Made by a program: the position numbers and the translations under genes. The notes below the pieces were generated by a model. The model was not told the origin of the DNA and made no database searches. It was given only the letters and a program-made list of their open reading frames with translations. Source: Anaeromyxobacter sp. Fw109-5 (GTDB lineage Bacteria; Myxococcota; Myxococcia; Myxococcales; Anaeromyxobacteraceae). Taken from it: 64,000 nt of DNA. Where the stretch lies: contig NC_009675.1 in assembly GCF_000017505.1 (NCBI RefSeq), forward strand, positions 2,985,001 through 3,049,000, written 5' to 3'. Positions 1-64,000 of this stretch are shown in pieces (position 1 is the first letter of the stretch; each line of letters starts with the position of its first letter).

Positions 1-561
1 CAGACGCGTGCGGTGGTGCTCCACCGCCTGCGGCGCGAGCTCGGCCACGCGGGCCGCCAGCGCCTCGATGGTGTCGAGGCGGCCGGACAGGTCGCGCGCG
101 AGCGCCGCGCCCTCGCGCGCGCGCATCTCCACGAGCGCGTCCAGCGCGGTCGAGAGCGCGGCCCGCAGCGCCTCGCGCCCGGCCTCCAGATCGACCTCCC
201 GCTCGTCGAGCCGGACGACGCCGTCGGCGGCGAGGATGTCCGCGAGGGTGGCGCCGCTCGCCAGGCCGAGCCGGGCCTGCAGCTCCGCGAACGCGCGCGC
301 GTACGCCTCGGCGAGCTGCACGTCCACGCGCGGGGCGAGCCCGCCCACCCCCGCGGCGCGGCGGATGGAGACGTCCACTCCACCGCGCGCGAGCCGCTCC
401 TTCACGAGCTTCGCGGCCTCGAGCTCGAGGGCCGCGTACTCGCGCGGCAGTCGGACCTTGACCTCGCAGAACTTGTGGTTGACGGAGCGGATCTCGGCGT
501 CCAGCTCCTCGCCCGCGGCGGCGCCGTGGCCGGCGCCGAAGCCAGTCATGCTGCGGATCAT
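1..561 (-). CDS. yicC: YicC/YloC family endoribonuclease (3' end outside window)
   Basis: The N-terminal 187 codons are in the window; the C-terminal part, with the DUF1732 catalytic region, lies beyond base 1. The protein opens MIRSMTGFG and carries EIRSVNHKFCEVKVRLP near residues 23-39. These are the hallmarks of the YicC N-terminal domain, a family shown to be RNA endonucleases in E. coli and Bacillus. Family members are about 290 residues, so roughly 100 are missing. The start could be ATG 561 or the internal ATG four codons later; the MTGFG motif fits either. It lies 56 nt downstream of the Trm112-like gene on the same strand and may be read through from the LPS operon. The family is certain; activity is inferred. 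Confidence 0.85.
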   Translation of the reverse strand, partial: MIRSMTGFGAGHGAAAGEELDAEIRSVNHKFCEVKVRLPREYAALELEAAKLVKERLARGGVDVSIRRAAGVGGLAPRVDVQLAEAYARAFAELQARLGLASGATLADILAADGVVRLDEREVDLEAGREALRAALSTALDALVEMRAREGAALARDLSGRLDTIEALAARVAELAPQAVEHHRTRL

Positions 562-617
562 CGCTCGACCCCGGGAGCACGCATGGGCGCGGACCGTAGC
601 GTCGCCCTGGGGGACCG

Positions 618-830
618 TCAAGGCGCGTCGCCGCCCTCGCCGGAGCTGCCGGCCGGGCGGACGCCGAGCGGTCGCGCCTCGTCGAGGAGCATCACCGGGA
701 TGTCGTCCTCGATGCGAAAGGCGAGCTGACACCGGTGACAGCGGATCTCGTGGACGTCCTCGCGGAACTCGAGGTCACCCTTGCAGCGCGGGCAGGCGAG
801 GATCTCCTTCAGCTCGGGCGCGAGCGCCAT
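618..830 (-). CDS. Trm112/YcaR-like small zinc-ribbon protein
   Basis: This 70-residue protein belongs to the Trm112/UPF0434 (YcaR) family. It has two Cys pairs, CPRC near residues 13-16 and CHRC near 31-34, expected to bind one zinc, followed by the family's IPVML segment. In E. coli the homologue ycaR lies in the lpxK-kdsB region, so a place at the end of a lipid A operon is usual for the family. Trm112 homologues elsewhere are activating partners of methyltransferases; the bacterial role is not settled. The start has a clear GGAGG eight or so bases upstream. It is 20 nt downstream of the glycosyltransferase gene, which implies co-transcription. Confidence 0.85.
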
Positions 831-850
831 GGACACCTCCGTCGCGGAGA

Positions 851-1984
851 TTACGCCGCGCGTCCGGCGGGCGGCAAGGAGAGGATCCGCGTCAGGAACG
901 CTGCGACGGCCTCGCCGCGCGCCGCCTCGGTGAAGGCGGTCTTCATCCGCTCGCGCGCCGCGCGGCCGAGGGCCCGCGCCCTCGCGGGCGCGCCCAGGAG
1001 CTCGACCAGGGCGTCCGCCAGCGCGGCGACGTCGCCCTCCGGCGCGAGGAGCCCGGTCGCGCCGTCGACGATCGCCTCGGCGGGAGCGCCGAACCGGTAG
1101 GCGACGCCGGGCCGCCCCGCGGCCATGCCCTCGAGGAGCGCGCGACAGGTGCCGTCGTTGCCCTCGGCGAGCAGCACGTTCACGTCGAACGTGCGGTAGG
1201 CCGCGGCGAGCGCGTCGCCGGTCCGGTAGCCGGCGAAGCCCACGTTGCGCTGCAGGCCGCGGTGCGCGACCCGCACGCGGATCGCCTCCTCGCCCTCGCC
1301 CCTGCCCACGATCACGAGCCGCGCCTCCGGCAGCCGGTCCGCGACCGTCCGGAAGGCGTCCACCAGCTCCTCGTGCCGCCGCCCGGGCTTGATGCGCGAG
1401 ACGATCCCCGCGACCGGGACGCCCGGCGCGATGCCGAGCTCCTCGCGCAGGTCGGGCCCCGCCGGCGCGAAGGCCGCGGCGTCCACCGCGCCGCGCGTCG
1501 CGAGGACGCGCGCCTCGGGCACGCCGGAGCGCTCGACGAGGGCGCGCGCGTGCGCCTCGCACACCGCCACGAGCCCGTCGGTCCGCCTGAACGCCGCGCC
1601 CTGCAGGCCGCCCCGCGCGAGGGCCCGGGCGGAGTGGACCGTCCGCACGACGCGCGCCCCTTCGCGATCGCGGAGCGCCAGGAGCGCGAGCACGTGATCG
1701 TGCGAGAAGTTCGCGTGCAGCACGTCCACCCCGCCGCGCGCCAGCGCCGCGAGCCGGCGCACGTCGCGCAGGTAGCGCACGGGGCCGGACTTCGTGGAGA
1801 GCGCGAGGTCGTCGCGGACCGTGAAGCCGTCGGCGCGGAGGCGCGCGACGAGGTTGCCCTCGCGGAGCGTCTCGACCGCGAGCTCCACCGCGTGCCCGCG
1901 CGCGGCGAGCTCCCGCGCGACCGACGCCATCGGCTCGGCCGGGCCGGTCCACCAGGCGGAGGAGAGGAGCTCGAGGACCCGCAC
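851..1984 (-). CDS. GT4-family glycosyltransferase, LPS core-type
   Basis: A 377-residue GT-B fold glycosyltransferase. The N-terminal half is the acceptor domain ([12 protein letters not shown] start, then a [19 protein letters not shown] helix typical of GT4). The C-terminal half is the nucleotide-sugar domain, with [20 protein letters not shown] near residue 190, a [10 protein letters not shown] segment, and [20 protein letters not shown], the usual EX7E-like donor-binding region. No transmembrane segment is seen, so it should work at the cytoplasmic face of the inner membrane. It begins with GTG, 13 nt after the rfaE2 stop. Its position inside the heptose/Kdo/lipid A operon points to LPS core assembly; the sugar and acceptor cannot be read from sequence. 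Confidence 0.8.
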
Positions 1985-1997
1985 GACACCCGGGCGC

Positions 1998-2480
1998 CTA
2001 GCGCCGCGTCGCCTCGAGCTTGCCGATGAGCTCGGTGGTGGAGTGGTCCTTCGGGTCCCCGGCGACCGCGACGCGCCCGCCGTAGGCGCGCACCTCGGCC
2101 GCCTCGGGGATGGTGTCGGGGGTGTAGTCCGTCCCCTTCACCTGCACGTCTGGGCGGAGCGCGCGGATCACGGGGACCACGTCCTTCGAGTCGAAGAGCA
2201 CCACGTGATCGACGCAGCCGAGCGCCTCGACGATCTCGGCGCGCTCCCCCTCGGGCACGATCGGCCGGCCGGGCCCCTTGTTGGCGCGCGTGGAGGCGTC
2301 GCTGTTGACGGCGACCACGAGCAGATCGGCCTCGGCCCGGGCGCCCTTCAGGTAGCGCAGGTGGCCGACGTGGAAGAGGTCGAACACGCCGTTCGCCAGC
2401 GCGATGGTGCGCCCCGCCGCGCTCGCGGCGGCGCGCACCCGGGGGAGCTCGGCGAGGGTCACGCGCTTCGGGGAGATCAC
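1998..2480 (-). CDS. rfaE2: D-glycero-beta-D-manno-heptose 1-phosphate adenylyltransferase
   Basis: This 160-residue nucleotidyltransferase makes ADP-heptose from heptose 1-phosphate and ATP for the LPS inner core. The cytidylyltransferase-like signature is complete: ANGVFDLFHVGHLRYLKGA near residues 29-47, with the HxGH nucleotide-binding motif. VKGTDYTPDTIPEA and a C-terminal STTELIGKL follow, as in the C-terminal half of E. coli HldE. Here the kinase and transferase are separate genes rather than one bifunctional HldE. The kinase gene is 7 nt upstream and ends just before this GTG start. The length matches stand-alone RfaE2/HldC enzymes. Assignment is strong. Confidence 0.93.
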   Translation of the reverse strand: MISPKRVTLAELPRVRAAASAAGRTIALANGVFDLFHVGHLRYLKGARAEADLLVVAVNSDASTRANKGPGRPIVPEGERAEIVEALGCVDHVVLFDSKDVVPVIRALRPDVQVKGTDYTPDTIPEAAEVRAYGGRVAVAGDPKDHSTTELIGKLEATRR

Positions 2481-2487
2481 GCGGGCC

Positions 2488-3498
2488 TCACGGGCGGAGG
2501 AGCTCGGCGGCGAGCTCCTCGCGGGAGACGGTGGCGGTGCCCGGCTTCTGCACGACGAGCGAGCCGGCCACGTTCGCGAGCCGCGCGGCGGTGACGGGGT
2601 CGCCGCCCGCCGCGAGCCCGGCGCTGAAGGTCGCCGCGACGGTGTCGCCGGCGCCGGTCACGTCCACCGCGTCCTGGCTGCCGTGCGCCGGGACGTGGAC
2701 GGGCGGGAGCCCCTTGCGAAAGACGGACATGCCGTTGCGGCCGCGCGTGACGAGCAGCACCTCGCAGTCGACGCGCCGCTGGAGCGTTCGCGCCGCGCGC
2801 TCGAGCGCGCCCGGCTCGCCGAGGGGCACGCCCGAGGCGGCCTCCAGCTCGACCTCGTTCGGCTTCACCATCGTGAGGCCGGTGTAGGAGCGCAGCTGGT
2901 AGCGCGAGTCGACGCAGACCGGCACGCCGCCACGCTTCAGCCGGCGGAGCGCCTCGATCGCGTCCGGGTGCACGGTCCCCGAGCCGTAGTCGCTCGCCAG
3001 CACGGCGCTCGCGCCCTTCCCGTGCCGCTCGAGCTCGCGGACGATCCGCCGCTGGATCACCGCCGGGAGCGGCTCGCGGGGCGCGCGGTCGAGGCGGATC
3101 ATCTGCTGGCGACGGGTGGAGCGGCCACCGGCCAGGATGCGCGTCTTCGCCTCCGTGGCGCGGCCGGGGACGCGGATCAGCCCCGAGACGTCGATGCCGC
3201 CCTCCTCCAGCTCCTCCAGGAGCGCCGCGCCGAGCCGGTCGTCGCCGACCACGCCGACCGCGCGGACCTTCACCCCCAGCGCGGCGAGGTTCTGCGCGGC
3301 GTTGCCGGCCCCGCCCGCCTTCAGCTCGGACGACTCCCAGCGCACGATGAGGACCGGCGCCTCGCGGCTGATCCGCTCCGTCTCGCCGTACACGTACTCG
3401 TCCGCCACGAAGTCGCCGACGACCACCACCTCCGTCCGCTCGAACGAAGGGAGCAGGCCGGCGAGCGACGGCAGCAGGTTCTCACGGGGGCGGCGCAC
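2488..3498 (-). CDS. rfaE1: D-glycero-beta-D-manno-heptose-7-phosphate kinase
   Basis: A 336-residue PfkB-family sugar kinase, equivalent to the N-terminal domain of HldE. It phosphorylates heptose 7-phosphate at C1 in ADP-heptose synthesis. The ribokinase-family signature DVTGAGDTVAATFSAGLAAG lies near residues 279-298 and includes the catalytic Asp of GAGD. The N-terminal AGGAGNAAQNLAALG motif is also present. DYGSGTVHPDAIEAL near the middle is a heptose-kinase-like segment. It starts at GTG, 9 nt downstream of the acyltransferase gene, and is followed by rfaE2 after 7 nt, so the two steps of the pathway are translated from one transcript. Confidence 0.93.
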   Translation of the reverse strand: MRRPRENLLPSLAGLLPSFERTEVVVVGDFVADEYVYGETERISREAPVLIVRWESSELKAGGAGNAAQNLAALGVKVRAVGVVGDDRLGAALLEELEEGGIDVSGLIRVPGRATEAKTRILAGGRSTRRQQMIRLDRAPREPLPAVIQRRIVRELERHGKGASAVLASDYGSGTVHPDAIEALRRLKRGGVPVCVDSRYQLRSYTGLTMVKPNEVELEAASGVPLGEPGALERAARTLQRRVDCEVLLVTRGRNGMSVFRKGLPPVHVPAHGSQDAVDVTGAGDTVAATFSAGLAAGGDPVTAARLANVAGSLVVQKPGTATVSREELAAELLRP

Positions 3499-3507
3499 GC
3501 GCGTTTC

Positions 3508-4428
3508 CTACCGCGCGCCGTCCGGGCGCGTCAATGCGGCGGCGGCCGCCGCCCCGCCCACCCCTGCCCCCTCGCCCTCCGGCCGCGTCTTCCACCGGCG
3601 GTGGAGCCAGTACCAGCGATCGGGGTGCAGCCGGATCCAGTGCTCCAGGCGGTCGTTCAGCGCCTGCATGAAGGCGAGCGCGTCGGCGTCGCGGTCGCCG
3701 GTGTCGGGCGGCGCGAGCGGACCCTCGATCACCACCTTGTGGCGCCCGTCCCCGAGCGGCACGGAGACGGTGAACACGACGGCCGCGCCCGTGCGCATCG
3801 CGAGCAGCGCGGGCGTCGCCGCGGTCGCCGCCGGCACGCCGAAGAAGGTGGGGAAGATGGCCCGGCGGCGAGGCTGGTTCTGGTCGATGACGTAGCCGAG
3901 CACGCGCCCCGCCTTGAGGGAGCGGATCGCCGCCGAGAGCGTGCTGCCCTTCGTGACCACCAGGTCCTCGACGCCGGCCCGCAGCCGCGCCTTGCGCCAG
4001 AGGTCGTTCGCGCCCGACTTGCCCATCTCGCGGCTGATCATGGTGATGGGCACGCCGCGCAGCGTGTGGGCGGCGGCGAGCACCTCGAAGTTCCCGAAGT
4101 GCGCGGTCGCGGCGATGACGCCCTTGCCGAGCGCCCGCGCCGCCTCGAAGTTCTCCCACCCGTCGTGCACGAAGATGCCCTCGAGCGCCTCGCGCGGCAG
4201 CGAGGGCACGCGGAAGAAGTCGGGGATCATCTGGCCGAAGTTGCGGTAGGTGCGGCGCGCGATGTCGCGGCGCTCGGCCTCGGTCTTCTCCGGGAAGGCG
4301 AGCCGCAGGTTGTCGAGCACGACGCGCCGGCGGATCCGGCTCTGCCAGGCGAGCCAGCCGAGGGCCGCGCCGAGCGCGGCGACGACGCGGGGCGGGAGGC
4401 GGGAGAGGATCCAGCCGAGGAGGCGCAT
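3508..4428 (-). CDS. lpxL: Lipid A biosynthesis (LpxL/HtrB-family) acyltransferase
   Basis: A 306-residue LpxL/LpxM-type late acyltransferase that would add a secondary acyl chain to lipid A at the inner membrane. The N-terminal segment around residues 8-30 is hydrophobic and probably membrane-associated. AATAHFGNFEVLAAA near residues 108-122 holds the HX4D/E catalytic pair (H and E). VIDQNQPRRRAIFPTFFGVP matches the family's conserved substrate-binding block. The ATG lies 4 nt after the lpxK stop. With only one such gene in the window, it cannot be told whether it acts as LpxL or LpxM, nor whether it needs Kdo on the acceptor. Confidence 0.88.
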   Translation of the reverse strand: MRLLGWILSRLPPRVVAALGAALGWLAWQSRIRRRVVLDNLRLAFPEKTEAERRDIARRTYRNFGQMIPDFFRVPSLPREALEGIFVHDGWENFEAARALGKGVIAATAHFGNFEVLAAAHTLRGVPITMISREMGKSGANDLWRKARLRAGVEDLVVTKGSTLSAAIRSLKAGRVLGYVIDQNQPRRRAIFPTFFGVPAATAATPALLAMRTGAAVVFTVSVPLGDGRHKVVIEGPLAPPDTGDRDADALAFMQALNDRLEHWIRLHPDRWYWLHRRWKTRPEGEGAGVGGAAAAAALTRPDGAR

Positions 4429-4432
4429 GCGG

Positions 4433-5548
4433 TCACCCTGCGCTGCGGGAGAGGACGTCGCCGCGCGCGAGCGCGGCGTCGAGGGACTGGGCGAGGTGGT
4501 CCTCGCCGCGGACGAGCTCGGCGTCGATGCGCACGGCGCACAGGCGCGGATCGGCGGCGCGCGCCGGCGCGAGGCGCACCGCGTCCTTCTCGGTCGTCAC
4601 CGCGCGCGCGCCCGCGGCCTCGGCGGCCCGCAGCGCCTCGTCGAGCTCGCGGTCGGTGAACCGGTGGTGATCCGGGAAGGCGCGCTCCCCGACCACCTCG
4701 GCGCCGAGATCCGCGAGGGTCCGCCGGAAGGCGCCCGGACGCGCCAGGCCGGAGAGGGCCAGCACGCGCGCCCCGCGCAGCGCCTCGCGCCCGAGGCTCC
4801 GCGCGAGGGTCCCGTCCACGACGTCCACGGGGGCGTGGCGCGACTCCACCGGAGCGCGCCCCGTCGCCTCGAGCGCCAGCGCCCGCAGCGCCTCGAGGGC
4901 CACCTCGTCGGCCTGATCCACCCGCGACAGCCAGACGAGCCCGGCACGCCGGAGCGCCGCCCGCGGCTCGCGGTTCGGGCCGCGCGGCAGCAGGTGCCCG
5001 TTGCCGAAGGGGTTCGCCGCGTCGAGGACCACGACGTCGAGGTCGCGCGCGAGCGCCCGGTGCTGGAAGCCGTCGTCGAGGACGAGCGCGTCGGCGCCGA
5101 GCGTCGTGACGGCGGTGGCCGCGAGCGCGGCGCGCCGGGGCCCGCACAGCACCGCCACGCCCGGGAGGCGGCGCGCGAGGAGCGCGGGCTCGTCGCCGGC
5201 CTCGCCCGCGCCGAGCAGCACGTGCGCCCCGTCGGAGACGACGCGGGCGTCGCGCCGGGAGGCGCCGTAGCCGCGCGAGAGCACCGCCACCCGGCGGCCG
5301 CGCGCGGCCAGCCGGGCCGACACCGCGATGGCCGCGGGCGTCTTCCCGGCGCCGCCGACCGCCACGTTGCCGATGGAGATCACCGGCACCCCCGCCCGCG
5401 CCTGCGCGAGGAGCCCGGAGTCGTAGAGGGCGCCGCGCGCGGCGGCGCCCGCGCGGAAGAGCCCCTCCGCGAGGAGGAGCGGCGCGAGCAGCACCGCCTC
5501 GCCCGGCGCGGCGCGGTGACCCCACCAGATCCGCTCCACGACGCTCAT
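4433..5548 (-). CDS. lpxK: Tetraacyldisaccharide 4'-kinase
   Basis: A 371-residue LpxK, the membrane-bound kinase that phosphorylates the 4' position of the lipid A disaccharide precursor. The P-loop is SIGNVAVGGAGKTPAAIAV near residues 56-74, which is characteristic of LpxK. The family motif LDDGFQHRALARDLD follows, and the C-terminal block FPDHHRFTDREL is also typical. An N-terminal hydrophobic helix (EAVLLAPLLLAEGLF) would anchor it in the inner membrane. The ATG overlaps the upstream glycosyltransferase stop in ATGA, indicating translational coupling. Length is slightly above the E. coli enzyme (328 residues). Confidence 0.93.
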   Translation of the reverse strand: MSVVERIWWGHRAAPGEAVLLAPLLLAEGLFRAGAAARGALYDSGLLAQARAGVPVISIGNVAVGGAGKTPAAIAVSARLAARGRRVAVLSRGYGASRRDARVVSDGAHVLLGAGEAGDEPALLARRLPGVAVLCGPRRAALAATAVTTLGADALVLDDGFQHRALARDLDVVVLDAANPFGNGHLLPRGPNREPRAALRRAGLVWLSRVDQADEVALEALRALALEATGRAPVESRHAPVDVVDGTLARSLGREALRGARVLALSGLARPGAFRRTLADLGAEVVGERAFPDHHRFTDRELDEALRAAEAAGARAVTTEKDAVRLAPARAADPRLCAVRIDAELVRGEDHLAQSLDAALARGDVLSRSAG

Positions 5549-6543
5549 CGTCCGAGCATCTCGCGGGAGGCGGCGAGCACCGCCTCCGGCGCGAGGTCGC
5601 GCAGGCAGCGGTGGTGGCCCTCGGGGCAGTAGTCGCCGCCGTGGTTCGAGCAGGGCGCGCACGAGAGCGCGAGGGAGAGCGACCGCCCGGGCGCGGGCGG
5701 CCCCCAGCGGGCCGCGGAGGTCGGACCGAAGAGCGTCAGCGCCGGCGTCCCCACCGCCGTCGCGAGGTGGACGGGGCCGGAGTCGCAGGCGACGAGCAGC
5801 CGGACGCGGGCGAGCGCCGCCGCCAGCGCGTCGAGCGGCAGGAAGGAGAGGTCCGCGGCCACCTGGCATCGCGCCGCGGCGCGGAACGCGGCGAACGCGT
5901 CGCGGTCCGGCGGCCCGCCGCAGAGGACGATGTGGTGGCCGTCGGCGGAGAGCGCGTCGGCGATCGCGGCGAACCGCTCCGCGGGCCAGCGCTTGGTCGC
6001 CCAGCGCGCGCCGGGAGCGATCGCGACGATCGAGCCGTCCACCCCGCCGAGCGCGTCGGCCGCGAGCGCGCGCGCCTGCGGCGACAGCGCGACCTTCGTG
6101 CGCCCCGGCTCCGTGATTCCGAAGGGCGCGAGCGCCTCGGCGTAGAGGTGCGTCTGGTGGGCGCGGACGAGCGGCGGATCCGCCCCGAACACCGAGCGCA
6201 GCGCCTGCGCCGCCGAGCGGCGGCGGAAGGCGGCGCGCATCGGAGCGGCCGCATGCGCGAGCAGGACGCTCTTCGCCTTGTGCTGCAGGTCGATGGCGAC
6301 GTCGAAGCGGCCGCGCAGCCGGGCGGCGAGCGCCCACGCGCCGTTCGCGCCGTCGCGCGCGAGCCGGTGGACCTGCGCGAGCTCCGGCAGGCCCTCGAGG
6401 AGCGGCGCGTAGAGCGGATCGGTGACCCACTCGACGCGCGCCCCGGGGAAGCGGCGGCGGAGCGGCTCGAGCACGCTCGTGGCGAGGACGACGTCGCCGA
6501 GCGCGCTGTACCGCACGACGAGGATGCTCGCGGGCTCCCTCAC
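5545..6543 (-). CDS. GT9 heptosyltransferase (WaaF/WaaC-like)
   Basis: A 332-residue GT9 enzyme expected to transfer heptose from ADP-heptose to the Kdo or heptose residue of LPS. It opens ILVVRYSALGDVVLATSVLE, the usual GT9 N-terminus. AIAPGARWATKRWPAERFA near residue 175 and CDSGPVHLATAVGTPALTLFGP near 255 are the ADP-heptose binding blocks. A C-terminal Cys-rich segment (CAPCSN...YCPEGHHRCL) is common in delta-type GT9 proteins. The chosen start is GTG 6543, which overlaps the waaA stop in GTGA; no ATG lies nearby. Whether it is heptosyltransferase I or II is not decided by sequence alone. Confidence 0.88.
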   Translation of the reverse strand: MREPASILVVRYSALGDVVLATSVLEPLRRRFPGARVEWVTDPLYAPLLEGLPELAQVHRLARDGANGAWALAARLRGRFDVAIDLQHKAKSVLLAHAAAPMRAAFRRRSAAQALRSVFGADPPLVRAHQTHLYAEALAPFGITEPGRTKVALSPQARALAADALGGVDGSIVAIAPGARWATKRWPAERFAAIADALSADGHHIVLCGGPPDRDAFAAFRAAARCQVAADLSFLPLDALAAALARVRLLVACDSGPVHLATAVGTPALTLFGPTSAARWGPPAPGRSLSLALSCAPCSNHGGDYCPEGHHRCLRDLAPEAVLAASREMLGR

Positions 6544-7823
6544 GCGACCGCCGCCTTGGCCCGGGGGAGGATCGACAGCATGTGCTCGACGTTGCGGGCG
6601 CTCGCGCCGCGGATGGAGGTCACCGACCCGCGCGCCAGCGTGCCGAGCTCGGCGAGCTGGTCCGGCCGGGAGATCAGCTCCTCGGCGACCTTGAGGAGCT
6701 GCTCCGGGGAGGCGACCTGGATCCCGCCGCGCCCCTGCAGCACCTGCACCGAGTCCTTGAAGTTCTCCATGTGCGGCCCGAACAGCACGGGCTTCCCCTG
6801 CGCCGCCGGCTCCAGCACGTTCTGCCCGCCCCGGGTGACGAAGCTCCCGCCCACGAACACCAGGGTGGCGAGCCGGTACGCGAGGGAGAGCTCTCCGATG
6901 GTGTCGAGGATCGTCACCTGCGCGTGCCCGGCGGCGGCGCCGCCGCTCCGCAGCCGCACCGAGAGGCCCGCCTCCGCCGCGAGCGCCATGATCTTCCCGG
7001 AGCGCTCGACGTAGCGCGGCGCGATCACGAGCTGCAGGAGCGGGTGGCGCTCGAGCAGCCCCTTGTACACGCCGAGCACGAGCTCCTCCTCGCCCTCGTG
7101 CGTGGAGCCCGCCATGAAGGTGGGGGCGGCCGGATCGAGCGCCATCTCCGCGCGCAGCGCCTGCTCCCTTCCCTCCGCGCCGTCGAGCACCAGCGCGTCG
7201 AACTTGGTGTTGCCGGTCACCCAGACGCGATCCGGCGCGGCGCCCAGCGCGAGGGCCCGCTCCGCCTCCTCGTCCGAGCGCATGAGGAAGCAGTCGATGC
7301 GGCGCAGCGGGTTGCGGATGGCGCGGAACATCGCCCGGTAGCGCGAGAGCTTCGCCGGGTTGAAGCGGCCGTTCGTGAGGGCGATCCGCACCCCGGCCTT
7401 GCGCGCGGCGCGGATGAGGTTCGGCCAGATCTCGGTGTACTCGAGGACGAGGAGGTCGGGGCGGAGCGCCGCGACCGCGCGGCGGGTCGCGCCGAACAGG
7501 TCGTACGGCGCGTAGAGCACCACGTCCGCCTCGGAGAGCTTCTTGCGCGCCATCTCGAGGCCGCTGTTGGTGATGGTCGTGACGATGATGCACGAGCCGG
7601 GCAGTCGCCGCTTCAGCTCGCGCATCATGGGCTGCAGCGAGAGGAGGTCGCCGGCGCTCGCGCCGTGCAGCCAGATGCGGGGGGCTCCCCGCCCCAGGTC
7701 GAGGCCGCGCCGGTAGAGCCCGAGGCGCTGGCCGATGCCGTGGCGCAGCTTCCGGTGCGTGAGCAGCACCGGCAGCGTGACGAGGAAGAGCGCGTAGCTC
7801 GCGATGACGTAGACGACGTGCAG
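6540..7823 (-). CDS. waaA: 3-deoxy-D-manno-octulosonic acid (Kdo) transferase
   Basis: About 427 residues, GT30 family; it adds Kdo from CMP-Kdo to lipid IVA. An N-terminal hydrophobic helix (VVYVIASYALFLVTLPVLLT) is followed by WLHGASAGDLLSLQPMM and EYTEIWPNLIRAARKAG. The last holds the family's acceptor-side Glu region. Later come FMAGSTHEGEEE and FVGGSFVTRGGQNVLEPAAQ, both diagnostic of WaaA. No ATG, GTG or TTG lies between the upstream stop (7849-7847) and the conserved N-terminal helix. The best start is CTG 7823, with GAGAGG 5-6 nt upstream; this start is an inference. The stop overlaps the next gene. Confidence 0.9.
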   Translation of the reverse strand: MHVVYVIASYALFLVTLPVLLTHRKLRHGIGQRLGLYRRGLDLGRGAPRIWLHGASAGDLLSLQPMMRELKRRLPGSCIIVTTITNSGLEMARKKLSEADVVLYAPYDLFGATRRAVAALRPDLLVLEYTEIWPNLIRAARKAGVRIALTNGRFNPAKLSRYRAMFRAIRNPLRRIDCFLMRSDEEAERALALGAAPDRVWVTGNTKFDALVLDGAEGREQALRAEMALDPAAPTFMAGSTHEGEEELVLGVYKGLLERHPLLQLVIAPRYVERSGKIMALAAEAGLSVRLRSGGAAAGHAQVTILDTIGELSLAYRLATLVFVGGSFVTRGGQNVLEPAAQGKPVLFGPHMENFKDSVQVLQGRGGIQVASPEQLLKVAEELISRPDQLAELGTLARGSVTSIRGASARNVEHMLSILPRAKAAVA

Positions 7824-7846
7824 GAGGACCTCTCGTCGGGCGCTAT

Positions 7847-8941
7847 TTACTCGATGCGCAGGGGGTTGGTGAAGATCCACGGACGGCCGTCGACGCGGGC
7901 CTCGACCCGGTAGTCGCCGGGCGGGCACGCGCCGTCGCAGCGGAACGCCGCGCCGTCGGCGCCCGGCGCGAGGTCGCCCGCCGGGCGGCCGTCGCGGAAG
8001 AGCGCGAGGCGGGCGCGGGGATCGGGGGGACCGCCCAGCGAGAGCGCGATCGTGCCGGCGTCGGCCCGGACGAGCCTCACGCGCGCGGCGGGCGCCACGC
8101 CGTCGAACACGCACGCGGCGCTGCCGTCGAGGAGCGCCGCCGTCACCGCGCGCGCGTCCGCCTCCGCGTCGCCGGTCCGCGCCGCGGGCACGCGCATGGA
8201 GAACGCCTCGAAGGCCGCGCGGTACCCCGGATAGCCGTGGGCGTCGGCCGAGCACAGCAGCACCCGCTCGTCGCCCGCCGCGCGCGCCGCCGCGTTCTCG
8301 GCGTCGAAGCGCGCGAGCTCGTCGGCGGGATCGTCGGACAGCGCCAGCACGGCGCGGGCCCCGTCCCACGGCAGCGACGCCACGGCGCGCACGAGCTTGC
8401 CCGCCTCCCGATCCGCGACGACGCGGGACCAGGAGGTGTCGTTGGAGACGATCTCGAACCCGCGCCACGGGCCCCTCCCCCACCCCGTGAACGGACGCCG
8501 CGGGTGGAAGGGGTGGGCGAGCACCGCCCGCCCGCCCAGGGCCGCGATCGTGCCGAGCGGGTCCCGCTCCCGCTCCTCGCGGCTGAGGGCGCGGGGGACG
8601 CCGAGCGCCACCACGTGCCCGAACGGCGTGGACACCTCGGTCGCGGGCACGACGAGGACGCCCTCGAGGTACTGCGGCCGCTCCGGCGCGCGGACGTTGT
8701 GGTCCGTGACGACGACGAAGTCGAGGCCCGCCTCCCGCGCCGCCGCGACGACCTCCGCGAGCGAGCCGCGGCCGTCGCTCGCGGTGGTGTGCACGTGGTA
8801 GGCGCCCCGCAGCCCGTCCCGCGCGGCGTCGACGTGGACCGCCGCGGCGCGCCGCAGGGCGCGCTCCCGCCAGGACGTCGCGGCGAGGACCCCGTAGGCG
8901 GCGATCAGGAGGACGACGGCGAGCGAGACGATCCGCTTCAC
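7847..8941 (-). CDS. Membrane-anchored PHP-domain metallophosphoesterase-like protein
   Basis: A 364-residue protein with an N-terminal hydrophobic segment (SLAVVLLIAAYGVLAAT, residues 5-21) that could be a signal anchor. A PHP domain follows: YHVHTTASDGRGS near residue 48 and VVVTDHNVRAPERP near 77, with AVLAHPFHPRRP and LCSADAHGYPG supplying further likely metal-ligand His/Asp residues. PHP proteins are metal-dependent phosphoesterases. The C-terminal 90 residues form a separate region, probably beta-rich. It lies 3 nt after msbA and before waaA, so it is in the lipid A operon. That suggests a periplasmic envelope role, but the substrate is unknown. Confidence 0.75.
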   Translation of the reverse strand: MKRIVSLAVVLLIAAYGVLAATSWRERALRRAAAVHVDAARDGLRGAYHVHTTASDGRGSLAEVVAAAREAGLDFVVVTDHNVRAPERPQYLEGVLVVPATEVSTPFGHVVALGVPRALSREERERDPLGTIAALGGRAVLAHPFHPRRPFTGWGRGPWRGFEIVSNDTSWSRVVADREAGKLVRAVASLPWDGARAVLALSDDPADELARFDAENAAARAAGDERVLLCSADAHGYPGYRAAFEAFSMRVPAARTGDAEADARAVTAALLDGSAACVFDGVAPAARVRLVRADAGTIALSLGGPPDPRARLALFRDGRPAGDLAPGADGAAFRCDGACPPGDYRVEARVDGRPWIFTNPLRIE

Positions 8942-8944
8942 GGG

Positions 8945-10780
8945 CTAGCCGGCGCTGGCGCGCGCCTCGGCGCGGGCCTCGCCCTCGAAGATCCGGTGGA
9001 GGCGCGCGTACTCCCCGCCGCGGGCGACGAGCTCGGCGTGCGTGCCGAGCTCCACCACGCGGCCGCCGGAGAGCACCACGATGCGGTCGGCGTTCCGCAC
9101 GGTCGAGAGCCGGTGCGCGATGACCAGCGTCGTGCGGCGGTGGCCGCCCTCGATCGCCATGAGCGAGTCGAGCGCGCGCTGCACCTCGCGCTCGCTCTCC
9201 GCGTCGAGCGCGCTCGTCGCCTCGTCGAGCACCAGGATGGGCGCGTCCTTCAGGAACGCGCGCGCGATGGCGATGCGCTGCCGCTGCCCGCCCGAGAGGA
9301 GGACGCCCCTCTCGCCGACGCGCGTCTCGTAGCCCTGCGGCAGGGCCTCGATGAACTGGTGCGCCTGCGCGAGGCGCGCCGCCCGCTCGACCTCGGCGAG
9401 CGACACCTCCGGCCGGCCGTAGGCGATGTTGGCGCGGATGGTGTCGTTGAAGAGCACCGTCTCCTGCGTCACGAGCGCGAGCTGGGCGCGCAGGCTCTCC
9501 AGCGTCACCTCGCGGAGGTCCTTCCCGTCGACGGTGATCCGCCCGGAGGAGACGTCCCAGAAGCGGGGCAGCAGGTTCGCCACCGTGGTCTTGCCGCCGC
9601 CCGAGGACCCGACGAGCGCGACCACCTCGCCCTTGCGGATCTCGAGATCCAGCCCGTGCAGCACCGGCCGGTCGCCGTAGGCGAAGGTCACCCGCTCGTA
9701 GCGGATCGCCTGGGAGAACGGCGGGAGCCGATCGCGCCCCTCGTCCGGCACCGCGCTCGGCGTGTCGAGGATCTCGAAGATCCGGTCGCCGGCGGCCGCG
9801 CCCTGCATGGCGATCTGCCCGACGCGCCCGAGCTGCTTCACCGGCGTGTAGAGGAGGAGCACGGCCGCGACGAAGGAGAAGAACTTCCCCGGCTCGAGCT
9901 CGCCGGCGAGGATCCGCCCGCCCACCCACCAGATCGCCGCCGCCAGCCCGGCTGCGCCCATGATCTCCATGAGCGGCGAGGAGAACGCGCGGACGAGGTA
10001 GCTGCGGCGCAGGATGCGGATGAGCTTGCGGTTCGCGTCGGAGAACCGCCCCGACTCCCACCGCTCCATGCCGTACGCCTGGACGACCCGCATCCCGCTC
10101 ACGGCCTCCTGCACCATCTCCGAGAGCTCGCCGGCCGTGGACTGCGCGTGGCCGGTGACGCGCTTGAGCCGCTTCGCGAGCCGCACCACGGGCAGCAGCG
10201 TCACCGGCACCGCGCCGAACGCGACGAGCGACATGCGCCAGTCCAGCAGGAAGCAGGAGGCGAGCATCACGATCACGGTGATGCCGTCGCGCAGGTAGCT
10301 CGGGATGGCGTTCGAGACCGCGCTCTCCACCGAGAGCACGTCGGCGGAGAAGCGCTGGAGGATGTCCCCCGAGTGGCGGCGCGCGTAGAAGTCGGGCGAC
10401 AGCCGCAGGAGGTGGTCGAACAGCGCGCGGCGGACGTCCGCGATCATCCGCTGCCCCACCATGCCCATGAGGTAGAACTGCCCGAAGTACGCGACCCCCT
10501 TCACCATCGCCAGGGCGACGATGATGGCGGGCAGCACGCCCAGCACGGCCGTGCGGTCGAGCCGGGCGAGCTGGCCCGCGACGTCCCACGAGGCGGGCAG
10601 GAACCGGGCGAGGCCAGCGAGCGCGTGAGGGTCGCCCCGGAACAGGAACTCGAGCACCGGCCCGAGCAGGTACACGTACGCGGCGGTCGAGAGCGACAGC
10701 ACCGCCATGCACAGGATGGCCAGTGCGAGGGTCAGCTTGTACGGCGCGGCGAAGGCGAGGAGTCTCAGGTACGAGCGCAA
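8945..10780 (-). CDS. msbA: Lipid A export ABC transporter (MsbA-type), fused permease/ATPase
   Basis: A 611-residue half-transporter. The N-terminal ABC membrane domain (about residues 15-310) has six predicted helices. The C-terminal ATPase has Walker A GSSGGGKTTVANLL near 375-388, ABC signature LSGGQRQRIAIARAFL near 485-500, Walker B ILVLDEATSALD, and the H-loop VIAHRLSTVRNADR. Size, order and neighbours (waaA, lpxK, rfaE) fit MsbA, which flips core-lipid A across the inner membrane. The only in-frame start at the right place is TTG 10780; its ribosome-binding site (AGGATGG) is modest. It is the promoter-proximal gene of the LPS operon visible here. Confidence 0.88.
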   Translation of the reverse strand: MRSYLRLLAFAAPYKLTLALAILCMAVLSLSTAAYVYLLGPVLEFLFRGDPHALAGLARFLPASWDVAGQLARLDRTAVLGVLPAIIVALAMVKGVAYFGQFYLMGMVGQRMIADVRRALFDHLLRLSPDFYARRHSGDILQRFSADVLSVESAVSNAIPSYLRDGITVIVMLASCFLLDWRMSLVAFGAVPVTLLPVVRLAKRLKRVTGHAQSTAGELSEMVQEAVSGMRVVQAYGMERWESGRFSDANRKLIRILRRSYLVRAFSSPLMEIMGAAGLAAAIWWVGGRILAGELEPGKFFSFVAAVLLLYTPVKQLGRVGQIAMQGAAAGDRIFEILDTPSAVPDEGRDRLPPFSQAIRYERVTFAYGDRPVLHGLDLEIRKGEVVALVGSSGGGKTTVANLLPRFWDVSSGRITVDGKDLREVTLESLRAQLALVTQETVLFNDTIRANIAYGRPEVSLAEVERAARLAQAHQFIEALPQGYETRVGERGVLLSGGQRQRIAIARAFLKDAPILVLDEATSALDAESEREVQRALDSLMAIEGGHRRTTLVIAHRLSTVRNADRIVVLSGGRVVELGTHAELVARGGEYARLHRIFEGEARAEARASAG

Positions 10781-10928
10781 GGCGCGGCCATCCTATGCCA
10801 GAACGCCCGCCTTAGGCAGGACGACGGCACCCCGACCGGGGGCGACTCGCGCCCACCCCTTCGCTCGCCCGCCCGCTCGCCGCCTCAACCCCGCCATCGA
10901 TCGGCGCCGCCGGGGCAGAGGGGCAGCT

Positions 10929-12998
10929 TCATTCCTCGACGCCCTTGACCTTCCCCTCGGCCCTCCGCCGCTCGATGATCTTCTGCGCGATGGGCGGCGG
11001 CACCGGATCGTAGTGCGACGGCTCCATGGTGAAGTAGCCGACGCCCTGGGTGAGCGAGCGGAGATCGGCGTCGTAGGTCATGGCCTCCGCGTGCGGGCAG
11101 ACGGCGCGGATGAGCACGCCGCGCGCGAGGGGCTCCATGCCCTGCACCTTGGCGCGCCGGCTGTTCAGATCGCCCATCACCGCGCCGACGTACTCCTCGG
11201 GGACGCGCACCTCGAGCTTCATGACCGGCTCGAGCAGGATGGGCCGAGCCTCGAGCACCGCCTTCTTGAAGGCCATCGACCCGGCCACCTGGAACGCCAT
11301 GTCGGAGCTGTCCACGTCGTGGTAGCTGCCGAACACGAGCTTCGCCCTGAAGTCGACCACCGGGTAGCCGGCGAGCGGGCCCGAGTGGAGCGCCCCGCGG
11401 ATCCCCTTCTCGACGGAGGGGATGAACTGGCGCGGGACGACGCCACCCACGATCGCGTCCTCGAACTCGAAGCCCTCGCCGCGCGGCTTCGGCGACAGCT
11501 CCACGTGCGCGTCGCCGTACTGCCCGTGCCCGCCGGTCTGCCGCTTGAACTTGCCCTGGGCCTTGGCGGGCGCGGTGATGGTCTCGAGGTACGCCGGCGT
11601 CGGAGGCGCGAGGGTGATCTCGACGCCGTGCTTGCGCTTCACGCGCTCGACGGTGACATCGATGTGCGCCTGGCCCATGCCCTGGAGGAGCATCTCGCCG
11701 GTGTCCGGGGAGCGGGCGAGCTCCAGCGAGGGATCCTCCTCGATGAGCTTCTGGAGCGCCGCGGCCGCCTTGTCGTCGCCGGCCTTCGCGTGGACCGCGT
11801 ACGACACCGGGCGCGTGTGCTGCGCGAAGGGAGGCAGGACGAGGGGCGCGCCGGGGTCGCACAGCGTGTCGCCGGTGTGCGCGTCCTTGAGCTTCATGAG
11901 CACGACGAACTCGCCGGGCCCGGCCTCGGGGACCTCCGCCGTCTGCGCGCCGTCGGTGCGGTGCAGGTGGGCGACGCGCTCCTCGCTGCGCGTCCGCGGG
12001 TTCATCACGGTGGCGTCGTGCTTCAGCGTGCCGGAGAAGACGCGGACGTAGTCGACGCGCCCGGCGAAGTGGTCGATCGTCGTCTTGAACACCTGGCCGC
12101 AGAACGGAGCCTCCGCCGAGGCCTGGCGGGAGACCTCCTTGCCCGCGAGGTCCTTCCCCTTCAGCTCGCGGGTCTCCGGGGCCGGGAAGACGCGGACGGC
12201 GAGGTCGAGCAGCTCCCGGATCCCGACGCCGCTCTTGGCGCACGCGCAGGCGACGGGGAGCAGGCGCTGCGCCGCCGCGCCCGCCGCGACGCCGCGGGCG
12301 ATCTCGTCCTCCGTCAGCGCGCCGCCCTCGAGGTACTTCCCGAGCAGCTCGTCGTCCGACTCCGCCGCGGCCTCCACCAGGCCCGTGCGGAGGCGCTCCG
12401 CCTCGCCGCGCAGGTCGGAGGGGATCTCGCCCTCCGCGTACTTCCCCTTGCCGTCGTGGAGGTGGGCCTTCATCGACAGCAGGTTCACGAGGCCGGCGCA
12501 CTTCCCGCCGGCGACGATGGGGAGCTGCAGCGGGACGGCCTTCACCTTGAGAGAGGCCTCCGCGTCGGCGAGCGTCTTCGCGAAGTCGGCCTGCTCGTGG
12601 TCGAGCCGGGTGATGACGGCGATCGCGGGCCGGCCCGACTCGGCGAGCACGTCGAAGGTGCGCTCCGCACGGTTGTGCGCACCGTCGGCGGCCGAGATGG
12701 CGAGCACCGCGCCCTCGGTCACCTGGAGCGCCCACTCCACCTCCGTCAGGAAGGCGGCGAAGCCCGGGCAGTCGAGCACGTGGAACGCGCGGCCGCCCTC
12801 CTCGAAGCTCTCGGGGTGCAGCGACAGCGTGAAGTTGCGCTTCTTCTCCTCCGGCTCCGCGTCGAGGCGCGAGGTCGAGCCCTCGGCGGGGGGGCGCTTC
12901 GGATCGGCGATGCGCCAGAGCGCCTCGACGAGGGCGGTCTTCCCCGCCCCGTCGGCGCCGATGATGGAGAAGGTGCGGATCACGCGGGAGTTGGCCAT
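10929..12998 (-). CDS. Divergent elongation factor G paralogue (EF-G-like GTPase)
   Basis: A 689-residue protein with the full EF-G layout: G domain (1-280), domain II (VFKTTIDHFAGRVDYVRVFSG, about 310-390), then domains III, IV and V (QTGGHGQYGDAHVELSP near 510). The P-loop is IGADGAGKTALVEAL. The usual switch regions are altered: G3 reads DCPGF rather than DTPGH. G4 reads TRLD rather than NKMD, so the Asn and Lys that usually contact guanine are absent. This resembles the EF-G-like/EF-G2 paralogues, not the main translocase. ATG 12998 is preferred for its GGAG six bases upstream; an ATG 15 nt further upstream is possible. It appears monocistronic. Confidence 0.85.
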   Translation of the reverse strand: MANSRVIRTFSIIGADGAGKTALVEALWRIADPKRPPAEGSTSRLDAEPEEKKRNFTLSLHPESFEEGGRAFHVLDCPGFAAFLTEVEWALQVTEGAVLAISAADGAHNRAERTFDVLAESGRPAIAVITRLDHEQADFAKTLADAEASLKVKAVPLQLPIVAGGKCAGLVNLLSMKAHLHDGKGKYAEGEIPSDLRGEAERLRTGLVEAAAESDDELLGKYLEGGALTEDEIARGVAAGAAAQRLLPVACACAKSGVGIRELLDLAVRVFPAPETRELKGKDLAGKEVSRQASAEAPFCGQVFKTTIDHFAGRVDYVRVFSGTLKHDATVMNPRTRSEERVAHLHRTDGAQTAEVPEAGPGEFVVLMKLKDAHTGDTLCDPGAPLVLPPFAQHTRPVSYAVHAKAGDDKAAAALQKLIEEDPSLELARSPDTGEMLLQGMGQAHIDVTVERVKRKHGVEITLAPPTPAYLETITAPAKAQGKFKRQTGGHGQYGDAHVELSPKPRGEGFEFEDAIVGGVVPRQFIPSVEKGIRGALHSGPLAGYPVVDFRAKLVFGSYHDVDSSDMAFQVAGSMAFKKAVLEARPILLEPVMKLEVRVPEEYVGAVMGDLNSRRAKVQGMEPLARGVLIRAVCPHAEAMTYDADLRSLTQGVGYFTMEPSHYDPVPPPIAQKIIERRRAEGKVKGVEE

Positions 12999-13093
12999 GT
13001 CGTTCTCCGGCATCCCGCGCCCCCGGGCGCGGGGTGGTCGCTGAAGGATGCAACGAGACACGGCCGCGGCGCCACGGGTTCTTCACCGCGCGG

Positions 13094-13121
13094 CCGGCGC
13101 GGCCCGAGAGGGCCGCGCCGG
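13094..13121 (-). terminator. Strong hairpin after the acyl-CoA synthetase gene
   Basis: A perfect 12-bp inverted repeat (CCGGCGCGGCCC / GGGCCGCGCCGG) with a 4-nt loop lies 20 nt past the synthetase stop and before the EF-G-like start. No T-run follows on the minus strand, so it may end transcription weakly or protect the 3' end. Its core is nearly the same as the hairpin at 49777-49810. Confidence 0.5.
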
Positions 13122-13141
13122 TTCGCCGCGGACCGTCGTGA

Positions 13142-14842
13142 TCAGTCGCCTCGGGCGAGCTCGGGGAAGTCGTCCTGCCAGAACTCGCGGGGACCGCGCG
13201 GCGCGCCGGGCTCGCGCGCCTGCTCGCGGCGGCGGAGCTCGACGCGGCGGATCTTGCCGGACACGGTCTTCGGCAGCTCCGAGAACTCGAGGCGCCGGAC
13301 GCGCTTGAACGGCGCGAGCCGCCGGCGCAGGAACCGGAAGACCTCCAGCGCCAGCTCTCGATCGGGCGCGCGCCCGGGCTTGAGGATGATGAACGCCTTG
13401 GGGACGAGGCCGCGCACCGGGTCCGGGCTCGGCACGATCGCCGCCTCCGCCACCGCGTCGTGCTCGATGAGCGCGCTCTCCAGCTCGAACGGGCTGATCC
13501 GGTAGTCCGAGCTCTTGAAGACGTCGTCCGCGCGCCCGACGTAGGTGATGTACCCGTCCGCGTCCCGGGTGGCCACGTCGCCGGTGTGGTAGTGGCCGTG
13601 CCGCGCGGTGAACTCGTTGAGATTGGGGTCGTCCTCGTAGCCCGCCATGAGGCCGGCCGGGCGCGGCTCGAGCGAGATGCTGACCTCGCCCTCCTCCGGC
13701 GCCGGGCGCCCGTCCTCGTCGAGCAGCGCGATGCGGTAGCCCGGCAGCGGGCGGCCCATGGAGCCCGTCTTGAGCGGCTGCCCGGGCGAGTTGCCGATCT
13801 GGGCGGTCGTCTCCGTCTGGCCGTAGCCGTCGCGGATGGTGACGCCCCACGCCCGCTTGACGCGCTCGATGACCTCGGGGTTGAGGGGCTCGCCCGCGGA
13901 GAGGGCCTCGCGCAGCTTCACCTGGTGCTGGGCGAGCTCCTCGAGGATGAGCATGCGCCAGACGGTGGGCGGGGCGCACATCGTCGTGACCTCGTGGCGC
14001 GCGAGCACCTCCAGCGTCGCGCGCGGCACGAAGCGCGCGTAGTTGTGCACGAACACCGTCGCGCCCGCGTTGAACGGGGCGAAGAAGCTCGACCAGGCGT
14101 GCTTCGCCCAGCCCGGCGACGAGATGTTCATGTGCACGTCGCCCTCGCGGAGGCCGATCCAGTACATCGTGGAGAGGTGCCCGACCGGATAGCTCCGCTG
14201 CGTGTGCACGACGAGCTTCGGCTTCGCGGTCGTGCCGCTCGTGAAGTAGAGCAGCACCGGGTCGGACGACATCGTCTCCCCGTGCGGGATGAAGAGCGAC
14301 GACTCCTCGTAGGCGAGCTCGAACGGGATCCAGCCCGGGACCTGCTCCCCGACGACGAGGCGCGTCAGGCCGCCGTCGATGGTGCGCATCTTCTCCGCGC
14401 CCGCCGGGTCGGTCACGACGTGGCGCACGCGGCCGCGCTCGATGCGGTCCACGAGGTCCTCCGGCGTGAGGAGCGTGCTGGCGGGGATCACGCACGCGCC
14501 GAGCTTCATCGCCGCGAGCATCACCTCCCAGATCTGGACGCAGTTCGGCAGCATCATCAGGATGCGGTCGCCGCGCTCGACGCCGTGACGGCGCAGGTAG
14601 ATGGCGACGCGGTTCGACCGCTCCGCCAGCTCCGCGTAGGACAGGCGCACCTCGGCGCCGTACTCCTCGACGATGTGCAGGGCGGTGCGGGGGTTCCCGT
14701 CCGCGACGATGTCGAACCAGTCGAGCGCCCAGTTGAAGCGATCCAGGACGGGCCAGCGGAACTCCCGGTAGGCGGTCTCGTAGTCCTCGCGGTGCTTCAC
14801 GAGGAAGTCGCGGGCGCGGCGGAAGCTCTCCGTGGACGACAT
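13142..14842 (-). CDS. AMP-forming acyl-CoA synthetase (medium-chain ACSM-like)
   Basis: A 566-residue ANL-superfamily ligase that would activate a carboxylic acid with ATP and CoA. The AMP-binding signature YFTSGTTAKPKLVVHTQRSY lies near residues 190-209. DGYGQTETT near 345 is the adenine-binding motif, GHYHTGDVATRDADGYITYVGRADDVFKSSDYRISPFE carries the hinge Asp, and PKTVSGKIRRVELR near the end has the catalytic Lys. The long N-terminal part (FRWPVLDRFNWALDWFD) and SSPGWAKHAWSSFFAPFNAG resemble medium-chain (ACSM/acetate-like) synthetases. ATG 14842 has a GGGAGG site. Substrate is unknown; no beta-oxidation genes are adjacent. Confidence 0.88.
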   Translation of the reverse strand: MSSTESFRRARDFLVKHREDYETAYREFRWPVLDRFNWALDWFDIVADGNPRTALHIVEEYGAEVRLSYAELAERSNRVAIYLRRHGVERGDRILMMLPNCVQIWEVMLAAMKLGACVIPASTLLTPEDLVDRIERGRVRHVVTDPAGAEKMRTIDGGLTRLVVGEQVPGWIPFELAYEESSLFIPHGETMSSDPVLLYFTSGTTAKPKLVVHTQRSYPVGHLSTMYWIGLREGDVHMNISSPGWAKHAWSSFFAPFNAGATVFVHNYARFVPRATLEVLARHEVTTMCAPPTVWRMLILEELAQHQVKLREALSAGEPLNPEVIERVKRAWGVTIRDGYGQTETTAQIGNSPGQPLKTGSMGRPLPGYRIALLDEDGRPAPEEGEVSISLEPRPAGLMAGYEDDPNLNEFTARHGHYHTGDVATRDADGYITYVGRADDVFKSSDYRISPFELESALIEHDAVAEAAIVPSPDPVRGLVPKAFIILKPGRAPDRELALEVFRFLRRRLAPFKRVRRLEFSELPKTVSGKIRRVELRRREQAREPGAPRGPREFWQDDFPELARGD

Positions 14843-14943
14843 TCGGCCTCCCGTGGTTGGGGACGGCGAGTGTGACAGAGGGCCGCAGGCGCCGCGAGCC
14901 GTCCGGGGCGTCCCGGCAGGGTACCCTCGGGACGGCCGCGCTC

Positions 14944-15594
14944 TCACCCGCCGAGCAGCCGTCCGACGAACGACTCCGACAGGCCGTCGAGCATGAACTG
15001 GATCCCGATCGCCACGAGGAGCAGGCCGGCGGCGCGCTCCAGGATGGCGAGGCCGGTCCGCCCCAGGACCTTCTCCGTGCGCGTGGCGCCGGCGAGGATG
15101 GCGTAGCTCGCCGCGGCGGTGAGCGCGATCGCGACGAGCACCGGGAGGGCGTGCCACCACGGGCCGCCCCGGGCGCGGGCCATGAGGACGACGGCGGTCG
15201 CGATCCCCCCGGGCCCGGCCAGCAGCGGCATCGCGAGCGGGACGATGGCGATGTCCTCCTTGTCGGCGCCGGCCTCCACCTCACCCTCGGTGATGCGCGT
15301 CCGCGACGGCTGCGTGCGGATCATGTCGAGCGCCAGGAGGAGGAGCACGACGCCGCCCGCGATCTTGAAGGCCCCGAGGCTGATGCCGAGGAGCTTGAAC
15401 ACCCACGCGCCGGCGAGCGCGAAGCCGGCGAGCACGACGCCGGCGGCGATGGAGGCGCGGAGCGCGATCACGCGCCGCTCCTCGGCGGAGTGCCGTCGCG
15501 TCATCGCGAGGAAGAACGGCACCGCCGAGAACGGGTCGACGACGAAGAAGATCGCCGAGAACGACACGAAGCCGAGGCTGAGGAGCTCTCCCAT
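14944..15594 (-). CDS. MarC-family integral membrane protein
   Basis: About 216 residues with six predicted transmembrane helices. The first helix region, SFSAIFFVVDPFSAVPFFLAMT, carries the family's conserved DPF..VP motif. AIVPLAMPLLAGPGGIATAVV near residue 125 is the second MarC signature (PLAMPLLAGPG). The family (PF01914, also called UPF0056) sits in the inner membrane; the early link to multiple antibiotic resistance was later withdrawn and function is unknown. ATG 15594 places the first helix close to the N-terminus; an ATG 13 codons upstream at 15633 is also open. Neither has a strong ribosome-binding site. It is probably a single-gene unit. Confidence 0.85.
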   Translation of the reverse strand: MGELLSLGFVSFSAIFFVVDPFSAVPFFLAMTRRHSAEERRVIALRASIAAGVVLAGFALAGAWVFKLLGISLGAFKIAGGVVLLLLALDMIRTQPSRTRITEGEVEAGADKEDIAIVPLAMPLLAGPGGIATAVVLMARARGGPWWHALPVLVAIALTAAASYAILAGATRTEKVLGRTGLAILERAAGLLLVAIGIQFMLDGLSESFVGRLLGG

Positions 15595-15693
15595 GACGCG
15601 GGGCGCAACATACCCCAAACGACCGGTCGTCATTCCGGAAACAGCGCGCGAGGCGGGCCGCCGGGGCGCACCCCCCTCGCCTGCGGCGCGGGG

Positions 15694-16431
15694 CTACTGC
15701 TCGGACGCGCGGCGGGCGAACGGCGAGCGGCGGATCGACCAGACCTTGCGCACGGCCTCGAGCACGATGCGGCGCGACATCTTGGACTGCCCCACGCGCC
15801 GGTCCGCGAAGACGATGGGCACCTCGACGACCCGGAACCCCCGCCGCAGCGCGCGGTAGGTGAGCTCGATCTGGAAGGCGTAGCCGGTGCACTCCACCGT
15901 GGAGAGGTCGATCGCCTCGAGCACCTCCCGCCGGAAGCACTTGAAGCCGCCGGTGAGGTCCCTCACGCGGACGCCCAGGATCGTGCGCGCGTAGAGGCTC
16001 CCGCCGCGCGAGATGAGCTTGCGGCCGAGGCCCCAGTTCACCGTGCCGCCGCCGCGCACGTAGCGCGAGCCGAGCACGAGGTCCGCGTCGGTGCGGGCCC
16101 GCCCCAGCAGCGCGGGCAGGTAGCGCGGATCGTGCGAGAAGTCCGCGTCCATCTCCAGCACGTACGCGTAGCCGCGCGAGAGCGCCCAGTCGAAGCCGGC
16201 GAGGTACGCCTTCCCGAGCCCCTGCTTGCCGGCGCGGTGCAGCACCTGCACGCGCGGCTCGCGCGCGGCGATCTCGTCGGCGAGCCGGCCGGTGCCGTCC
16301 GGCGAGTTGTCGTCGATGACCAGCACGTCCACGTCCGGGGTGGCCGCCAGGACCGCCGCCAGGAGGGGCTCCAGGTTCTCGCGCTCGTCGTAGGTGGGGA
16401 GGCACACCAGGGCCGGACGGCGATCGTTCAT
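15694..16431 (-). CDS. Polyprenyl-phosphate mannosyltransferase-like GT2 (DPM1 family)
   Basis: A 245-residue GT2 enzyme of the dolichol-phosphate mannose synthase family. It starts ALVCLPTYDERENLEPLLAAV; VLVIDDNSPDGTGRLADEI is the nucleotide-binding region, and VLEMDADFSHDPRYLPAL holds the metal-binding DAD. DLTGGFKCFRREVLEAIDL is the usual C-terminal catalytic block. There is no C-terminal membrane domain, as in the shorter soluble DPM1 type. It would make mannosyl- or glucosyl-phosphoryl-polyprenol as a lipid-linked sugar donor. Its ATG overlaps the lpxB stop (ATGA), so it is translated together with a lipid A gene. Confidence 0.87.
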   Translation of the reverse strand: MNDRRPALVCLPTYDERENLEPLLAAVLAATPDVDVLVIDDNSPDGTGRLADEIAAREPRVQVLHRAGKQGLGKAYLAGFDWALSRGYAYVLEMDADFSHDPRYLPALLGRARTDADLVLGSRYVRGGGTVNWGLGRKLISRGGSLYARTILGVRVRDLTGGFKCFRREVLEAIDLSTVECTGYAFQIELTYRALRRGFRVVEVPIVFADRRVGQSKMSRRIVLEAVRKVWSIRRSPFARRASEQ

Positions 16432-17561
16432 GTCATGACCCCAGCCACCTCCTCGGCCACCCGCCTCGGCGCGCCGGGCTCCCCGAGCGAGTCGCGCACC
16501 TCGCGCAGGGCCGCGAGCTGCGTGTCGCGCGCGACGCGGTCGCCGAGGAGCTTCTCGATCTCCGCCGCCATGCGGGCCGGGGAGGCCTCGCCCTGCAGCA
16601 GCTCGGGCACCACTCCACGACCGGCGAGGATGTTGACGAGCGCGAAGTGCGCGATGCGCACGAGGAGGCGGCCGAGCGCGTACGTGAGCCAGGAGAGCCG
16701 GTACACCACCACCATCGGGCGGAGCATGATCGCCGTCTCGAGCGTGGAGGTGCCGCTCTTCACGATGGCCGCGTCGCTCGCGCCCACCACCTCCTCGGTG
16801 CGCCCGTCGACGAGCTTCACCTCGATGGTGCGGTGCTGCGCGAGGTACGGCTCGAGCGCGCTCCGCGGCAGCGTGGGCGCCACGGGGACCACGAACTGCG
16901 CGTCCGGGTGAGCGGCCTTGATCCGCTCGGCGGCCTCGAGCATCGGCGCGAACAGCCGCTTCAGCTCGGAGGGGCGACTGCCCGGCACGAGGGCCACGGT
17001 CGTGCGCGCCCCGTCGAGCCCGAGCGCGGCGCGGTAGCTCCCCGGCGCCTCCGGAGGCGGCCGCTCCGCGAACGGATGCCCGACGAAGCGCGCCCGGACG
17101 CCGGTGCCTTCGTAGTAGCGCGGCTCGAACGGGAGGATGCAGAGCATCCGGTCCACCACCTTGGCGATCTTCTTCGCGCGGCCCTTCCGCCAGGCCCAGA
17201 TGGTGGGAGACACGTAGTAGACGACGGGGATCCCGAGCTTCTTCAGCTTCGCGGCCAGCCGAAGGTTGAAGTCGGGCAGGTCCACGAGCAAGGCCGCCTT
17301 CGGGCGCCGCTCGGCGGCGGTCCGCGCGAGCAGCCGCAGGATCCCGAGGATCCGCGGCAACCTGGGCAGCACCTCGGCGACCCCCATGACGCAGATGTCC
17401 TCCGCGGGGGCGATCGCCTCCAGCCCGGCGGCGCGCAGCCGGGGCCCCCCGACGCCGAAGGCGTGGACCCCCGGGCGCAGGCCGCGGAGCTCCTCCAGCG
17501 CGCGCGCCGCGTGCAGGTCGGCGCTCGCCTCGCCCGCGACGATGAGGATCTCCTCGGCCAA
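16428..17561 (-). CDS. lpxB: Lipid-A-disaccharide synthase
   Basis: A 377-residue GT19 enzyme that joins UDP-diacylglucosamine and lipid X to give the lipid A disaccharide. Family motifs are all present: LIVAGEASADLHAARALEEL near residues 5-24 (GEASAD), VYYVSPTIWAWRKGRAKKI near 115-133, CILPFEPRYYEGTGVRARFVGHPFAE, and LVPGSRPSELKRLFAPML, the UDP-sugar loop. It lacks transmembrane helices and would be peripheral at the inner membrane. The usual partners lpxD, fabZ and lpxA are not in the window; here lpxB is paired with the GT2 gene instead. A 115-nt divergent gap separates it from the TPR-like gene. Confidence 0.93.
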   Translation of the reverse strand: MAEEILIVAGEASADLHAARALEELRGLRPGVHAFGVGGPRLRAAGLEAIAPAEDICVMGVAEVLPRLPRILGILRLLARTAAERRPKAALLVDLPDFNLRLAAKLKKLGIPVVYYVSPTIWAWRKGRAKKIAKVVDRMLCILPFEPRYYEGTGVRARFVGHPFAERPPPEAPGSYRAALGLDGARTTVALVPGSRPSELKRLFAPMLEAAERIKAAHPDAQFVVPVAPTLPRSALEPYLAQHRTIEVKLVDGRTEEVVGASDAAIVKSGTSTLETAIMLRPMVVVYRLSWLTYALGRLLVRIAHFALVNILAGRGVVPELLQGEASPARMAAEIEKLLGDRVARDTQLAALREVRDSLGEPGAPRRVAEEVAGVMT

Positions 17562-17676
17562 GCGGGCGGGTCATAACACCGCGCCGACGGCCGGTCCAAC
17601 GGCGGGGGCCGATGTGGGCGGACGGCGCCACGATGACGGGTGGAGCTTCGCGCCCGAGCGCGGCTAACATCGCCGC

Positions 17677-18354
17677 GTGGCCCTCTTCCGCCGAAAGCCC
17701 CGCTCCCGCGTCGAGATCATCGCCGCGGCGGACCGCGCCCGCGCGCGCGGACGGATCCGCAAGGCCGTCGCGGGATACCGGGAGGCGCTCCGCGCCGACC
17801 CCGAGGATCCATCACTTAACGTGAAGATCGCCCCGCTGCTCGCGCGCATCGGCCAGGGGGCCGAGGGCGCGCGCTGCTTCCGCCGCGCCGCAGAGCGCCA
17901 CCTCGCGGCCGGCTTCACCGATCGCGCCGCCGCGGTCTGCGCGAACGCCATCCAGGTGTTCCCGCAGGAGCCGGCGTTCCGGAGGGAGCTCGCCCGCCTT
18001 CACGCGCTGCGGGGGCGGCGCGCCGACGCGGTCGGCGCGCTCGTGGACGGCGGCCAGGTGCTGGCCCGGCGCCAGCGCCCGGCGGCCGTCTCGCTCCTGC
18101 GCTTCGCCCTCGAGCTCGAGCCCATGCACGTGGAGGCGCGACTGACGCTCGCGCCGCTCCTCGCCGCCCTGGGGGAGCGCGTCGAGGCGCGGGCGATCCT
18201 CCGCGCGCTCGAGGGACACGCCCGCGGGCGGGACCTGCGCCGCGTGCGGTGGGCCGCGCTCCGGCTGGCGCCCTCTCCGAGAGCGCTGTGGCGCTGGGTC
18301 GCGGCCGCCTTCTCCCGCGGCGGCGCGGCAAGGCGCCTCCCCTCTGCGCGGTAG
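17677..18354 (+). CDS. TPR-like repeat protein of unknown function
   Basis: A 225-residue soluble, Arg-rich, almost all-helical protein. Its helix pairs look like degenerate tetratricopeptide repeats (for example GRIRKAVAGYREALRADPEDPSLNVKIAPLLARIG near residues 26-60, then RAAAVCANAIQVFPQEPAFRRELARLHAL). The N-terminal MALFRRKPRSR and long C-terminal basic tail could bind nucleic acid or membrane, but that is a guess. Translation starts at GTG 17677. No signal peptide or membrane segment is seen. It is divergent from lpxB, and I do not recognise a specific family. Confidence 0.7.
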   Translation: MALFRRKPRSRVEIIAAADRARARGRIRKAVAGYREALRADPEDPSLNVKIAPLLARIGQGAEGARCFRRAAERHLAAGFTDRAAAVCANAIQVFPQEPAFRRELARLHALRGRRADAVGALVDGGQVLARRQRPAAVSLLRFALELEPMHVEARLTLAPLLAALGERVEARAILRALEGHARGRDLRRVRWAALRLAPSPRALWRWVAAAFSRGGAARRLPSAR

Positions 18355-18444
18355 GGCCCCCTCGGGCGACTCCCGACGGGATGGCAGGATCTGGTCCACG
18401 TTCGGATTTGCCTCCCAGCCTGCCCCATGCTGGAGTGCGACCGA

Positions 18445-18873
18445 ATGTCACGGGGAGGGAGCAAGATCCGGGCCGAGCTGCCCTGGCTCGCAGTGTCGCT
18501 CTGCGGCATCCTGGCCGCGCACGCCTTTTCGCACTTCGTCATCCACCGGGGCGCGATCCTCGCGTCGATCGCGGCGACGGGGACGGTGCCGGCGTGGATG
18601 TGGGGCGCCCTCTTCGCGCCGGAGCTCCTCGCTTGCTTCATCGTGGGCTGGCGGCTGTCCACGTGGCCGCAGGTCGTGGTGTACGCCGCAGCGGCCGCCG
18701 TGGTGCGCCAGGCCTGCGAGCTCGGGCTCCACGCCTCCGGCGATCCCGGGCACGCGCTGGAGGGTCCGCGCGACGTGCTCGTCGCCACCCCGGTCGTGGC
18801 GCTCGTCTACCTCCTGCTGATCGGCCTCGCCTCCTCCTCCGGGCGACAGGAGCGGCAGCTCGACCGCGCCTAG
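18445..18873 (+). CDS. Small membrane protein of unknown function
   Basis: About 142 residues with four hydrophobic segments: LPWLAVSLCGILAAHAFSHF, GALFAPELLACFIVGWRL, VVVYAAAAAVVRQACEL and VLVATPVVALVYLLLIGLAS. It is predicted to be an integral inner-membrane protein with a short charged tail. ATG 18445 follows a moderately purine-rich stretch; an in-frame ATG at 18427 would add six residues. No motif identifies it. It is followed by the convergent ArsR-type gene 60 nt away, so it is probably transcribed alone or with the TPR-like gene 90 nt upstream. Confidence 0.65.
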   Translation: MSRGGSKIRAELPWLAVSLCGILAAHAFSHFVIHRGAILASIAATGTVPAWMWGALFAPELLACFIVGWRLSTWPQVVVYAAAAAVVRQACELGLHASGDPGHALEGPRDVLVATPVVALVYLLLIGLASSSGRQERQLDRA

Positions 18874-18933
18874 AAGCCCGCTCCCACGACCCCGCCGGCG
18901 AGGATCGCTCGGTGGAGCGAGCTTCTCACGGCC

Positions 18934-19245
18934 TCACCGCTCGCAGCGCTCCATGCAGCACACGAGGTCCACGAGCGCCGGCTCGGCGAGGCGGTAGCGC
19001 GCGAAGCCGTCCTCACGCGTCGCCGCCACGAGCCCGAGGCTGCGCAGGATCCGGAGCTGCTGCGAGACGATCGCCTGGCTCGCGCCGAGGCGCTCGGCGA
19101 GCGCCGACACGTTCAGCTCCTCGCGGCAGAGCGACGCGACGATGCGCAGCCGCAGCGGGTGCGCGACCGCCTTCAGCACCTCCGCGATCCGGCCGGCACG
19201 GTCGGGGTCGTCGGCGAGGGGCGGCTCTGGGCGAGGGCTCGGCAC
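18934..19245 (-). CDS. ArsR-family winged-helix repressor with unusual cysteines
   Basis: A 103-residue ArsR/SmtB-type regulator. The fold signature is clear: AHPLRLRIVASL (residues 29-39), then the helix-turn-helix SALAERLGASQAIVSQQLRILRSLGLVAATREDG (48-80), the wing, and YRLAEPALVDLVCCM. The canonical ELCVC metal site in the alpha-3 helix is absent (ELNVS). Cysteines instead lie at 40, 96, 97 and 101, so sensing of a metal or thiol/persulfide through an alpha-2/alpha-5 site is possible. It starts at GTG 19245. A terminator-like hairpin separates it from the cytochrome gene upstream, so it probably has its own promoter. The target is unknown; the sulfur-transport genes nearby are candidates. 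Confidence 0.85.
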   Translation of the reverse strand: MPSPRPEPPLADDPDRAGRIAEVLKAVAHPLRLRIVASLCREELNVSALAERLGASQAIVSQQLRILRSLGLVAATREDGFARYRLAEPALVDLVCCMERCER

Positions 19246-19262
19246 GTCGGTGACAGGATAGC

Positions 19263-19289
19263 GCGGGCGGGCGCGACGCGCCCGCCCGC
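19263..19289 (-). terminator. Hairpin after the octaheme cytochrome gene
   Basis: A perfect 12-bp inverted repeat (GCGGGCGGGCGC / GCGCCCGCCCGC) with a 3-nt loop starts 9 nt beyond the cytochrome stop. It lies between that gene and the ArsR-type start. There is no T-run, but the position and stem strength suit a terminator or 3'-end stabiliser. Confidence 0.55.
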
Positions 19290-19298
19290 CGTTCACGC

Positions 19299-20675
19299 TC
19301 ACCACTCTTCCTTCTTGCGTTCCTTCTCGTGGAGCCGGTCGAACCAGAGCGCGGCGCTCTTCAGCTTCCGCCGCGCGATCTCCCCCTTCGAGTAGCCCAG
19401 CGCCTCGAAGTCGAGCTGCCCGTTGGCGGTGTGGCACCGGTCGCAGGACAGCGCCTTCGTCTTGGTGACGAGGTGGCTGTTCGAGAAGTAGATGGTCTGC
19501 CAGCCGGGGACCGGGTCCACCTTCTTCAGCCCCAGCGTCTTCGCGGCGGAGGCGACGCCGGCGAGCGTGTCGCCGGTGGCGGTCGGCTGGGCGAAGTCCA
19601 TGGAGAGGAGCTTGCCGGTGCGGCGGTCGTAGTAGGCCCGCCCCTCGTAGATCTTGAAGGGGAAGATCTTGCTCTTCGGGTCGGAGCGGCTCCCCTTCGG
19701 CCCGATGAGGTGCGGCTCGTTGCGGACGTTGCCGTTGAACCAGGCGTAGACGGGCTTCGTGCCGGCCGGGTCGCGGCGGATGGTGGACGGCTCGTAGAAC
19801 CCGGTGGACTCGTCCTTCGCCCACTTCGTGAAATCCTTGGCGACGGCGCCGCCGGAGGTGGGGATGTGGCAGGTCTGGCAGGCGAGCTTGGCGGTGTGGG
19901 CGTCGTAGTCCGCGTCCTTGTGCGGCTTGGCGCCATGGCAGTCGGCGCAGCCGATGCGCACGCCGTCGTTCGCCCAGTTGTTCGGGTCGAAGCCGGTCGG
20001 GATCTTGTGGTCCTTCGCCTTGTGGCAATCGGCGCACGTCATGCCCTTCGCGGCGTGGACGTCGTGCTCGGCGTCGAACGCGAAGCCGCGCTTGATGAGC
20101 TGGCCGCCGCCCGCGGTCTCGTGGCAGGTCATGCACGCCTTCACGGTGGGCTTGCCGACGGCGAGGGCCGCCTCCTTGCTGCGGTCCTGCCCGATGGCGA
20201 CCTTGCCGTCCGCCGTCTTGAAGGGCTTGCGCTTCGAGTAGTCGTACTTGCTCGAGTGACAGACGAGGCAGTCGATGGCGGCCTCCGCGTCGGGCCCGGT
20301 GGAGCCGACGTCGGAGAGGTGGTTCCCGGGATGGCAGCTGTTGCAGCCCGTGAGCTTCGTCTTGCCGAGCTCGTTCTGCGGGATCTCCTTGAGATCGTTG
20401 ACGATGTCGTTGCCGTTGCAGAACGTGTAGATGCGGTTCTTCATCCCGTATTCCTGACGGGGATCCAGGTTGTCCACGTTCGTCACCTTCGACGCGTGCT
20501 TCCAGTGGACGGTGGCGAGGAACGCCTTGGCGCTGCCGGGGTGGCACTCCTCGCAGGTGCTCGGGCCCTGGTAGCCCTTCTCGCGGATGACGTCGTTGCC
20601 GGGGTGCTCCCCGGCGAGCGCGGGCCCGGCGAGGATCGCCGCGGCGAGCGCGAGGCTGCGGATCATGTTGGACAT
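19299..20675 (-). CDS. Octaheme c-type cytochrome, tetrathionate-reductase (OTR)-like
   Basis: A 458-residue exported multiheme cytochrome. A signal peptide ends at PALA (residues 18-21). There are eight CXXCH sites: CEECH (41), CNSCH, CLVCH, CMTCH, CADCH twice, CQTCH and CDRCH near 410. The N-terminal pattern, with the first heme then AFLATVHWKH, NRIYTFCNGND, CNSCH and IDCLVCH, resembles octaheme tetrathionate-reductase-family cytochromes of Shewanella and Geobacter. Those reduce tetrathionate, nitrite or hydroxylamine in vitro. All eight motifs here end in His. No membrane anchor is seen, so it should be periplasmic. The sulfur-type neighbours fit, but the substrate is inferred. Confidence 0.75.
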   Translation of the reverse strand: MSNMIRSLALAAAILAGPALAGEHPGNDVIREKGYQGPSTCEECHPGSAKAFLATVHWKHASKVTNVDNLDPRQEYGMKNRIYTFCNGNDIVNDLKEIPQNELGKTKLTGCNSCHPGNHLSDVGSTGPDAEAAIDCLVCHSSKYDYSKRKPFKTADGKVAIGQDRSKEAALAVGKPTVKACMTCHETAGGGQLIKRGFAFDAEHDVHAAKGMTCADCHKAKDHKIPTGFDPNNWANDGVRIGCADCHGAKPHKDADYDAHTAKLACQTCHIPTSGGAVAKDFTKWAKDESTGFYEPSTIRRDPAGTKPVYAWFNGNVRNEPHLIGPKGSRSDPKSKIFPFKIYEGRAYYDRRTGKLLSMDFAQPTATGDTLAGVASAAKTLGLKKVDPVPGWQTIYFSNSHLVTKTKALSCDRCHTANGQLDFEALGYSKGEIARRKLKSAALWFDRLHEKERKKEEW

Positions 20676-20702
20676 TTCACTATCCGTTTCGATCGAGGAG
20701 CG

Positions 20703-20742
20703 AAAAACGGGCTGCGGCGCCGCAGGGGGCGCGCCGCAGCCC
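20703..20742 (-). terminator. Rho-independent terminator with T-run
   Basis: On the minus strand an 11-bp stem (GGGCTGCGGCG / CGCCGCAGCCC) is followed at once by CGTTTTTCG. It starts 34 nt beyond the stop of the 101-residue periplasmic protein gene. It is the only hairpin found in this window with a clear T-tract. The octaheme cytochrome gene downstream should therefore have its own promoter or depend on read-through. Confidence 0.75.
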
Positions 20743-20776
20743 AGCTCCGGCTCCGGGGGAAGGAGCGCGGAGCTCT

Positions 20777-21082
20777 CTAGCAGCCGCCCGCCTTCTTGAA
20801 GAAGGTGGAGTGGTTCTTCCCGTCCTTCTGCTCGTACTTGGCCTTGATCTCGTCGCCGACGCCGATCCGCTTGTCCTTGAACTTCTCCAGCGTGACGGTG
20901 TCGTCGACGAGCAGGTCCACCGCGGCGCCGCTCCTGGCGTCCTTGAGGGTCGCCACGGCGGACGCGCCGGACAGCTCGATCTTGGTGACGGTGCCGAGCA
21001 TCTTCTCCTCGGCCTGGGCCGGGGTCGCGGTGGCGAGCGCGAACGCGACGGCGAGCGCGACGGCGGACAGCAGCTTCTTCAT
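20777..21082 (-). CDS. Small periplasmic protein of unknown function
   Basis: A 101-residue protein with a clear signal peptide: MKKLLSAVALAVAFALATATPAQA, cut before EEK. The mature part, about 77 residues, is Lys-rich and probably beta-structured (LGTVTKIELSGASAVATL, then AAVDLLVDDTVTLEKFKD). It ends in a single Cys. The pattern resembles small OB-fold-like or SH3-like periplasmic proteins, but no family is recognised. It has a good purine-rich site upstream of ATG 21082. It lies 40 nt downstream of the YeeE/YedE pair on the same strand, ends in a T-run terminator, and so probably forms the last gene of that operon. Confidence 0.7.
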   Translation of the reverse strand: MKKLLSAVALAVAFALATATPAQAEEKMLGTVTKIELSGASAVATLKDARSGAAVDLLVDDTVTLEKFKDKRIGVGDEIKAKYEQKDGKNHSTFFKKAGGC

Positions 21083-21122
21083 CGGTCTTCTCCTCGTCTC
21101 TACTGCGGGGTGAGCGGCGGGG

Positions 21123-21836
21123 TTACGGCGCCGCCGAGGTGCCGGTCGGGAGCGCGAGCATCGCGACGCCGGCGAGGGCGACCGCGACCAGCCCGACGAA
21201 GATCCACTTGCGCGCCGCGCCCGGGGCGGCGCCCTCCGGCGTGCCGCCGGCGACGATGCGCTCGATGCGCTCGCCCCCCAGGAACGCCGCGATGGCGATG
21301 GCGACGACGAACGCAGCGACGACCGGGGCCGGCAGGCCCAGCCACTCGGAGAGCGAGAGCGCCCCGAGCTTGCCGGAGTTGGGGAACGTGCCGAGCGCGG
21401 GCTCGACGTGCGCGTAGACGAGCCCGCCGGCGACCACGCCGAGCACGGTCGCCGCTCCGTCGAGCTTGCCGGAGGCCGTCGCGACGAGCGAGGTGCCCGG
21501 GCAATAGCCGGACGTCACGAACCCGGCGCCGAGCAGCAGGCCGCCCACGATCATGGGCCAGAGGTAGGTGGGGTAGTTGAACTGCATGGCCTCGAGGTCC
21601 GCGATCCCCGCGGAGGAGAGCACCACGAGCCCGAGCATCGCGGTCACGACGGCGGTGAACATCACCTTGAGGACGGTGAGGTCGTTTCCGTAGAACTGGC
21701 CGACCAGCTTCTGGGCCCGCCCGAAGCCGGAGCGCTCCAGGACGAACCCGAAGGCGATCCCGACGAGCACGGCGACGCCGAGGCCGAGCGCGCGGCGCTC
21801 GTCCGAGAGCGCGTCGATGGGGAAGATCGTCGTCAT
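21123..21836 (-). CDS. YeeE/YedE-family sulfur transporter subunit (PmpA/PmpB-like, second gene)
   Basis: A 237-residue inner-membrane protein with about six helices. LGVAVLVGIAFGFVLERSGFGRAQKLVGQFYG is the typical YeeE/YedE opening, and GLLLGAGFVTSGYCPGTSLVATASGKLDG holds the conserved Cys-containing loop. In the YeeE (TsuA) transporter, equivalent cysteines relay thiosulfate. This is the larger half of a two-gene version of the transporter; the other half is directly upstream and overlaps by ATGA. The chosen start is ATG 21836; eight further in-frame codons upstream are probably not used. Role in uptake or export of sulfur species is inferred from the family. Confidence 0.82.
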   Translation of the reverse strand: MTTIFPIDALSDERRALGLGVAVLVGIAFGFVLERSGFGRAQKLVGQFYGNDLTVLKVMFTAVVTAMLGLVVLSSAGIADLEAMQFNYPTYLWPMIVGGLLLGAGFVTSGYCPGTSLVATASGKLDGAATVLGVVAGGLVYAHVEPALGTFPNSGKLGALSLSEWLGLPAPVVAAFVVAIAIAAFLGGERIERIVAGGTPEGAAPGAARKWIFVGLVAVALAGVAMLALPTGTSAAP

Positions 21837-22348
21837 CGCCACTGCCTCCTCATGGACCACGCGACGGCGTAGCCGCCCGCGAACACCGACAGCATGAAGG
21901 CCCAGGACCCCACGGACATCACCGCGCCGCCCGAGAGCGCCTGTCCCGACGTGCAGCCGCGGGTCAACTTCGCGGCGAAGCCCATCAGCACGCCGCCCAC
22001 TATCGCGAACCCGATCCGTCCCGCGCTCGAGAAGCTCGGCCCCTTCAGGACCTCGCGGGAGAAGCGCCCCGAGGTGATCGCCGCGAGGGCGCCGCCGACG
22101 AGCATCCCGACGACCTCGAACACGAGCCAGTCGTCGAGCGGGTGGCCCTCCTCCACGACGCCCGCGATCGCGGGCACGCTCTGCGCGTGCGCCGGCGCGA
22201 CGCCGTCCAGCGCCCAGACGCCGAGCCGGTAGGTGGCCCCCGACGCCCCGAGGCCCTTGCCCATGAGCAGGAAGGTCGCGAGCAACACCAGCCCGAGCGC
22301 CACGCCTCCGGCGTAGGGATTCCAGAATCTGCTGGGGTTCTTCTCCAT
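21833..22348 (-). CDS. YeeE/YedE-family sulfur transporter subunit (PmpA/PmpB-like, first gene)
   Basis: A 171-residue membrane protein. The first helix is GVALGLVLLATFLLMGKGLG. After a periplasmic loop come three helices with GGVLMGFAAKLTRGCTSGQALSGGAVMSVGSW near residue 118, the YeeE/YedE signature with its conserved Cys (RGCTSG). ATG 22348 has a good GGAGG-type site upstream (GGAGGAAAACGG). It is translationally coupled to the second subunit, and with it and the small periplasmic protein makes a three-gene operon. The 510-nt upstream region holds a palindrome that may be the operator. Confidence 0.82.
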   Translation of the reverse strand: MEKNPSRFWNPYAGGVALGLVLLATFLLMGKGLGASGATYRLGVWALDGVAPAHAQSVPAIAGVVEEGHPLDDWLVFEVVGMLVGGALAAITSGRFSREVLKGPSFSSAGRIGFAIVGGVLMGFAAKLTRGCTSGQALSGGAVMSVGSWAFMLSVFAGGYAVAWSMRRQWR

Positions 22349-22857
22349 CCGTTTTCCTCCACTGCCGTCACGCCACGAGCTGCCCGCACCACCGCGGACC
22401 GACCGGTAGAGCCCACGCTCCCCCATGAGGTTCCGGAGCGGGCGCTCGGCCGTGGATCTCACCGGTCCGCGGGCGCGCCTCACGAGCGCGCGGGGCGCTC
22501 GCGGCCGGACCGCCTGGCGCTGCGCCCGTGTCGCCGAGCCCTCGGCCGAGGCGCTCCCTCGAAGCGCAGCATCGCATACATAGCGACATCGCTATATCGT
22601 TATGCAACCACCAGGCCGCGGGTGCTCCTCCCCGCGTTCGACTGCAATTGCGCGTGACGGAGGGCCGGACGCGCTGCCGCACCGCGCAAGGGATGCGTGC
22701 GCCGCCGTCGGAGCGCAAAATCTCCCAAGCTGGCGGCGAGCTTGGGGCGCTCGGCGGTCCGCCCCGCCACGACGCGCCGTATGCACCATGGGTGAACACC
22801 GGGCCGAGGTCGCGCGGCCGGGGTGACAACTCCGGGTGGTGTCGCTAGACAATCCTG
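22349..22857. other. Divergent intergenic region, sulfur operon / histidine kinase
   Basis: These 509 bases lie between two divergently transcribed genes. No credible protein is encoded: the open frames here lack start sites, family features or usual codon bias. The stretch at about 22571-22607 is strikingly AT-rich compared with its surroundings and contains the palindrome listed separately. On the minus strand TTGCAT (22607-22602) could be a -35 element, with weak -10 candidates 17-19 nt further on. The remaining bases show nothing I can interpret. Confidence 0.5.
22580..22595. promoter_or_regulatory. 16-bp palindrome, candidate repressor operator
   Basis: ATAGCGA-CA-TCGCTAT is a perfect 7-bp inverted repeat with a 2-bp spacer, inside a short AT-rich island. 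Its size and symmetry suit a dimeric winged-helix repressor such as the ArsR-type protein encoded at 18934-19245. It sits between possible -35 and -10 elements of a minus-strand promoter reading towards the YeeE/YedE pair, leaving a leader of roughly 220 nt. The regulator-site pairing is an inference. Confidence 0.45.
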
Positions 22858-24204
22858 GTGACCTCCGGCCCCTCCCAGCGCGCGGGCGCGCCCGGAGCCA
22901 CCCTCCCCGAGCTCTCCCGCACTCCTCGCTGGCGACGCCGCCTCCCGTGGTCCCCCGGCCGCATCGTCGGCGCCTACGCCCTGGTCGCCTCGCTGTGGAT
23001 CGGCCTCTCGGACCGGGTGGTGGAGGCGGTCGTGGGTGACCACGCCCGCACCGCCCTGCAGACCGCGAAGGGGATCGGGTTCGTCCTCGTCACCTCGGCG
23101 CTGCTGTACGCGCTCATCCATCGCCGCGAGCACGGCCTGCGTCTTCGGGGCGCGGAGATCCGGGCCACCATCGAGAGCATGGCCGACGCGGTCCTCGTCG
23201 TGGACACGCGCGCCCAGATCGTGGAGGTGAACAAGGCCGCCGCCGAGCTCCTGCGCGTCGGAGCGCGCACGGAGCTGCTGCTGCCGTTGCAGGAGTGGGG
23301 GCGGCGCTTCCAGCTCCGGTACCTCGACGGCTCGCCCGTGCCGTACGAGCGCTTCGCCACCGTCCGCGCCCTCTCCGGCGAGCGCGTGCCGGCCTACGAC
23401 GGGATCGTCCGCGCCGCCGACGGGCGCGACGTCTTCCTCTCCGTCACCGCCGCGCCGGTGCTGGTCTCCGGCGGCCGCACGGAGCTCGCGGTGGCGGTCC
23501 TCCGCGACGTCTCGGCCGCGCGGCGCCTCGACGAGCTTCGCGACGAGTTCCTCTCCACCGCCGCGCACGAGTTCAAGACGCCGCTCGCCGTCATCAAGGC
23601 GTACGCCCAGCTCCTGCAGAAGCGCGAGCCGGCCGAGGCGCAGGCGCTCGTCGTGATCCAGCGGCAGGTCGATCGCCTGAACCGGCTCGTGCAGCACCTC
23701 CTCGACACGACGCGCCTGCGGCTCGACGTCCGCGACGAGCGGCTGCACCGCTTCGATCTCGGCGCGCTCGCCGACGAGGTCGTCGGCCGGATGCGCGGCT
23801 CCGCCCCGGCGCACGACATCACCGTCTCGAGCGTCCCGGCTCCGGTGCGCGCCGATCGCGAGCGGCTCGCCCGCGTCATCACGAGCCTCGTGGACAACGC
23901 CATCCGGTTCTCGCCGCGCGGCGGACCCGTCGCGGCGCGGGTCGAGGCGCGCGACGGCGCCGCCGTCTTCTCGGTGGAGGATCGCGGCCTCGGCATCGCC
24001 CCGGAGCGGCAGGCGCGCATCTTCGAGCGGTACTACCGCGCCCACGCCGGCACCCCCCAGGACTACGGCGGCCTCGGGCTGGGGCTCGACATGAGCCGCG
24101 AGATCGTGGCCCGCCACGGCGGGCGCATGTGGTTCGAGAGCACGCCCGGCCACGGCTCGACCTTCCACTTCAGCGTGCCGCTCGCCGACGAGGGCGCGCC
24201 GTGA
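22858..24204 (+). CDS. Membrane-bound sensor histidine kinase with PAS domain
   Basis: A 448-residue sensor kinase. Two helices near residues 34-50 and 72-88 flank a very short periplasmic loop, so the signal is probably cytoplasmic or membrane-borne. A PAS-like domain spans about 98-220. The HisKA domain follows, with His237 in FLSTAAHEFKTPLAVIKAY. The catalytic domain has the N box VDNAIRFSPRGG, G1 VEDRGLGIAPERQ, F box IFERYYRA and G2 GGLGLGLDMSREIV. It starts at GTG 22858. The stop overlaps the receiver gene's GTG (GTGA), so they form a two-component pair. A copper P-type ATPase lies just downstream. Confidence 0.9.
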   Translation: MTSGPSQRAGAPGATLPELSRTPRWRRRLPWSPGRIVGAYALVASLWIGLSDRVVEAVVGDHARTALQTAKGIGFVLVTSALLYALIHRREHGLRLRGAEIRATIESMADAVLVVDTRAQIVEVNKAAAELLRVGARTELLLPLQEWGRRFQLRYLDGSPVPYERFATVRALSGERVPAYDGIVRAADGRDVFLSVTAAPVLVSGGRTELAVAVLRDVSAARRLDELRDEFLSTAAHEFKTPLAVIKAYAQLLQKREPAEAQALVVIQRQVDRLNRLVQHLLDTTRLRLDVRDERLHRFDLGALADEVVGRMRGSAPAHDITVSSVPAPVRADRERLARVITSLVDNAIRFSPRGGPVAARVEARDGAAVFSVEDRGLGIAPERQARIFERYYRAHAGTPQDYGGLGLGLDMSREIVARHGGRMWFESTPGHGSTFHFSVPLADEGAP

Positions 24205-24581
24205 CTCCACGCAGCGTGCTCGTCGTCGAGGACGATCCCGACCTGCTGTCGCTCCTCGAGATGATCCTCGAGGACGCGGGCCACCGGGTGCGCACCGCGC
24301 CGGAGGGCTTCGCGGCGCTCGCCCGCGTCGACGAGGAGATGCCGGGGGTCATCCTCCTGGACATGCGCATGCCCGGGATGAATGGCTGGGAGTTCGCGAG
24401 GGAGTTCCGCGCGCGGCACGGACACGCCTGCCCGATCGTCGTCGTGACCGCCGCCGAGAACGCCCGCGCGCGCGCCGAGGAGATCGGCGCCGAGGGGTGG
24501 CTGGCGAAGCCCTTCGAGCTCGAGGACGTGCTCTCTACCGTCGAGCGGCACCTCGCCGCCGCGGGCGCGGCGGGCACTTGA
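24201..24581 (+). CDS. Single-domain response regulator (receiver only)
   Basis: A 126-residue CheY-like receiver. The acidic pair is D11/D12 (VVEDDPD), the phospho-acceptor is Asp54 (ILLDMRMPGMNGWEF), Thr83 is in VVVTAAENA, and Lys103 is in WLAKPFELEDVL. There is no DNA-binding or enzymatic output domain, so it must act by protein contact or within a phosphorelay. It starts at GTG 24201, overlapping the kinase stop, which makes the kinase its likely partner. The metal ATPase gene begins 88 nt later and may be transcribed with it, but a receiver-only protein would not itself control transcription. Confidence 0.9.
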   Translation: MTPRSVLVVEDDPDLLSLLEMILEDAGHRVRTAPEGFAALARVDEEMPGVILLDMRMPGMNGWEFAREFRARHGHACPIVVVTAAENARARAEEIGAEGWLAKPFELEDVLSTVERHLAAAGAAGT

Positions 24582-24668
24582 GCCCCCAGGGGGAACCGTC
24601 CCGCGCCCCGGTGGCTCCCACCGCGCTCAGGCCTCCCCCGGATCGTTGCACCATCAGGAGAACCCGAG

Positions 24669-27179
24669 ATGCAGAACAGCTCCGGCACGAACCCGGTCGC
24701 CGCCGCCCCGCCGCCCACGCGCGACCCCGTGTGCGGGATGGACGTCGACCGCGAGAACCCGCAGGGCGGGATCGTGCAGCGCGGCCGCTACGCCTACCAC
24801 TTCTGCAGCGAGGACTGCCGCGCGCGCTTCGAGGCGGCGCCGGAGCGCTACTTCGCGCTCGATCCCGTCTGCGGGATGGAGGTGAACCCGAAGGCGCCGA
24901 AGGGCGGCGCGCACGAGCACGGCGGGGTGCGCTACTACTTCTGCAACCCGAAGTGCCTCGCCAAGTTCTCGGCCGACCCGGCGCCCTACCTCGCGCACGG
25001 GCCCGGCGGCATGCCGAAGGAGGCCCCTCCCCCGCCGCCCGGCGGGGAGGTGGTGTGGGTGTGCCCGATGTGCCCGGAGGTCCGGGAGAAGGAGCCGGTG
25101 CCGTGCCCGAGCTGCGGCATGGCGCTCGAGCCGCTCGTGGTGGGCGGCATGCCCTCCGCGGAGGAGCCGCCGAACCCCGAGCTCGAGAACATGAGCCGGC
25201 GCTTCTGGTGGGGCCTGCTCCCCACCCTCGCCGTCCTCGCGCTCGCCATGGGCGACATGCTCGCGGGGATGGCGGTGCGCGAGCGGCTGGGCTTCCGCGC
25301 CTTCGCGCTCCTCCAGCTCGCCTTCTCCGCGCCGGTGGTGCTCTGGGGCGGTCTCCCGTTCTTCGAGCGCGCGTGGCTGTCGCTCCGGACGTGGAAGCTC
25401 AACATGTTCACGCTCATCGGGCTCGGGACGGCCGCGGCCTTCCTCTTCAGCGCGGCCGCGACGCTGCTGCCCGCCGGAGCGTTCCCCCCCGCCTTCCTCG
25501 AGCACGGCGCGCCGCCCGTCTACTACGAGGCGGCCGCGGTGATCGTGGAGCTCGTGCTCCTCGGCCAGATCCTCGAGCTGCGGGCGCGCAGCCGGGTCTC
25601 GGGCGCGATCCGCGCGCTGCTCAAGCTCGCGCCTCGGACCGCCCGGCGCGTCGAGGCGGATCTGACGGAGCGCGACGTCGACGTCGACGAGGTCCGCGTG
25701 GGCGATCGCCTGCGGGTCCGCCCCGGCGAGAAGGTGCCGGTGGACGGCGTCGTGCTGTCGGGGAGCTCGTCCGTCGACGAGTCGATGGTCACCGGAGAGC
25801 CCGTCCCGGCGGAGAAGCGCGAGGGCGATCCGGTGACGGGCGCGACCCTGAACGGGAACGGCAGCTTCGTCATGCGGGCGGAGCGCGTGGGCAAGGACAC
25901 GCTGCTCTCCCAGATCGTCCGGATGGTGATGGACGCGCAGCGCAGCCGCGCGCCCATCCAGCGCCTCGCCGACGTGGTGTCCGGGTGGTTCGTGCCGGCG
26001 GTCGTCGCCGCCGCCGGGATCGCCTTCGTGGCCTGGGCGACCGTCGGGCCGGAGCCGCGCCTCGCCCACGCGCTCGTGGCCGCCGTCGCCGTGCTCATCA
26101 TCGCCTGCCCGTGCGCCCTCGGGCTCGCGACCCCCATGGCGATCATGGTCGGGACGGGGCGCGGCGCGGCGGCGGGCGTGCTCGTGAAGAGCGCGGAGGC
26201 GCTCGAGCGGTTCGAGCAGGTGGACGTGCTCCTCGTGGACAAGACCGGGACCCTCACCCGCGGCAAGCCGGCCCTCGGCCGCGTCGAGGCGGCGGGAGAC
26301 CTCGCCGGCGACGAGCTGCTCCGCCTGGCGGCCAGCCTCGAGCGCGGCTCGGAGCACCCTCTCGCCTCCGCCATCGTCGCGGGGGCGCTCGCCCGCGGGC
26401 TCCGGCTCGTCGAGGCGCGGGAGTTCCGCGCGTTGGCCGGCAAGGGCGTCGTCGGCACGGTGGAGGGGCGAGCCGTCGCGCTCGGCAACGCGGCGCTGCT
26501 CGAGGAGCTGGGCGTCGAGGCGGCCCCGCTGATCGCGCCGGCGGAGGCCCTCCGCGCCGACGGCGGCACGGTCATGCTCGTCGCGGTCGACGGCCGCGCC
26601 GCCGGGATCGTGGAGGCGATCGATCCGGTGAAGCCCGACGCCGCCGGGGCGATCCGGGCGCTGCACGCCGAGGGGCTCGAGATCGTGATGGTCACCGGCG
26701 ACAGCCGCACCACGGCCGCGGCCGTGGCGCGTCAGCTCGGGATCGACGCGGTGGAGGCGGAGGTGCTGCCCGCGCAGAAGGCCGACGCGGTCGCGCGCTG
26801 GCGCGCCCGCGGACGCGCCGTCGCCTTCGCCGGTGACGGCATCAACGACGCGCCCGCGCTCGCGGCGGCCGACGTGGGCATCGCCATGGGGACCGGCACC
26901 GACGTCGCGATCGAGTCCGCCGGGCTCACGCTCGTGAGGGGCGACCTCGGCGGCATCGTCCGAGCCCGCCGGCTCTCACGCGCCACCATGCGCAACATCC
27001 GGCAGAACCTGTTCTGGGCGTTCGCCTACAACGCCGTGGGCGTCCCGCTCGCCGGCGGCGCGCTCTACCCGCTCTTCGGCTGGCTGCTGTCCCCCATGAT
27101 CGCCAGCGCGGCGATGAGCTTCAGCTCGGTGACGGTGATCTCGAACGCGCTCCGGCTCCGGCGCGCCCGCCTGGATTGA
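24669..27179 (+). CDS. Copper-type P1B ATPase with two YHS domains
   Basis: An 836-residue heavy-metal P-type ATPase. The N-terminus has two YHS domains (DPVCGMDVD near 19-62, DPVCGMEVN near 65-110), then a heavy-metal-binding domain with CPMCPEV and [11 protein letters not shown] (about 130-156). There is no CXXC-type HMA domain. The membrane ion site is CPC (480-482), the phosphorylated Asp lies in DKTGTLT (524-530), TGEP is near 375-378, and [20 protein letters not shown] is in the hinge. The CPC motif and overall type suit export of Cu(I) or Ag(I). ATG 24669 follows AGGAGAACCCGAG. The two-component genes upstream may be linked in function. Confidence 0.92.
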
Positions 27180-27197
27180 TGGCGCGCGCGCGGGAGC

Positions 27198-28289
27198 TCA
27201 CGGGAACAGCGTGAACCGCACGCCGCCCTCGAAGAGCGGCTGGAGGTCGCGGTCGTCGATGGATCGCTCGGGCAGCCCCTCCACGTCCACGTCCCAGTAC
27301 GAGGTCCAGGAAACGCCGCCGTAAAGCCCCACGCCGAACACCGGGTTCGAGCGCAGATCGATGCCGCCCATGAGGCGCAGGATCTCGTGGCCGGTGTAGG
27401 TGACGAGCTCGCGCCCGTCGTAGTCCGAGGTCGAGACGTTGGCCCACGCGAACCCGGTGCCCACCGCGAGCCACTTGCCCAGCGGCTCCGTGGCGCCCCA
27501 CGTGTGCCGGAGCAGGAGGCCGAACTTCGCGGTGGACGACATGCAGTCGTGGAGCCCCGAGGTCCTGCAGGCCTGGCGGTACACGTCGCCCGCGTCGCCG
27601 AAGCCGATGTCGCCGTAGAGGCCGAGGCCGAGGGCGGGGGTGAGGCGCAGGCCGCCCTCGAGCCACACGTCGAACTGCCCCTCCAGCACGTCTCCCGTCT
27701 CGACCCCGTCCCCCATCTCGCCGCCGAACCCGATCCCGCCCAGGCCGACCGCCGCATAGAACGGGGCGATGGGCGCGTAGCCGCGCGGCCGCGGCGGAGC
27801 CGCCGGTATCGGCTGCGGCGGGGGCATCGCCGCCGGAGGCGGAGGCGGAGGGCGCGGCTGGGCCCCGCGGCGCACTCGGACCGACCCGTCGGCGTACTCG
27901 ATCCGCGTGATCTGATCGGACGGGAAGCGCCGGGTCGAGCCGTCGGGGAGCTGGATGGTCACCCCCTCGCGCGGCAGCTCCGCGATCACCCTGCCGCGGA
28001 CGCGCCCCCCGGAGACGAGATAGACCGTATCGAGCGGCCCCTGCGGCACCGCGGTGCCCGCGGGCGGGGGTGCCACCGCGGCCGGGCCCGGAGCGGCGTT
28101 CCCGCGCTCGATCCGCACGATCGCGTCCGGATCGAAGCGGCGGAGCGTCCCGTCCTCCAGCCGGATCGTCACGCCCGCGGTAGGGCTCTCCTCCACGATC
28201 GTGCCGGTGAGGCGGGTGCCATCCTTGATGACGAGGGTGTCCTGGGTGGGCGCCGCGGCCAGGGCGGCGGCGAGCAGGATAGCGAGCAT
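27198..28289 (-). CDS. Exported protein with duplicated N-terminal repeat and outer-membrane-like C-terminus
   Basis: A 363-residue protein with a signal peptide (MLAILLAAALAAAPTQ). Two tandem repeats of about 45 residues follow: LVIKDGTRLTGTIVEESPTAGVTIRLEDGT and YLVSGGRVRGRVIAELPREGVTIQLPDGS, each ending in an RI-E segment. They look like small SH3-like beta units. A proline-rich linker (about 25 residues) leads to a Gly-rich, beta-strand-rich C-terminal domain of some 190 residues that ends in F-x-L-F-P, as in small outer-membrane barrels. ATG 28289 has a GGAGGAATC site. It converges on the ATPase gene, 18 nt away. No family name can be given. Confidence 0.7.
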   Translation of the reverse strand: MLAILLAAALAAAPTQDTLVIKDGTRLTGTIVEESPTAGVTIRLEDGTLRRFDPDAIVRIERGNAAPGPAAVAPPPAGTAVPQGPLDTVYLVSGGRVRGRVIAELPREGVTIQLPDGSTRRFPSDQITRIEYADGSVRVRRGAQPRPPPPPPAAMPPPQPIPAAPPRPRGYAPIAPFYAAVGLGGIGFGGEMGDGVETGDVLEGQFDVWLEGGLRLTPALGLGLYGDIGFGDAGDVYRQACRTSGLHDCMSSTAKFGLLLRHTWGATEPLGKWLAVGTGFAWANVSTSDYDGRELVTYTGHEILRLMGGIDLRSNPVFGVGLYGGVSWTSYWDVDVEGLPERSIDDRDLQPLFEGGVRFTLFP

Positions 28290-28525
28290 GATTCCTCCGG
28301 CGGACGTGGCGTCCGTCCCGCCGTCGCAGAAGCCACAAACGTGCCGGGCTGGGGGGCGGGCCGGCGACGGCCAGGCCCGGGCCCCGTCGCCCCGGCGCCG
28401 CACCGCGACATCACACGTCTTTTCCTGCCCCTGGCGGCGGCGCGGCGCCCCTCCCCTGCCCGGTGCCGTGCCGTGCGACGCGTGGACGGACGGCCCGCGT
28501 GTCGCAACGGATTCACGCCCGCCGC

Positions 28526-29107
28526 TCAGGTGGTCCCGGCGTCGATCCAGCGCTGGACGAGCGGCGGCTCGTACCTCGCGAAGGCGTCGAGCAGCGCCTC
28601 GGGATCGTCGCCCGAGAGCACCAGCCGCCGGTGCTCCGGGCGGAGGAAGCCCTCCTGGACGGCGTGATCGAAGTAGGCGACGAGCGGCCGGTAATATCCC
28701 CCCACGTCGAGGACCCCGCACGGCTTCACGTGCAGGCCGAGCTGGGCCCAGGTCAGGATCTCGGAGAGCTCCTCGAGCGTGCCCATGCCGCCCGGCAGCG
28801 CGAGGAACGCGTCGGCGAGCTCGGCCATCTTGGCCTTGCGCTCGTGCATCGAGGCGACCACGTGAAGACGGGTCAGGCCGCCGTGCGCGAGCTCGCGCGC
28901 CTGCAGCGCGCGAGGAATGACTCCGTCCACCTCGCCGCCCAGCTCGAGGGCGCCGTTCGCGACCGCCCCCATGAGCCCGACGCTCCCGCCGCCGTAAACG
29001 AGGCCGAGGCCACGCCGCGCGAGCGCCCTGCCGACCGCGCGCGCCGTCTCGGCGTAAAGAGTGTTTGTTCCGGTTGCGGATCCACAGAACACGCAGATGC
29101 GATTCAT
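28526..29107 (-). CDS. LOG-family protein (TIGR00730; nucleotide 5'-monophosphate phosphoribohydrolase-like)
   Basis: A 193-residue LOG (Lonely Guy)/TIGR00730 protein. It starts MNRICVFCGSATGTN, with a Rossmann-like turn, then LVYGGGSVGLMGAVANGAL. The diagnostic motif PGGMGTLEELSEILTWAQLG near residues 104-123 carries the catalytic Glu and binds the phosphoribosyl group. Family enzymes release free bases from nucleotide monophosphates (cytokinin activation in plants, purine or pyrimidine nucleotide breakdown in bacteria). It is divergent from sdhC, with 87 nt between the starts. Activity is inferred. Confidence 0.9.
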   Translation of the reverse strand: MNRICVFCGSATGTNTLYAETARAVGRALARRGLGLVYGGGSVGLMGAVANGALELGGEVDGVIPRALQARELAHGGLTRLHVVASMHERKAKMAELADAFLALPGGMGTLEELSEILTWAQLGLHVKPCGVLDVGGYYRPLVAYFDHAVQEGFLRPEHRRLVLSGDDPEALLDAFARYEPPLVQRWIDAGTT

Positions 29108-29194
29108 TGCCGGAAATTAGCGGACCGGTCTGGCCCGCAAAGAGCCCCTCCCGGGACTGGCGTACCCGCGCGTGGTCTGGCACCGTGTCGCCTC

Positions 29195-29887
29195 ATGTCG
29201 ACCTCGGTGAGTCCTGTGTCCGTGCCCCGCGCTTCGCGCCTGGGCGCGCTTTGGAGCAGCGCCGTCGGCAAGAAGGCGCTCATGGCCGTGACGGGGATCG
29301 TGCTGTTCTTGTTCGTCCTCGTTCACATGATCGGCAACCTGCAGGTGTTCCAGGGTGCCGAGAAGATCAACCACTATGCGGAGTTGCTCCGCATCTCGAT
29401 GCCGTTCCTCTGGTTCACGAGGATCGTGCTGCTCGTCGCGGTGTTCGTGCACGCGCTCGCGGGCATCGAGCTCTGGATGGACCGCCAGCGCGCGCGGCCC
29501 GTGGGCTACCAGGACTACCGTCCGGTGGTGTCGTCCACGGCGTCGCGCACGATGATCTGGAGCGGCCTGCTCATCCTCGGCTTCGTGGTCTACCACCTGC
29601 TCGATCTCACGATCGGGGTGGTGAACCCGAGGTTCGAGCACGGGCAGGTGTACGCCAACATCGTCGCGAGCCTCTCGCGCGGCCTCGGCTTCGCCATCTA
29701 CGTCGTCGCGATGATCGGGCTCGGCTTCCACCTGTGGCACGGGCTCTACTCCATGTTCCAGTCCCTCGGCCTCTCGAACCGCGGTATCTCGCCGACGATC
29801 CAGAAGTTCGCGATCGGCCTGGCCGTGCTCCTGACGCTCGGGTTCTCCGCCGTTCCGCTGGCCGTCATCGTCGGCCTCGTGGGGTAA
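29195..29887 (+). CDS. sdhC: Succinate dehydrogenase/fumarate reductase cytochrome b subunit
   Basis: A 230-residue membrane subunit with five helices, the B-type layout in which one diheme cytochrome b does the work of SdhC and SdhD. Histidines in [38 protein letters not shown] and [10 protein letters not shown] fit the axial ligands of the two hemes. The N-terminal [25 protein letters not shown] is typical of this family in epsilon/delta-type bacteria and Bacteroidetes. ATG 29195 places the first helix properly. The flavoprotein gene begins 7 nt downstream, so the three genes form one operon. It exchanges electrons with quinone. Confidence 0.92.
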
Positions 29888-29894
29888 CCAACAC

Positions 29895-31804
<1,910 letters not shown>

Positions 31805-31808
<4 letters not shown>

Positions 31809-32635
31809 GGATCTCCCTCGACATCTGGCGTCAGAAGAACCCCCGCGACCCCGGCCGCTTCGAGCGGCACGAGCTGCCGGAGGTCAACGAGCACATGTCC
31901 TTCCTCGAGATGCTGGACGTGCTGAACCAGCGCCTCGTCTCGGAGGGCAAGGAGCCTGTGGCGTTCGACTCCGACTGCCGCGAAGGCATCTGCGGCATGT
32001 GCGGCTTCCTCATCAACGGCGAGGCGCACGGGCCGCTCCGCAACGCGACCGTGTGCCAGACGCACATGCGCCACTTCAAGGACGGCGACGTCCTCCGGCT
32101 GGAGCCGTGGCGCGCGGCGGCCTTCCCGGTGCTGCGCGACCTCATCGTCGACCGCACCGCCCTCGACCGCATCATCGCGGCGGGCGGCTACACCTCCACC
32201 CGCACCGGCAGCGCCGCCGAGGCGAACCAGATCCTCGTCCCGAAGCAGGACGCGGATCGCGCGATGGAGGCGGCCGCCTGCATCGGCTGCGGCGCCTGCG
32301 TGGCCTCCTGCCCGAACGCGGCGGCGGCCCTCTTCACCGGGGCGAAGATCGCGCATCTCGGCCACCTCCCCCAGGGGCAGCCGGAGCGCCTCGCGCGCGC
32401 GATCTCGATGACGAACCAGGCGCGCGCCGAGGGCTTCGGTCACTGCACGACCATCGGCGAGTGCGAGGCCGTCTGCCCGGCCGGGATCAAGCTCGAGGTG
32501 ATCTCGCGCATGAACAAGGACGTCCTCAAGGCGACGCTCGGCGGACGCGCCGCCGAGGTGCAGCCGCTCGCGGCGCTGCCGCAGTCCGCCGCGATGCGCT
32601 TCTTCGAGTCGGAGCCGCAGAAGAAGGAGCCGTAG
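31805..32635 (+). CDS. sdhB: Succinate dehydrogenase/fumarate reductase iron-sulfur subunit
   Basis: A 276-residue iron-sulfur protein. The [2Fe-2S] ligands lie in [13 protein letters not shown] and the later Cys of TVCQTH. The [4Fe-4S] and [3Fe-4S] ligands lie in [16 protein letters not shown] and [15 protein letters not shown]. It carries electrons from SdhA to the cytochrome b subunit. Translation starts at GTG 31805 in a GTGA overlap with sdhA. The 113 nt after the gene contain GC-rich inverted repeats (for example around 32649-32666), which may help end transcription before the convergent DUF4262 gene. Confidence 0.94.
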
Positions 32636-32748
32636 CCCGAAGCTGCACCGCCGGCGCTCGCCGGCGTCCCCGCCCCGCCCGCGCCGCGTTCCAGCGGCAC
32701 GCGCGGGGCGGTGGCGTTTCGGGACGCCGCCGGCCAGGCGCGAAGCGG

Positions 32749-33537
32749 CTAGGCCGGCTCGAGCTCGGACAGGATGGGCTCGGCCTCCCGGAGCGCGGGG
32801 GAGAACCAGCGCTCCCACGGGAACCGCCCCTCCGCGTCCGGCCACACCGCCTGCAGCGCCGGGAAGCGGGGACCGCCGTGGTACCACCCGGCGTATCCGA
32901 GGTAGGCGAGGTAATGACGGCGGGCGACCACGCGGAACGTGACCGGTCGATCCGCCAGGATCCCGTCCGCGACGCCACCGTCCTCGAAGCGCTCTCCCGC
33001 GCGCACGCGCGCGCCCAGCCGGTCGAGCGCCGCCTCGCGGATCTCCGGTCCGAAGCCGAAGAGGACGACCTCGGGGTGATCGAACGAGCGAAAGAGGCCG
33101 ATCGTGAACGCATGGCTGCGACCGGTCTCGACCGCCTGGACCACGTGCCAGCCGACCTCGGCGACGTCGGCGAGCACACGCAGGTCGCGCGCGTCGAGCG
33201 GCTCGCCGCGGCGCGGCGCGAAGCGCGGATCGAGGGAAGGCCAGCGGCGCGACGGCCGCCCCGGAAGGGGCAAGGTGCCCTCCTTCACGTGCCAGCGCCC
33301 ACCGACCGAGGCGCGGGCGAGCACCGTTCCACGCGGGTGAAGGGCGATCTCGACGGTGGACGGGTCCCTCCCGACGACCTCCTCGAGCGACGAAAGCCGC
33401 TCGTCCTCGACGTCGTGCGGAGCGCGTTCGCAGCGGAATAGCCACTCCGGCGCTCCCTCGCGGGCGCGCGCGGCGTACAGGATCGGCGCCTCGCCCTCGG
33501 CGACGTGGCTGCACACGGCGGCGGGATCGCTCGACAT
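32749..33537 (-). CDS. DUF4262 protein with DUF2185-like N-terminus
   Basis: A 262-residue soluble protein in two parts. The first 85 or so residues (EWLFRCERAPHD, then LSSLEEVVGRDPSTVEIALHPRGT) resemble the DUF2185/immunity-type fold. The C-terminal part has the DUF4262 signature: GWHVVQAVETGRSHAFTIGLFRSFDHPEVVLFGF near residues 130-163. DUF4262 has no established biochemical role, though it is found near toxin-immunity genes in some genomes. No toxin gene is seen here. It converges on sdhB and is 140 nt from the flippase gene. Domain naming is from memory of family patterns and is moderate in confidence. Confidence 0.7.
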   Translation of the reverse strand: MSSDPAAVCSHVAEGEAPILYAARAREGAPEWLFRCERAPHDVEDERLSSLEEVVGRDPSTVEIALHPRGTVLARASVGGRWHVKEGTLPLPGRPSRRWPSLDPRFAPRRGEPLDARDLRVLADVAEVGWHVVQAVETGRSHAFTIGLFRSFDHPEVVLFGFGPEIREAALDRLGARVRAGERFEDGGVADGILADRPVTFRVVARRHYLAYLGYAGWYHGGPRFPALQAVWPDAEGRFPWERWFSPALREAEPILSELEPA

Positions 33538-33677
33538 CGGGGTGAGCAGACCACGTCAGCACCCGGTTGTCACGGGACGTCACGGACGGTGTCCGGGATC
33601 CGCCCGCCTGCCCAGCAGGGTGAGCGGAGGGGAACCGGTTGCCAGCGCTCCCCCGGATCCCGACCGTCTCTGAGGAT

Positions 33678-35213
33678 ATGGCGGGCGGCGACGGAACCTC
33701 GGGCGCGAGCGAGACGTCCCTCATGAGCCAGGCGAGCCCGCTGATCGCGGCGCGCCTGTTCACCGCCGTCCTGACGCTCTCGATCCCGCTCGTCCTCGCC
33801 CGGGTCCTCCCGCTCTCCGAGTACGGCACCTACAAGCAGCTGTTCCTCATCGCGCTGACGCTCTCGTCGATCCTGCCCTTCGGCGTCGGCCAGAGCCTCT
33901 ACTACTTCATCCCCCGCGCGGCGCATCCCCGGGTCTACTTCGGTCAGACGCTGCTCTTCCTGCTCGTGGCCGGCGCGGTGGCGGCGGTCGGCCTGCACGC
34001 GGCGATGCCGCGGGTCGCCGCAGCGTTCGACAACCCCGAGCTCCTGGACCACCGGCTCCTCCTCGCCCTCTACGCGGGGCTCACGGTGGCGGCCTCTCCG
34101 CTCGAGCTCTCGATGACGAGCCGCGGTCAGACCCGCCGCTCCGCGATCACCTACCTGGTCTGGGACAGCGCGCGGGCCGCCGCCTTCGTCGTCCCCGCCG
34201 CGACGGGACGCGGCCTGGGCGCCATGATGGCGACCCTCACCGCCTTCGCGGCGCTTCGCCTGGTGGCCACCTGGGTCACGATGCTGGGCGGGACCCGCGG
34301 TCCCGTGTTCGACCGCCGCCTCTTCGCGGGGCAGCTGGCGTACGCGCTGCCGTTCGGGCTCGCGATGCTGGTCGCCATCCCCCAGCAGTACGCGCACCAG
34401 TACGTGGTGGCGAGCTCGGTCGCCCCCGCGCTCTTCGCCATCTACGCGGCCGGCTGCTTCGACCCGCCGTTCGTCGACCTCCTCTACACCCCCACCGGCG
34501 AGGTGCTCATGGTCCGCCTCGGCGCCCTCGAGAAGCAGGGGCGAGCCGGGCAGAGCGTGGCGGCGTTCCGCGAGGCCGCGGGGCACCTCGCTCGCTACCT
34601 CCTGCCGTGGATCGTGCTGCTGTGGGCGCTCGCGCCCGAGTTCATCCTCGCCATCTTCGGCGAGCGGTTCGCCGCCTCGGCGACCATCTTCCGCGTCTGG
34701 CTGCTCGCCATTCCCCTGGGCATCTTCCCCATCGACGCCGCCCTGCGCGCCCGCAACGAGACCCGCCACCTGCTCCGGGCTTACGTCGTGAAGGCGGTCG
34801 CGACCGTGCCCCTCGTCTGGGTCGGAGTGACCCGCTACGGCATCGTGGGGGGCGCCGCCTCGTACGTCGCCGCCGAGCTCGTCGGCAAGATCGTGCTCGC
34901 GGCGCGGCTGCCCCGCGCGCTGGCGGACGAGGGGGTCTGCCCCTCGCTCCAGGCGCTCGTCCCGTGGGCCGAGATCTCGCGCGCGGCGATCGGGGGGGTC
35001 CTCGCGTCGATCGCCGCGGTCGCGATCCTGCGCGCCGCCCCGGCGCTGGAGGGGCCCGGCTCGGCGGCGACCGCGCTCTACCGATTCCTTCCTCTCGGCG
35101 TCGCAGGCGCCGCCGCCGCGGCGGTCTACCTCGCCGTGCTCTGGATGACCGGGGTGCGTCCGGCGGCCGTGCTCGCCGTGTTTCGCTCGCGCCGTCCCGC
35201 CGGCGCGCCGTGA
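33678..35213 (+). CDS. Polysaccharide flippase (Wzx-like), first copy
   Basis: About 511 residues with 12-14 hydrophobic helices, of the MATE/PST polysaccharide transporter superfamily. The N-terminal SPLIAARLFTAVLTLSIPLVLARVLPLSEYGTYKQLFLI is the usual opening of oligosaccharide flippases (LARVL...YG.YKQ). It would move lipid-linked repeat units across the inner membrane. ATG 33678 has a GAGG site; an ATG at 33723 is also possible. It is the only plus-strand gene at this end of the polysaccharide locus, facing the glycosyltransferase gene at 35251 with 37 nt between stops. A second flippase lies at 61667-63091. Confidence 0.85.
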   Translation: MAGGDGTSGASETSLMSQASPLIAARLFTAVLTLSIPLVLARVLPLSEYGTYKQLFLIALTLSSILPFGVGQSLYYFIPRAAHPRVYFGQTLLFLLVAGAVAAVGLHAAMPRVAAAFDNPELLDHRLLLALYAGLTVAASPLELSMTSRGQTRRSAITYLVWDSARAAAFVVPAATGRGLGAMMATLTAFAALRLVATWVTMLGGTRGPVFDRRLFAGQLAYALPFGLAMLVAIPQQYAHQYVVASSVAPALFAIYAAGCFDPPFVDLLYTPTGEVLMVRLGALEKQGRAGQSVAAFREAAGHLARYLLPWIVLLWALAPEFILAIFGERFAASATIFRVWLLAIPLGIFPIDAALRARNETRHLLRAYVVKAVATVPLVWVGVTRYGIVGGAASYVAAELVGKIVLAARLPRALADEGVCPSLQALVPWAEISRAAIGGVLASIAAVAILRAAPALEGPGSAATALYRFLPLGVAGAAAAAVYLAVLWMTGVRPAAVLAVFRSRRPAGAP

Positions 35214-35250
35214 GGGAGCGCGGCGAGGCCGCTCGACCGCGGCCGGGGGC

Positions 35251-36414
35251 TCAGCGGGCGCCGGCCTCGCGAGAGGGCGCCCCGTACACGAGCCGCGGGA
35301 CGTCGAGCCCGGTGAGGTCCTCGTAGAGCGCGTCGTAGCTCGCGCGCATCTGCTCGAGCGAGAACTCGCGCTCGACGATCGCCCTGCCCCGCGCGCCCAG
35401 TCGGGCGCGCAGGGGGGCGTCGTCGAGCAGCTCCAGGATGCGCCGCGCGAGGGCCGCGGGCGCGCCGGGAGGGACGAGGAAGCCGTCCTCGCCCTCGCGC
35501 ACGATCTCCGGCGAGCCGCCCACGGCGGTGGCGACGACCGGCAGGCGCGCGGCCATCGCCTCCAGGATGGCGTTCGAGATCCCCTCCGCGTGGCTCGCCG
35601 ACACCGCGAGCCTCGCGCGCGCCAGGATGGCCGGGACGTCGCGGCGGTGGCCCAGGAAGTGGCAGTGCTCGGCGATCCCGAGCTGGCGGGCGCATCGCTC
35701 GAGGAGCGGGCGCCGCGCGCCGTCCCCGACGAGCACCAGGCGCGCCTCGGGACGGTCGCGGACCACCTCCCGCATGGCGTGCAGGAGGTCGGTCTGGCCC
35801 TTCACGGGATGGTGCATGTTCGCCACGCACACCACCGCGCCGGGCTCGGGGACCGGACCGTCGGGGCTCCGCCGCGCGGCGCGGTCGAGCTCGTGCAGGT
35901 CGACGCCGTTGCGCACCACCGTGATCCGGTCCGGCTCCACGCCGTCGCGGATGGCGTGCTCGCGGATGCAGAGGGCGTTCACCAGCACGCGCTGGGCCTG
36001 CCGCGAAGCGAGCGCGAGGAGCAGCCTGCGACGCCTGGTGAGCTGGTGCCCCAGATCGACGCGGGTGACGATCACCGGCACGCGGGCGACCCGGCCCACC
36101 ATCGCGCCGAGCAGGTTCGTGTAGAGGTCCTGCGCGTGGACGATCCGGATGTCCTCCTGCTGCGCGAACCGCACGAGGCGCGCGACCTGGAGGACGGTGT
36201 TCGGCCGGAGCATGGCCCTGCCGATGTCGAACACGAAGGGTCGCACGCCGGCGGCGGCGAGGTCGTCGAGGTGCTCGCCGTCGTCGTGGAGCGTCGCCAC
36301 GACCGGCTCGAAGCGCGTCCGGTCCATCGTCCGGACGTTCAGGACCGTCTGGCGCTCCTGCCCGCCGAGCTGGAAGCGATCCTGGAAGACCAGGACCTTC
36401 AGCGGGCGGCCCAC
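35251..36414 (-). CDS. GT4-family glycosyltransferase (polysaccharide locus)
   Basis: A 387-residue GT-B enzyme. The N-terminal VLVFQDRFQLGGQERQTVLNV has the GT4 glycine-rich acceptor loop. The C-terminal half shows VVCVANMHHPVKGQTDLLHAM, LVLVGDGARRPLLE and SASHAEGISNAILEAMAARLPVVAT, the donor-binding EX7E region, and VPPGAPAALARRI. No membrane segment is seen. GTG 36414 is preferred: the Wzy-like gene ends 16 nt inside it and no other start is nearby. It would add a sugar to the lipid-linked repeat unit in the cytoplasm; donor and linkage are unknown. It is the last gene of the 14-kb minus-strand operon. Confidence 0.85.
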   Translation of the reverse strand: MGRPLKVLVFQDRFQLGGQERQTVLNVRTMDRTRFEPVVATLHDDGEHLDDLAAAGVRPFVFDIGRAMLRPNTVLQVARLVRFAQQEDIRIVHAQDLYTNLLGAMVGRVARVPVIVTRVDLGHQLTRRRRLLLALASRQAQRVLVNALCIREHAIRDGVEPDRITVVRNGVDLHELDRAARRSPDGPVPEPGAVVCVANMHHPVKGQTDLLHAMREVVRDRPEARLVLVGDGARRPLLERCARQLGIAEHCHFLGHRRDVPAILARARLAVSASHAEGISNAILEAMAARLPVVATAVGGSPEIVREGEDGFLVPPGAPAALARRILELLDDAPLRARLGARGRAIVEREFSLEQMRASYDALYEDLTGLDVPRLVYGAPSREAGAR

Positions 36415-37697
36415 GGCGGCAGCTCCCTGCCCAGCGCCGCACGCGCGCGCGAGAGCCGGATCGTCACGAGCGCGCACGCAAACAGGAAGTAGAGGAACCA
36501 GGACAGCGAGTAGCCGTTCGCCATCTCGATGAGGAGGTAGCCGGCGAGCGCGCCGAAGATGGCGCGTGCCTCGGTCCCGACCAGGGGATCGGAGCCCGCG
36601 CGCCAGAGCTTCGGCAGCAGCCACGCCGCGAACCCGCAGAAGAGCGCGAAGGCGACGACGCCGAGCTCACCCACGATCTCGAGCAGGAGGTTGTGGGCGA
36701 TGTAGCGGCGCCCGCCGGCCTCGAGGGGTGCGTAACGTCCCCACGCCTGGATGAAGGCGGCGGCGCCGACCCCGGTGAAGGGTCGCTCCTCCATGATGAC
36801 GCCCAGCACCTTCCAGGCGTTCTCTCGCCCCGCGACCGACACGTCCGTCTCGTACGACGCGATGGTGGCCTGGCGTTGCCAGAACGTGGCCGGCGCGAAG
36901 GCGACGATCCCCAGCGCGATGACCGCCGCCGCGGCGACCTTCCTGGGCGGCGTGAGGGTCCGGCCCCGGAAGAGGAACAGGGCGAGCGCCAGCCCCGCGG
37001 CCACGAAGCCCGAGCGCGAGTGCGTGAGCACGATGGCGCCGAGCTGCGCGGCCAGGGTCAGCGCGAACACCAGCCGCGCCCAGCGCCGCCGCGCGGTGAC
37101 CGCGCCGTAGAGCGCGAACGGCATCACCGCGATGAGCGCCATGGCCAGCCGGTTGGGGTCGGCGTACGCGCCGCGCCAGTGCGTGCGGAACCCGTCGATG
37201 AGCGCGTCGTCGTTCCGCCAGACGTCGATCGCGCCGAGCGCGGGCCCGAGCGCCGCGAGCGTGCCGACGAGCATGAAGCGCCGCAGCCGCCGGGGGCCGT
37301 CGACCGCGTTCTGCACGACCACGAACACGATCGCCATCTTGGCGGCCTCGATCGTGGCGACGCGCGTGTCCGGCACGGAGATCGTCCACGCGAACGACAG
37401 CGGGATGAACGAGAGGTAGAGGAGGATCGGGATCGCGGCCCGGCCGCCCACGCGGATGCGCTCGCCCGAGGTGAGCCGGTGCATGACCAGGGCGAGCGCG
37501 CCCACGCCCATCGCCACGAAGGCGAGGCGGAACTTCTCGAACGAGGGCCACCAGAACTGGGGGTTCGAGTACAGCATCACGACGAACGCGAGCGTGGCGC
37601 CGTGCAGGAGCAGGTGCCACCGCCGGCTCGCGCGCTCGATCCACTCCTGCCTGTCGTGGAGCGCCGAGTCGAGCGTCGCTGCGTCTGCATGAACCAT
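36399..37697 (-). CDS. O-antigen ligase/polymerase family membrane protein (Wzy-like), first copy
   Basis: A 432-residue protein with about ten hydrophobic helices. It has the large periplasmic loop of the O-antigen ligase family (PF04932): RPFTGVGAAAFIQAWGRYAPLEAGGRRYIAHNLLLEIVGELGVV near residues 300-343, with the conserved H-N...E-x-G pattern. Within a capsule or exopolysaccharide operon this family usually polymerises repeat units (Wzy); a ligase role cannot be excluded. ATG 37697 follows AGAGGTGG. It overlaps the downstream glycosyltransferase gene by 16 nt. Confidence 0.82.
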   Translation of the reverse strand: MVHADAATLDSALHDRQEWIERASRRWHLLLHGATLAFVVMLYSNPQFWWPSFEKFRLAFVAMGVGALALVMHRLTSGERIRVGGRAAIPILLYLSFIPLSFAWTISVPDTRVATIEAAKMAIVFVVVQNAVDGPRRLRRFMLVGTLAALGPALGAIDVWRNDDALIDGFRTHWRGAYADPNRLAMALIAVMPFALYGAVTARRRWARLVFALTLAAQLGAIVLTHSRSGFVAAGLALALFLFRGRTLTPPRKVAAAAVIALGIVAFAPATFWQRQATIASYETDVSVAGRENAWKVLGVIMEERPFTGVGAAAFIQAWGRYAPLEAGGRRYIAHNLLLEIVGELGVVAFALFCGFAAWLLPKLWRAGSDPLVGTEARAIFGALAGYLLIEMANGYSLSWFLYFLFACALVTIRLSRARAALGRELPPWAAR

Positions 37698-37825
37698 GTC
37701 CACCTCTGTGGCCTAGAAGGTGCGCGCACCCCGGGCCGCCCGGCCACCGTCCGTTCGGGGTCCGCTCGGCGGCCGGCCGGGCAGGCGTGCGCACGCGCAG
37801 CGCGCCCCGCCTCGGGCGGAGCGCC

Positions 37826-39052
37826 TCAGGAAGCCGCCCGCTCCCGGGCCGAGCCCTTCTGGCCCGGCGCGGCCGAGCCCCTCGGCCCGGGAGCGGACGA
37901 AGGCTTGGGTTCGTCCTCGACGGCGCTCGGGAGCGCGTCGGGCCGCTCGCCAGAGACGGGGTGCGCCAGCCCGAGGGCGTGGAACACGCTGTCCAGGTTG
38001 CAGATGGCGAGCGCGGCGCTGTACGAGACCGGGCCGAGCGTCGAGTTCTCCCACAGCACCTTGCGCGACATCGCGAAGGGATCCCCGCCGCGGGCGTTCT
38101 CGCGGTCCTCGGTGGTGAGCCCCGTCTCGAAGCCCGCCTCGGCCACCGCGCGCCGCACCGCCGGAGTGTAGTAGCCGTTCGGGTAGGCGAAGTGGCGCGG
38201 CGGCCCGAGGCGCTCGGCGATCATCTCGTGACAGCCGGCGATCTCGCGGCGCGCCTCGGGCAGCGGGAGGTTCGAGAGGACGGCGTGGTTCACCGTGTGA
38301 CCCCCGACGTCCATCCCCGCCGCGCGCAGCTCCGCGAGCTCGTCCCACGTCATGGCGCGCGTGTCGTCCGGGAGATCCTGCTCCGCGAGCCCGGTCCGCG
38401 CCTCGAGCGCGTCCGCGATGGCGGTGAGCCGGTCGTGCGGGAGGCGCGCGATGAGGCGGTCGAGCGTCGCCGCGGGCCCCGCCTCCGTGCACGCCGTGAG
38501 GAGCGCCTGCAGCGCCCCGGGCAACCCGGCGCGCTCGATCGGGATGCCGCGCCGGCTCAGCTCCGTGAGCGAGGCGAACAGCCGATCGTGCGGGAAGCGC
38601 CGCCTCGTGCCGATGTAACCCGTCGCGACGAAGAAGGTGGCCGGCACCTTGAGGGCCGCGAGGACCGGCATGGCCACGTGGTGGTTGTCCCCGTAGCCGT
38701 CGTCGAACGTGACGACGAACGCGTCGCGGCGGCGCGTGCCGGGCGGCTCGGCGAGGATCCGCCGCGCGTCCGCCAGCGACACGATCTCGCGGCTCCGCGC
38801 CAGCTCCTCGATCTGCCGCTGCATCGTCTGCGCGGAGACGAACATCGACGCGATCGACTCCCGCGTGCTCGCCTCGAAGTCGAGCGTGGCGCGGTGATAG
38901 GAGAGGACGACCACGCGGGTCCCACCCGCCCGCCGTCGCTGGAACGACCGCACCGCCCGGTGCACGCCGGCGACGAGGAACGTCCCCGCCGCCGCGGCCT
39001 TGACCGCGCGCCTCAGGATCCACTTGGGGCTGTTGTCCGCACGCTCCGGCAT
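37826..39052 (-). CDS. Polysaccharide deacetylase (NodB-homology, CE4) family protein
   Basis: A 408-residue protein. A basic N-terminus and a short hydrophobic stretch (AAAAGTFLVAGVHRAV) come first. The NodB domain follows: VVLSYHRATLDF, VVTFDDGYGDNHHVAMPVLA with the catalytic/metal Asp (TFDDGYGDN near residue 113), ATFFVATGYIG, and GGHTVNHAVLSNL with the second metal-binding motif (H-T-V-N-H). HFAYPNGYYTPAVRRAV is the usual third motif. It would remove N- or O-acetyl groups from the polymer or its precursor. The last 50 residues are a charged, low-complexity tail. ATG 39052 has GGAAG nearby. Confidence 0.87.
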   Translation of the reverse strand: MPERADNSPKWILRRAVKAAAAGTFLVAGVHRAVRSFQRRRAGGTRVVVLSYHRATLDFEASTRESIASMFVSAQTMQRQIEELARSREIVSLADARRILAEPPGTRRRDAFVVTFDDGYGDNHHVAMPVLAALKVPATFFVATGYIGTRRRFPHDRLFASLTELSRRGIPIERAGLPGALQALLTACTEAGPAATLDRLIARLPHDRLTAIADALEARTGLAEQDLPDDTRAMTWDELAELRAAGMDVGGHTVNHAVLSNLPLPEARREIAGCHEMIAERLGPPRHFAYPNGYYTPAVRRAVAEAGFETGLTTEDRENARGGDPFAMSRKVLWENSTLGPVSYSAALAICNLDSVFHALGLAHPVSGERPDALPSAVEDEPKPSSAPGPRGSAAPGQKGSARERAAS

Positions 39053-39131
39053 CTTCCGCCTCGCTCCCGCTCCCTCAACCGCTCGGGCCCCGCCGTCTCG
39101 CGCCCGGGCCCCGCCAGCGCAGCATCGCCAG

Positions 39132-40337
39132 TCAGCCGCCCCGGGCCCCCGCGAGCCCGCTCGCCTCCAGCGAGCGGCGCGCCCGGCGGAGGGCTCCCCA
39201 CACCAGCTCCGGCGCCACGGATCTCGCGAACCCCCGCGCGGCGCGGAAGGCGTCCTGCGCCGCCACCGCCGTGCCCGCCCGCACCGACGGCGCCTGGAGC
39301 CGGGCGCTGCACGTCTCGCGGCGATCCCACGCCCAGTCCATCTTGTACGCCTCGGTGCCGCGCAAGAAGTCGTAGTCGGTGAGCCCGCGCGCGTAGGCGT
39401 CCTCGACGGTCCGCCCGACCAGCACGACCCCCGGGCTGCGCGCCGACCACGCCGGGTCGTAGCCGGACTGGTAGTAGAAGAAGCGGCGGCCCACCTCGAG
39501 GCCGTAGACCGCCGCGATGGCGTCCCGCCCCACGAACAGCCGATACAGGCGCAGCCAGCCGCGCTCCGCGAGCAGCGGCGCGAGCTCGCGGTGGAAGTCC
39601 TCGACGGGGCCGGGCGGGATCCCGGAGGAGCCTCCCTCGACCTGCCAGCGCAGGCGGTGGAGCCGCAGGAAGTCGTCCATCGCCGCGGCCGCCTCCTCCT
39701 GGCTCGTGGTCACCTCGACGCGGAAGCCCGGCTGTCGCTCCAGCCATCGGACGCGACGGCCGTAGGTCTCGCGCCGGCGGATCCGCGCGAGGTGCTCCTC
39801 GAACGTGCCCCGCACGACGAACCCCGGGCAGACGAAGCCGCGCTCCACCTGCGTACGCACGCCCGTCGGCGCCATCGCCTCGCGCAGCGCCGAGAGGGTC
39901 GGCGAGCCGCAGGGGAGGTCCTCGAGGTCGAGCACGTCCCACCGCGTCACGCCCGCGGCCAGCGCGCGCGCGACGGCGCTGCGAGCCGCCGCCGCCAGGT
40001 CGGGGCGGGCGAGCACGTCGAGGCCGTCCGCGCCGGTGAGGCCGTTCCCGAGGAGGCTCCAGCGCCGCTCGCCGAGGAGTCCGTGGCGCCCCGACAGCAC
40101 GAGCAGGCCGGCCAGGCGCGCGGCGGGATCGCGCGCCTCGAGGATCCAGATCGGCCGGCGCGCCGCGAAGCAGCGGTGGAAGGTGTGGAGCCACTCCCAC
40201 GAGAGGAACGGCGACGGCGCCTGCGCCGCGTCGAACAGCGCGCGCCACTCCTCCTTCAGCGCGCCGAGCCGGGCCGCGTCCCGGTGCTCGAGCACCGTGA
40301 GGCCGCCCGCGGGGCGGGCCTGGTCCGCGGGGTTCAC
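39132..40337 (-). CDS. GNAT-fold FemAB/CelD-like acyltransferase (second of pair)
   Basis: A 401-residue protein of the GNAT_6 (CelD-like)/FemAB type (PF13480). Tell-tale segments are SPFLSWEWLHTFHRCF near residue 45, SGRHGLLGERRWSLLG, RRETYGRRVRWLER and AAVYGLEVGRRFFYYQSGYDPAWSARSPGVVLV near 300. It ends with the DYDFLRGTEAYKMDW motif. Such proteins transfer acyl or aminoacyl groups and are common in exopolysaccharide loci, including exosortase-linked ones. GTG 40337 overlaps the DegT gene stop in GTGA. It may modify an amino-sugar made by the DegT enzyme; the donor is unknown. Confidence 0.82.
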   Translation of the reverse strand: MNPADQARPAGGLTVLEHRDAARLGALKEEWRALFDAAQAPSPFLSWEWLHTFHRCFAARRPIWILEARDPAARLAGLLVLSGRHGLLGERRWSLLGNGLTGADGLDVLARPDLAAAARSAVARALAAGVTRWDVLDLEDLPCGSPTLSALREAMAPTGVRTQVERGFVCPGFVVRGTFEEHLARIRRRETYGRRVRWLERQPGFRVEVTTSQEEAAAAMDDFLRLHRLRWQVEGGSSGIPPGPVEDFHRELAPLLAERGWLRLYRLFVGRDAIAAVYGLEVGRRFFYYQSGYDPAWSARSPGVVLVGRTVEDAYARGLTDYDFLRGTEAYKMDWAWDRRETCSARLQAPSVRAGTAVAAQDAFRAARGFARSVAPELVWGALRRARRSLEASGLAGARGG

Positions 40338-41515
40338 TCGAGGGCCTCCTTCACGCACCGGGCGAGGTACGCCATGTCGTCGGGCTGCAGGTCCTGGTGG
40401 ACGGGCAGCTCCAGCACGCGGCGCCGGAGCGCTTGCACGTCCGGGAAGGAATCGTCCGGACAGAGCGGGTGCCCGGTGCGCCAGAAGTCGACCGTCTCGA
40501 TGCCGCGGGCCGCGAGGCGCGCGGCCACCGCCGCCTTGTCGTCGCAGAGGAGCGGGTAGAAGAGCGGGCTCGCGCCGGCGGGCAGCTCCGGGAAGACCGG
40601 CGAGACGCGCTCGCGCAGGCGGCCGAGGAGCAGGAAGTAGTTGCGGCGTCGCGCGGCGACGATCGCCTCCCCGTCGAGGCGCCGCGCGATGAGCTCGGAC
40701 ACCGCGCTCATCCCGAGGTCGACCGTCGCCGGATCGAAGGTCATGGTGCCGGTGGACACCGGCCGGACGCCGGTCGCGCCGCGCACCAGCGCGTAGGCGC
40801 GCCGCGCCGCGCCCCGCAGCGCCTCGCCCGCCTCGCCGAGCCGGAAGGCGGCGTTCTGGAGGAGCGAGCCGGTCGCGTGGGACAGCGTGGACACGAGCGG
40901 CGCGGCCTCGGGGGCCGGCACGTCGCCGTGCAGCGCGGGGTCGTTCACCACCAGCGCGCCGCCGTTCGGCACGGGCAGCGTCTTGTAGAAGCAGAAGATC
41001 CCGAGCGTGCCCACCGAGCCGAGCGGCCGCGTCCCTTCGGCGGCGAGGAGCGACAGCGCGCAGTCCTCCATCACCGGCAGCCCGTGGCGCCGCGCGACCG
41101 CCATGACGTCGTCCATGGGCTGCGCGAACCCCGCGTAGTGGATGACGTACAGCGCCCGCGTGCGGGGACCGATCTTGGCCTCGAGATCCTCGAGGTCGAG
41201 GCGCATGCGCGCGTCCACCCGCACGAAGCGCGGGAGCGCTCCGGCCGCGACGAGCGCCCCCACCTCCACGCCGTGGTGGTAGGCCGGGACCAGCACCTCG
41301 TTGGCCGGCAGCCCCAGCAGCTTCGCGCCGTGGTAGACGGCGTTCCGCGCGAGGTAGTAGCGCGTCAGGCGCTTCGCGCCGAACGGGAAGGCGGGCGGCC
41401 GGGAGGCGGCCAGGGGAGAGAGCATCCCGGGCCAGAGCGTGGGCAGCGCCGGGATGTAGCGCCGCCGGGACTCGCGCGCGGTGGGCCAGGTCCGGACCGC
41501 CATCGCTCGACTCAT
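40334..41515 (-). CDS. DegT/DnrJ/EryC1/StrS-family aminotransferase
   Basis: A 393-residue PLP-dependent sugar aminotransferase-family protein. LARNAVYHGAKLLGLPANEVLVPAYHHGVEVGALVAAG is the N-terminal core. YVIHYAGFAQPMDDV and MEDCALSLLAAEG supply the PLP-phosphate and Asp/Glu regions. Lys in FCFYKTLPVPNGGALVV near residue 200 is the likely Schiff-base residue, in the K-x-L-P-x-P-N-G-G form. ATG 41515 overlaps the upstream FemAB-like stop (ATGA) and its own stop overlaps the next FemAB-like start. Conversion of a keto-sugar to an amino-sugar is the usual reaction; the substrate is unknown. Confidence 0.85.
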   Translation of the reverse strand: MSRAMAVRTWPTARESRRRYIPALPTLWPGMLSPLAASRPPAFPFGAKRLTRYYLARNAVYHGAKLLGLPANEVLVPAYHHGVEVGALVAAGALPRFVRVDARMRLDLEDLEAKIGPRTRALYVIHYAGFAQPMDDVMAVARRHGLPVMEDCALSLLAAEGTRPLGSVGTLGIFCFYKTLPVPNGGALVVNDPALHGDVPAPEAAPLVSTLSHATGSLLQNAAFRLGEAGEALRGAARRAYALVRGATGVRPVSTGTMTFDPATVDLGMSAVSELIARRLDGEAIVAARRRNYFLLLGRLRERVSPVFPELPAGASPLFYPLLCDDKAAVAARLAARGIETVDFWRTGHPLCPDDSFPDVQALRRRVLELPVHQDLQPDDMAYLARCVKEALE

Positions 41516-42648
41516 CTCCACCACGAGAGCGCCTCCTTCACGGCCGGCCGGACCCGGTGCTTCAACGTGTGCATGGCCCTCCCGGCGAAGGAGGGCCGGT
41601 ACACGTAGAGCCAGTCATGGGGCGCGTGTGCCGGGGCCCAGTCGCGCTTCCACTCCATGTCCGGCCCGAGGAAGTCGAAGCGTGCGAGGCCGCGCGCCTC
41701 GCACTCGGCGAGCACCTCTCGCTGGAGGAGCTGCCCGGGCGAGACCTGTCCCAGCCGCTCGTCGTACGCGGTCTTCGGGAGGTAGTAGACGCCGCGGTGG
41801 ACCATCCCGAGGTGCACCGCGACGGCGCGGCCGTCGAGGGTGAGCGCGCGGAGGGCGAGGCCGCCGCGCGCCGCGGCGTCACGGGCGATGCGTGCGTAGA
41901 ACCGGACCAGGGCCGGATCGCCGGCGATCGCCGTGCCGCCCTCCCCCTTCCAGCCGCTGGCCTCGAGCGACAGGAACTCCGCCACCGCGACGTCGAGCCC
42001 CTCCGCGTCGTCCACGCGCTTCAGGGCCACCGCCCCCATCTCCCCGAGCCGCTTCGCGCGCCGGCGCAGGTTCGCGCGGAACTTGGAGCTGACGCGCTGC
42101 TCGGCGCCGCCTCCCGCGAGCTCGACGTACGGGGTGCGCAGCGACTCCCAGCGACCGGTGAGGTGGCGATCGGCGCGGGCGGCGGTCTCGAGCAGCACCG
42201 AGGTCGGCCCCTCGCGCGGGAGGTCGCGCAGCACGAGCACGTCCCACCGCAGCTCGTCGCGCAGGTACTCCCAGAGCGCTGCGACCGCGCCGGGAGGGTC
42301 GTCCCCGAGCGCCCACTCCACCCGGCAGGAGTGATCGTTGGCGGGCGCGACGAGCCGCGTCACGCCTCGCTCCCGCTCCACCAGGAACGCGGCCATCCCG
42401 GCTGCGCGGCCGCCGCGACCGCGCGCCACGAGGACCCGGAGCGGCGCGTCGGGGGCGAACGCGTCGAGCCAGGCCGCGAGCCACTCGTGCCTCGAGAAGG
42501 GTACGTCCACCGGCCCGCGCGCGAGCAGCGCGTTCCACTCCTCCCGGAGCGCGTCGAACGCCGCACGCCCCCGCAGCTCCTCGACCTCGTAGCGGGCGCC
42601 CGCCCGCTCGGGAGCGGCGACGAGGACGGTCTCGGCGGTCTCGATCAA
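41512..42648 (-). CDS. GNAT-fold FemAB/CelD-like acyltransferase (first of pair)
   Basis: A 378-residue GNAT_6/FemAB-like protein. Typical segments are VPFSRHEWLAAWLDAFAP near residue 50, RVEWALGDDP, SSKFRANLRRRAKRLGEMG near 185 and LTLDGRAVAVHLGMVHRGVYYLPKTAYDERLGQVSPGQLL near 270, then ARFDFLGPDMEWKRDW. It is related to but clearly different from the protein encoded at 39132-40337. The start is TTG 42648, supported by GAGGAG five bases upstream. It is followed by DegT with an ATGA overlap, so the trio is tightly coupled. Confidence 0.82.
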   Translation of the reverse strand: MIETAETVLVAAPERAGARYEVEELRGRAAFDALREEWNALLARGPVDVPFSRHEWLAAWLDAFAPDAPLRVLVARGRGGRAAGMAAFLVERERGVTRLVAPANDHSCRVEWALGDDPPGAVAALWEYLRDELRWDVLVLRDLPREGPTSVLLETAARADRHLTGRWESLRTPYVELAGGGAEQRVSSKFRANLRRRAKRLGEMGAVALKRVDDAEGLDVAVAEFLSLEASGWKGEGGTAIAGDPALVRFYARIARDAAARGGLALRALTLDGRAVAVHLGMVHRGVYYLPKTAYDERLGQVSPGQLLQREVLAECEARGLARFDFLGPDMEWKRDWAPAHAPHDWLYVYRPSFAGRAMHTLKHRVRPAVKEALSWWR

Positions 42649-42665
42649 GGTGTCTCCTCGAAGCG

Positions 42666-43685
42666 TCAGCGGACACGCGCGATCGCGAGGAGCGCGCGCG
42701 CCAGCTTGCGGGGGTCGTGGCGGCCCGGCGCTCCCCCCGCGATGAGATCGGCCACCATCGGCACCGCCCCGGCGGCGTCGATTGCCTCCCGGTCCACTCG
42801 CACCGGCTCGGCGCCTTCCGCCGCGTAGGCCGCCACCGCCTCCGCCGGGAGCGGCGGCCGCTGCGCGAGCGCGACGTCCACCACGTCCCCGAGGTGGCGC
42901 TGGACCGCGCGCACGTGGTCGGCGGCGTCGAGCCCGTCTGACTCCCCCGCCTGCGTGAAGAGGTTCACGACCAGCACGCGGGTCGCGGAGGTGGAGCGCA
43001 GCGCCTCGGGGATCCCCGGCACGAGGAGCCCCGCGAGGACGCTCGAGTACAGGCTCCCCGGCCCGAGCACGACCAGGTCCGCCTCGCCGATCGCCTCGAT
43101 GGCCGACTCCGGCGCCACGCCCGCGCCGGCGAGCCGCAGCGTCGCGACCCGCCCGTGCGCCGCGGCGATGGCCGTCTCGCCCCGCACCACGCGGCCGTCG
43201 TCGAGCTCCGCCACGAGCTCCACCGGGGCGGCGGTCGCGGGGACCACCCGCCCGCGCACGCCGAGCATCCCGGCCGCGGCGTCGACGGCGCGGCCGAAGT
43301 CCCCGAGCCGCTGCGCGAGCGCCGTGAGCACGAGGTTGCCGATGGTGTGCCCGCCGAGCGCGCCGTCACCCGGGAAGCGGTGCTGGAACACGGCGGCGAG
43401 CGGGCTCGTCCCTCCGGCGAGCGCCACGAGGCAGTTGCGGACGTCGCCGGGCGCAGGGACGCCGTAGCGGCGACGGAGCTCGCCCGAGCTCCCGCCGTCG
43501 TCCGCGGTCGTGACGACGGCGGTGACGATCAGCTGCTCGCCCTCCTCGTCCGCGTCGGCGCCTTCGGTGGCGAGCCCCTCGAGCACGCAGGGCAGGCCGG
43601 TCCCGCCGCCCACGGCGGCGATCCGGAGCGGCCGCTCGGGCTCCGCGCGGAGCGGCGGCGCGACGGGCTGCTCGAGGACCCTCAT
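42666..43685 (-). CDS. yvcK: YvcK/CofD-like gluconeogenesis factor family protein
   Basis: A 339-residue YvcK (GlmR)-like protein. AAVGGGTGLPCVLEGLA, VVTTADDGGSSGELRRRYGVPAPGDVRNCLVALAG and FQHRFPGDGALGGHTIGNLVLTAL are the family's nucleotide-sugar binding blocks, and VLGPGSLYSSVLAGLLVPGI is also characteristic. In Bacillus and Mycobacterium, YvcK binds UDP-GlcNAc and links central carbon flow to cell-wall precursor synthesis. Here it is 2 nt after the initiating transferase and 17 nt before FemAB, inside the polysaccharide operon. That suggests sensing or supply of a UDP-sugar. ATG 43685 is clear. Confidence 0.88.
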   Translation of the reverse strand: MRVLEQPVAPPLRAEPERPLRIAAVGGGTGLPCVLEGLATEGADADEEGEQLIVTAVVTTADDGGSSGELRRRYGVPAPGDVRNCLVALAGGTSPLAAVFQHRFPGDGALGGHTIGNLVLTALAQRLGDFGRAVDAAAGMLGVRGRVVPATAAPVELVAELDDGRVVRGETAIAAAHGRVATLRLAGAGVAPESAIEAIGEADLVVLGPGSLYSSVLAGLLVPGIPEALRSTSATRVLVVNLFTQAGESDGLDAADHVRAVQRHLGDVVDVALAQRPPLPAEAVAAYAAEGAEPVRVDREAIDAAGAVPMVADLIAGGAPGRHDPRKLARALLAIARVR

Positions 43686-43687
43686 GA

Positions 43688-45085
43688 TCACTTCGCCCCC
43701 TTCCCGAGGAGCACCACCTTCGCGGTCGCGAGGAGGCAGACGAGGTCGAGGAACAGGGAGGCGTTCTTGATGTAGTAGAGGTCGTACTCGAGCTTGCGAG
43801 CCTGCTCCTCCATCGTGGAGCCGTAGCCGTACTTGAGCTGGGCCCACCCGGTCAGCCCCGGCTTGACGAGCTCACGTAGCGTGAAGAGGGGGTAGCGCGC
43901 CTTCAGCTCCGAGAGGAACACGGGCCGCTCCGGCCGCGGGCCGACGAGGCTCATGTCGCCGCGCAGGACGTTCCAGAGCTGCGGGAGCTCGTCGAGCCGG
44001 GCGCGCCGAAGGAAGCGGCCCACGGACAGCACCCGCGGATCCTCCTCGGTCGCCCACACCGCCCCCATCTTCTCGGCGTCGCGCCGCATGGTCCGGAACT
44101 TCCACATCCGGTAGGTCCGGCCGCTGCGCCCCGTGCGTTCCTGCGAGTAGAAGATCGGCCGGCCGTCGGACAGCCAGATGGCGAGCGCGGTCCCGAGCAT
44201 GAGGGGCGCCGCCGCGACGAGCATGAGCAGGGACAGGGCGAGGTCCAGCACGCGCTTCGAGGTGCGCGTCCCGCGCGACACGCGGAACCCGTCGTCGAAG
44301 ATGAGGGAGCTGGGCCGGACCAGGGAGAGCGGGATGCGCTGCAGCGTCGCCTCCGCGAAGCCCACGTCGTCCACCACGCGCCTGCCGCGGGTGCGGAGGG
44401 TGAGCAGGTCGTCGATGGGCAACCCCTCGCGCCGGTCCTCCATCGCGACGACGACGATCTGGGCGCGCTCTCGCCGCGCCACCTCGTACAGCGCGCCCGG
44501 GAGGATCGCCTGCGGCGAGACCGCCGGGGGCGCCACCGACCGGTCGGGCTTCACGAAGCCCACCGCGCGGTAGAGCCCGTCGGCCTCGCGCTCCATCGCG
44601 CGGGCGAGGTCGCGCGCCCTCGCGCCGGTCCCGAGGAACACGACGCGGGTCGGCGATCCCACCACGGCCGGCATCAGCACCCGCGCGGCGATGACGCCGA
44701 AGGCGCCGCCCGCGGCCGCGAGGACGAGCGAGCGGTGCAGCATCCAACCGGGGAGGAACAGGTCGAGGGCGACGTCGGCGAGGGCGATCGCGATCGCCGC
44801 GACGCCGATGGCGCGCAGCAGCCGTCTCCCGTCGGCGCGGTCCCGCACGGCCGCGTGCAGGTCGTACAGGTCGCCGAGGTAGAGCGCGCCGGCGAAGAAG
44901 ACCGAGGCGAGCGCGGCGCGGAGCACCGCCGGGTACACCGGCGGTCCGCCCACCGCGCTCGTCGCCTGGGCGGCCACCGGGCCGAGCGAGGCGCCCGCGA
45001 GCAGCGCGAGCACGAGCACCGTCTCCTCGGCGAAGAAGTACGCCGCCTTCCGCGGCGAGAACCAGTGGTTGAAGACCCGGACCAA
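43688..45085 (-). CDS. Polyprenyl-phosphate sugar-1-phosphate transferase (WbaP/WcaJ-type, initiating), first copy
   Basis: A 465-residue initiating transferase. Four N-terminal helices, a nucleotide-binding CoA_binding_3-like domain ([18 protein letters not shown] near 155), then the catalytic bacterial sugar transferase domain: [72 protein letters not shown] and [16 protein letters not shown]. It moves a sugar-1-phosphate from a UDP-sugar to undecaprenyl phosphate to begin the repeat unit. No ATG or GTG precedes the first helix; TTG 45085 is supported by GGAGGGGAGG upstream. It is 146 nt downstream of the CpsD-like gene. Confidence 0.9.
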
Positions 45086-45231
45086 GCCCCCTCCCCTCCC
45101 ACCCGACCACCAGCGCCGCCGGACACACGGCGCGCCGTCCCGCCCACCGCCGCTCGGGGCCGCGCCACGCCGCGGCGCCCCCTCCCCGTCCTCCCCCGCC
45201 GCCCCTGGCGGCGGAGGAGCGTCTCTCCCCG

Positions 45232-45966
45232 CTACCCGGCGCGCCGGTTCGCGATGGCCGGCGCGGCCTCCCGGGCGCCGCCGTACAGCCAGCGGCCGTG
45301 CGCCACCGTCTCCGGATCCACGTCGTTCAGCACCACCCCGGCGGCGAGATCGCCGAGCGACTCGAGCGCGAGCCGCACGACCTGCCGCGGCGTCGCGCCG
45401 GCGCGGACCACGAGCACCGCCGCGTCGGCCGCGCCCGCGAGCCGCTCGCCGTCGGCGAAGGCCAGCGCCGGCGGCGCGTCGAGGACGACGAGGTCGTACG
45501 CCGCGCGGAGCTGCTCCACGAGGGCCGCGGTGCGCGGGTGGCGGATCGCCGCCGATGCGTCGCGCACCTCGCCGGCGCACAGCACCGACAGCTGCCCGAC
45601 CCGCACGACGGCCTGGGACAGCTCCGCGGAGCCGTCGAGCACCTCGGCGACGCCGGCGCGCGGCGCGAGCCCGAACAGGCTCGCGAGCGACGGCCGGCGG
45701 AGATCGGCGTCCACCAGCACCACCGTGCGGCCCTCCTGCGCCGCGGTGAGCGCCAGGTTCGCGGCGCTGGTGGTGCGCCCCTCGCCGCGGCTCGCGCTCG
45801 TGACGGCGATGACGCGCATGGGGCGCCGGGCCGCGAGCCGCGCGAGGCGCTGGTACAGCACGCGGTACTGCTCCGCCGCGGGGGAGTCCGGCGCGGCCAG
45901 CGCGACGAGGCCCTTCTCGGGCGCGGCCGCGGGGTGAGTTGCCTGAAGGGTCTCGGCAGGGATCAT
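45232..45966 (-). CDS. CpsD/CapB-like P-loop ATPase (BY-kinase family) with altered Walker A
   Basis: A 244-residue protein of the bacterial tyrosine kinase/MinD-like family that regulates chain length with Wzz proteins. The Walker A segment reads VTSASRGEGRTTSAANLAL: the Lys expected in GEGKT is Arg. Walker A' is VVLVDADLRRPSLASLFGL and Walker B is YDLVVLDAPPA. The C-terminus has only one Tyr (GRWLYGG) and no Tyr-rich tail of the sort usually phosphorylated. ATG 45966 has GGAGGA eight bases upstream. The Wzz-like gene is 33 nt upstream. It may bind nucleotide differently or act as a scaffold rather than a kinase. Confidence 0.85.
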   Translation of the reverse strand: MIPAETLQATHPAAAPEKGLVALAAPDSPAAEQYRVLYQRLARLAARRPMRVIAVTSASRGEGRTTSAANLALTAAQEGRTVVLVDADLRRPSLASLFGLAPRAGVAEVLDGSAELSQAVVRVGQLSVLCAGEVRDASAAIRHPRTAALVEQLRAAYDLVVLDAPPALAFADGERLAGAADAAVLVVRAGATPRQVVRLALESLGDLAAGVVLNDVDPETVAHGRWLYGGAREAAPAIANRRAG

Positions 45967-45999
45967 GTTTCCGTTCCTCCGATCGAGTACGCGCACGTT

Positions 46000-47367
46000 C
46001 TAGGAAGCCCGCCGACGGTCGATGCGCGGGATGGCGGCGAGCACCGGCACGCCCAGCGTCGCGGCGTCCTCCGGCCCTCGCATCGAGGCGTCCAGCCACT
46101 CCGCGAGCGCCGCCGCCCCGAGCCCCAGGGCGATGGCGGCGAGCACCGCGATCCACAGGAGCTTCGGCCGATCCGGCGAGGAGGGCAGCCGCGGCGCGAT
46201 CGGCGTCTCCACCATGCGGAACATCGTGGGCTGGTCCGCCGCGAGGAGCTGCTCGGCGGCCGCGGAGTCGGCGCGGCGCGAGATCGTCGCGGCGTACTTG
46301 GCGCGCAGCACCTCGTAGTCCCGCGACAGGTTCGCGAGCTCCTGCCCGAAGCGCGGCGCCGCGTCGATGCGCTTCTGGTAGCCGGCCATCTCCTTGCGCA
46401 GCGACGCGATCTGCGCCTCGTGGCCGCGCACCTCCTCGTCGAGGCGGGCGAGGTGACCCTGCACCCGCTCGCTCCGGAACTTGTCGAAGGCGCCCTCGCG
46501 CTGCGAACGCGACTCCTCCAGCTCGCGCCGGGCGCGCTTCACGTCGGGGTGATCCGCCCCGTAGGCCGCCTCGGCGGCGTTGAGCCGGCGCTGCGCGTCG
46601 GCGAGGGTGGACTCGGCGAGCCCTGGACCGCTCAGGCTCTCGGGGATGGAGGAGAGCACCTCCAGCCGGCGGCGCTGCGCGTCGGCGATCGCGCCGAGCC
46701 GCATCTCGATCTGGCTCTGCGCGCGCCCGATGGCGCGGGCGTTGTCCTCGAGCAGCTCGGGCAGCTCGGCGGTGTGCTCCACCTTGAAGGCGAGGAGCCG
46801 CTGCTCGTGCGCCGCGAGCTCCTTGCCCATCTGCTCCACCTGGCCGTCGAGCGTCTCGCGCAGGGCCCGCGCCTGCCCCTCCAGCACCTGGCGGGTGAGC
46901 TCGCCGTAGTACTTCGGCAGGAGCTCCGCCGCGCGCGCGACCTTCTCGGCATCACGGCCGTGCACCTCCACCACGAAGAGCAGCGCAGGAGCGCCGGAGG
47001 GGACCTCCCCCTCGAGCCGCACCTCGACGTTGCGCCTCATCTTCTCGAGCGCCTTGTCCATGTCGTCGCGCAGGTCGGGGTAGAAGTCGGTCTCGCGGAT
47101 CACCCGCTCGAGCACCGGGCGCGCGAGGATGCCGTGCTTGATGGTGCGCATCCGGTCCTCGAACGGAGTCCCGTTCTGGGCGGGGAAGAAGTCGAGTCCC
47201 AGCCGCCGCGGCTCGATCTGGACGACCGAGGTCGCGGAGTACTCGGACGGCACGCCGAGCGCGAGGGCCACGCCGACGACGAGCACCGCGCCCGCGACGA
47301 CGAGCGCGAGAAGCCGGCGACGCCGCAGCGCCGCGAGGAGATCCTGCAACGTGTAGGTCCGTTCCAT
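46000..47367 (-). CDS. Wzz/GumC-like polysaccharide co-polymerase
   Basis: A 455-residue chain-length determinant protein. The Wzz domain begins TYTLQDLLAALRRRRLLALVVAGAVLVVGVALALG, with the first membrane helix at about 20-38. A long periplasmic coiled coil covers roughly 150-350 (for example DGQVEQMGKELAAHEQRLLAFKVEHTAELPELLEDN). The second helix, LLWIAVLAAIALGLGAAALAEWLD, is near the C-terminus, and a short cytoplasmic tail with PVLAAIPRI follows. No kinase domain is fused; the separate CpsD-like gene is next. It should set polymer length with Wzy and link to the OPX channel. Confidence 0.88.
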   Translation of the reverse strand: MERTYTLQDLLAALRRRRLLALVVAGAVLVVGVALALGVPSEYSATSVVQIEPRRLGLDFFPAQNGTPFEDRMRTIKHGILARPVLERVIRETDFYPDLRDDMDKALEKMRRNVEVRLEGEVPSGAPALLFVVEVHGRDAEKVARAAELLPKYYGELTRQVLEGQARALRETLDGQVEQMGKELAAHEQRLLAFKVEHTAELPELLEDNARAIGRAQSQIEMRLGAIADAQRRRLEVLSSIPESLSGPGLAESTLADAQRRLNAAEAAYGADHPDVKRARRELEESRSQREGAFDKFRSERVQGHLARLDEEVRGHEAQIASLRKEMAGYQKRIDAAPRFGQELANLSRDYEVLRAKYAATISRRADSAAAEQLLAADQPTMFRMVETPIAPRLPSSPDRPKLLWIAVLAAIALGLGAAALAEWLDASMRGPEDAATLGVPVLAAIPRIDRRRAS

Positions 47368-47377
47368 TCGTCCTTCC

Positions 47378-48610
47378 TCACCGTTCCGGCAGAGCCCAGC
47401 CCAGCCGGAGGCCGAACGTCGTCCGCGGCTGCGCGAACGGGTCGTCCTCCCCCGTGTCGACCGAGAGAGACTCGATCCGCGCGAAATGTGCCGCTCCGAA
47501 CGCGATGCGCACCCCTCCCCCGACGAGGAGTGCCGCCTCGCCGGCGACCAGATAGCCCGTCACCGCGTCTTCACCCTTCCAGTACAGACCGCTCCCCGCG
47601 CCCTCCCCGCCCGGAGTCCGCCCGGAGCGCCAGATGCCGCTGTCTCCCCGGAGCTCGAACCGCCGCGCGAACCTGCGCGCCAGCCCCAGCTCCGTCCAGT
47701 CGTTGAGGCCGGGGCGTGCGGTGTTCCCGAGGCCGAGGCCGTGGGCGAGCACCGCGCGCATCTCCCAGCCCCGGCTCGCGCCGAACAGCTCGATCCCGCC
47801 CTCGGGCACCACGGCGCCATCGCCGGACTTGAACCAGAGCGCGGGTCCCGCCCAGGCGTTCGCGTAGTAGTGCCGCGTGAGCTGGTACCGCGCCCGCGCG
47901 CGAAGCCCGTGCGCGTTGGCCCACTCGGTCCTGTCCCCCGTCACGTCGTCGACGAGGAACTCCTGGAACAACGACGCGACGTAGGCGCCACCGATCGAGA
48001 GTCGGCGGTCCGAGCGGTACAGCGTCTCGACCCCGGCCTGGTGCATCGCGCCGCCCGTGCGATCCTGGGGGAAGCGCACCATCTCCTCGGCGACCGTCCC
48101 CGCGACCTCGAGGTGCTCGGTGAGGCGGTACTCCGCCCGGCCTCTGCCACGCAGCGTGAACACCTCCTCGAGGCCGTCCACGTCCTCGGGGAAGATCCCC
48201 ATCTGCGCGAGTCCGGCCGGGTCATAGGCGTACGCGCCCCGGAGCGTTCCGCGCAGCGTGAGGCGCCTGGTCGCTCGGGCGTCCAGCGAGACGGAGCCCC
48301 GGTGGTTCCAGCTCCCGTTCGGCTGGAGCCGGTCGTACCTGACGAAGTCCGCGCCGTAGACGGTGCGGAGATCCCACGTGTGGTCGCGCAACCGCAGCCC
48401 GACCTCCGGAGACACCCGCCCCGTGCGATCGCTGCTCCCATAGTACAGCGCGTTCGAGTCGTAGCCGCCCTCGAGGGTGAGGCGGGCGATGGGCTCCACC
48501 ACCGTGCTCGCCGCCGCCGACGCGGACGCGCAGAGGACCGCGACGCAGAGCGCCGCCTTCCCGGTGCGCCCCCGCGTGCCCACCGCCCACCTCCTCCTGT
48601 GCGCTCGCAT
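47378..48610 (-). CDS. Outer-membrane beta-barrel protein paired with OPX
   Basis: A 410-residue exported protein. A basic N-terminus and hydrophobic signal segment (KAALCVAVLCASASAAAS) precede STVVEPIARLTLEGGYDSNALYYGSSDRTGRVSPEVGLRLRD. The rest is alternating beta-strand sequence with aromatic girdles through to the end (FGLRLGWALPER). This fits a large barrel such as BBP2 (EpsX-like) or the outer-membrane proteins of exosortase-type loci. In Myxococcus, short OPX proteins work with separate 18-strand barrels. Here the OPX gene is 16 nt upstream and Wzz 10 nt downstream. ATG 48610 is chosen because it directly precedes the signal peptide. Confidence 0.78.
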   Translation of the reverse strand: MRAHRRRWAVGTRGRTGKAALCVAVLCASASAAASTVVEPIARLTLEGGYDSNALYYGSSDRTGRVSPEVGLRLRDHTWDLRTVYGADFVRYDRLQPNGSWNHRGSVSLDARATRRLTLRGTLRGAYAYDPAGLAQMGIFPEDVDGLEEVFTLRGRGRAEYRLTEHLEVAGTVAEEMVRFPQDRTGGAMHQAGVETLYRSDRRLSIGGAYVASLFQEFLVDDVTGDRTEWANAHGLRARARYQLTRHYYANAWAGPALWFKSGDGAVVPEGGIELFGASRGWEMRAVLAHGLGLGNTARPGLNDWTELGLARRFARRFELRGDSGIWRSGRTPGGEGAGSGLYWKGEDAVTGYLVAGEAALLVGGGVRIAFGAAHFARIESLSVDTGEDDPFAQPRTTFGLRLGWALPER

Positions 48611-48626
48611 GGCCGGCTCCGTCCCG

Positions 48627-49208
48627 CTACGGCACGTAGAGGACGTCGCCTGCCTTGAGCCAGAGCGCACCCTCCGCCTCCCCCTTCACGAGCTCGTCGA
48701 ACGAGAGCTTCACCCGCTCGGTCTTCCCGTCCTGCTTCTGGCGCAGCCAGTTCACGTCGCCCTTGGCGAACTCGGTCCGCCCTCCGGCCAGCGCGATCGC
48801 CTGCACCACGCTCATCGGGCCTCGCAGCGGGAACCCGCCGGGGCGAGTCACCTCGCCGAGCACGTAGACGCGCGTCCCGTTGATCTCGCGGACCAGCACC
48901 GCGACCGAGGCGTCCTGGATGTACGGCCCGAGCGCCTTGGTGAGGCCCTGCTGAAGCTCCGCGGGCGTCTTCCCCGCCGCCTCCATCTCTCCCGCGAGCG
49001 GGAGGGAGATCTTCCCGTCCGGGCGGACCGGCACGACCCGGGTGAGCTCGGGCTCGCGCCACACGACGACCTCGAGCACGTCCTCGCGCCCGATGCGGTA
49101 CTCGCCGACGTCGGGTCGGGGATCAGGCCGCTCGGAAGGACCCGACGAGGCGCACGCCGCTGCGGCGAGGAGCACGCCAGCCATCACTGCCCTCTTCGTG
49201 AAGACCAT
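48627..49208 (-). CDS. Short OPX (Wza-family) polysaccharide export lipoprotein
   Basis: A 193-residue polysaccharide export protein. The lipobox is LLAAAACAS (Cys19). The Poly_export domain follows: GEYRIGREDVLEVVVWREPELTRVVPVRPDGKISLPLAGEMEAAGKT. One SLBB domain comes next, with TRVYVLGEVTRPGGFPLRGPMSVVQAIALAGG. The protein ends at GDVLYVP with no further domain, so it lacks the C-terminal amphipathic helix that Wza uses to cross the outer membrane. It therefore matches the short OPX type that needs a separate porin. ATG 49208 has GGAGGA five bases upstream. It is the first gene of the main polysaccharide operon. Confidence 0.9.
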   Translation of the reverse strand: MVFTKRAVMAGVLLAAAACASSGPSERPDPRPDVGEYRIGREDVLEVVVWREPELTRVVPVRPDGKISLPLAGEMEAAGKTPAELQQGLTKALGPYIQDASVAVLVREINGTRVYVLGEVTRPGGFPLRGPMSVVQAIALAGGRTEFAKGDVNWLRQKQDGKTERVKLSFDELVKGEAEGALWLKAGDVLYVP

Positions 49209-49435
49209 CCAGTTCCTCCAGGGACACGCGTCCCGAAGCGACTACCTCGCATCGAGCACACCGCGTGCCACGCCGCGTCGTGCACCCCGAGCGAAGGTCG
49301 GCGCGCACCGCGCCGCTCCGTCGGCGCACGTGCTCCGCGCGATCCGGCGTGCGCCCACCACCGCGCCACGCGAGCGAGCGGCTGCCGCCGAGAGCGGGCC
49401 GCGGTTCGCCGCTGAGGAACAATTTTCCCTCGCGT

Positions 49436-49451
49436 GGGAACGTTCGTGCCC
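49436..49451 (-). promoter_or_regulatory. Possible sigma-54 (-24/-12) promoter upstream of the OPX operon
   Basis: On the minus strand the sequence GGGCACGAACGTTCCC resembles TGGCACG-N4-TTGCA: the GGCACG of the -24 part and TT of the -12 part match at the right spacing, but the -12 GC reads CC. It would give a leader of about 215 nt before the OPX start. The NtrC-type activator gene nearby makes the idea attractive. The -12 mismatch keeps confidence low. Confidence 0.25.
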
Positions 49452-49475
49452 GCGTTGCCGCGGAGGCGAATCGGG

Positions 49476-49733
49476 ATGAGGTTCTCCCTGGACGCGGCAG
49501 AAAGTACCGGCCGAAGCCGGCGCGGAGGATGGGAGAGCATGCTGAGGGCGGCGGCGTGGACGCTGGGCCTGTTCGGGGTTGGGACTTCCGTCGTAGGACT
49601 GTTCCCGGAGTCGGCGTGGATCGAGCCGGTGGTGCTGCTCGCGCTGGGCGTCGCGTTCCTGTACGTGAGCGCGCGGACGAACGTCCGGGAGCGGCGGACG
49701 GGGGCGCTCGCGCCGAAGCAAGCGGCGGCCTGA
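49476..49733 (+). CDS. Small membrane protein of unknown function
   Basis: An 85-residue protein with two hydrophobic segments near its middle: AAAWTLGLFGVGTSVVGLF and WIEPVVLLALGVAFLYVSA. A basic C-terminal tail (RTNVRERRTGALAPKQ) follows. Two ATG codons (49476 and 49539) each have GGAGG nine bases upstream; the second gives 64 residues and a start right before the first helix. It is divergent from the OPX operon and converges on the NtrC-type gene. No family recognised. Confidence 0.6.
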   Translation: MRFSLDAAESTGRSRRGGWESMLRAAAWTLGLFGVGTSVVGLFPESAWIEPVVLLALGVAFLYVSARTNVRERRTGALAPKQAAA

Positions 49734-49776
49734 CCTGATCGCGAGGTGGGAGGCATCGGCAGCTCCGGGGGGAAGG

Positions 49777-49810
49777 GACGCGGCGCGGCTCGAGAGGGCC
49801 GCGCCGCGTC
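49777..49810. terminator. Strong hairpin between convergent genes
   Basis: A perfect 12-bp inverted repeat (GACGCGGCGCGG / CCGCGCCGCGTC) with an inner C-T-C/G-G-G extension and a GAGA loop. It lies between the stops of the small membrane protein gene (plus) and the activator gene (minus), so it could end both transcripts. There is no T-run on either side. The core is nearly identical to the hairpin at 13094-13121. Confidence 0.55.
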
Positions 49811-49811
49811 G

Positions 49812-51275
<1,464 letters not shown>

Positions 51276-51424
51276 CGTGGTTCCATTGGCAGCGAGGTCC
51301 TTGCCGCCGGTGTGAAAATGGAACGACCACCTGTTTCCGGCACCGGCCCGAACGCGGCGGGGGACAGGCGAGCGAGCGCTTCGCTTCGCTCGCGCAGCGT
51401 GGCGTTCCATGACATACCGGGGCG

Positions 51425-51688
51425 GTGCGGATGACCCGTCCTCGCCTCCTCCTGCGGGCGACCCTCCTCGTGATCGGCGGCGCGTTCATGCTCTGGAAGG
51501 CCTTCGACGCGAGCCGCGAAGCGCGCTCCCTCGGCGACGGCGACGCGCTGCTGTTGCAGCGGATCGCGATCATCGAGGCGCTCGTCGGCGTACTGGCGAT
51601 CGGCGCGGCGGCGTTCGCGGTCGCGGCGCTGCGTCCTCGCCGGCGCAGGCGCACGCTGGACCTGCACGATCCCGGTCGCCGGCCCTGA
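51425..51688 (+). CDS. Small membrane protein of unknown function
   Basis: An 87-residue protein with two predicted helices: LLLRATLLVIGGAFMLWKAFDA and IIEALVGVLAIGAAAFAVAAL. A basic C-terminus (RPRRRRRTLDLHDPGRRP) suggests it faces the cytoplasm. GTG 51425 and ATG 51431 are both possible starts. It is divergent from the NtrC-type gene and precedes the PHP gene by 95 nt. I do not recognise the family. Confidence 0.55.
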   Translation: MRMTRPRLLLRATLLVIGGAFMLWKAFDASREARSLGDGDALLLQRIAIIEALVGVLAIGAAAFAVAALRPRRRRRTLDLHDPGRRP

Positions 51689-51783
51689 CTCGCCGCGCGC
51701 CCGCGCGGGACGGCGGCCTCCCCCCTGCGCTCGCCTTCGTTCGCGCTCCTCGTGCGGTGCGCGCCCGGGCGTGACGCGCGGGG

Positions 51784-52698
51784 GTGACGGCCCGCGCGAG
51801 CCGCGCCCGCGTCGGACTCTCGAGCGCGGCGCCCCCGTCCCTCGACGCCCCCCTCTGGATCGGCGCGCCGCCCGCAGCCCGTGCGCACGCTCGTGTCGTG
51901 GCGCGCGCCGAGTACCACGTCCACACCTCCGCCTCCTACGACTCGCGGGCCAGCCCCGCGGAGCTCGTCGAGCGCGCGCTCGCCGCCGGCCTCGACGTCG
52001 TCTTCGTGACCGATCACGACACCATCGACGGCGCGGTGGCGGTGCAGGCCGCCGCCGGGCGGAGGCTCCGCGTCGTGGTCGGGTGCGAGTTCACCTGCGA
52101 CGACGGCTCGCACGTGATCGGCCTCGGGCTGCGCGACTTCATCGCCGAGCGGCGCGTCCCCGCCGTGCTCGAGCGCCTCAAGGCGCAGGGCGCGACGATC
52201 GTGCTCCCGCACCTGTTCCGGCGCGGCAGCGGCATCTTCCGCGACGAGCTCCGGCGCGATCAGGACTTCGTCCGGATGGCGCTGTCGTACGCGGACGCGG
52301 TCGAGTGCTTCAACGCCCGCGACGGCTGGGAGAAGAACCAGCGCAGCCAGCGGTTCGCGCTCGAGCGCGGGCTCCCGGTGGTGGCGGGCAGCGACGCGCA
52401 CGCCGCGCGCGAGCTCGGCCGCGTGTTCGTCGAGTACGACGAGGAGCCGTTCGCCGAGAGCTTGTCCGCGCGGCGCATCTACTTCCCTTCGCAGCGCGCG
52501 GTCGCGGAGGCGCCCTCGAGGCGGAGGGCGATGGAGCTCGTCCACGGATCGCTCCGGCGGTTCCCCGCCCTCGACCGGAGCTACCGCGCGCTGCGGAGCC
52601 GGCTCGGACGCGACCGGCCGCGCTGGGCGAACGCCGCGCCCTGCATGCAGCACGATCTCCCGCGCGCGACGCCGCGCGCCGCTCCGCGCGAGGGCTGA
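51784..52698 (+). CDS. PHP-domain metal-dependent phosphoesterase
   Basis: Up to 304 residues. The PHP motifs are AEYHVHTSASYDSRASPAELV near residue 40, FVTDHDTIDGAVAVQ, VVGCEFTCDDGSHVIGLGL and VAGSDAHAARELGRVF, which supply the His/Asp/Glu metal ligands. The family includes the YciV/RNase AM and TrpH-like phosphoesterases. CpsB-type phosphatases in capsule loci also have a PHP fold but a different sequence. The first 38 residues are low in complexity; GTG 51898, just before the PHP domain, is an alternative start to GTG 51784. It is 1 nt ahead of the initiating transferase gene and so co-transcribed. The substrate is unknown. Confidence 0.75.
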   Translation: MTARASRARVGLSSAAPPSLDAPLWIGAPPAARAHARVVARAEYHVHTSASYDSRASPAELVERALAAGLDVVFVTDHDTIDGAVAVQAAAGRRLRVVVGCEFTCDDGSHVIGLGLRDFIAERRVPAVLERLKAQGATIVLPHLFRRGSGIFRDELRRDQDFVRMALSYADAVECFNARDGWEKNQRSQRFALERGLPVVAGSDAHAARELGRVFVEYDEEPFAESLSARRIYFPSQRAVAEAPSRRRAMELVHGSLRRFPALDRSYRALRSRLGRDRPRWANAAPCMQHDLPRATPRAAPREG

Positions 52699-52699
52699 C

Positions 52700-53347
52700 G
52701 TGGCCCGGGCGCTCCAGCTCGCGGTGAAGCGCGCCGCCGACGTGGTCGGGGCGGCGCTCCTCCTCGCCCTCCTCTCCCCTCTCCTCGCGGTCATCGCCGT
52801 CGCCGTGCGGCTGACGTCTCCCGGAGAGGCGCTGTTCCGGCAAGCCCGCGCCGGGCGGGGCGGCCGCACCTTCACGATCCTGAAGTTCCGCACGATGGTA
52901 CGGGACGCCCCGTCGTCGCCCCTCGGCTCGTACTGCTACGCGGACGACCCGCGCATCACGCGGCTCGGGCGGATCCTGCGCGCGACGAGCCTCGACGAGC
53001 TCCCGCAGCTCGTGAACGTGCTGCGCGGCGACATGAGCTTCGTCGGGCCGAGGCCCGACCTCCCGCATCACGTCGCGCGCTACACGCTCGCGCAGCGGCG
53101 CCGCCTCGAGCTGCGGCCCGGGATCACCGGGTGGGCGCAGGTGAACGGTCGGAACGACATCCCGTGGGAGCGGCGGATCGAGCTGGACCTGCAGTACATC
53201 GCCCGCTGGTCGCTCTGGCTCGACGCCGTCGTGGTCGTGCGGACGGTCCGGGTGCTCTTGACGGGCAAGGGAGTCCGGCTCCCGAAGAAGGTGGGGGACA
53301 CCTCGTGGCAAACCGAAGGGAAGGCGAGCGGCTCACCGCGGTCGTGA
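52700..53347 (+). CDS. Short polyprenyl-phosphate sugar-1-phosphate transferase (initiating), second copy
   Basis: A 215-residue monotopic sugar transferase of the PglC/WcaJ catalytic type. The N-terminal membrane-associated helix is [83 protein letters not shown] and [22 protein letters not shown] are the catalytic blocks. It lacks the N-terminal multi-helix and nucleotide-binding domains seen in the larger copy at 43688-45085. GTG 52700 is directly after the PHP gene. A second initiating enzyme implies a second repeat unit or a choice of first sugar. Confidence 0.88.
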
Positions 53348-54369
53348 CCGGGGTCGGGGCGCCGCCCGCGATCAGCATCTTCAAGGCGCTGCGCCAGTCG
53401 GCCCTCCACCCGCGCGTCGTCGCGACGGACGCGGAGCCGACGTCCGTCGGGCTCTTCCGCGCGGACGCAGGTTACGTCGTCCCGCGGATCCGGGACGGCG
53501 AGGAGGCGTACCTCGATCGCCTCGAGGCGATCTGCCGGCGCGAGCGCGCCGCGATCGTGTGCTTCGGGTCCGAGGAGGAGCTGCGCCGCGTGGCGCCGCA
53601 TGCGCGACGGATCGAGGAGCGGACGGGCGCGAGGCCGATCGTGAACGCGCCGCACAACCTGGACGCGTTCCTCGACAAGTGGGGGATGTTCGTCGCGCTG
53701 CGCGAGAAGGGGCTGCCCGTCCCGGACTCCGTCCTCGCGAGCGACGGCGACGCCGTCCGCGGGTTCCTCGCGCGGCACCGCTTCCCCCTCGTGCTGAAGC
53801 CGCGGCACGGTTCCGGCTCGAAGAACCTGTTCCGCGTGAAGGACGCCGACGAGCTCGGCTTCCTCGTCCGCTACGTCCCCGAGCCGGTCCTGCAGGAGCT
53901 GCTGCTCCCGGACGACGAGGAGTACACGGTCGGCGTCTACAAGAGCCCGCGGGCCGGCTACGTGGGTCAGATCGTGTTCCGCCGGAGCCTCGCCGCGGGG
54001 CTCACCTACAAGGCGGAGGTCGTGGACGATCCGGAGATCGAGGCGGTCTGCCGCCAGGTCGTGGAGGCGTTCGACTTCTGGGGGCCGGTGAACCTGCAGC
54101 TCCGCAAGACGTCGGCCGGGGTGCGCGTGTTCGAGATCAACCTGCGCTTCTCGAGCTCGGCGGTGATGCGCGCGTACTTCGGGTTCAACGAGCCCGAGCT
54201 GTGCCTGCGCGACCTCGTCCTCGGCGAGCGGCTCGCCGCGCCCGAGGTCCGGCCGGGATGGGCGCTCCGGTACTGGGACGAGGTGTACGTCTCGGAGGGA
54301 GAGGTCGCGCGGGTGCGGGAGCGCGGGTATGTCGAGGGCGCGCCGGGCGTGAAGGCGAACGATCTCTGA
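53305..54369 (+). CDS. ATP-grasp carboxylate-amine ligase-like enzyme
   Basis: A 354-residue ATP-grasp protein. The N-terminal pre-ATP-grasp domain begins [22 protein letters not shown]. The ATP-grasp domain has NAPHNLDAFLDKWGMFVAL, PLVLKPRHGSGSKNLFRV (nucleotide-binding loop near residue 170), EPVLQELLLPDDEEYTVGVY and RVFEINLRFSSSAVMRAYFGFNEPEL with the metal-binding Glu/Asn. Such proteins join a carboxyl group to an amine or thiol and occur in many surface-polysaccharide clusters, where they may add amino acids to sugars. GTG 53305 lies 42 nt inside the preceding gene, so translation may be coupled. Substrates are unknown. Confidence 0.82.
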   Translation: MANRREGERLTAVVTGVGAPPAISIFKALRQSALHPRVVATDAEPTSVGLFRADAGYVVPRIRDGEEAYLDRLEAICRRERAAIVCFGSEEELRRVAPHARRIEERTGARPIVNAPHNLDAFLDKWGMFVALREKGLPVPDSVLASDGDAVRGFLARHRFPLVLKPRHGSGSKNLFRVKDADELGFLVRYVPEPVLQELLLPDDEEYTVGVYKSPRAGYVGQIVFRRSLAAGLTYKAEVVDDPEIEAVCRQVVEAFDFWGPVNLQLRKTSAGVRVFEINLRFSSSAVMRAYFGFNEPELCLRDLVLGERLAAPEVRPGWALRYWDEVYVSEGEVARVRERGYVEGAPGVKANDL

Positions 54370-54448
54370 GGGCACCTTGCCTGACGAGGCGCGGCGATCG
54401 CGGTCGCGGCCTCGGCCGCTGCGTTGCCTCGACCGCGGAGACCGCAGT

Positions 54449-55993
54449 TCACGGTCCGTCGTAAGCTCCGACCCCACCCGGCGCGATGATCGCGCCGGTC
54501 GAGTCCTTCACCGCGCCGAAGGCGAAGTACACGACGCGACCGCCCTCGGACCAGCGGTCGACCTGGATGTTCTGGACCGAGTGGCCCGCGAACGCGGGCG
54601 CGCCCTCCACGGCGACGCGCTCGAACGCCCCGTTCTTCCACCGCAGGACGCCGCCCGCGGCGACTCCTATCCAGACTGAGCCGTCACTCCAGTCGCAGGC
54701 GACCGAACGCGCGCCCTCGTAATCCGGCAGCGGGAAGTGCGCGATCGCGCCGGATCGATCGATGCGGGCCAGCCCGTGTCTGAGCGATCCCGCCCAGAGC
54801 GTTCCGTCGGCGCAGTGTGACAGGGATCGTACGGCGTCGTCCGCCTCGTCGTCGACCGGGTACGGATCGTCACCGTCGGGCCAGAGGTCCCTGGCCCACA
54901 TGCCGAACCGCCGGTTCGTCAGGTCGACGCCGTATCCCAGGATCGTCGCAGTACGAAGGCCGTTCGACGCCCAAGGCATCCCGTTCCTCGGGTCGATGGA
55001 CATCGCGTACCCCTCGCCGAAGTGGGACTGGACGGTGCCGTCCGGCAGCTTGCCTTCGACGATGGGGTGGTGGTGCTCCCAGAAATCCTTCATGTCGGCC
55101 CACATCGGGTCCACGCCGGCGGTGGTGTCCTTCCAGTTCCGCAGCTCCGTGGCGTTCAGCAGCACCGCCAGCGTGGCGTGCCCCCCGCCCATCCACGCGT
55201 CGCCGTACATCAAAGTGGAAGCGTCGTGGTTCACGGCGATGCGGTTGACGCGCCGGAACAGGCGGCGGCCCCAATCCCACCATGGCGTGGACTCGAGCGG
55301 CTCCGCACCCTCCGGCGGTTCGCACGTGTCGACCCACTGCTCGTGCCCGTAATCGCAGATGACGTGAGGCGGCGCGCCGGTCCGGACGTGGCGCACCCGG
55401 TTCATGGTCTTGGCGACGGGATCGAACGCGACCACGTCGACTCCCCCGGTGTCGAGGGCCCAGTCGACCCCATCGTCCGCCTCGTGGCCGAATCCGTCGA
55501 AGCCGATCAGGGCCTTTCCGGGCGCGGCACCTGCGACCGAGATCGCAGGGCACAGAACGAACGGGTTTGGCGGAAACTGCACGAAGATGTCCGCCGGATC
55601 GTTGCATTTCGCGGAGAGTCCGGCGTTGCCGGCGTCGAAGCGAAGGAACTGCTCGTCGGTACGGGCCTTGGCGAACACGGCGTCGCCGCCGGCCACGTAC
55701 ACGTTGCCGCCCTCGTCGGCCGAGACGTCATGGACCTCCGGGGAGATACCCTGCGACACGCCGTGGTACGTCCAGTACCCGACGCGGACGGGCGGCTGGT
55801 CGACGGGGGCCGGATCCGACGTGGCGGGATCGGGAGCGCCCGCGTCGGGGGTCGCCGGGTCCGGTGCGCCCGCGACCGGCGGCCCGTAGGTGGGCGCAGG
55901 CGTGTCACCCGCCCGATCCCGGTCCGTACAGCGCGCTGCGACGAGCGCCAGCAAAGCGCCGGCAGTGAGCGCAATCCGCGAGGCTTCGAGCAT
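54449..55993 (-). CDS. Exported lipoprotein with propeller-type repeats, unknown function
   Basis: A 514-residue secreted protein. The N-terminus (RIALTAGALLALVAARC) has a likely lipobox cysteine, then a Pro/Ala/Asp-rich linker with near-repeats of APDPATPDAG. Blades of a beta-propeller are suggested by repeats such as SADEGGNVYVAGGDAVFAK, CADGTLWAGSLRHGLARIDRSG and WSDGSVWIGVAAGGVLRWKNG, close to the Reg_prop/two-component propeller pattern. No kinase or enzymatic motif is seen. ATG 55993 directly precedes the signal. It is divergent from the first beta-helix gene across 375 nt; a shared role at the cell surface is plausible but not shown. Confidence 0.7.
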   Translation of the reverse strand: MLEASRIALTAGALLALVAARCTDRDRAGDTPAPTYGPPVAGAPDPATPDAGAPDPATSDPAPVDQPPVRVGYWTYHGVSQGISPEVHDVSADEGGNVYVAGGDAVFAKARTDEQFLRFDAGNAGLSAKCNDPADIFVQFPPNPFVLCPAISVAGAAPGKALIGFDGFGHEADDGVDWALDTGGVDVVAFDPVAKTMNRVRHVRTGAPPHVICDYGHEQWVDTCEPPEGAEPLESTPWWDWGRRLFRRVNRIAVNHDASTLMYGDAWMGGGHATLAVLLNATELRNWKDTTAGVDPMWADMKDFWEHHHPIVEGKLPDGTVQSHFGEGYAMSIDPRNGMPWASNGLRTATILGYGVDLTNRRFGMWARDLWPDGDDPYPVDDEADDAVRSLSHCADGTLWAGSLRHGLARIDRSGAIAHFPLPDYEGARSVACDWSDGSVWIGVAAGGVLRWKNGAFERVAVEGAPAFAGHSVQNIQVDRWSEGGRVVYFAFGAVKDSTGAIIAPGGVGAYDGP

Positions 55994-56368
55994 GGCAGGG
56001 CTCCGAGTTCCCGGCGCCTGGAAGCTATCGTCGCCCCCTCGCCAGTGGTGAGGACCGCACTGGGTGGGCACGTCGGGCAACCCCTGCGTCGATCGGGCAC
56101 CCTTCCGCTCACCGCGTCTCTCCCCGGGGCGATCTACCGGCGCGCTCCAGGACGTCGGGAATCCGCCGGGTCGACCTGGCACAGAGACCTCTCCTTCGGC
56201 CCCTGAAAACGCGGGCACAGCGCCCGACATGTGGCTGCCTGTAGGCCGCGCGTCCGGAATTGCGCCTGGCTCCTCGCGCGTTTGAGAGGGGCCGCGCGAA
56301 AGGGGCGCTCCTCACCGGTCTTCGCCCGCTCGCTCGGCTTTCTCCTGGGAAGGGGCAACGAGAGGCCG
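55994..56368. other. Divergent intergenic region, lipoprotein / beta-helix gene
   Basis: These 375 bases separate the starts of two divergent exported proteins and should hold both promoters. They are less GC-rich than neighbouring coding DNA in places (for example 56205-56280), but no convincing -35/-10 pair, -24/-12 pair or long palindrome was found. Open frames crossing it have no supporting features. Confidence 0.4.
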
Positions 56369-57658
56369 ATGAAGAACAGCATCCGTGGAGTCGTCGCGTC
56401 CGCAATCGCGGCATTGATCGTGACCGCTGGCTGCAGCGATTCGTCGCTGGTGGATCCCTCGACCGTCCAGTTCGGTGCGGACACGCTCCCTGACCCGTCG
56501 CGTGGAGCTCTCGCCGTCACCCCCGCAGACGTCGAGGTCGTGCCCGGCGGAACCCTGGCGTTCTCTGCCTCGTCGGCCGCGACCTGGTCCGTCGCCGAGC
56601 CCGAAGGTGGCACGATCGACGAGCGCGGCAGCTACACCGCCCCCCAAGCCGAGGGCACGTACCAGGTGGTCGCCACGAGCCGCGATGGCGTCGGCCAGGC
56701 GATCGCGTCGGTGCGCGTCACGCAGGGCGCGCGCCCCACCAGCCCGCCGGCGGACGGCACCACCCCGTGGGCGCCCGCTCCGGATGACACGGAGTGGGTG
56801 GACGTGCGGAGCTTCGGGGCGGTCGGCGACGCCGTCGCCGACGACACCTCGGCGTTCCGGAGCGCCGCCGCGACGGGCAAGAAGCTCTTCGTCCCCGCCC
56901 CTCCGGTCGCGTACAAGCTGACCGGCAATGTCGAGGTGAAGAACTCCGTCTATGGAGACGGATCGATGCCGCTCATCCGCATGTACGGCGCGGACGGCGA
57001 TCCCGATCAACGCCCCACTCACAGCATCTTCTACATCGCGAGGTACCAAGGCCCTGGGCTCGTCATCAATGGCCTGCACCTCGATGGCCAGTGGGACGGC
57101 GGCACGAACGGCGAGTATTCGATGGGCATCTACATCCTCAGCAGCAGCAACGTGACGGTGCAGCACTGCAACATCGAGCGGGCGTATGGAGATGACATCT
57201 TCGTCGCGGCGTTCGCGGAGCCGATGTCGAACAACATCGTCATCGAGAACAACACGCTGGGCACCCCTCGCCGATGCAACATCGCGGTGAACGGCGCCAC
57301 GAACGTGACGATCCGGAACAACCAGATCACGAAGACCAGCAGCTACGTCAGCGCGATCGATCTCGAGCCCGACCAGCTGGGCGTCCAGTATGTCCGCGGC
57401 GTCGTCATCGACGGCAACCGCTTCGACGTGGTGGCGCAGGCCTACTACGCGGGCGCCATCAACCTGAACAATCCCGCCCAGAACCCGGCGTCGGGCGACG
57501 TGAGCGTGACCCACAACAGTGGCACCTGGACCCCGACGGCCCCGTACATGGACACGGTCCCCGGGAGCGCCGGCCTCGTCAGCGTGGTGCCGAGCGGCGG
57601 CATCGCCAGGCAGCCCTGGTACAACGTCACCGCCACCAACAACACTCCAACCCCTTAG
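56369..57658 (+). CDS. Secreted parallel beta-helix protein with Ig-like N-terminal domain
   Basis: A 429-residue lipoprotein-like protein. The signal ends in LIVTAGCSDS, a lipobox. Residues about 50-120 form a bacterial Ig-like domain (AVTPADVEVVPGGTLAFSAS ... GTYQVVATSRDGVGQAIASVRV). The beta-helix begins WVDVRSFGAVGDAVADDTSAFRSAAATGKKLFVP near residue 148, the usual opening of pectate_lyase_3/rhamnogalacturonase-like folds, and coils such as SSSNVTVQHCNIERAYGDDIFVA and NNIVIENNTLGTPRRCNIAVNGATNVTIRNNQI follow. Such folds include polysaccharide lyases, hydrolases and epimerases. Catalytic residues cannot be fixed. A close paralogue follows 168 nt later. Confidence 0.8.
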   Translation: MKNSIRGVVASAIAALIVTAGCSDSSLVDPSTVQFGADTLPDPSRGALAVTPADVEVVPGGTLAFSASSAATWSVAEPEGGTIDERGSYTAPQAEGTYQVVATSRDGVGQAIASVRVTQGARPTSPPADGTTPWAPAPDDTEWVDVRSFGAVGDAVADDTSAFRSAAATGKKLFVPAPPVAYKLTGNVEVKNSVYGDGSMPLIRMYGADGDPDQRPTHSIFYIARYQGPGLVINGLHLDGQWDGGTNGEYSMGIYILSSSNVTVQHCNIERAYGDDIFVAAFAEPMSNNIVIENNTLGTPRRCNIAVNGATNVTIRNNQITKTSSYVSAIDLEPDQLGVQYVRGVVIDGNRFDVVAQAYYAGAINLNNPAQNPASGDVSVTHNSGTWTPTAPYMDTVPGSAGLVSVVPSGGIARQPWYNVTATNNTPTP

Positions 57659-57676
57659 GCCCGGACCCTCGGGCAT

Positions 57677-57718
57677 ACCCGGAGACCCTCCCCGTGTCTG
57701 GCGGAGGAGTCTCCGGGT
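57677..57718 (+). terminator. Hairpin after the first beta-helix gene
   Basis: A 10-bp perfect outer stem (ACCCGGAGAC / GTCTCCGGGT) with a second inner CCTCC/GGAGG stem, starting 18 nt past the stop. No T-run follows. It lies between the two tandem beta-helix genes and probably ends or stabilises the first transcript. Confidence 0.5.
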
Positions 57719-57826
57719 GGATTCTCGCCCGTGGTGGCTCCCTCGCCAGGCCACGCCGGCGGGCTTGGCTGGGGACCCTCCGCGCGGCGCACGGGTGATG
57801 GCCCGCTGCGGCCTTAACATGACCGC

Positions 57827-58924
57827 ATGCCTCGGCCGGGCCGGCTCTGCGCGCTTCGAACCGTGCTGCTCGCGGCGCTGGCGTCGGCGACCCTCGGCGC
57901 GAAGTCGGCCATCCCGGATCGGCTCATCCCAGCGACGAGGCCCGCTGCGAAGCCTGGGGCTGGCCCACGCGCCCCGCCGGCTCCCCCCGCGCGTAGTTCG
58001 CCGCCAGAAGATGGTACGACTGCCTGGGCTCCCTCCCCTGGAGACGTGGAATGGGTCGACGTCCGCCAGTACGGCGCGGTCGGCGACGACGTCGCGGACG
58101 ACACGTCTGCGTTCCGAAAGGCTGCAGCGACCGGCAAGAAGCTGTTCGTCGCGAAGCCCGCGGTGGCTTACAAGCTCACCGGCTTCGTCCGAATCGCGAA
58201 CTCCGTGTACGGAGACGGCTCGATGCCGGTCATCCGGATGCACGGGGCGGACGGAGATCCGGATCAGGGGCTCGCACACACCATCTTCGTCATCGACGGT
58301 TACACCGGACCGGGGCTCGTCCTGAATGGTTTACGCCTCGACGGTCAGTGGAACGGGGTGGAGGAGAGGGGGGAGTGGTCCCATTGCCTGAGGATCACGA
58401 GCAGCCGCAACGTGACCGTCCAGAACTGCGTGCTGGAGCGGCCGTACGGGGACTGCATCTTCATCGGTCATTACGAGGGCAGCTCCCCGTCATTCACACC
58501 TGGAGACATCGTGATCCAGGACAACCTGCTGCGCGGCCCCCGCCGGTGCTGCGTCGCGGTGATCTCCGGTACCCGGGTGACGATCCGGAAGAACCGGATC
58601 CAGAAGACGTCCGATTACGTCGCGGCGATCGATCTCGAGCCCGACCCGCTCGGCTATCAGCACGTCTTCGACGTGACGATCGACGGCAACGTGTTCGAGG
58701 TCGTGCCGCTGAGGCTGGGGAGCGGGGCCGTGAACCTGCACAACCCGCTGGGGAACCGTGGCGCGCAGCAGAGCGGCAACGTCTCGATCACGCGCAATCG
58801 CGGGACCTGGACGCCTCCCGCCTCGTATCTCGAGGTTCCCGGGAGCGACGACGGGCTCGTCGCGATCGTTCCTCATCTTCCGTGGACGCGAGTGACGGTG
58901 TCCGACAACCGGCGGGGCCCCTGA
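57827..58924 (+). CDS. Secreted parallel beta-helix protein (tandem paralogue)
   Basis: A 365-residue exported protein with a signal peptide (LRTVLLAALASATLGAKS) and a Pro/Ala-rich linker, then a beta-helix that closely follows the preceding gene: WVDVRQYGAVGDDVADDTSAFRKAAATGKKLFVAKPAVAYKLTG, GDGSMPVIRMHGADGDPDQ, RVTIRKNRIQKTSDYVAAIDLEPDPLG. It lacks the Ig-like domain and lipobox of its neighbour. It ends in coils of the same kind, GNVSITRNRGTWTPP. The pair arose by tandem duplication. A role in trimming, binding or modifying the surface polymer is inferred from location only. Confidence 0.8.
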   Translation: MPRPGRLCALRTVLLAALASATLGAKSAIPDRLIPATRPAAKPGAGPRAPPAPPARSSPPEDGTTAWAPSPGDVEWVDVRQYGAVGDDVADDTSAFRKAAATGKKLFVAKPAVAYKLTGFVRIANSVYGDGSMPVIRMHGADGDPDQGLAHTIFVIDGYTGPGLVLNGLRLDGQWNGVEERGEWSHCLRITSSRNVTVQNCVLERPYGDCIFIGHYEGSSPSFTPGDIVIQDNLLRGPRRCCVAVISGTRVTIRKNRIQKTSDYVAAIDLEPDPLGYQHVFDVTIDGNVFEVVPLRLGSGAVNLHNPLGNRGAQQSGNVSITRNRGTWTPPASYLEVPGSDDGLVAIVPHLPWTRVTVSDNRRGP

Positions 58925-58987
58925 CGCCTGGACGAGCACGGATGGTCCCAGGCGCAGCCCGCGACGCGCGGACCGAGGGCGACCCCC

Positions 58988-60331
58988 TCAGGCTCGGGAC
59001 GCCGCGCCGGCCACTGCTGGGTCGTCGTCAGCTCTCGAGGCCGGGGGGTGCCGGCCGGTCGGGACGCGACACGAGAGCAACGAGGCGCTCGCGACGATGG
59101 CGAAGAAGAGAGGAGCGGACGAGACCGCGATGGGGACCACGGCTGCGGTTCCGAAGACGAGGTACGCGAGGATACCGGCCTGCAGGATGCGGGAGCGGGG
59201 GTCGCCGCGCGCCTCGCCGGCGACGTGCTTCCACGCCGTCCAGAACAGCCACAGAAGCCCGAGCAAGCCGAGGACTCCGGCGCCGAGGAGCGTATCGAAG
59301 TACACGCTGTCCGAACCCTTGAGATCGTACTTTCTGCTCACGGACGAGCCGGCGTCCTCGAGCCCCGTGTAGCCGACGCCGAGGGGATGGTCGACGAAGG
59401 CCCGGAGCGCGATCCACTGCATGCCGAGGCGGGAGCTGACGTTCTCCTCCGAGCGACCCTCGCGGTACGCACGCGACACCCGCTGCTCGAACACGCTCGT
59501 CGACGCGAAGCCCACCGCAACCGTCAGGACGGCCGCAGCGACGAGGGCACCCTTGGTCCAGAAGCGCATGCGGGATACGAGAACGAGGAAGAGGAGCAGC
59601 GCGCCCGAGCCGAGCAGCCCCGAGCGACTCGCGGCGGAGACGAGGCAGATCCCCGCTCCCGCGAGGACGAGCAGCAGGAGCGCACGGTCGCGGGCGCGGG
59701 CCGGCCATGGTGTCGCGGCCCCGTGCAGGATCGCGAGGGATACGACGCTGTAGGCGAGGTCGTTCGGGTTGGTGAGGAGCCCCGTCGCGCGGCCGAGGAA
59801 CACGTCCTCGTAGTTCTCCGGGCGCACCAGGTGAGCCTGCAGCGACGGATGGAGCGTGAAGAGCGTCTGCGCGGCGATGGCGGCGGCCGTCACGATCCGT
59901 ACGCCCGAGGCCATCCACTGCGCGCGGAAGAGGTGCGCCGCCAGCGGCAGTATGCCCGCCAGCCCGAACCGCTTCATGAACAACGCAAACTCGAACGTGC
60001 CGTGCGTCCGGGACGCGGTCACGGCGGCGCCGATGCCGGCGAGCGCCCCGATGGCCACGACGAGCAGGACGAGCGCGATCGGTCTCGAGCCCACACCCGA
60101 TCCCGCTCGGAGCAAGACCTCCCACGCGCTGAGCACCCACAGCGTGAACAGCACCGCGTCGCTCATGGTGACGCGGCCCGCCGCCGGGATCGTCCCAATC
60201 GGCCACCACAGGCACGCGAGCGGGATCGCCGCGAGGATCGCGAGGCGCGCCGCGAGCGCGACCGGGCCACGCCGATCGGCGCGTGCGCCGCCCTCCAGGT
60301 GGTCGCTCCACGTGAATTCGAGCGCGTTCAT
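58988..60331 (-). CDS. O-antigen ligase/polymerase family membrane protein (Wzy-like), second copy
   Basis: A 447-residue membrane protein with about ten helices (for example LAARLAILAAIPLACLWW and ALLLLVLAGAGICLVSAASRSGLLGSGALLLFLVLV). The PF04932-type loop has SRSGLLGSG, then VSSRLGMQWIALRAFVDHPLGVGYTGLED and SVYFDTLLGAGVLGLLGLLWLFW near residue 345. It is the second candidate Wzy or ligase in the locus, not closely similar to the one at 36399-37697. ATG 60331 overlaps the upstream glycosyltransferase stop (ATGA); the ATG six bases earlier would add two residues. Confidence 0.8.
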   Translation of the reverse strand: MNALEFTWSDHLEGGARADRRGPVALAARLAILAAIPLACLWWPIGTIPAAGRVTMSDAVLFTLWVLSAWEVLLRAGSGVGSRPIALVLLVVAIGALAGIGAAVTASRTHGTFEFALFMKRFGLAGILPLAAHLFRAQWMASGVRIVTAAAIAAQTLFTLHPSLQAHLVRPENYEDVFLGRATGLLTNPNDLAYSVVSLAILHGAATPWPARARDRALLLLVLAGAGICLVSAASRSGLLGSGALLLFLVLVSRMRFWTKGALVAAAVLTVAVGFASTSVFEQRVSRAYREGRSEENVSSRLGMQWIALRAFVDHPLGVGYTGLEDAGSSVSRKYDLKGSDSVYFDTLLGAGVLGLLGLLWLFWTAWKHVAGEARGDPRSRILQAGILAYLVFGTAAVVPIAVSSAPLFFAIVASASLLSCRVPTGRHPPASRADDDPAVAGAASRA

Positions 60332-61560
60332 GGGCACCTCGCCGTGTCGCAGGCGTCATCGTGCATGTGAGTGTCGGCTGTGCGCTGCGCGGGACCCCGG
60401 GCGAGGGCTCCGTCGAGCGCCACCGCGAGGACACGCGCCAACCGGTCGGCTTGCGCCTCCAGCGTGAAGAGGCGCGCGACGCGGTGCGCTCCTGCGTCGC
60501 CCATCGCATGGCGTAGCGCGGCAGAGCTCACGAGCGGGTCGAGGGCCGCGGCGAATGCCGCTGCGTCCGCCGGGACGACCCTCCCCGTCACTCCATCCTC
60601 GATCACCTCGGGAATTCCGCCGACCTTCGCGCCGACGCATGGCTTCCCGAGCGCCATCGCCTCCGCCAGGACCATCCCGAAGCTCTCCTGAACGGAAGGG
60701 AGGATCGCGACGTCGGCTCGCGAGATGACGTGTGCCGCGTCATTTCGCCACCCCAGAAAATGGACGCGGGATTCGACCCCCAAGGCCGCTGCGCGGCTGC
60801 GGAGCGCCACCCCGTAGCCGGCGTCGCCGCCCTCAGGGACGTCGCCGCACAGCCACAGAACCGCGCGAAGCGGCAGCCGTGCCAGCGCGTCGATCGATAC
60901 GTGCTGCTGCTTGTGCGGCGCGAGCACGCCGACGTGCGCCAGCACCACCTCGCCCGGCGCGCGGGGGGGCAAGGCCTCCCCGGACGCGGCGGACTTGCGC
61001 AGCGCGTCGACATCGACGCCGTTGTGGATGACCTCGATACGGCCGCGGTCGATGCCAGCGTCGCCCATCGCGTCGGCGACCGCGCGCGAGACCGCGACCA
61101 CACGGGAGCACCGCCGCGCAACGTTCCCCAGCCTGCGCACCTCGCCGGCCGAGAAGATGCCGTGCGCGTGGTACACGACGCGCGTATCCCGAGGAACCAC
61201 GCGGGAGAAGAGGAGCAACGCAGGAAGCTGGTTGAAGCAGAGCACCTTCGGACGCCGCCCGCGGATCCATCGCCGAAGCCGCAGCGCGGCCGCGCCGAGC
61301 CAGGGTGCTCGCGAGGCGAGCGCGAGGAGCCTGGCCGGGCCGTGGCCACCGATGTAGCGCCGGCTCGGCGGGGGCAGCAGGTCGATGCGGTCGACGCCCG
61401 CCCCCCGGAACAGCCGCGCATACTCCGGGTTGCCGTACGGGTCGATGATGGCGACCCGGAACCGGTCGGTCAGGCGCGGCCAGACGCTCGCCGTGACCTG
61501 CTGGACTCCTCCGATCGACGTCACGAGATCGACGACCGCGATGAGCGGCAGATCGGGCAT
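60328..61560 (-). CDS. GT4-family glycosyltransferase (second polysaccharide group)
   Basis: A 410-residue GT-B enzyme. It starts PLIAVVDLVTSIGGVQQVTASVWPRL, with the GT4 glycine-rich turn. VVYHAHGIFSAGEVRRLGNVARRCSRVVAVSRAVADAMG is the end of the acceptor domain. The donor domain has VLAHVGVLAPHKQQHVSIDAL, FLGWRNDAAHVISRADVAILPSVQESFGMVLAEAMALGKPCVGA with the E-x7-E region, and GRVVPADAAAFAAAL. No membrane segment is seen. It is translationally coupled to the Wzy-like gene. Donor sugar unknown. Confidence 0.86.
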   Translation of the reverse strand: MPDLPLIAVVDLVTSIGGVQQVTASVWPRLTDRFRVAIIDPYGNPEYARLFRGAGVDRIDLLPPPSRRYIGGHGPARLLALASRAPWLGAAALRLRRWIRGRRPKVLCFNQLPALLLFSRVVPRDTRVVYHAHGIFSAGEVRRLGNVARRCSRVVAVSRAVADAMGDAGIDRGRIEVIHNGVDVDALRKSAASGEALPPRAPGEVVLAHVGVLAPHKQQHVSIDALARLPLRAVLWLCGDVPEGGDAGYGVALRSRAAALGVESRVHFLGWRNDAAHVISRADVAILPSVQESFGMVLAEAMALGKPCVGAKVGGIPEVIEDGVTGRVVPADAAAFAAALDPLVSSAALRHAMGDAGAHRVARLFTLEAQADRLARVLAVALDGALARGPAQRTADTHMHDDACDTARCP

Positions 61561-61666
61561 CTCCGGATCCCTCGGTTTGCGCCACCGCGCGACCGCTGGC
61601 CAACGTAGTCACGCGAGGCATCGACGTGTAGGCGCCCGGTCGAAAGGGAGTCCCCGGTGCGACCCG

Positions 61667-63091
61667 TCACCCGTCCAGGGCGACCGTCGCCATGGCCGGA
61701 GCACGCGTGCCGTTCAGCACGCCGCGTGCGCACGCAAGCGCCGCACCGAGGTGGACCGCGTACGCCGCCGCATACGCGACGGAGAGGCCGAAGGCACCGC
61801 GCGAACGCAAGCCGTAGGCCGCCGCGACCAGGACGATCGCCCAGGCGGCGTTCAGGGCGAAGCTGAGCCACATCCGGCCCGCCCCGGCGATCGCGTGCCC
61901 GACGATGCTGAGCGGTGCGGCGAGGGCTCCCGCCACGAGGAGCAGCACCATCACGTCGACCGCGTCGCGAAACTCGGCGCCGTACGCGCGCATGATCCAG
62001 GGGGCGCTGACCGCGAGCCCACCCGCCGCCGCGACGGAGGCGAGCGCCGTCAGGACGACGCTCGCCCAGAACGCCCGCGCGAAGGATCGAGTGCGCCCAC
62101 TGTCGTGCAGGTGCGCGAACAGCGGAAACATCACCGCTCCGACCGAGGTGGCGACGAGGACGATCGCGTTGCGCCACTGGTTCGCGGCCGCGAAGAGGCC
62201 GAGCTCGCGAACGCCGCCCGGCTGGTTGGCGACGACGGCCGAGGTGGCCCACGTGGCGGGCGCGAGGAGGACGTTCCCGAGGGTCGTCGGAATGCTGTAG
62301 CTGAAGAGGATGCGCCATTCGCGGAGCGCCTGCCGGTAGACCGGGCGCAACCCGCAGGCGCGCGTCGCGCGGCGAACCGCGACCGCGTACAGGCCGGTCG
62401 TCACGGCTGAGCTCGCGACCAGCCCGATCACGCAGCCGAGCGTCCCGCCGAGGAGCGCTCCCCCGATGAGGAGCGGGATGCTCAGGGCCGAGGTCACCGT
62501 CGTGACCAGCCCGATGGTCCGGAACCGCTGGAGCCCCATGAGCGTTCCGAGCTGCGTTCCGTTGACGGGCCCGAACAGCAGAAGCACCGATCCTACGCGC
62601 AGCGCCGTCGATAGCTGAGGCGCGCCCAGCACGCTCTCGGCGACCCATCCGGCCGAGGCCGCCAGCAGCACGCCCGTCCCTCCGCCGACGAACGCGGCCA
62701 CCATTCCCGAGAGCGCAACGACCCTGCCGGCCGCCTCCGGATCGGCGCGGTAGTTTCCGGCCAGATACTTCGTGGCGGTGGTGTTGAGGCCGAATCCGCC
62801 GAGCGCCATCAGCATTCCGGCGGTCGTCTGGACGAGGTTGAACTCCCCGAACGCCGTCGCGCCGAGTCGACGTGCGACGGCGATGGACGCCACCAACGCC
62901 AGCAGCCGCGCCAGCACGGACCCGAGCAGGCTCCAGAAGGCGTCGGTCGCGAGACGGCGCACCAGCGTCGATGCGGCGACCGCTCGGGCGTGCCGGAGAA
63001 GCCAGCCCCACCGTTGCTGGAAGCCACCCGGACGCGCAGCGCCGGGGCCCACGGCTCCTGACGGAGGGGCGGCGTTGGTGTTCGCGTCCAT
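61667..63091 (-). CDS. Polysaccharide flippase (Wzx-like), second copy
   Basis: A 474-residue protein with 12 or more hydrophobic helices. The segment DAFWSLLGSVLARLLALVASIAVARRLGATAFGEFNLVQTTAGMLMALGGFGLNTTATKYLA near residue 50 is the standard opening of MVF/PST flippases (RRLG...FGEFN). The C-terminal half includes MVLLLVAGALAAPLSIVGHAIAGAGRMWLSFALN. Its lipid-linked substrate would come from the enzymes encoded around it. ATG 63091 is clear. It shares the minus strand with glycosyltransferases on both sides; the gap to the downstream one is 106 nt. Confidence 0.87.
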   Translation of the reverse strand: MDANTNAAPPSGAVGPGAARPGGFQQRWGWLLRHARAVAASTLVRRLATDAFWSLLGSVLARLLALVASIAVARRLGATAFGEFNLVQTTAGMLMALGGFGLNTTATKYLAGNYRADPEAAGRVVALSGMVAAFVGGGTGVLLAASAGWVAESVLGAPQLSTALRVGSVLLLFGPVNGTQLGTLMGLQRFRTIGLVTTVTSALSIPLLIGGALLGGTLGCVIGLVASSAVTTGLYAVAVRRATRACGLRPVYRQALREWRILFSYSIPTTLGNVLLAPATWATSAVVANQPGGVRELGLFAAANQWRNAIVLVATSVGAVMFPLFAHLHDSGRTRSFARAFWASVVLTALASVAAAGGLAVSAPWIMRAYGAEFRDAVDVMVLLLVAGALAAPLSIVGHAIAGAGRMWLSFALNAAWAIVLVAAAYGLRSRGAFGLSVAYAAAYAVHLGAALACARGVLNGTRAPAMATVALDG

Positions 63092-63146
63092 TCGGCCGGC
63101 GCCTCTCTCGAGGAGCGCATGTCGGGAGCGCCGCTCGCGACGTACG

Positions 63147-64000
63147 TTAGGTCACCCGTGTTGCCTCGCCGCGGGCCTCGACGGGTTCACCTCGGCGCGC
63201 GCCGTGCAGGATCATCGAGCCCGGACCGCTCGCCGTGGCGCGCCCGATCGAGCTCGGGTCGTTCGTCGCACCGCCTCGCGGGAGGGAGCGTGAGCGCCCC
63301 GCCGCGGCCTTCTCCTGCCAGACGTGCTCGATCCGCTGCAGGAGGGGCTTCGTCTGGCGCTCCCAGGTGTTCCTCCGCGCCACCTCGAGCGCCGCCGCCG
63401 CCATGCGCCGCCGGAGCGCGGGCCGCTCCCTCAGCGTCCGGAAGGCCTCCGCGAGCTGATCCGGTCGATGGACGTCGACGAGCACCCCGGAAATGCCGTC
63501 CTGGACCAGCTCGGGGATCCCGCCGACGCGGGTTCCGACCACCGGGAGCCCCTGGGACATCGCCTCGACGATGACCAGCCCGAGCCCCTCCGTGGCGCTC
63601 GGCAGCGTCAGGACCGACGACTTCCGCAGGATCGCGAACAGGCTCGGCCCCCAGGGGACGTAGCCGCACCACGTCACGCGGCGCTCCAGCCCGAGCTTGC
63701 GGCTCATCGCCTCGAGCTCGGCTCGTCTCGCGCCGTCGCCGACGATGGTGAGCGAGGTCTCCGGGACGAGGGCCACCGCGCGGAGCACATCGTCCACGCA
63801 CTTCTCGGGTGCGAGCCGCCCGACGAAGACGATCTTCAGCGGGCCCTCCGGCTCCTCGGGAAGGGAGGGCAGAATCATGTCTTCGCCGACCTGGCTCTCG
63901 TTGGCAACGAGGAGGTCCATGCGGCCGGCGCCGTACCGTACCGCGAGGTCCCGGCTGACGAACGCGGCCACGTCCGCCCGCGCGTTGATCCTCCTGCAGC
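63147..64000 (-). CDS. GT4-family glycosyltransferase (5' end outside window)
   Basis: About 284 C-terminal codons are in the window; the frame stays open to base 64000, so the N-terminal acceptor domain is missing. The visible donor domain is standard: GPLKIVFVGRLAPEKCVDDVLRAVALV, LTIVGDGARRAELEAMSRKLGL, VTWCGYVPWG, LTLPSATEGLGLVIVEAMSQGLPVVGTRVGGIPELVQDGISGVLVD and PDQLAEAFRTL. The C-terminal 35 residues are a low-complexity tail (RSRSLPRGGATN onwards). It belongs to the second polysaccharide group, next to the flippase. Confidence 0.85.
   Translation of the reverse strand, partial: CRRINARADVAAFVSRDLAVRYGAGRMDLLVANESQVGEDMILPSLPEEPEGPLKIVFVGRLAPEKCVDDVLRAVALVPETSLTIVGDGARRAELEAMSRKLGLERRVTWCGYVPWGPSLFAILRKSSVLTLPSATEGLGLVIVEAMSQGLPVVGTRVGGIPELVQDGISGVLVDVHRPDQLAEAFRTLRERPALRRRMAAAALEVARRNTWERQTKPLLQRIEHVWQEKAAAGRSRSLPRGGATNDPSSIGRATASGPGSMILHGARRGEPVEARGEATRVT

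Follow-up and report, generated by a model that had tools for sequence, protein, structure and literature searches.

A short OPX protein and an adjacent outer-membrane barrel in Anaeromyxobacter sp. Fw109-5: a probable counterpart of the Myxococcus xanthus exoA-exoB exporter

In the window analysed here (a stretch of 64,000 nucleotides of the Anaeromyxobacter sp. Fw109-5 genome), a short OPX protein, putatively a lipoprotein, and the adjacent outer-membrane barrel very probably correspond to M. xanthus exoA-exoB and complete a Wzx/Wzy-type polysaccharide pathway at the outer membrane. Their reading as a composite OPX/beta-barrel exporter is supported by what we observed at the locus: the domain content of the OPX protein and its lack of a C-terminal helix, the fold of the barrel, the membership of both genes in one operon, and a conserved gene order. 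We regard the system as already known, because two things have been published: the translocon type, for which two papers of 2022 (PMC9601211, PMC9603273) proposed a composite exporter, and the contiguous MASC cluster of this strain, which was reported in 2020 (PMC7310880).

Results

The central genes lie on the minus strand in the order OPX, barrel, Wzz-type gene. The features of the operon and its surroundings are listed below.

49812-51410, minus strand: response regulator of NtrC type, a sigma-54 activator encoded upstream of the operon; Response_reg, Sigma54_activat and HTH_8 domains
49255-49270, minus strand: predicted sigma-54-type promoter TGGCACGCGGTGTGCT, 62 nt ahead of the OPX start; shuffle test, similar sites in relatives
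48627-49208, minus strand: short (D1D2, Class 3) OPX protein, putative lipoprotein, ExoA/WzaS-like, 193 aa; Pfam Poly_export and SLBB to the C-terminus, without Wza_C
47378-48583, minus strand: ExoB/WzpS-like outer-membrane beta-barrel, of 401 aa if read from the probable start; strand-only model, PDB fold matches to outer-membrane barrels, position conserved in relatives
46000-47367, minus strand: polysaccharide co-polymerase of Wzz type that lacks a kinase domain, ExoC-like; Pfam Wzz E 1.2e-6, TIGR03007 E 6e-55 (below cut-off)
45232-45996, minus strand: stand-alone bacterial tyrosine kinase, ExoD-like; TIGR01007 over cut-off, TIGR03018 E 1.7e-36 (below cut-off)
43688-45076, minus strand (start approximate; open reading frame open to 46156): polyprenyl phosphoglycosyl transferase, ExoE-like; TIGR03025 over cut-off, TIGR03013 386 bits against 393
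42666-43688, minus strand: YvcK/CofD-type protein, ExoF-like; TIGR01826 over cut-off, CofD E 1e-89
41512-42648, minus strand: GNAT/FemAB-type acyl or aminoacyl transferase, ExoG-like; Acetyltransf_6 E 7.6e-35, colinear
40334-41524, minus strand: DegT/DnrJ/EryC1-type aminotransferase, ExoH-like; PF01041 E 1.4e-27, 44-54% identity to order-level counterparts
39132-40358, minus strand: GNAT/FemAB-type transferase, ExoI-like; Acetyltransf_6 E 4e-36, colinear
37826-39052, minus strand: polysaccharide deacetylase; PF01522 E 1.3e-22
36399-37703, minus strand: candidate Wzy-type polymerase of the contiguous cluster; Wzy_C PF04932 E 9.5e-21
35251-36624, minus strand: glycosyltransferase family 4-type; Glyco_trans_1_4 E 2.2e-41
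33639-35213, plus strand: candidate Wzx-type flippase; Polysacc_synt_3 E 8.4e-11

The one-by-one pairing of these genes with M. xanthus exoF-exoI is probable and follows, in part, the published annotation.

OPX proteins of the D1D2 type (Class 3) are defined by Poly_export and SLBB domains without a Wza_C or GfcC domain, by a length of at most about 280 aa and by the absence of a C-terminal membrane helix; a type 2 signal peptide is usual, not universal. The window OPX fits this class, with Poly_export and SLBB as its only domains and no C-terminal membrane helix in its 193 aa. Pfam placed Poly_export at residues 35-106 (E 7e-24), SLBB at residues 113-166 and SLBB_2 at residues 113-192 of 193, in agreement with an earlier sequence-only reading in which the protein ends at a single SLBB domain. 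The same reading had it without a C-terminal helix to cross the outer membrane, and this was borne out: Pfam gave no Wza_C match and nothing convincing after SLBB, and the last element of the predicted structure was a strand (pLDDT 58.6, low confidence). Cys19 follows a signal-like hydrophobic segment and is invariant across 9 aligned sequences; in the window OPX the lipobox is weak, with Ala at position -3. By sequence the closest PDB chain was the M. xanthus Class-3 OPX WzaB (9n9a, E 6.5e-27), which also ranked first in the fold search. The Fw109-5 genome carries a second OPX-type gene (5184215-5184802, minus strand), whose open frame is 523 aa long, with 36% identity to the window OPX.

The barrel open reading frame lies where the sequence-only reading had put it, but the length and spacing given there are probably to be revised. 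Read from ATG 48610, the frame encodes 410 aa and begins 16 nt past the OPX stop. Within this longer reading a strong AGGAGG stands directly upstream of GTG 48583, at normal spacing, and an ATG occupies the matching position in 7 of 7 aligned relatives. Because of this motif and the starts of the relatives, the true start is probably GTG 48583, nine codons further in, which would give a protein of 401 aa and a gap of 43 nt.

In the predicted structure of the barrel the first 72 or so residues are disordered (pLDDT < 50); from residue 73 onward the chain is built of long antiparallel strands. Sixteen strands were listed (pTM 0.57, pLDDT 54, with residues 1-72 at very low confidence); for barrels of composite translocons the criterion is 18 strands. 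Both structure models are of low confidence (pLDDT 54 for the barrel, 59 for the OPX), with shallow alignments of 8 and 9 rows, and the strand count and pore shape of the barrel are therefore provisional. A barrel profile found no sequence match among PDB chains at E <= 1, and the protein was therefore placed by fold comparison only. The Foldseek matches listed were all outer-membrane barrel proteins, AlgE among them, and VIA-align of the model to outer-membrane barrels gave Z up to 15.3. The earlier description of an exported protein that reads as a beta-barrel is thus upheld by a strand-only model past residue 72 and by the identity of the listed PDB matches. The C-terminal residues TTFGLRLGW would fit the usual signal for barrel insertion. 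A check against BBP2 (PF10082) and TIGR03016 had been proposed; no Pfam or NCBIfam family, these two included, matched at E <= 1, and membership in either was rejected. The barrel is conserved between OPX and PCP in relatives, at 47-70% identity, and is therefore not a chance open reading frame.

We consider it very unlikely that the barrel is instead a helper that anchors or modifies a surface polymer, as Wzi does, with the OPX route leaving the cell in some other way. Wzi is likewise an 18-strand barrel tied to capsule operons (PMC9603273), and a barrel model of low confidence cannot reveal an open pore; nor does the absence of Wzi among the fold matches listed exclude anything, given that confidence. 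However, the OPX protein has no helix to cross the membrane and would be left with no other way across it. The mutants of M. xanthus also point to export, the exo barrel MXAN_3226 being essential for MASC secretion and the related eps barrel being the main EPS conduit (PMC9603273).

Gene order was compared within the family and across the order. The barrel was found in 13 of 24 family genomes, and OPX, barrel and PCP were adjacent in that order in all 13, so that the synteny check proposed for OPX-barrel pairs had a positive outcome. For a composite translocon the barrel gene is expected within five genes of the OPX; the two genes adjoin in the window, as they do in each of the 13 genomes. Three genera of the family (family genomes G013-G023) have neither the exo barrel nor the exo aminotransferase, while other OPX genes are present, and the exo operon therefore appears to be present or absent as a unit. 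In two fragmented family genomes the barrel was present and the aminotransferase was unmatched.

At the level of the order, the barrel profile matched 94 of 145 genomes. Twenty of these loci, from other families, were taken and the proteins of the window operon were mapped on them. From OPX through to the second GNAT gene, the arrangement was kept wholly or nearly so in 20/20: OPX, barrel, PCP, kinase, phosphoglycosyl transferase, YvcK/CofD, GNAT, aminotransferase, GNAT. YvcK went undetected in four loci and two GNAT genes in a single locus; a contig end truncated one locus. The barrel escaped BLAST in two loci, where the profile finds it. These order-level barrels are about 25-33% identical to the window barrel, and the colinear loci include one at 3.81 Mb in an 8.97-Mb genome. 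The exoA-I spore-coat operon is characterised by this nine-gene order from OPX to the second GNAT gene and by being required for the GalNAc/Glc/Gly spore coat. In M. xanthus it comprises MXAN_3225-3233 (PMC4320627; PMC2875238), with MXAN_3225/3226 as the OPX/barrel pair WzaS/WzpS (PMC9603273). The window carries the nine genes in the same order, colinear with the order-level loci.

Beside the operon lie the Wzy-type gene (36399-37703) and the Wzx-type gene (33639-35213), consistent with the cluster described in PMC7310880. A second polysaccharide gene set occupies 51784-63091, with a small phosphoglycosyl transferase (52700-53347), an ATP-grasp protein (53131-54369), a Wzy-type gene (58988-60337), a glycosyltransferase (60328-61560) and a Wzx-type gene (61667-63091). 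At 56231-58924 (plus strand) two adjoining similar open reading frames share long common stretches and look right-handed beta-helix-like by eye; the second of them had no Pfam match at E <= 1e-5.

It is extremely unlikely that the operon is an XrtA/PEP-CTERM exopolysaccharide export module, its polymer pathway serving an exosortase system: within NCBIfam, OPX, PCP and kinase match best to the XrtA-associated TIGR03027, TIGR03007 and TIGR03018, and the phosphoglycosyl transferase almost reaches TIGR03013, but all four models stay below their curated cut-offs, the barrel lacks a TIGR03016 match, the gene order as a whole matches exo, and the whole genome (single contig, 5,277,990 bases) has no exosortase (TIGR02602) match, so that this membership was rejected as largely refuted.

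When the region upstream of the operon was shuffled 1000 times, no shuffle reached the score of the predicted sigma-54-type promoter. Comparable sites stand upstream of OPX in six related family loci and in 20/20 order-level loci, one of the latter being weak (18 of 200 shuffles reach it); these 20 sites are not independent, because related sequences amount to repeated looks at one ancestral site. No report of a sigma-54-type promoter upstream of OPX was found in open-access papers. An NtrC-type regulator also lies upstream of OPX in several other families among the order-level loci, and was not found in Myxococcus-like loci within the stretch examined upstream of OPX. The regulator at 49812-51410 might correspond to ActB or to another developmental activator. 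Through the conserved sigma-54-type promoter, it should become testable how the exo operon is switched on across myxobacteria.

Discussion

The sequence-only reading had proposed a two-part secretion route beside a Wzz partner. This proposal stands: a D1D2 OPX, a protein with the fold of an outer-membrane barrel and a Wzz-type PCP are encoded next to one another, and neither a C-terminal helix in the OPX nor a failed barrel prediction appeared. By analogy with M. xanthus, the OPX, putatively a lipoprotein, would form a ring beneath the outer membrane, which the co-polymerase (46000-47367) and the tyrosine kinase (45232-45996) would feed from the inner membrane. Having no helix that spans the membrane, the OPX would attach to the barrel, and the barrel would be the path of the polymer across the outer membrane. 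The M. xanthus system likewise suggests a spore-coat-like cargo. Physical pairing of the two proteins may be expected from the M. xanthus work together with synteny; physical interaction and mutual stabilisation have been demonstrated only for EpsX/EpsY, which stabilise each other and co-purify (PMC9601211). Tentatively, the spore-coat export operon, kept whole in Anaeromyxobacter under the conserved sigma-54-type promoter and next to the NtrC-type regulator, could export a stress coat or a surface polymer of vegetative cells instead of serving fruiting-body spores, although we consider this rather unlikely.

Among known exporters, AlgE is likewise an outer-membrane barrel for a polysaccharide and was found among the fold matches of the barrel. 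Unlike the window pair, it is synthase-dependent and works without an OPX, and it was not the top match. E. coli Wza shares Poly_export and SLBB with the window OPX (aligned by fold, 2j58 is 29% identical to it in sequence), whereas Wza also carries an additional domain, and its C-terminal helix builds a pore of its own in the outer membrane. The parallel first drawn with EpsY/EpsX (WzaX/WzpX) of the M. xanthus EPS pathway holds in that a D1D2 OPX goes with a separate barrel, of 18 strands in EpsX. That pathway is paralogous, however, and the window OPX reaches 118 bits with NF041843 (EpsY), whose cut-off is 320; by gene order the closest counterpart is not EpsY/EpsX but ExoA/ExoB.

ExoA/ExoB (WzaS/WzpS) of the M. 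xanthus MASC/SPS operon is thus the closest known system. In both, a short OPX is followed by a barrel, a PCP, a stand-alone kinase and a phosphoglycosyl transferase, and the remaining genes of the operon also come in the same order. They differ in that the wzx- and wzy-type genes adjoin the operon in Anaeromyxobacter and lie elsewhere in M. xanthus (PMC7310880). The locus offers a clean and compact case of a published mechanism, a short OPX needing a separate barrel, in a genus whose assembly genes are contiguous.
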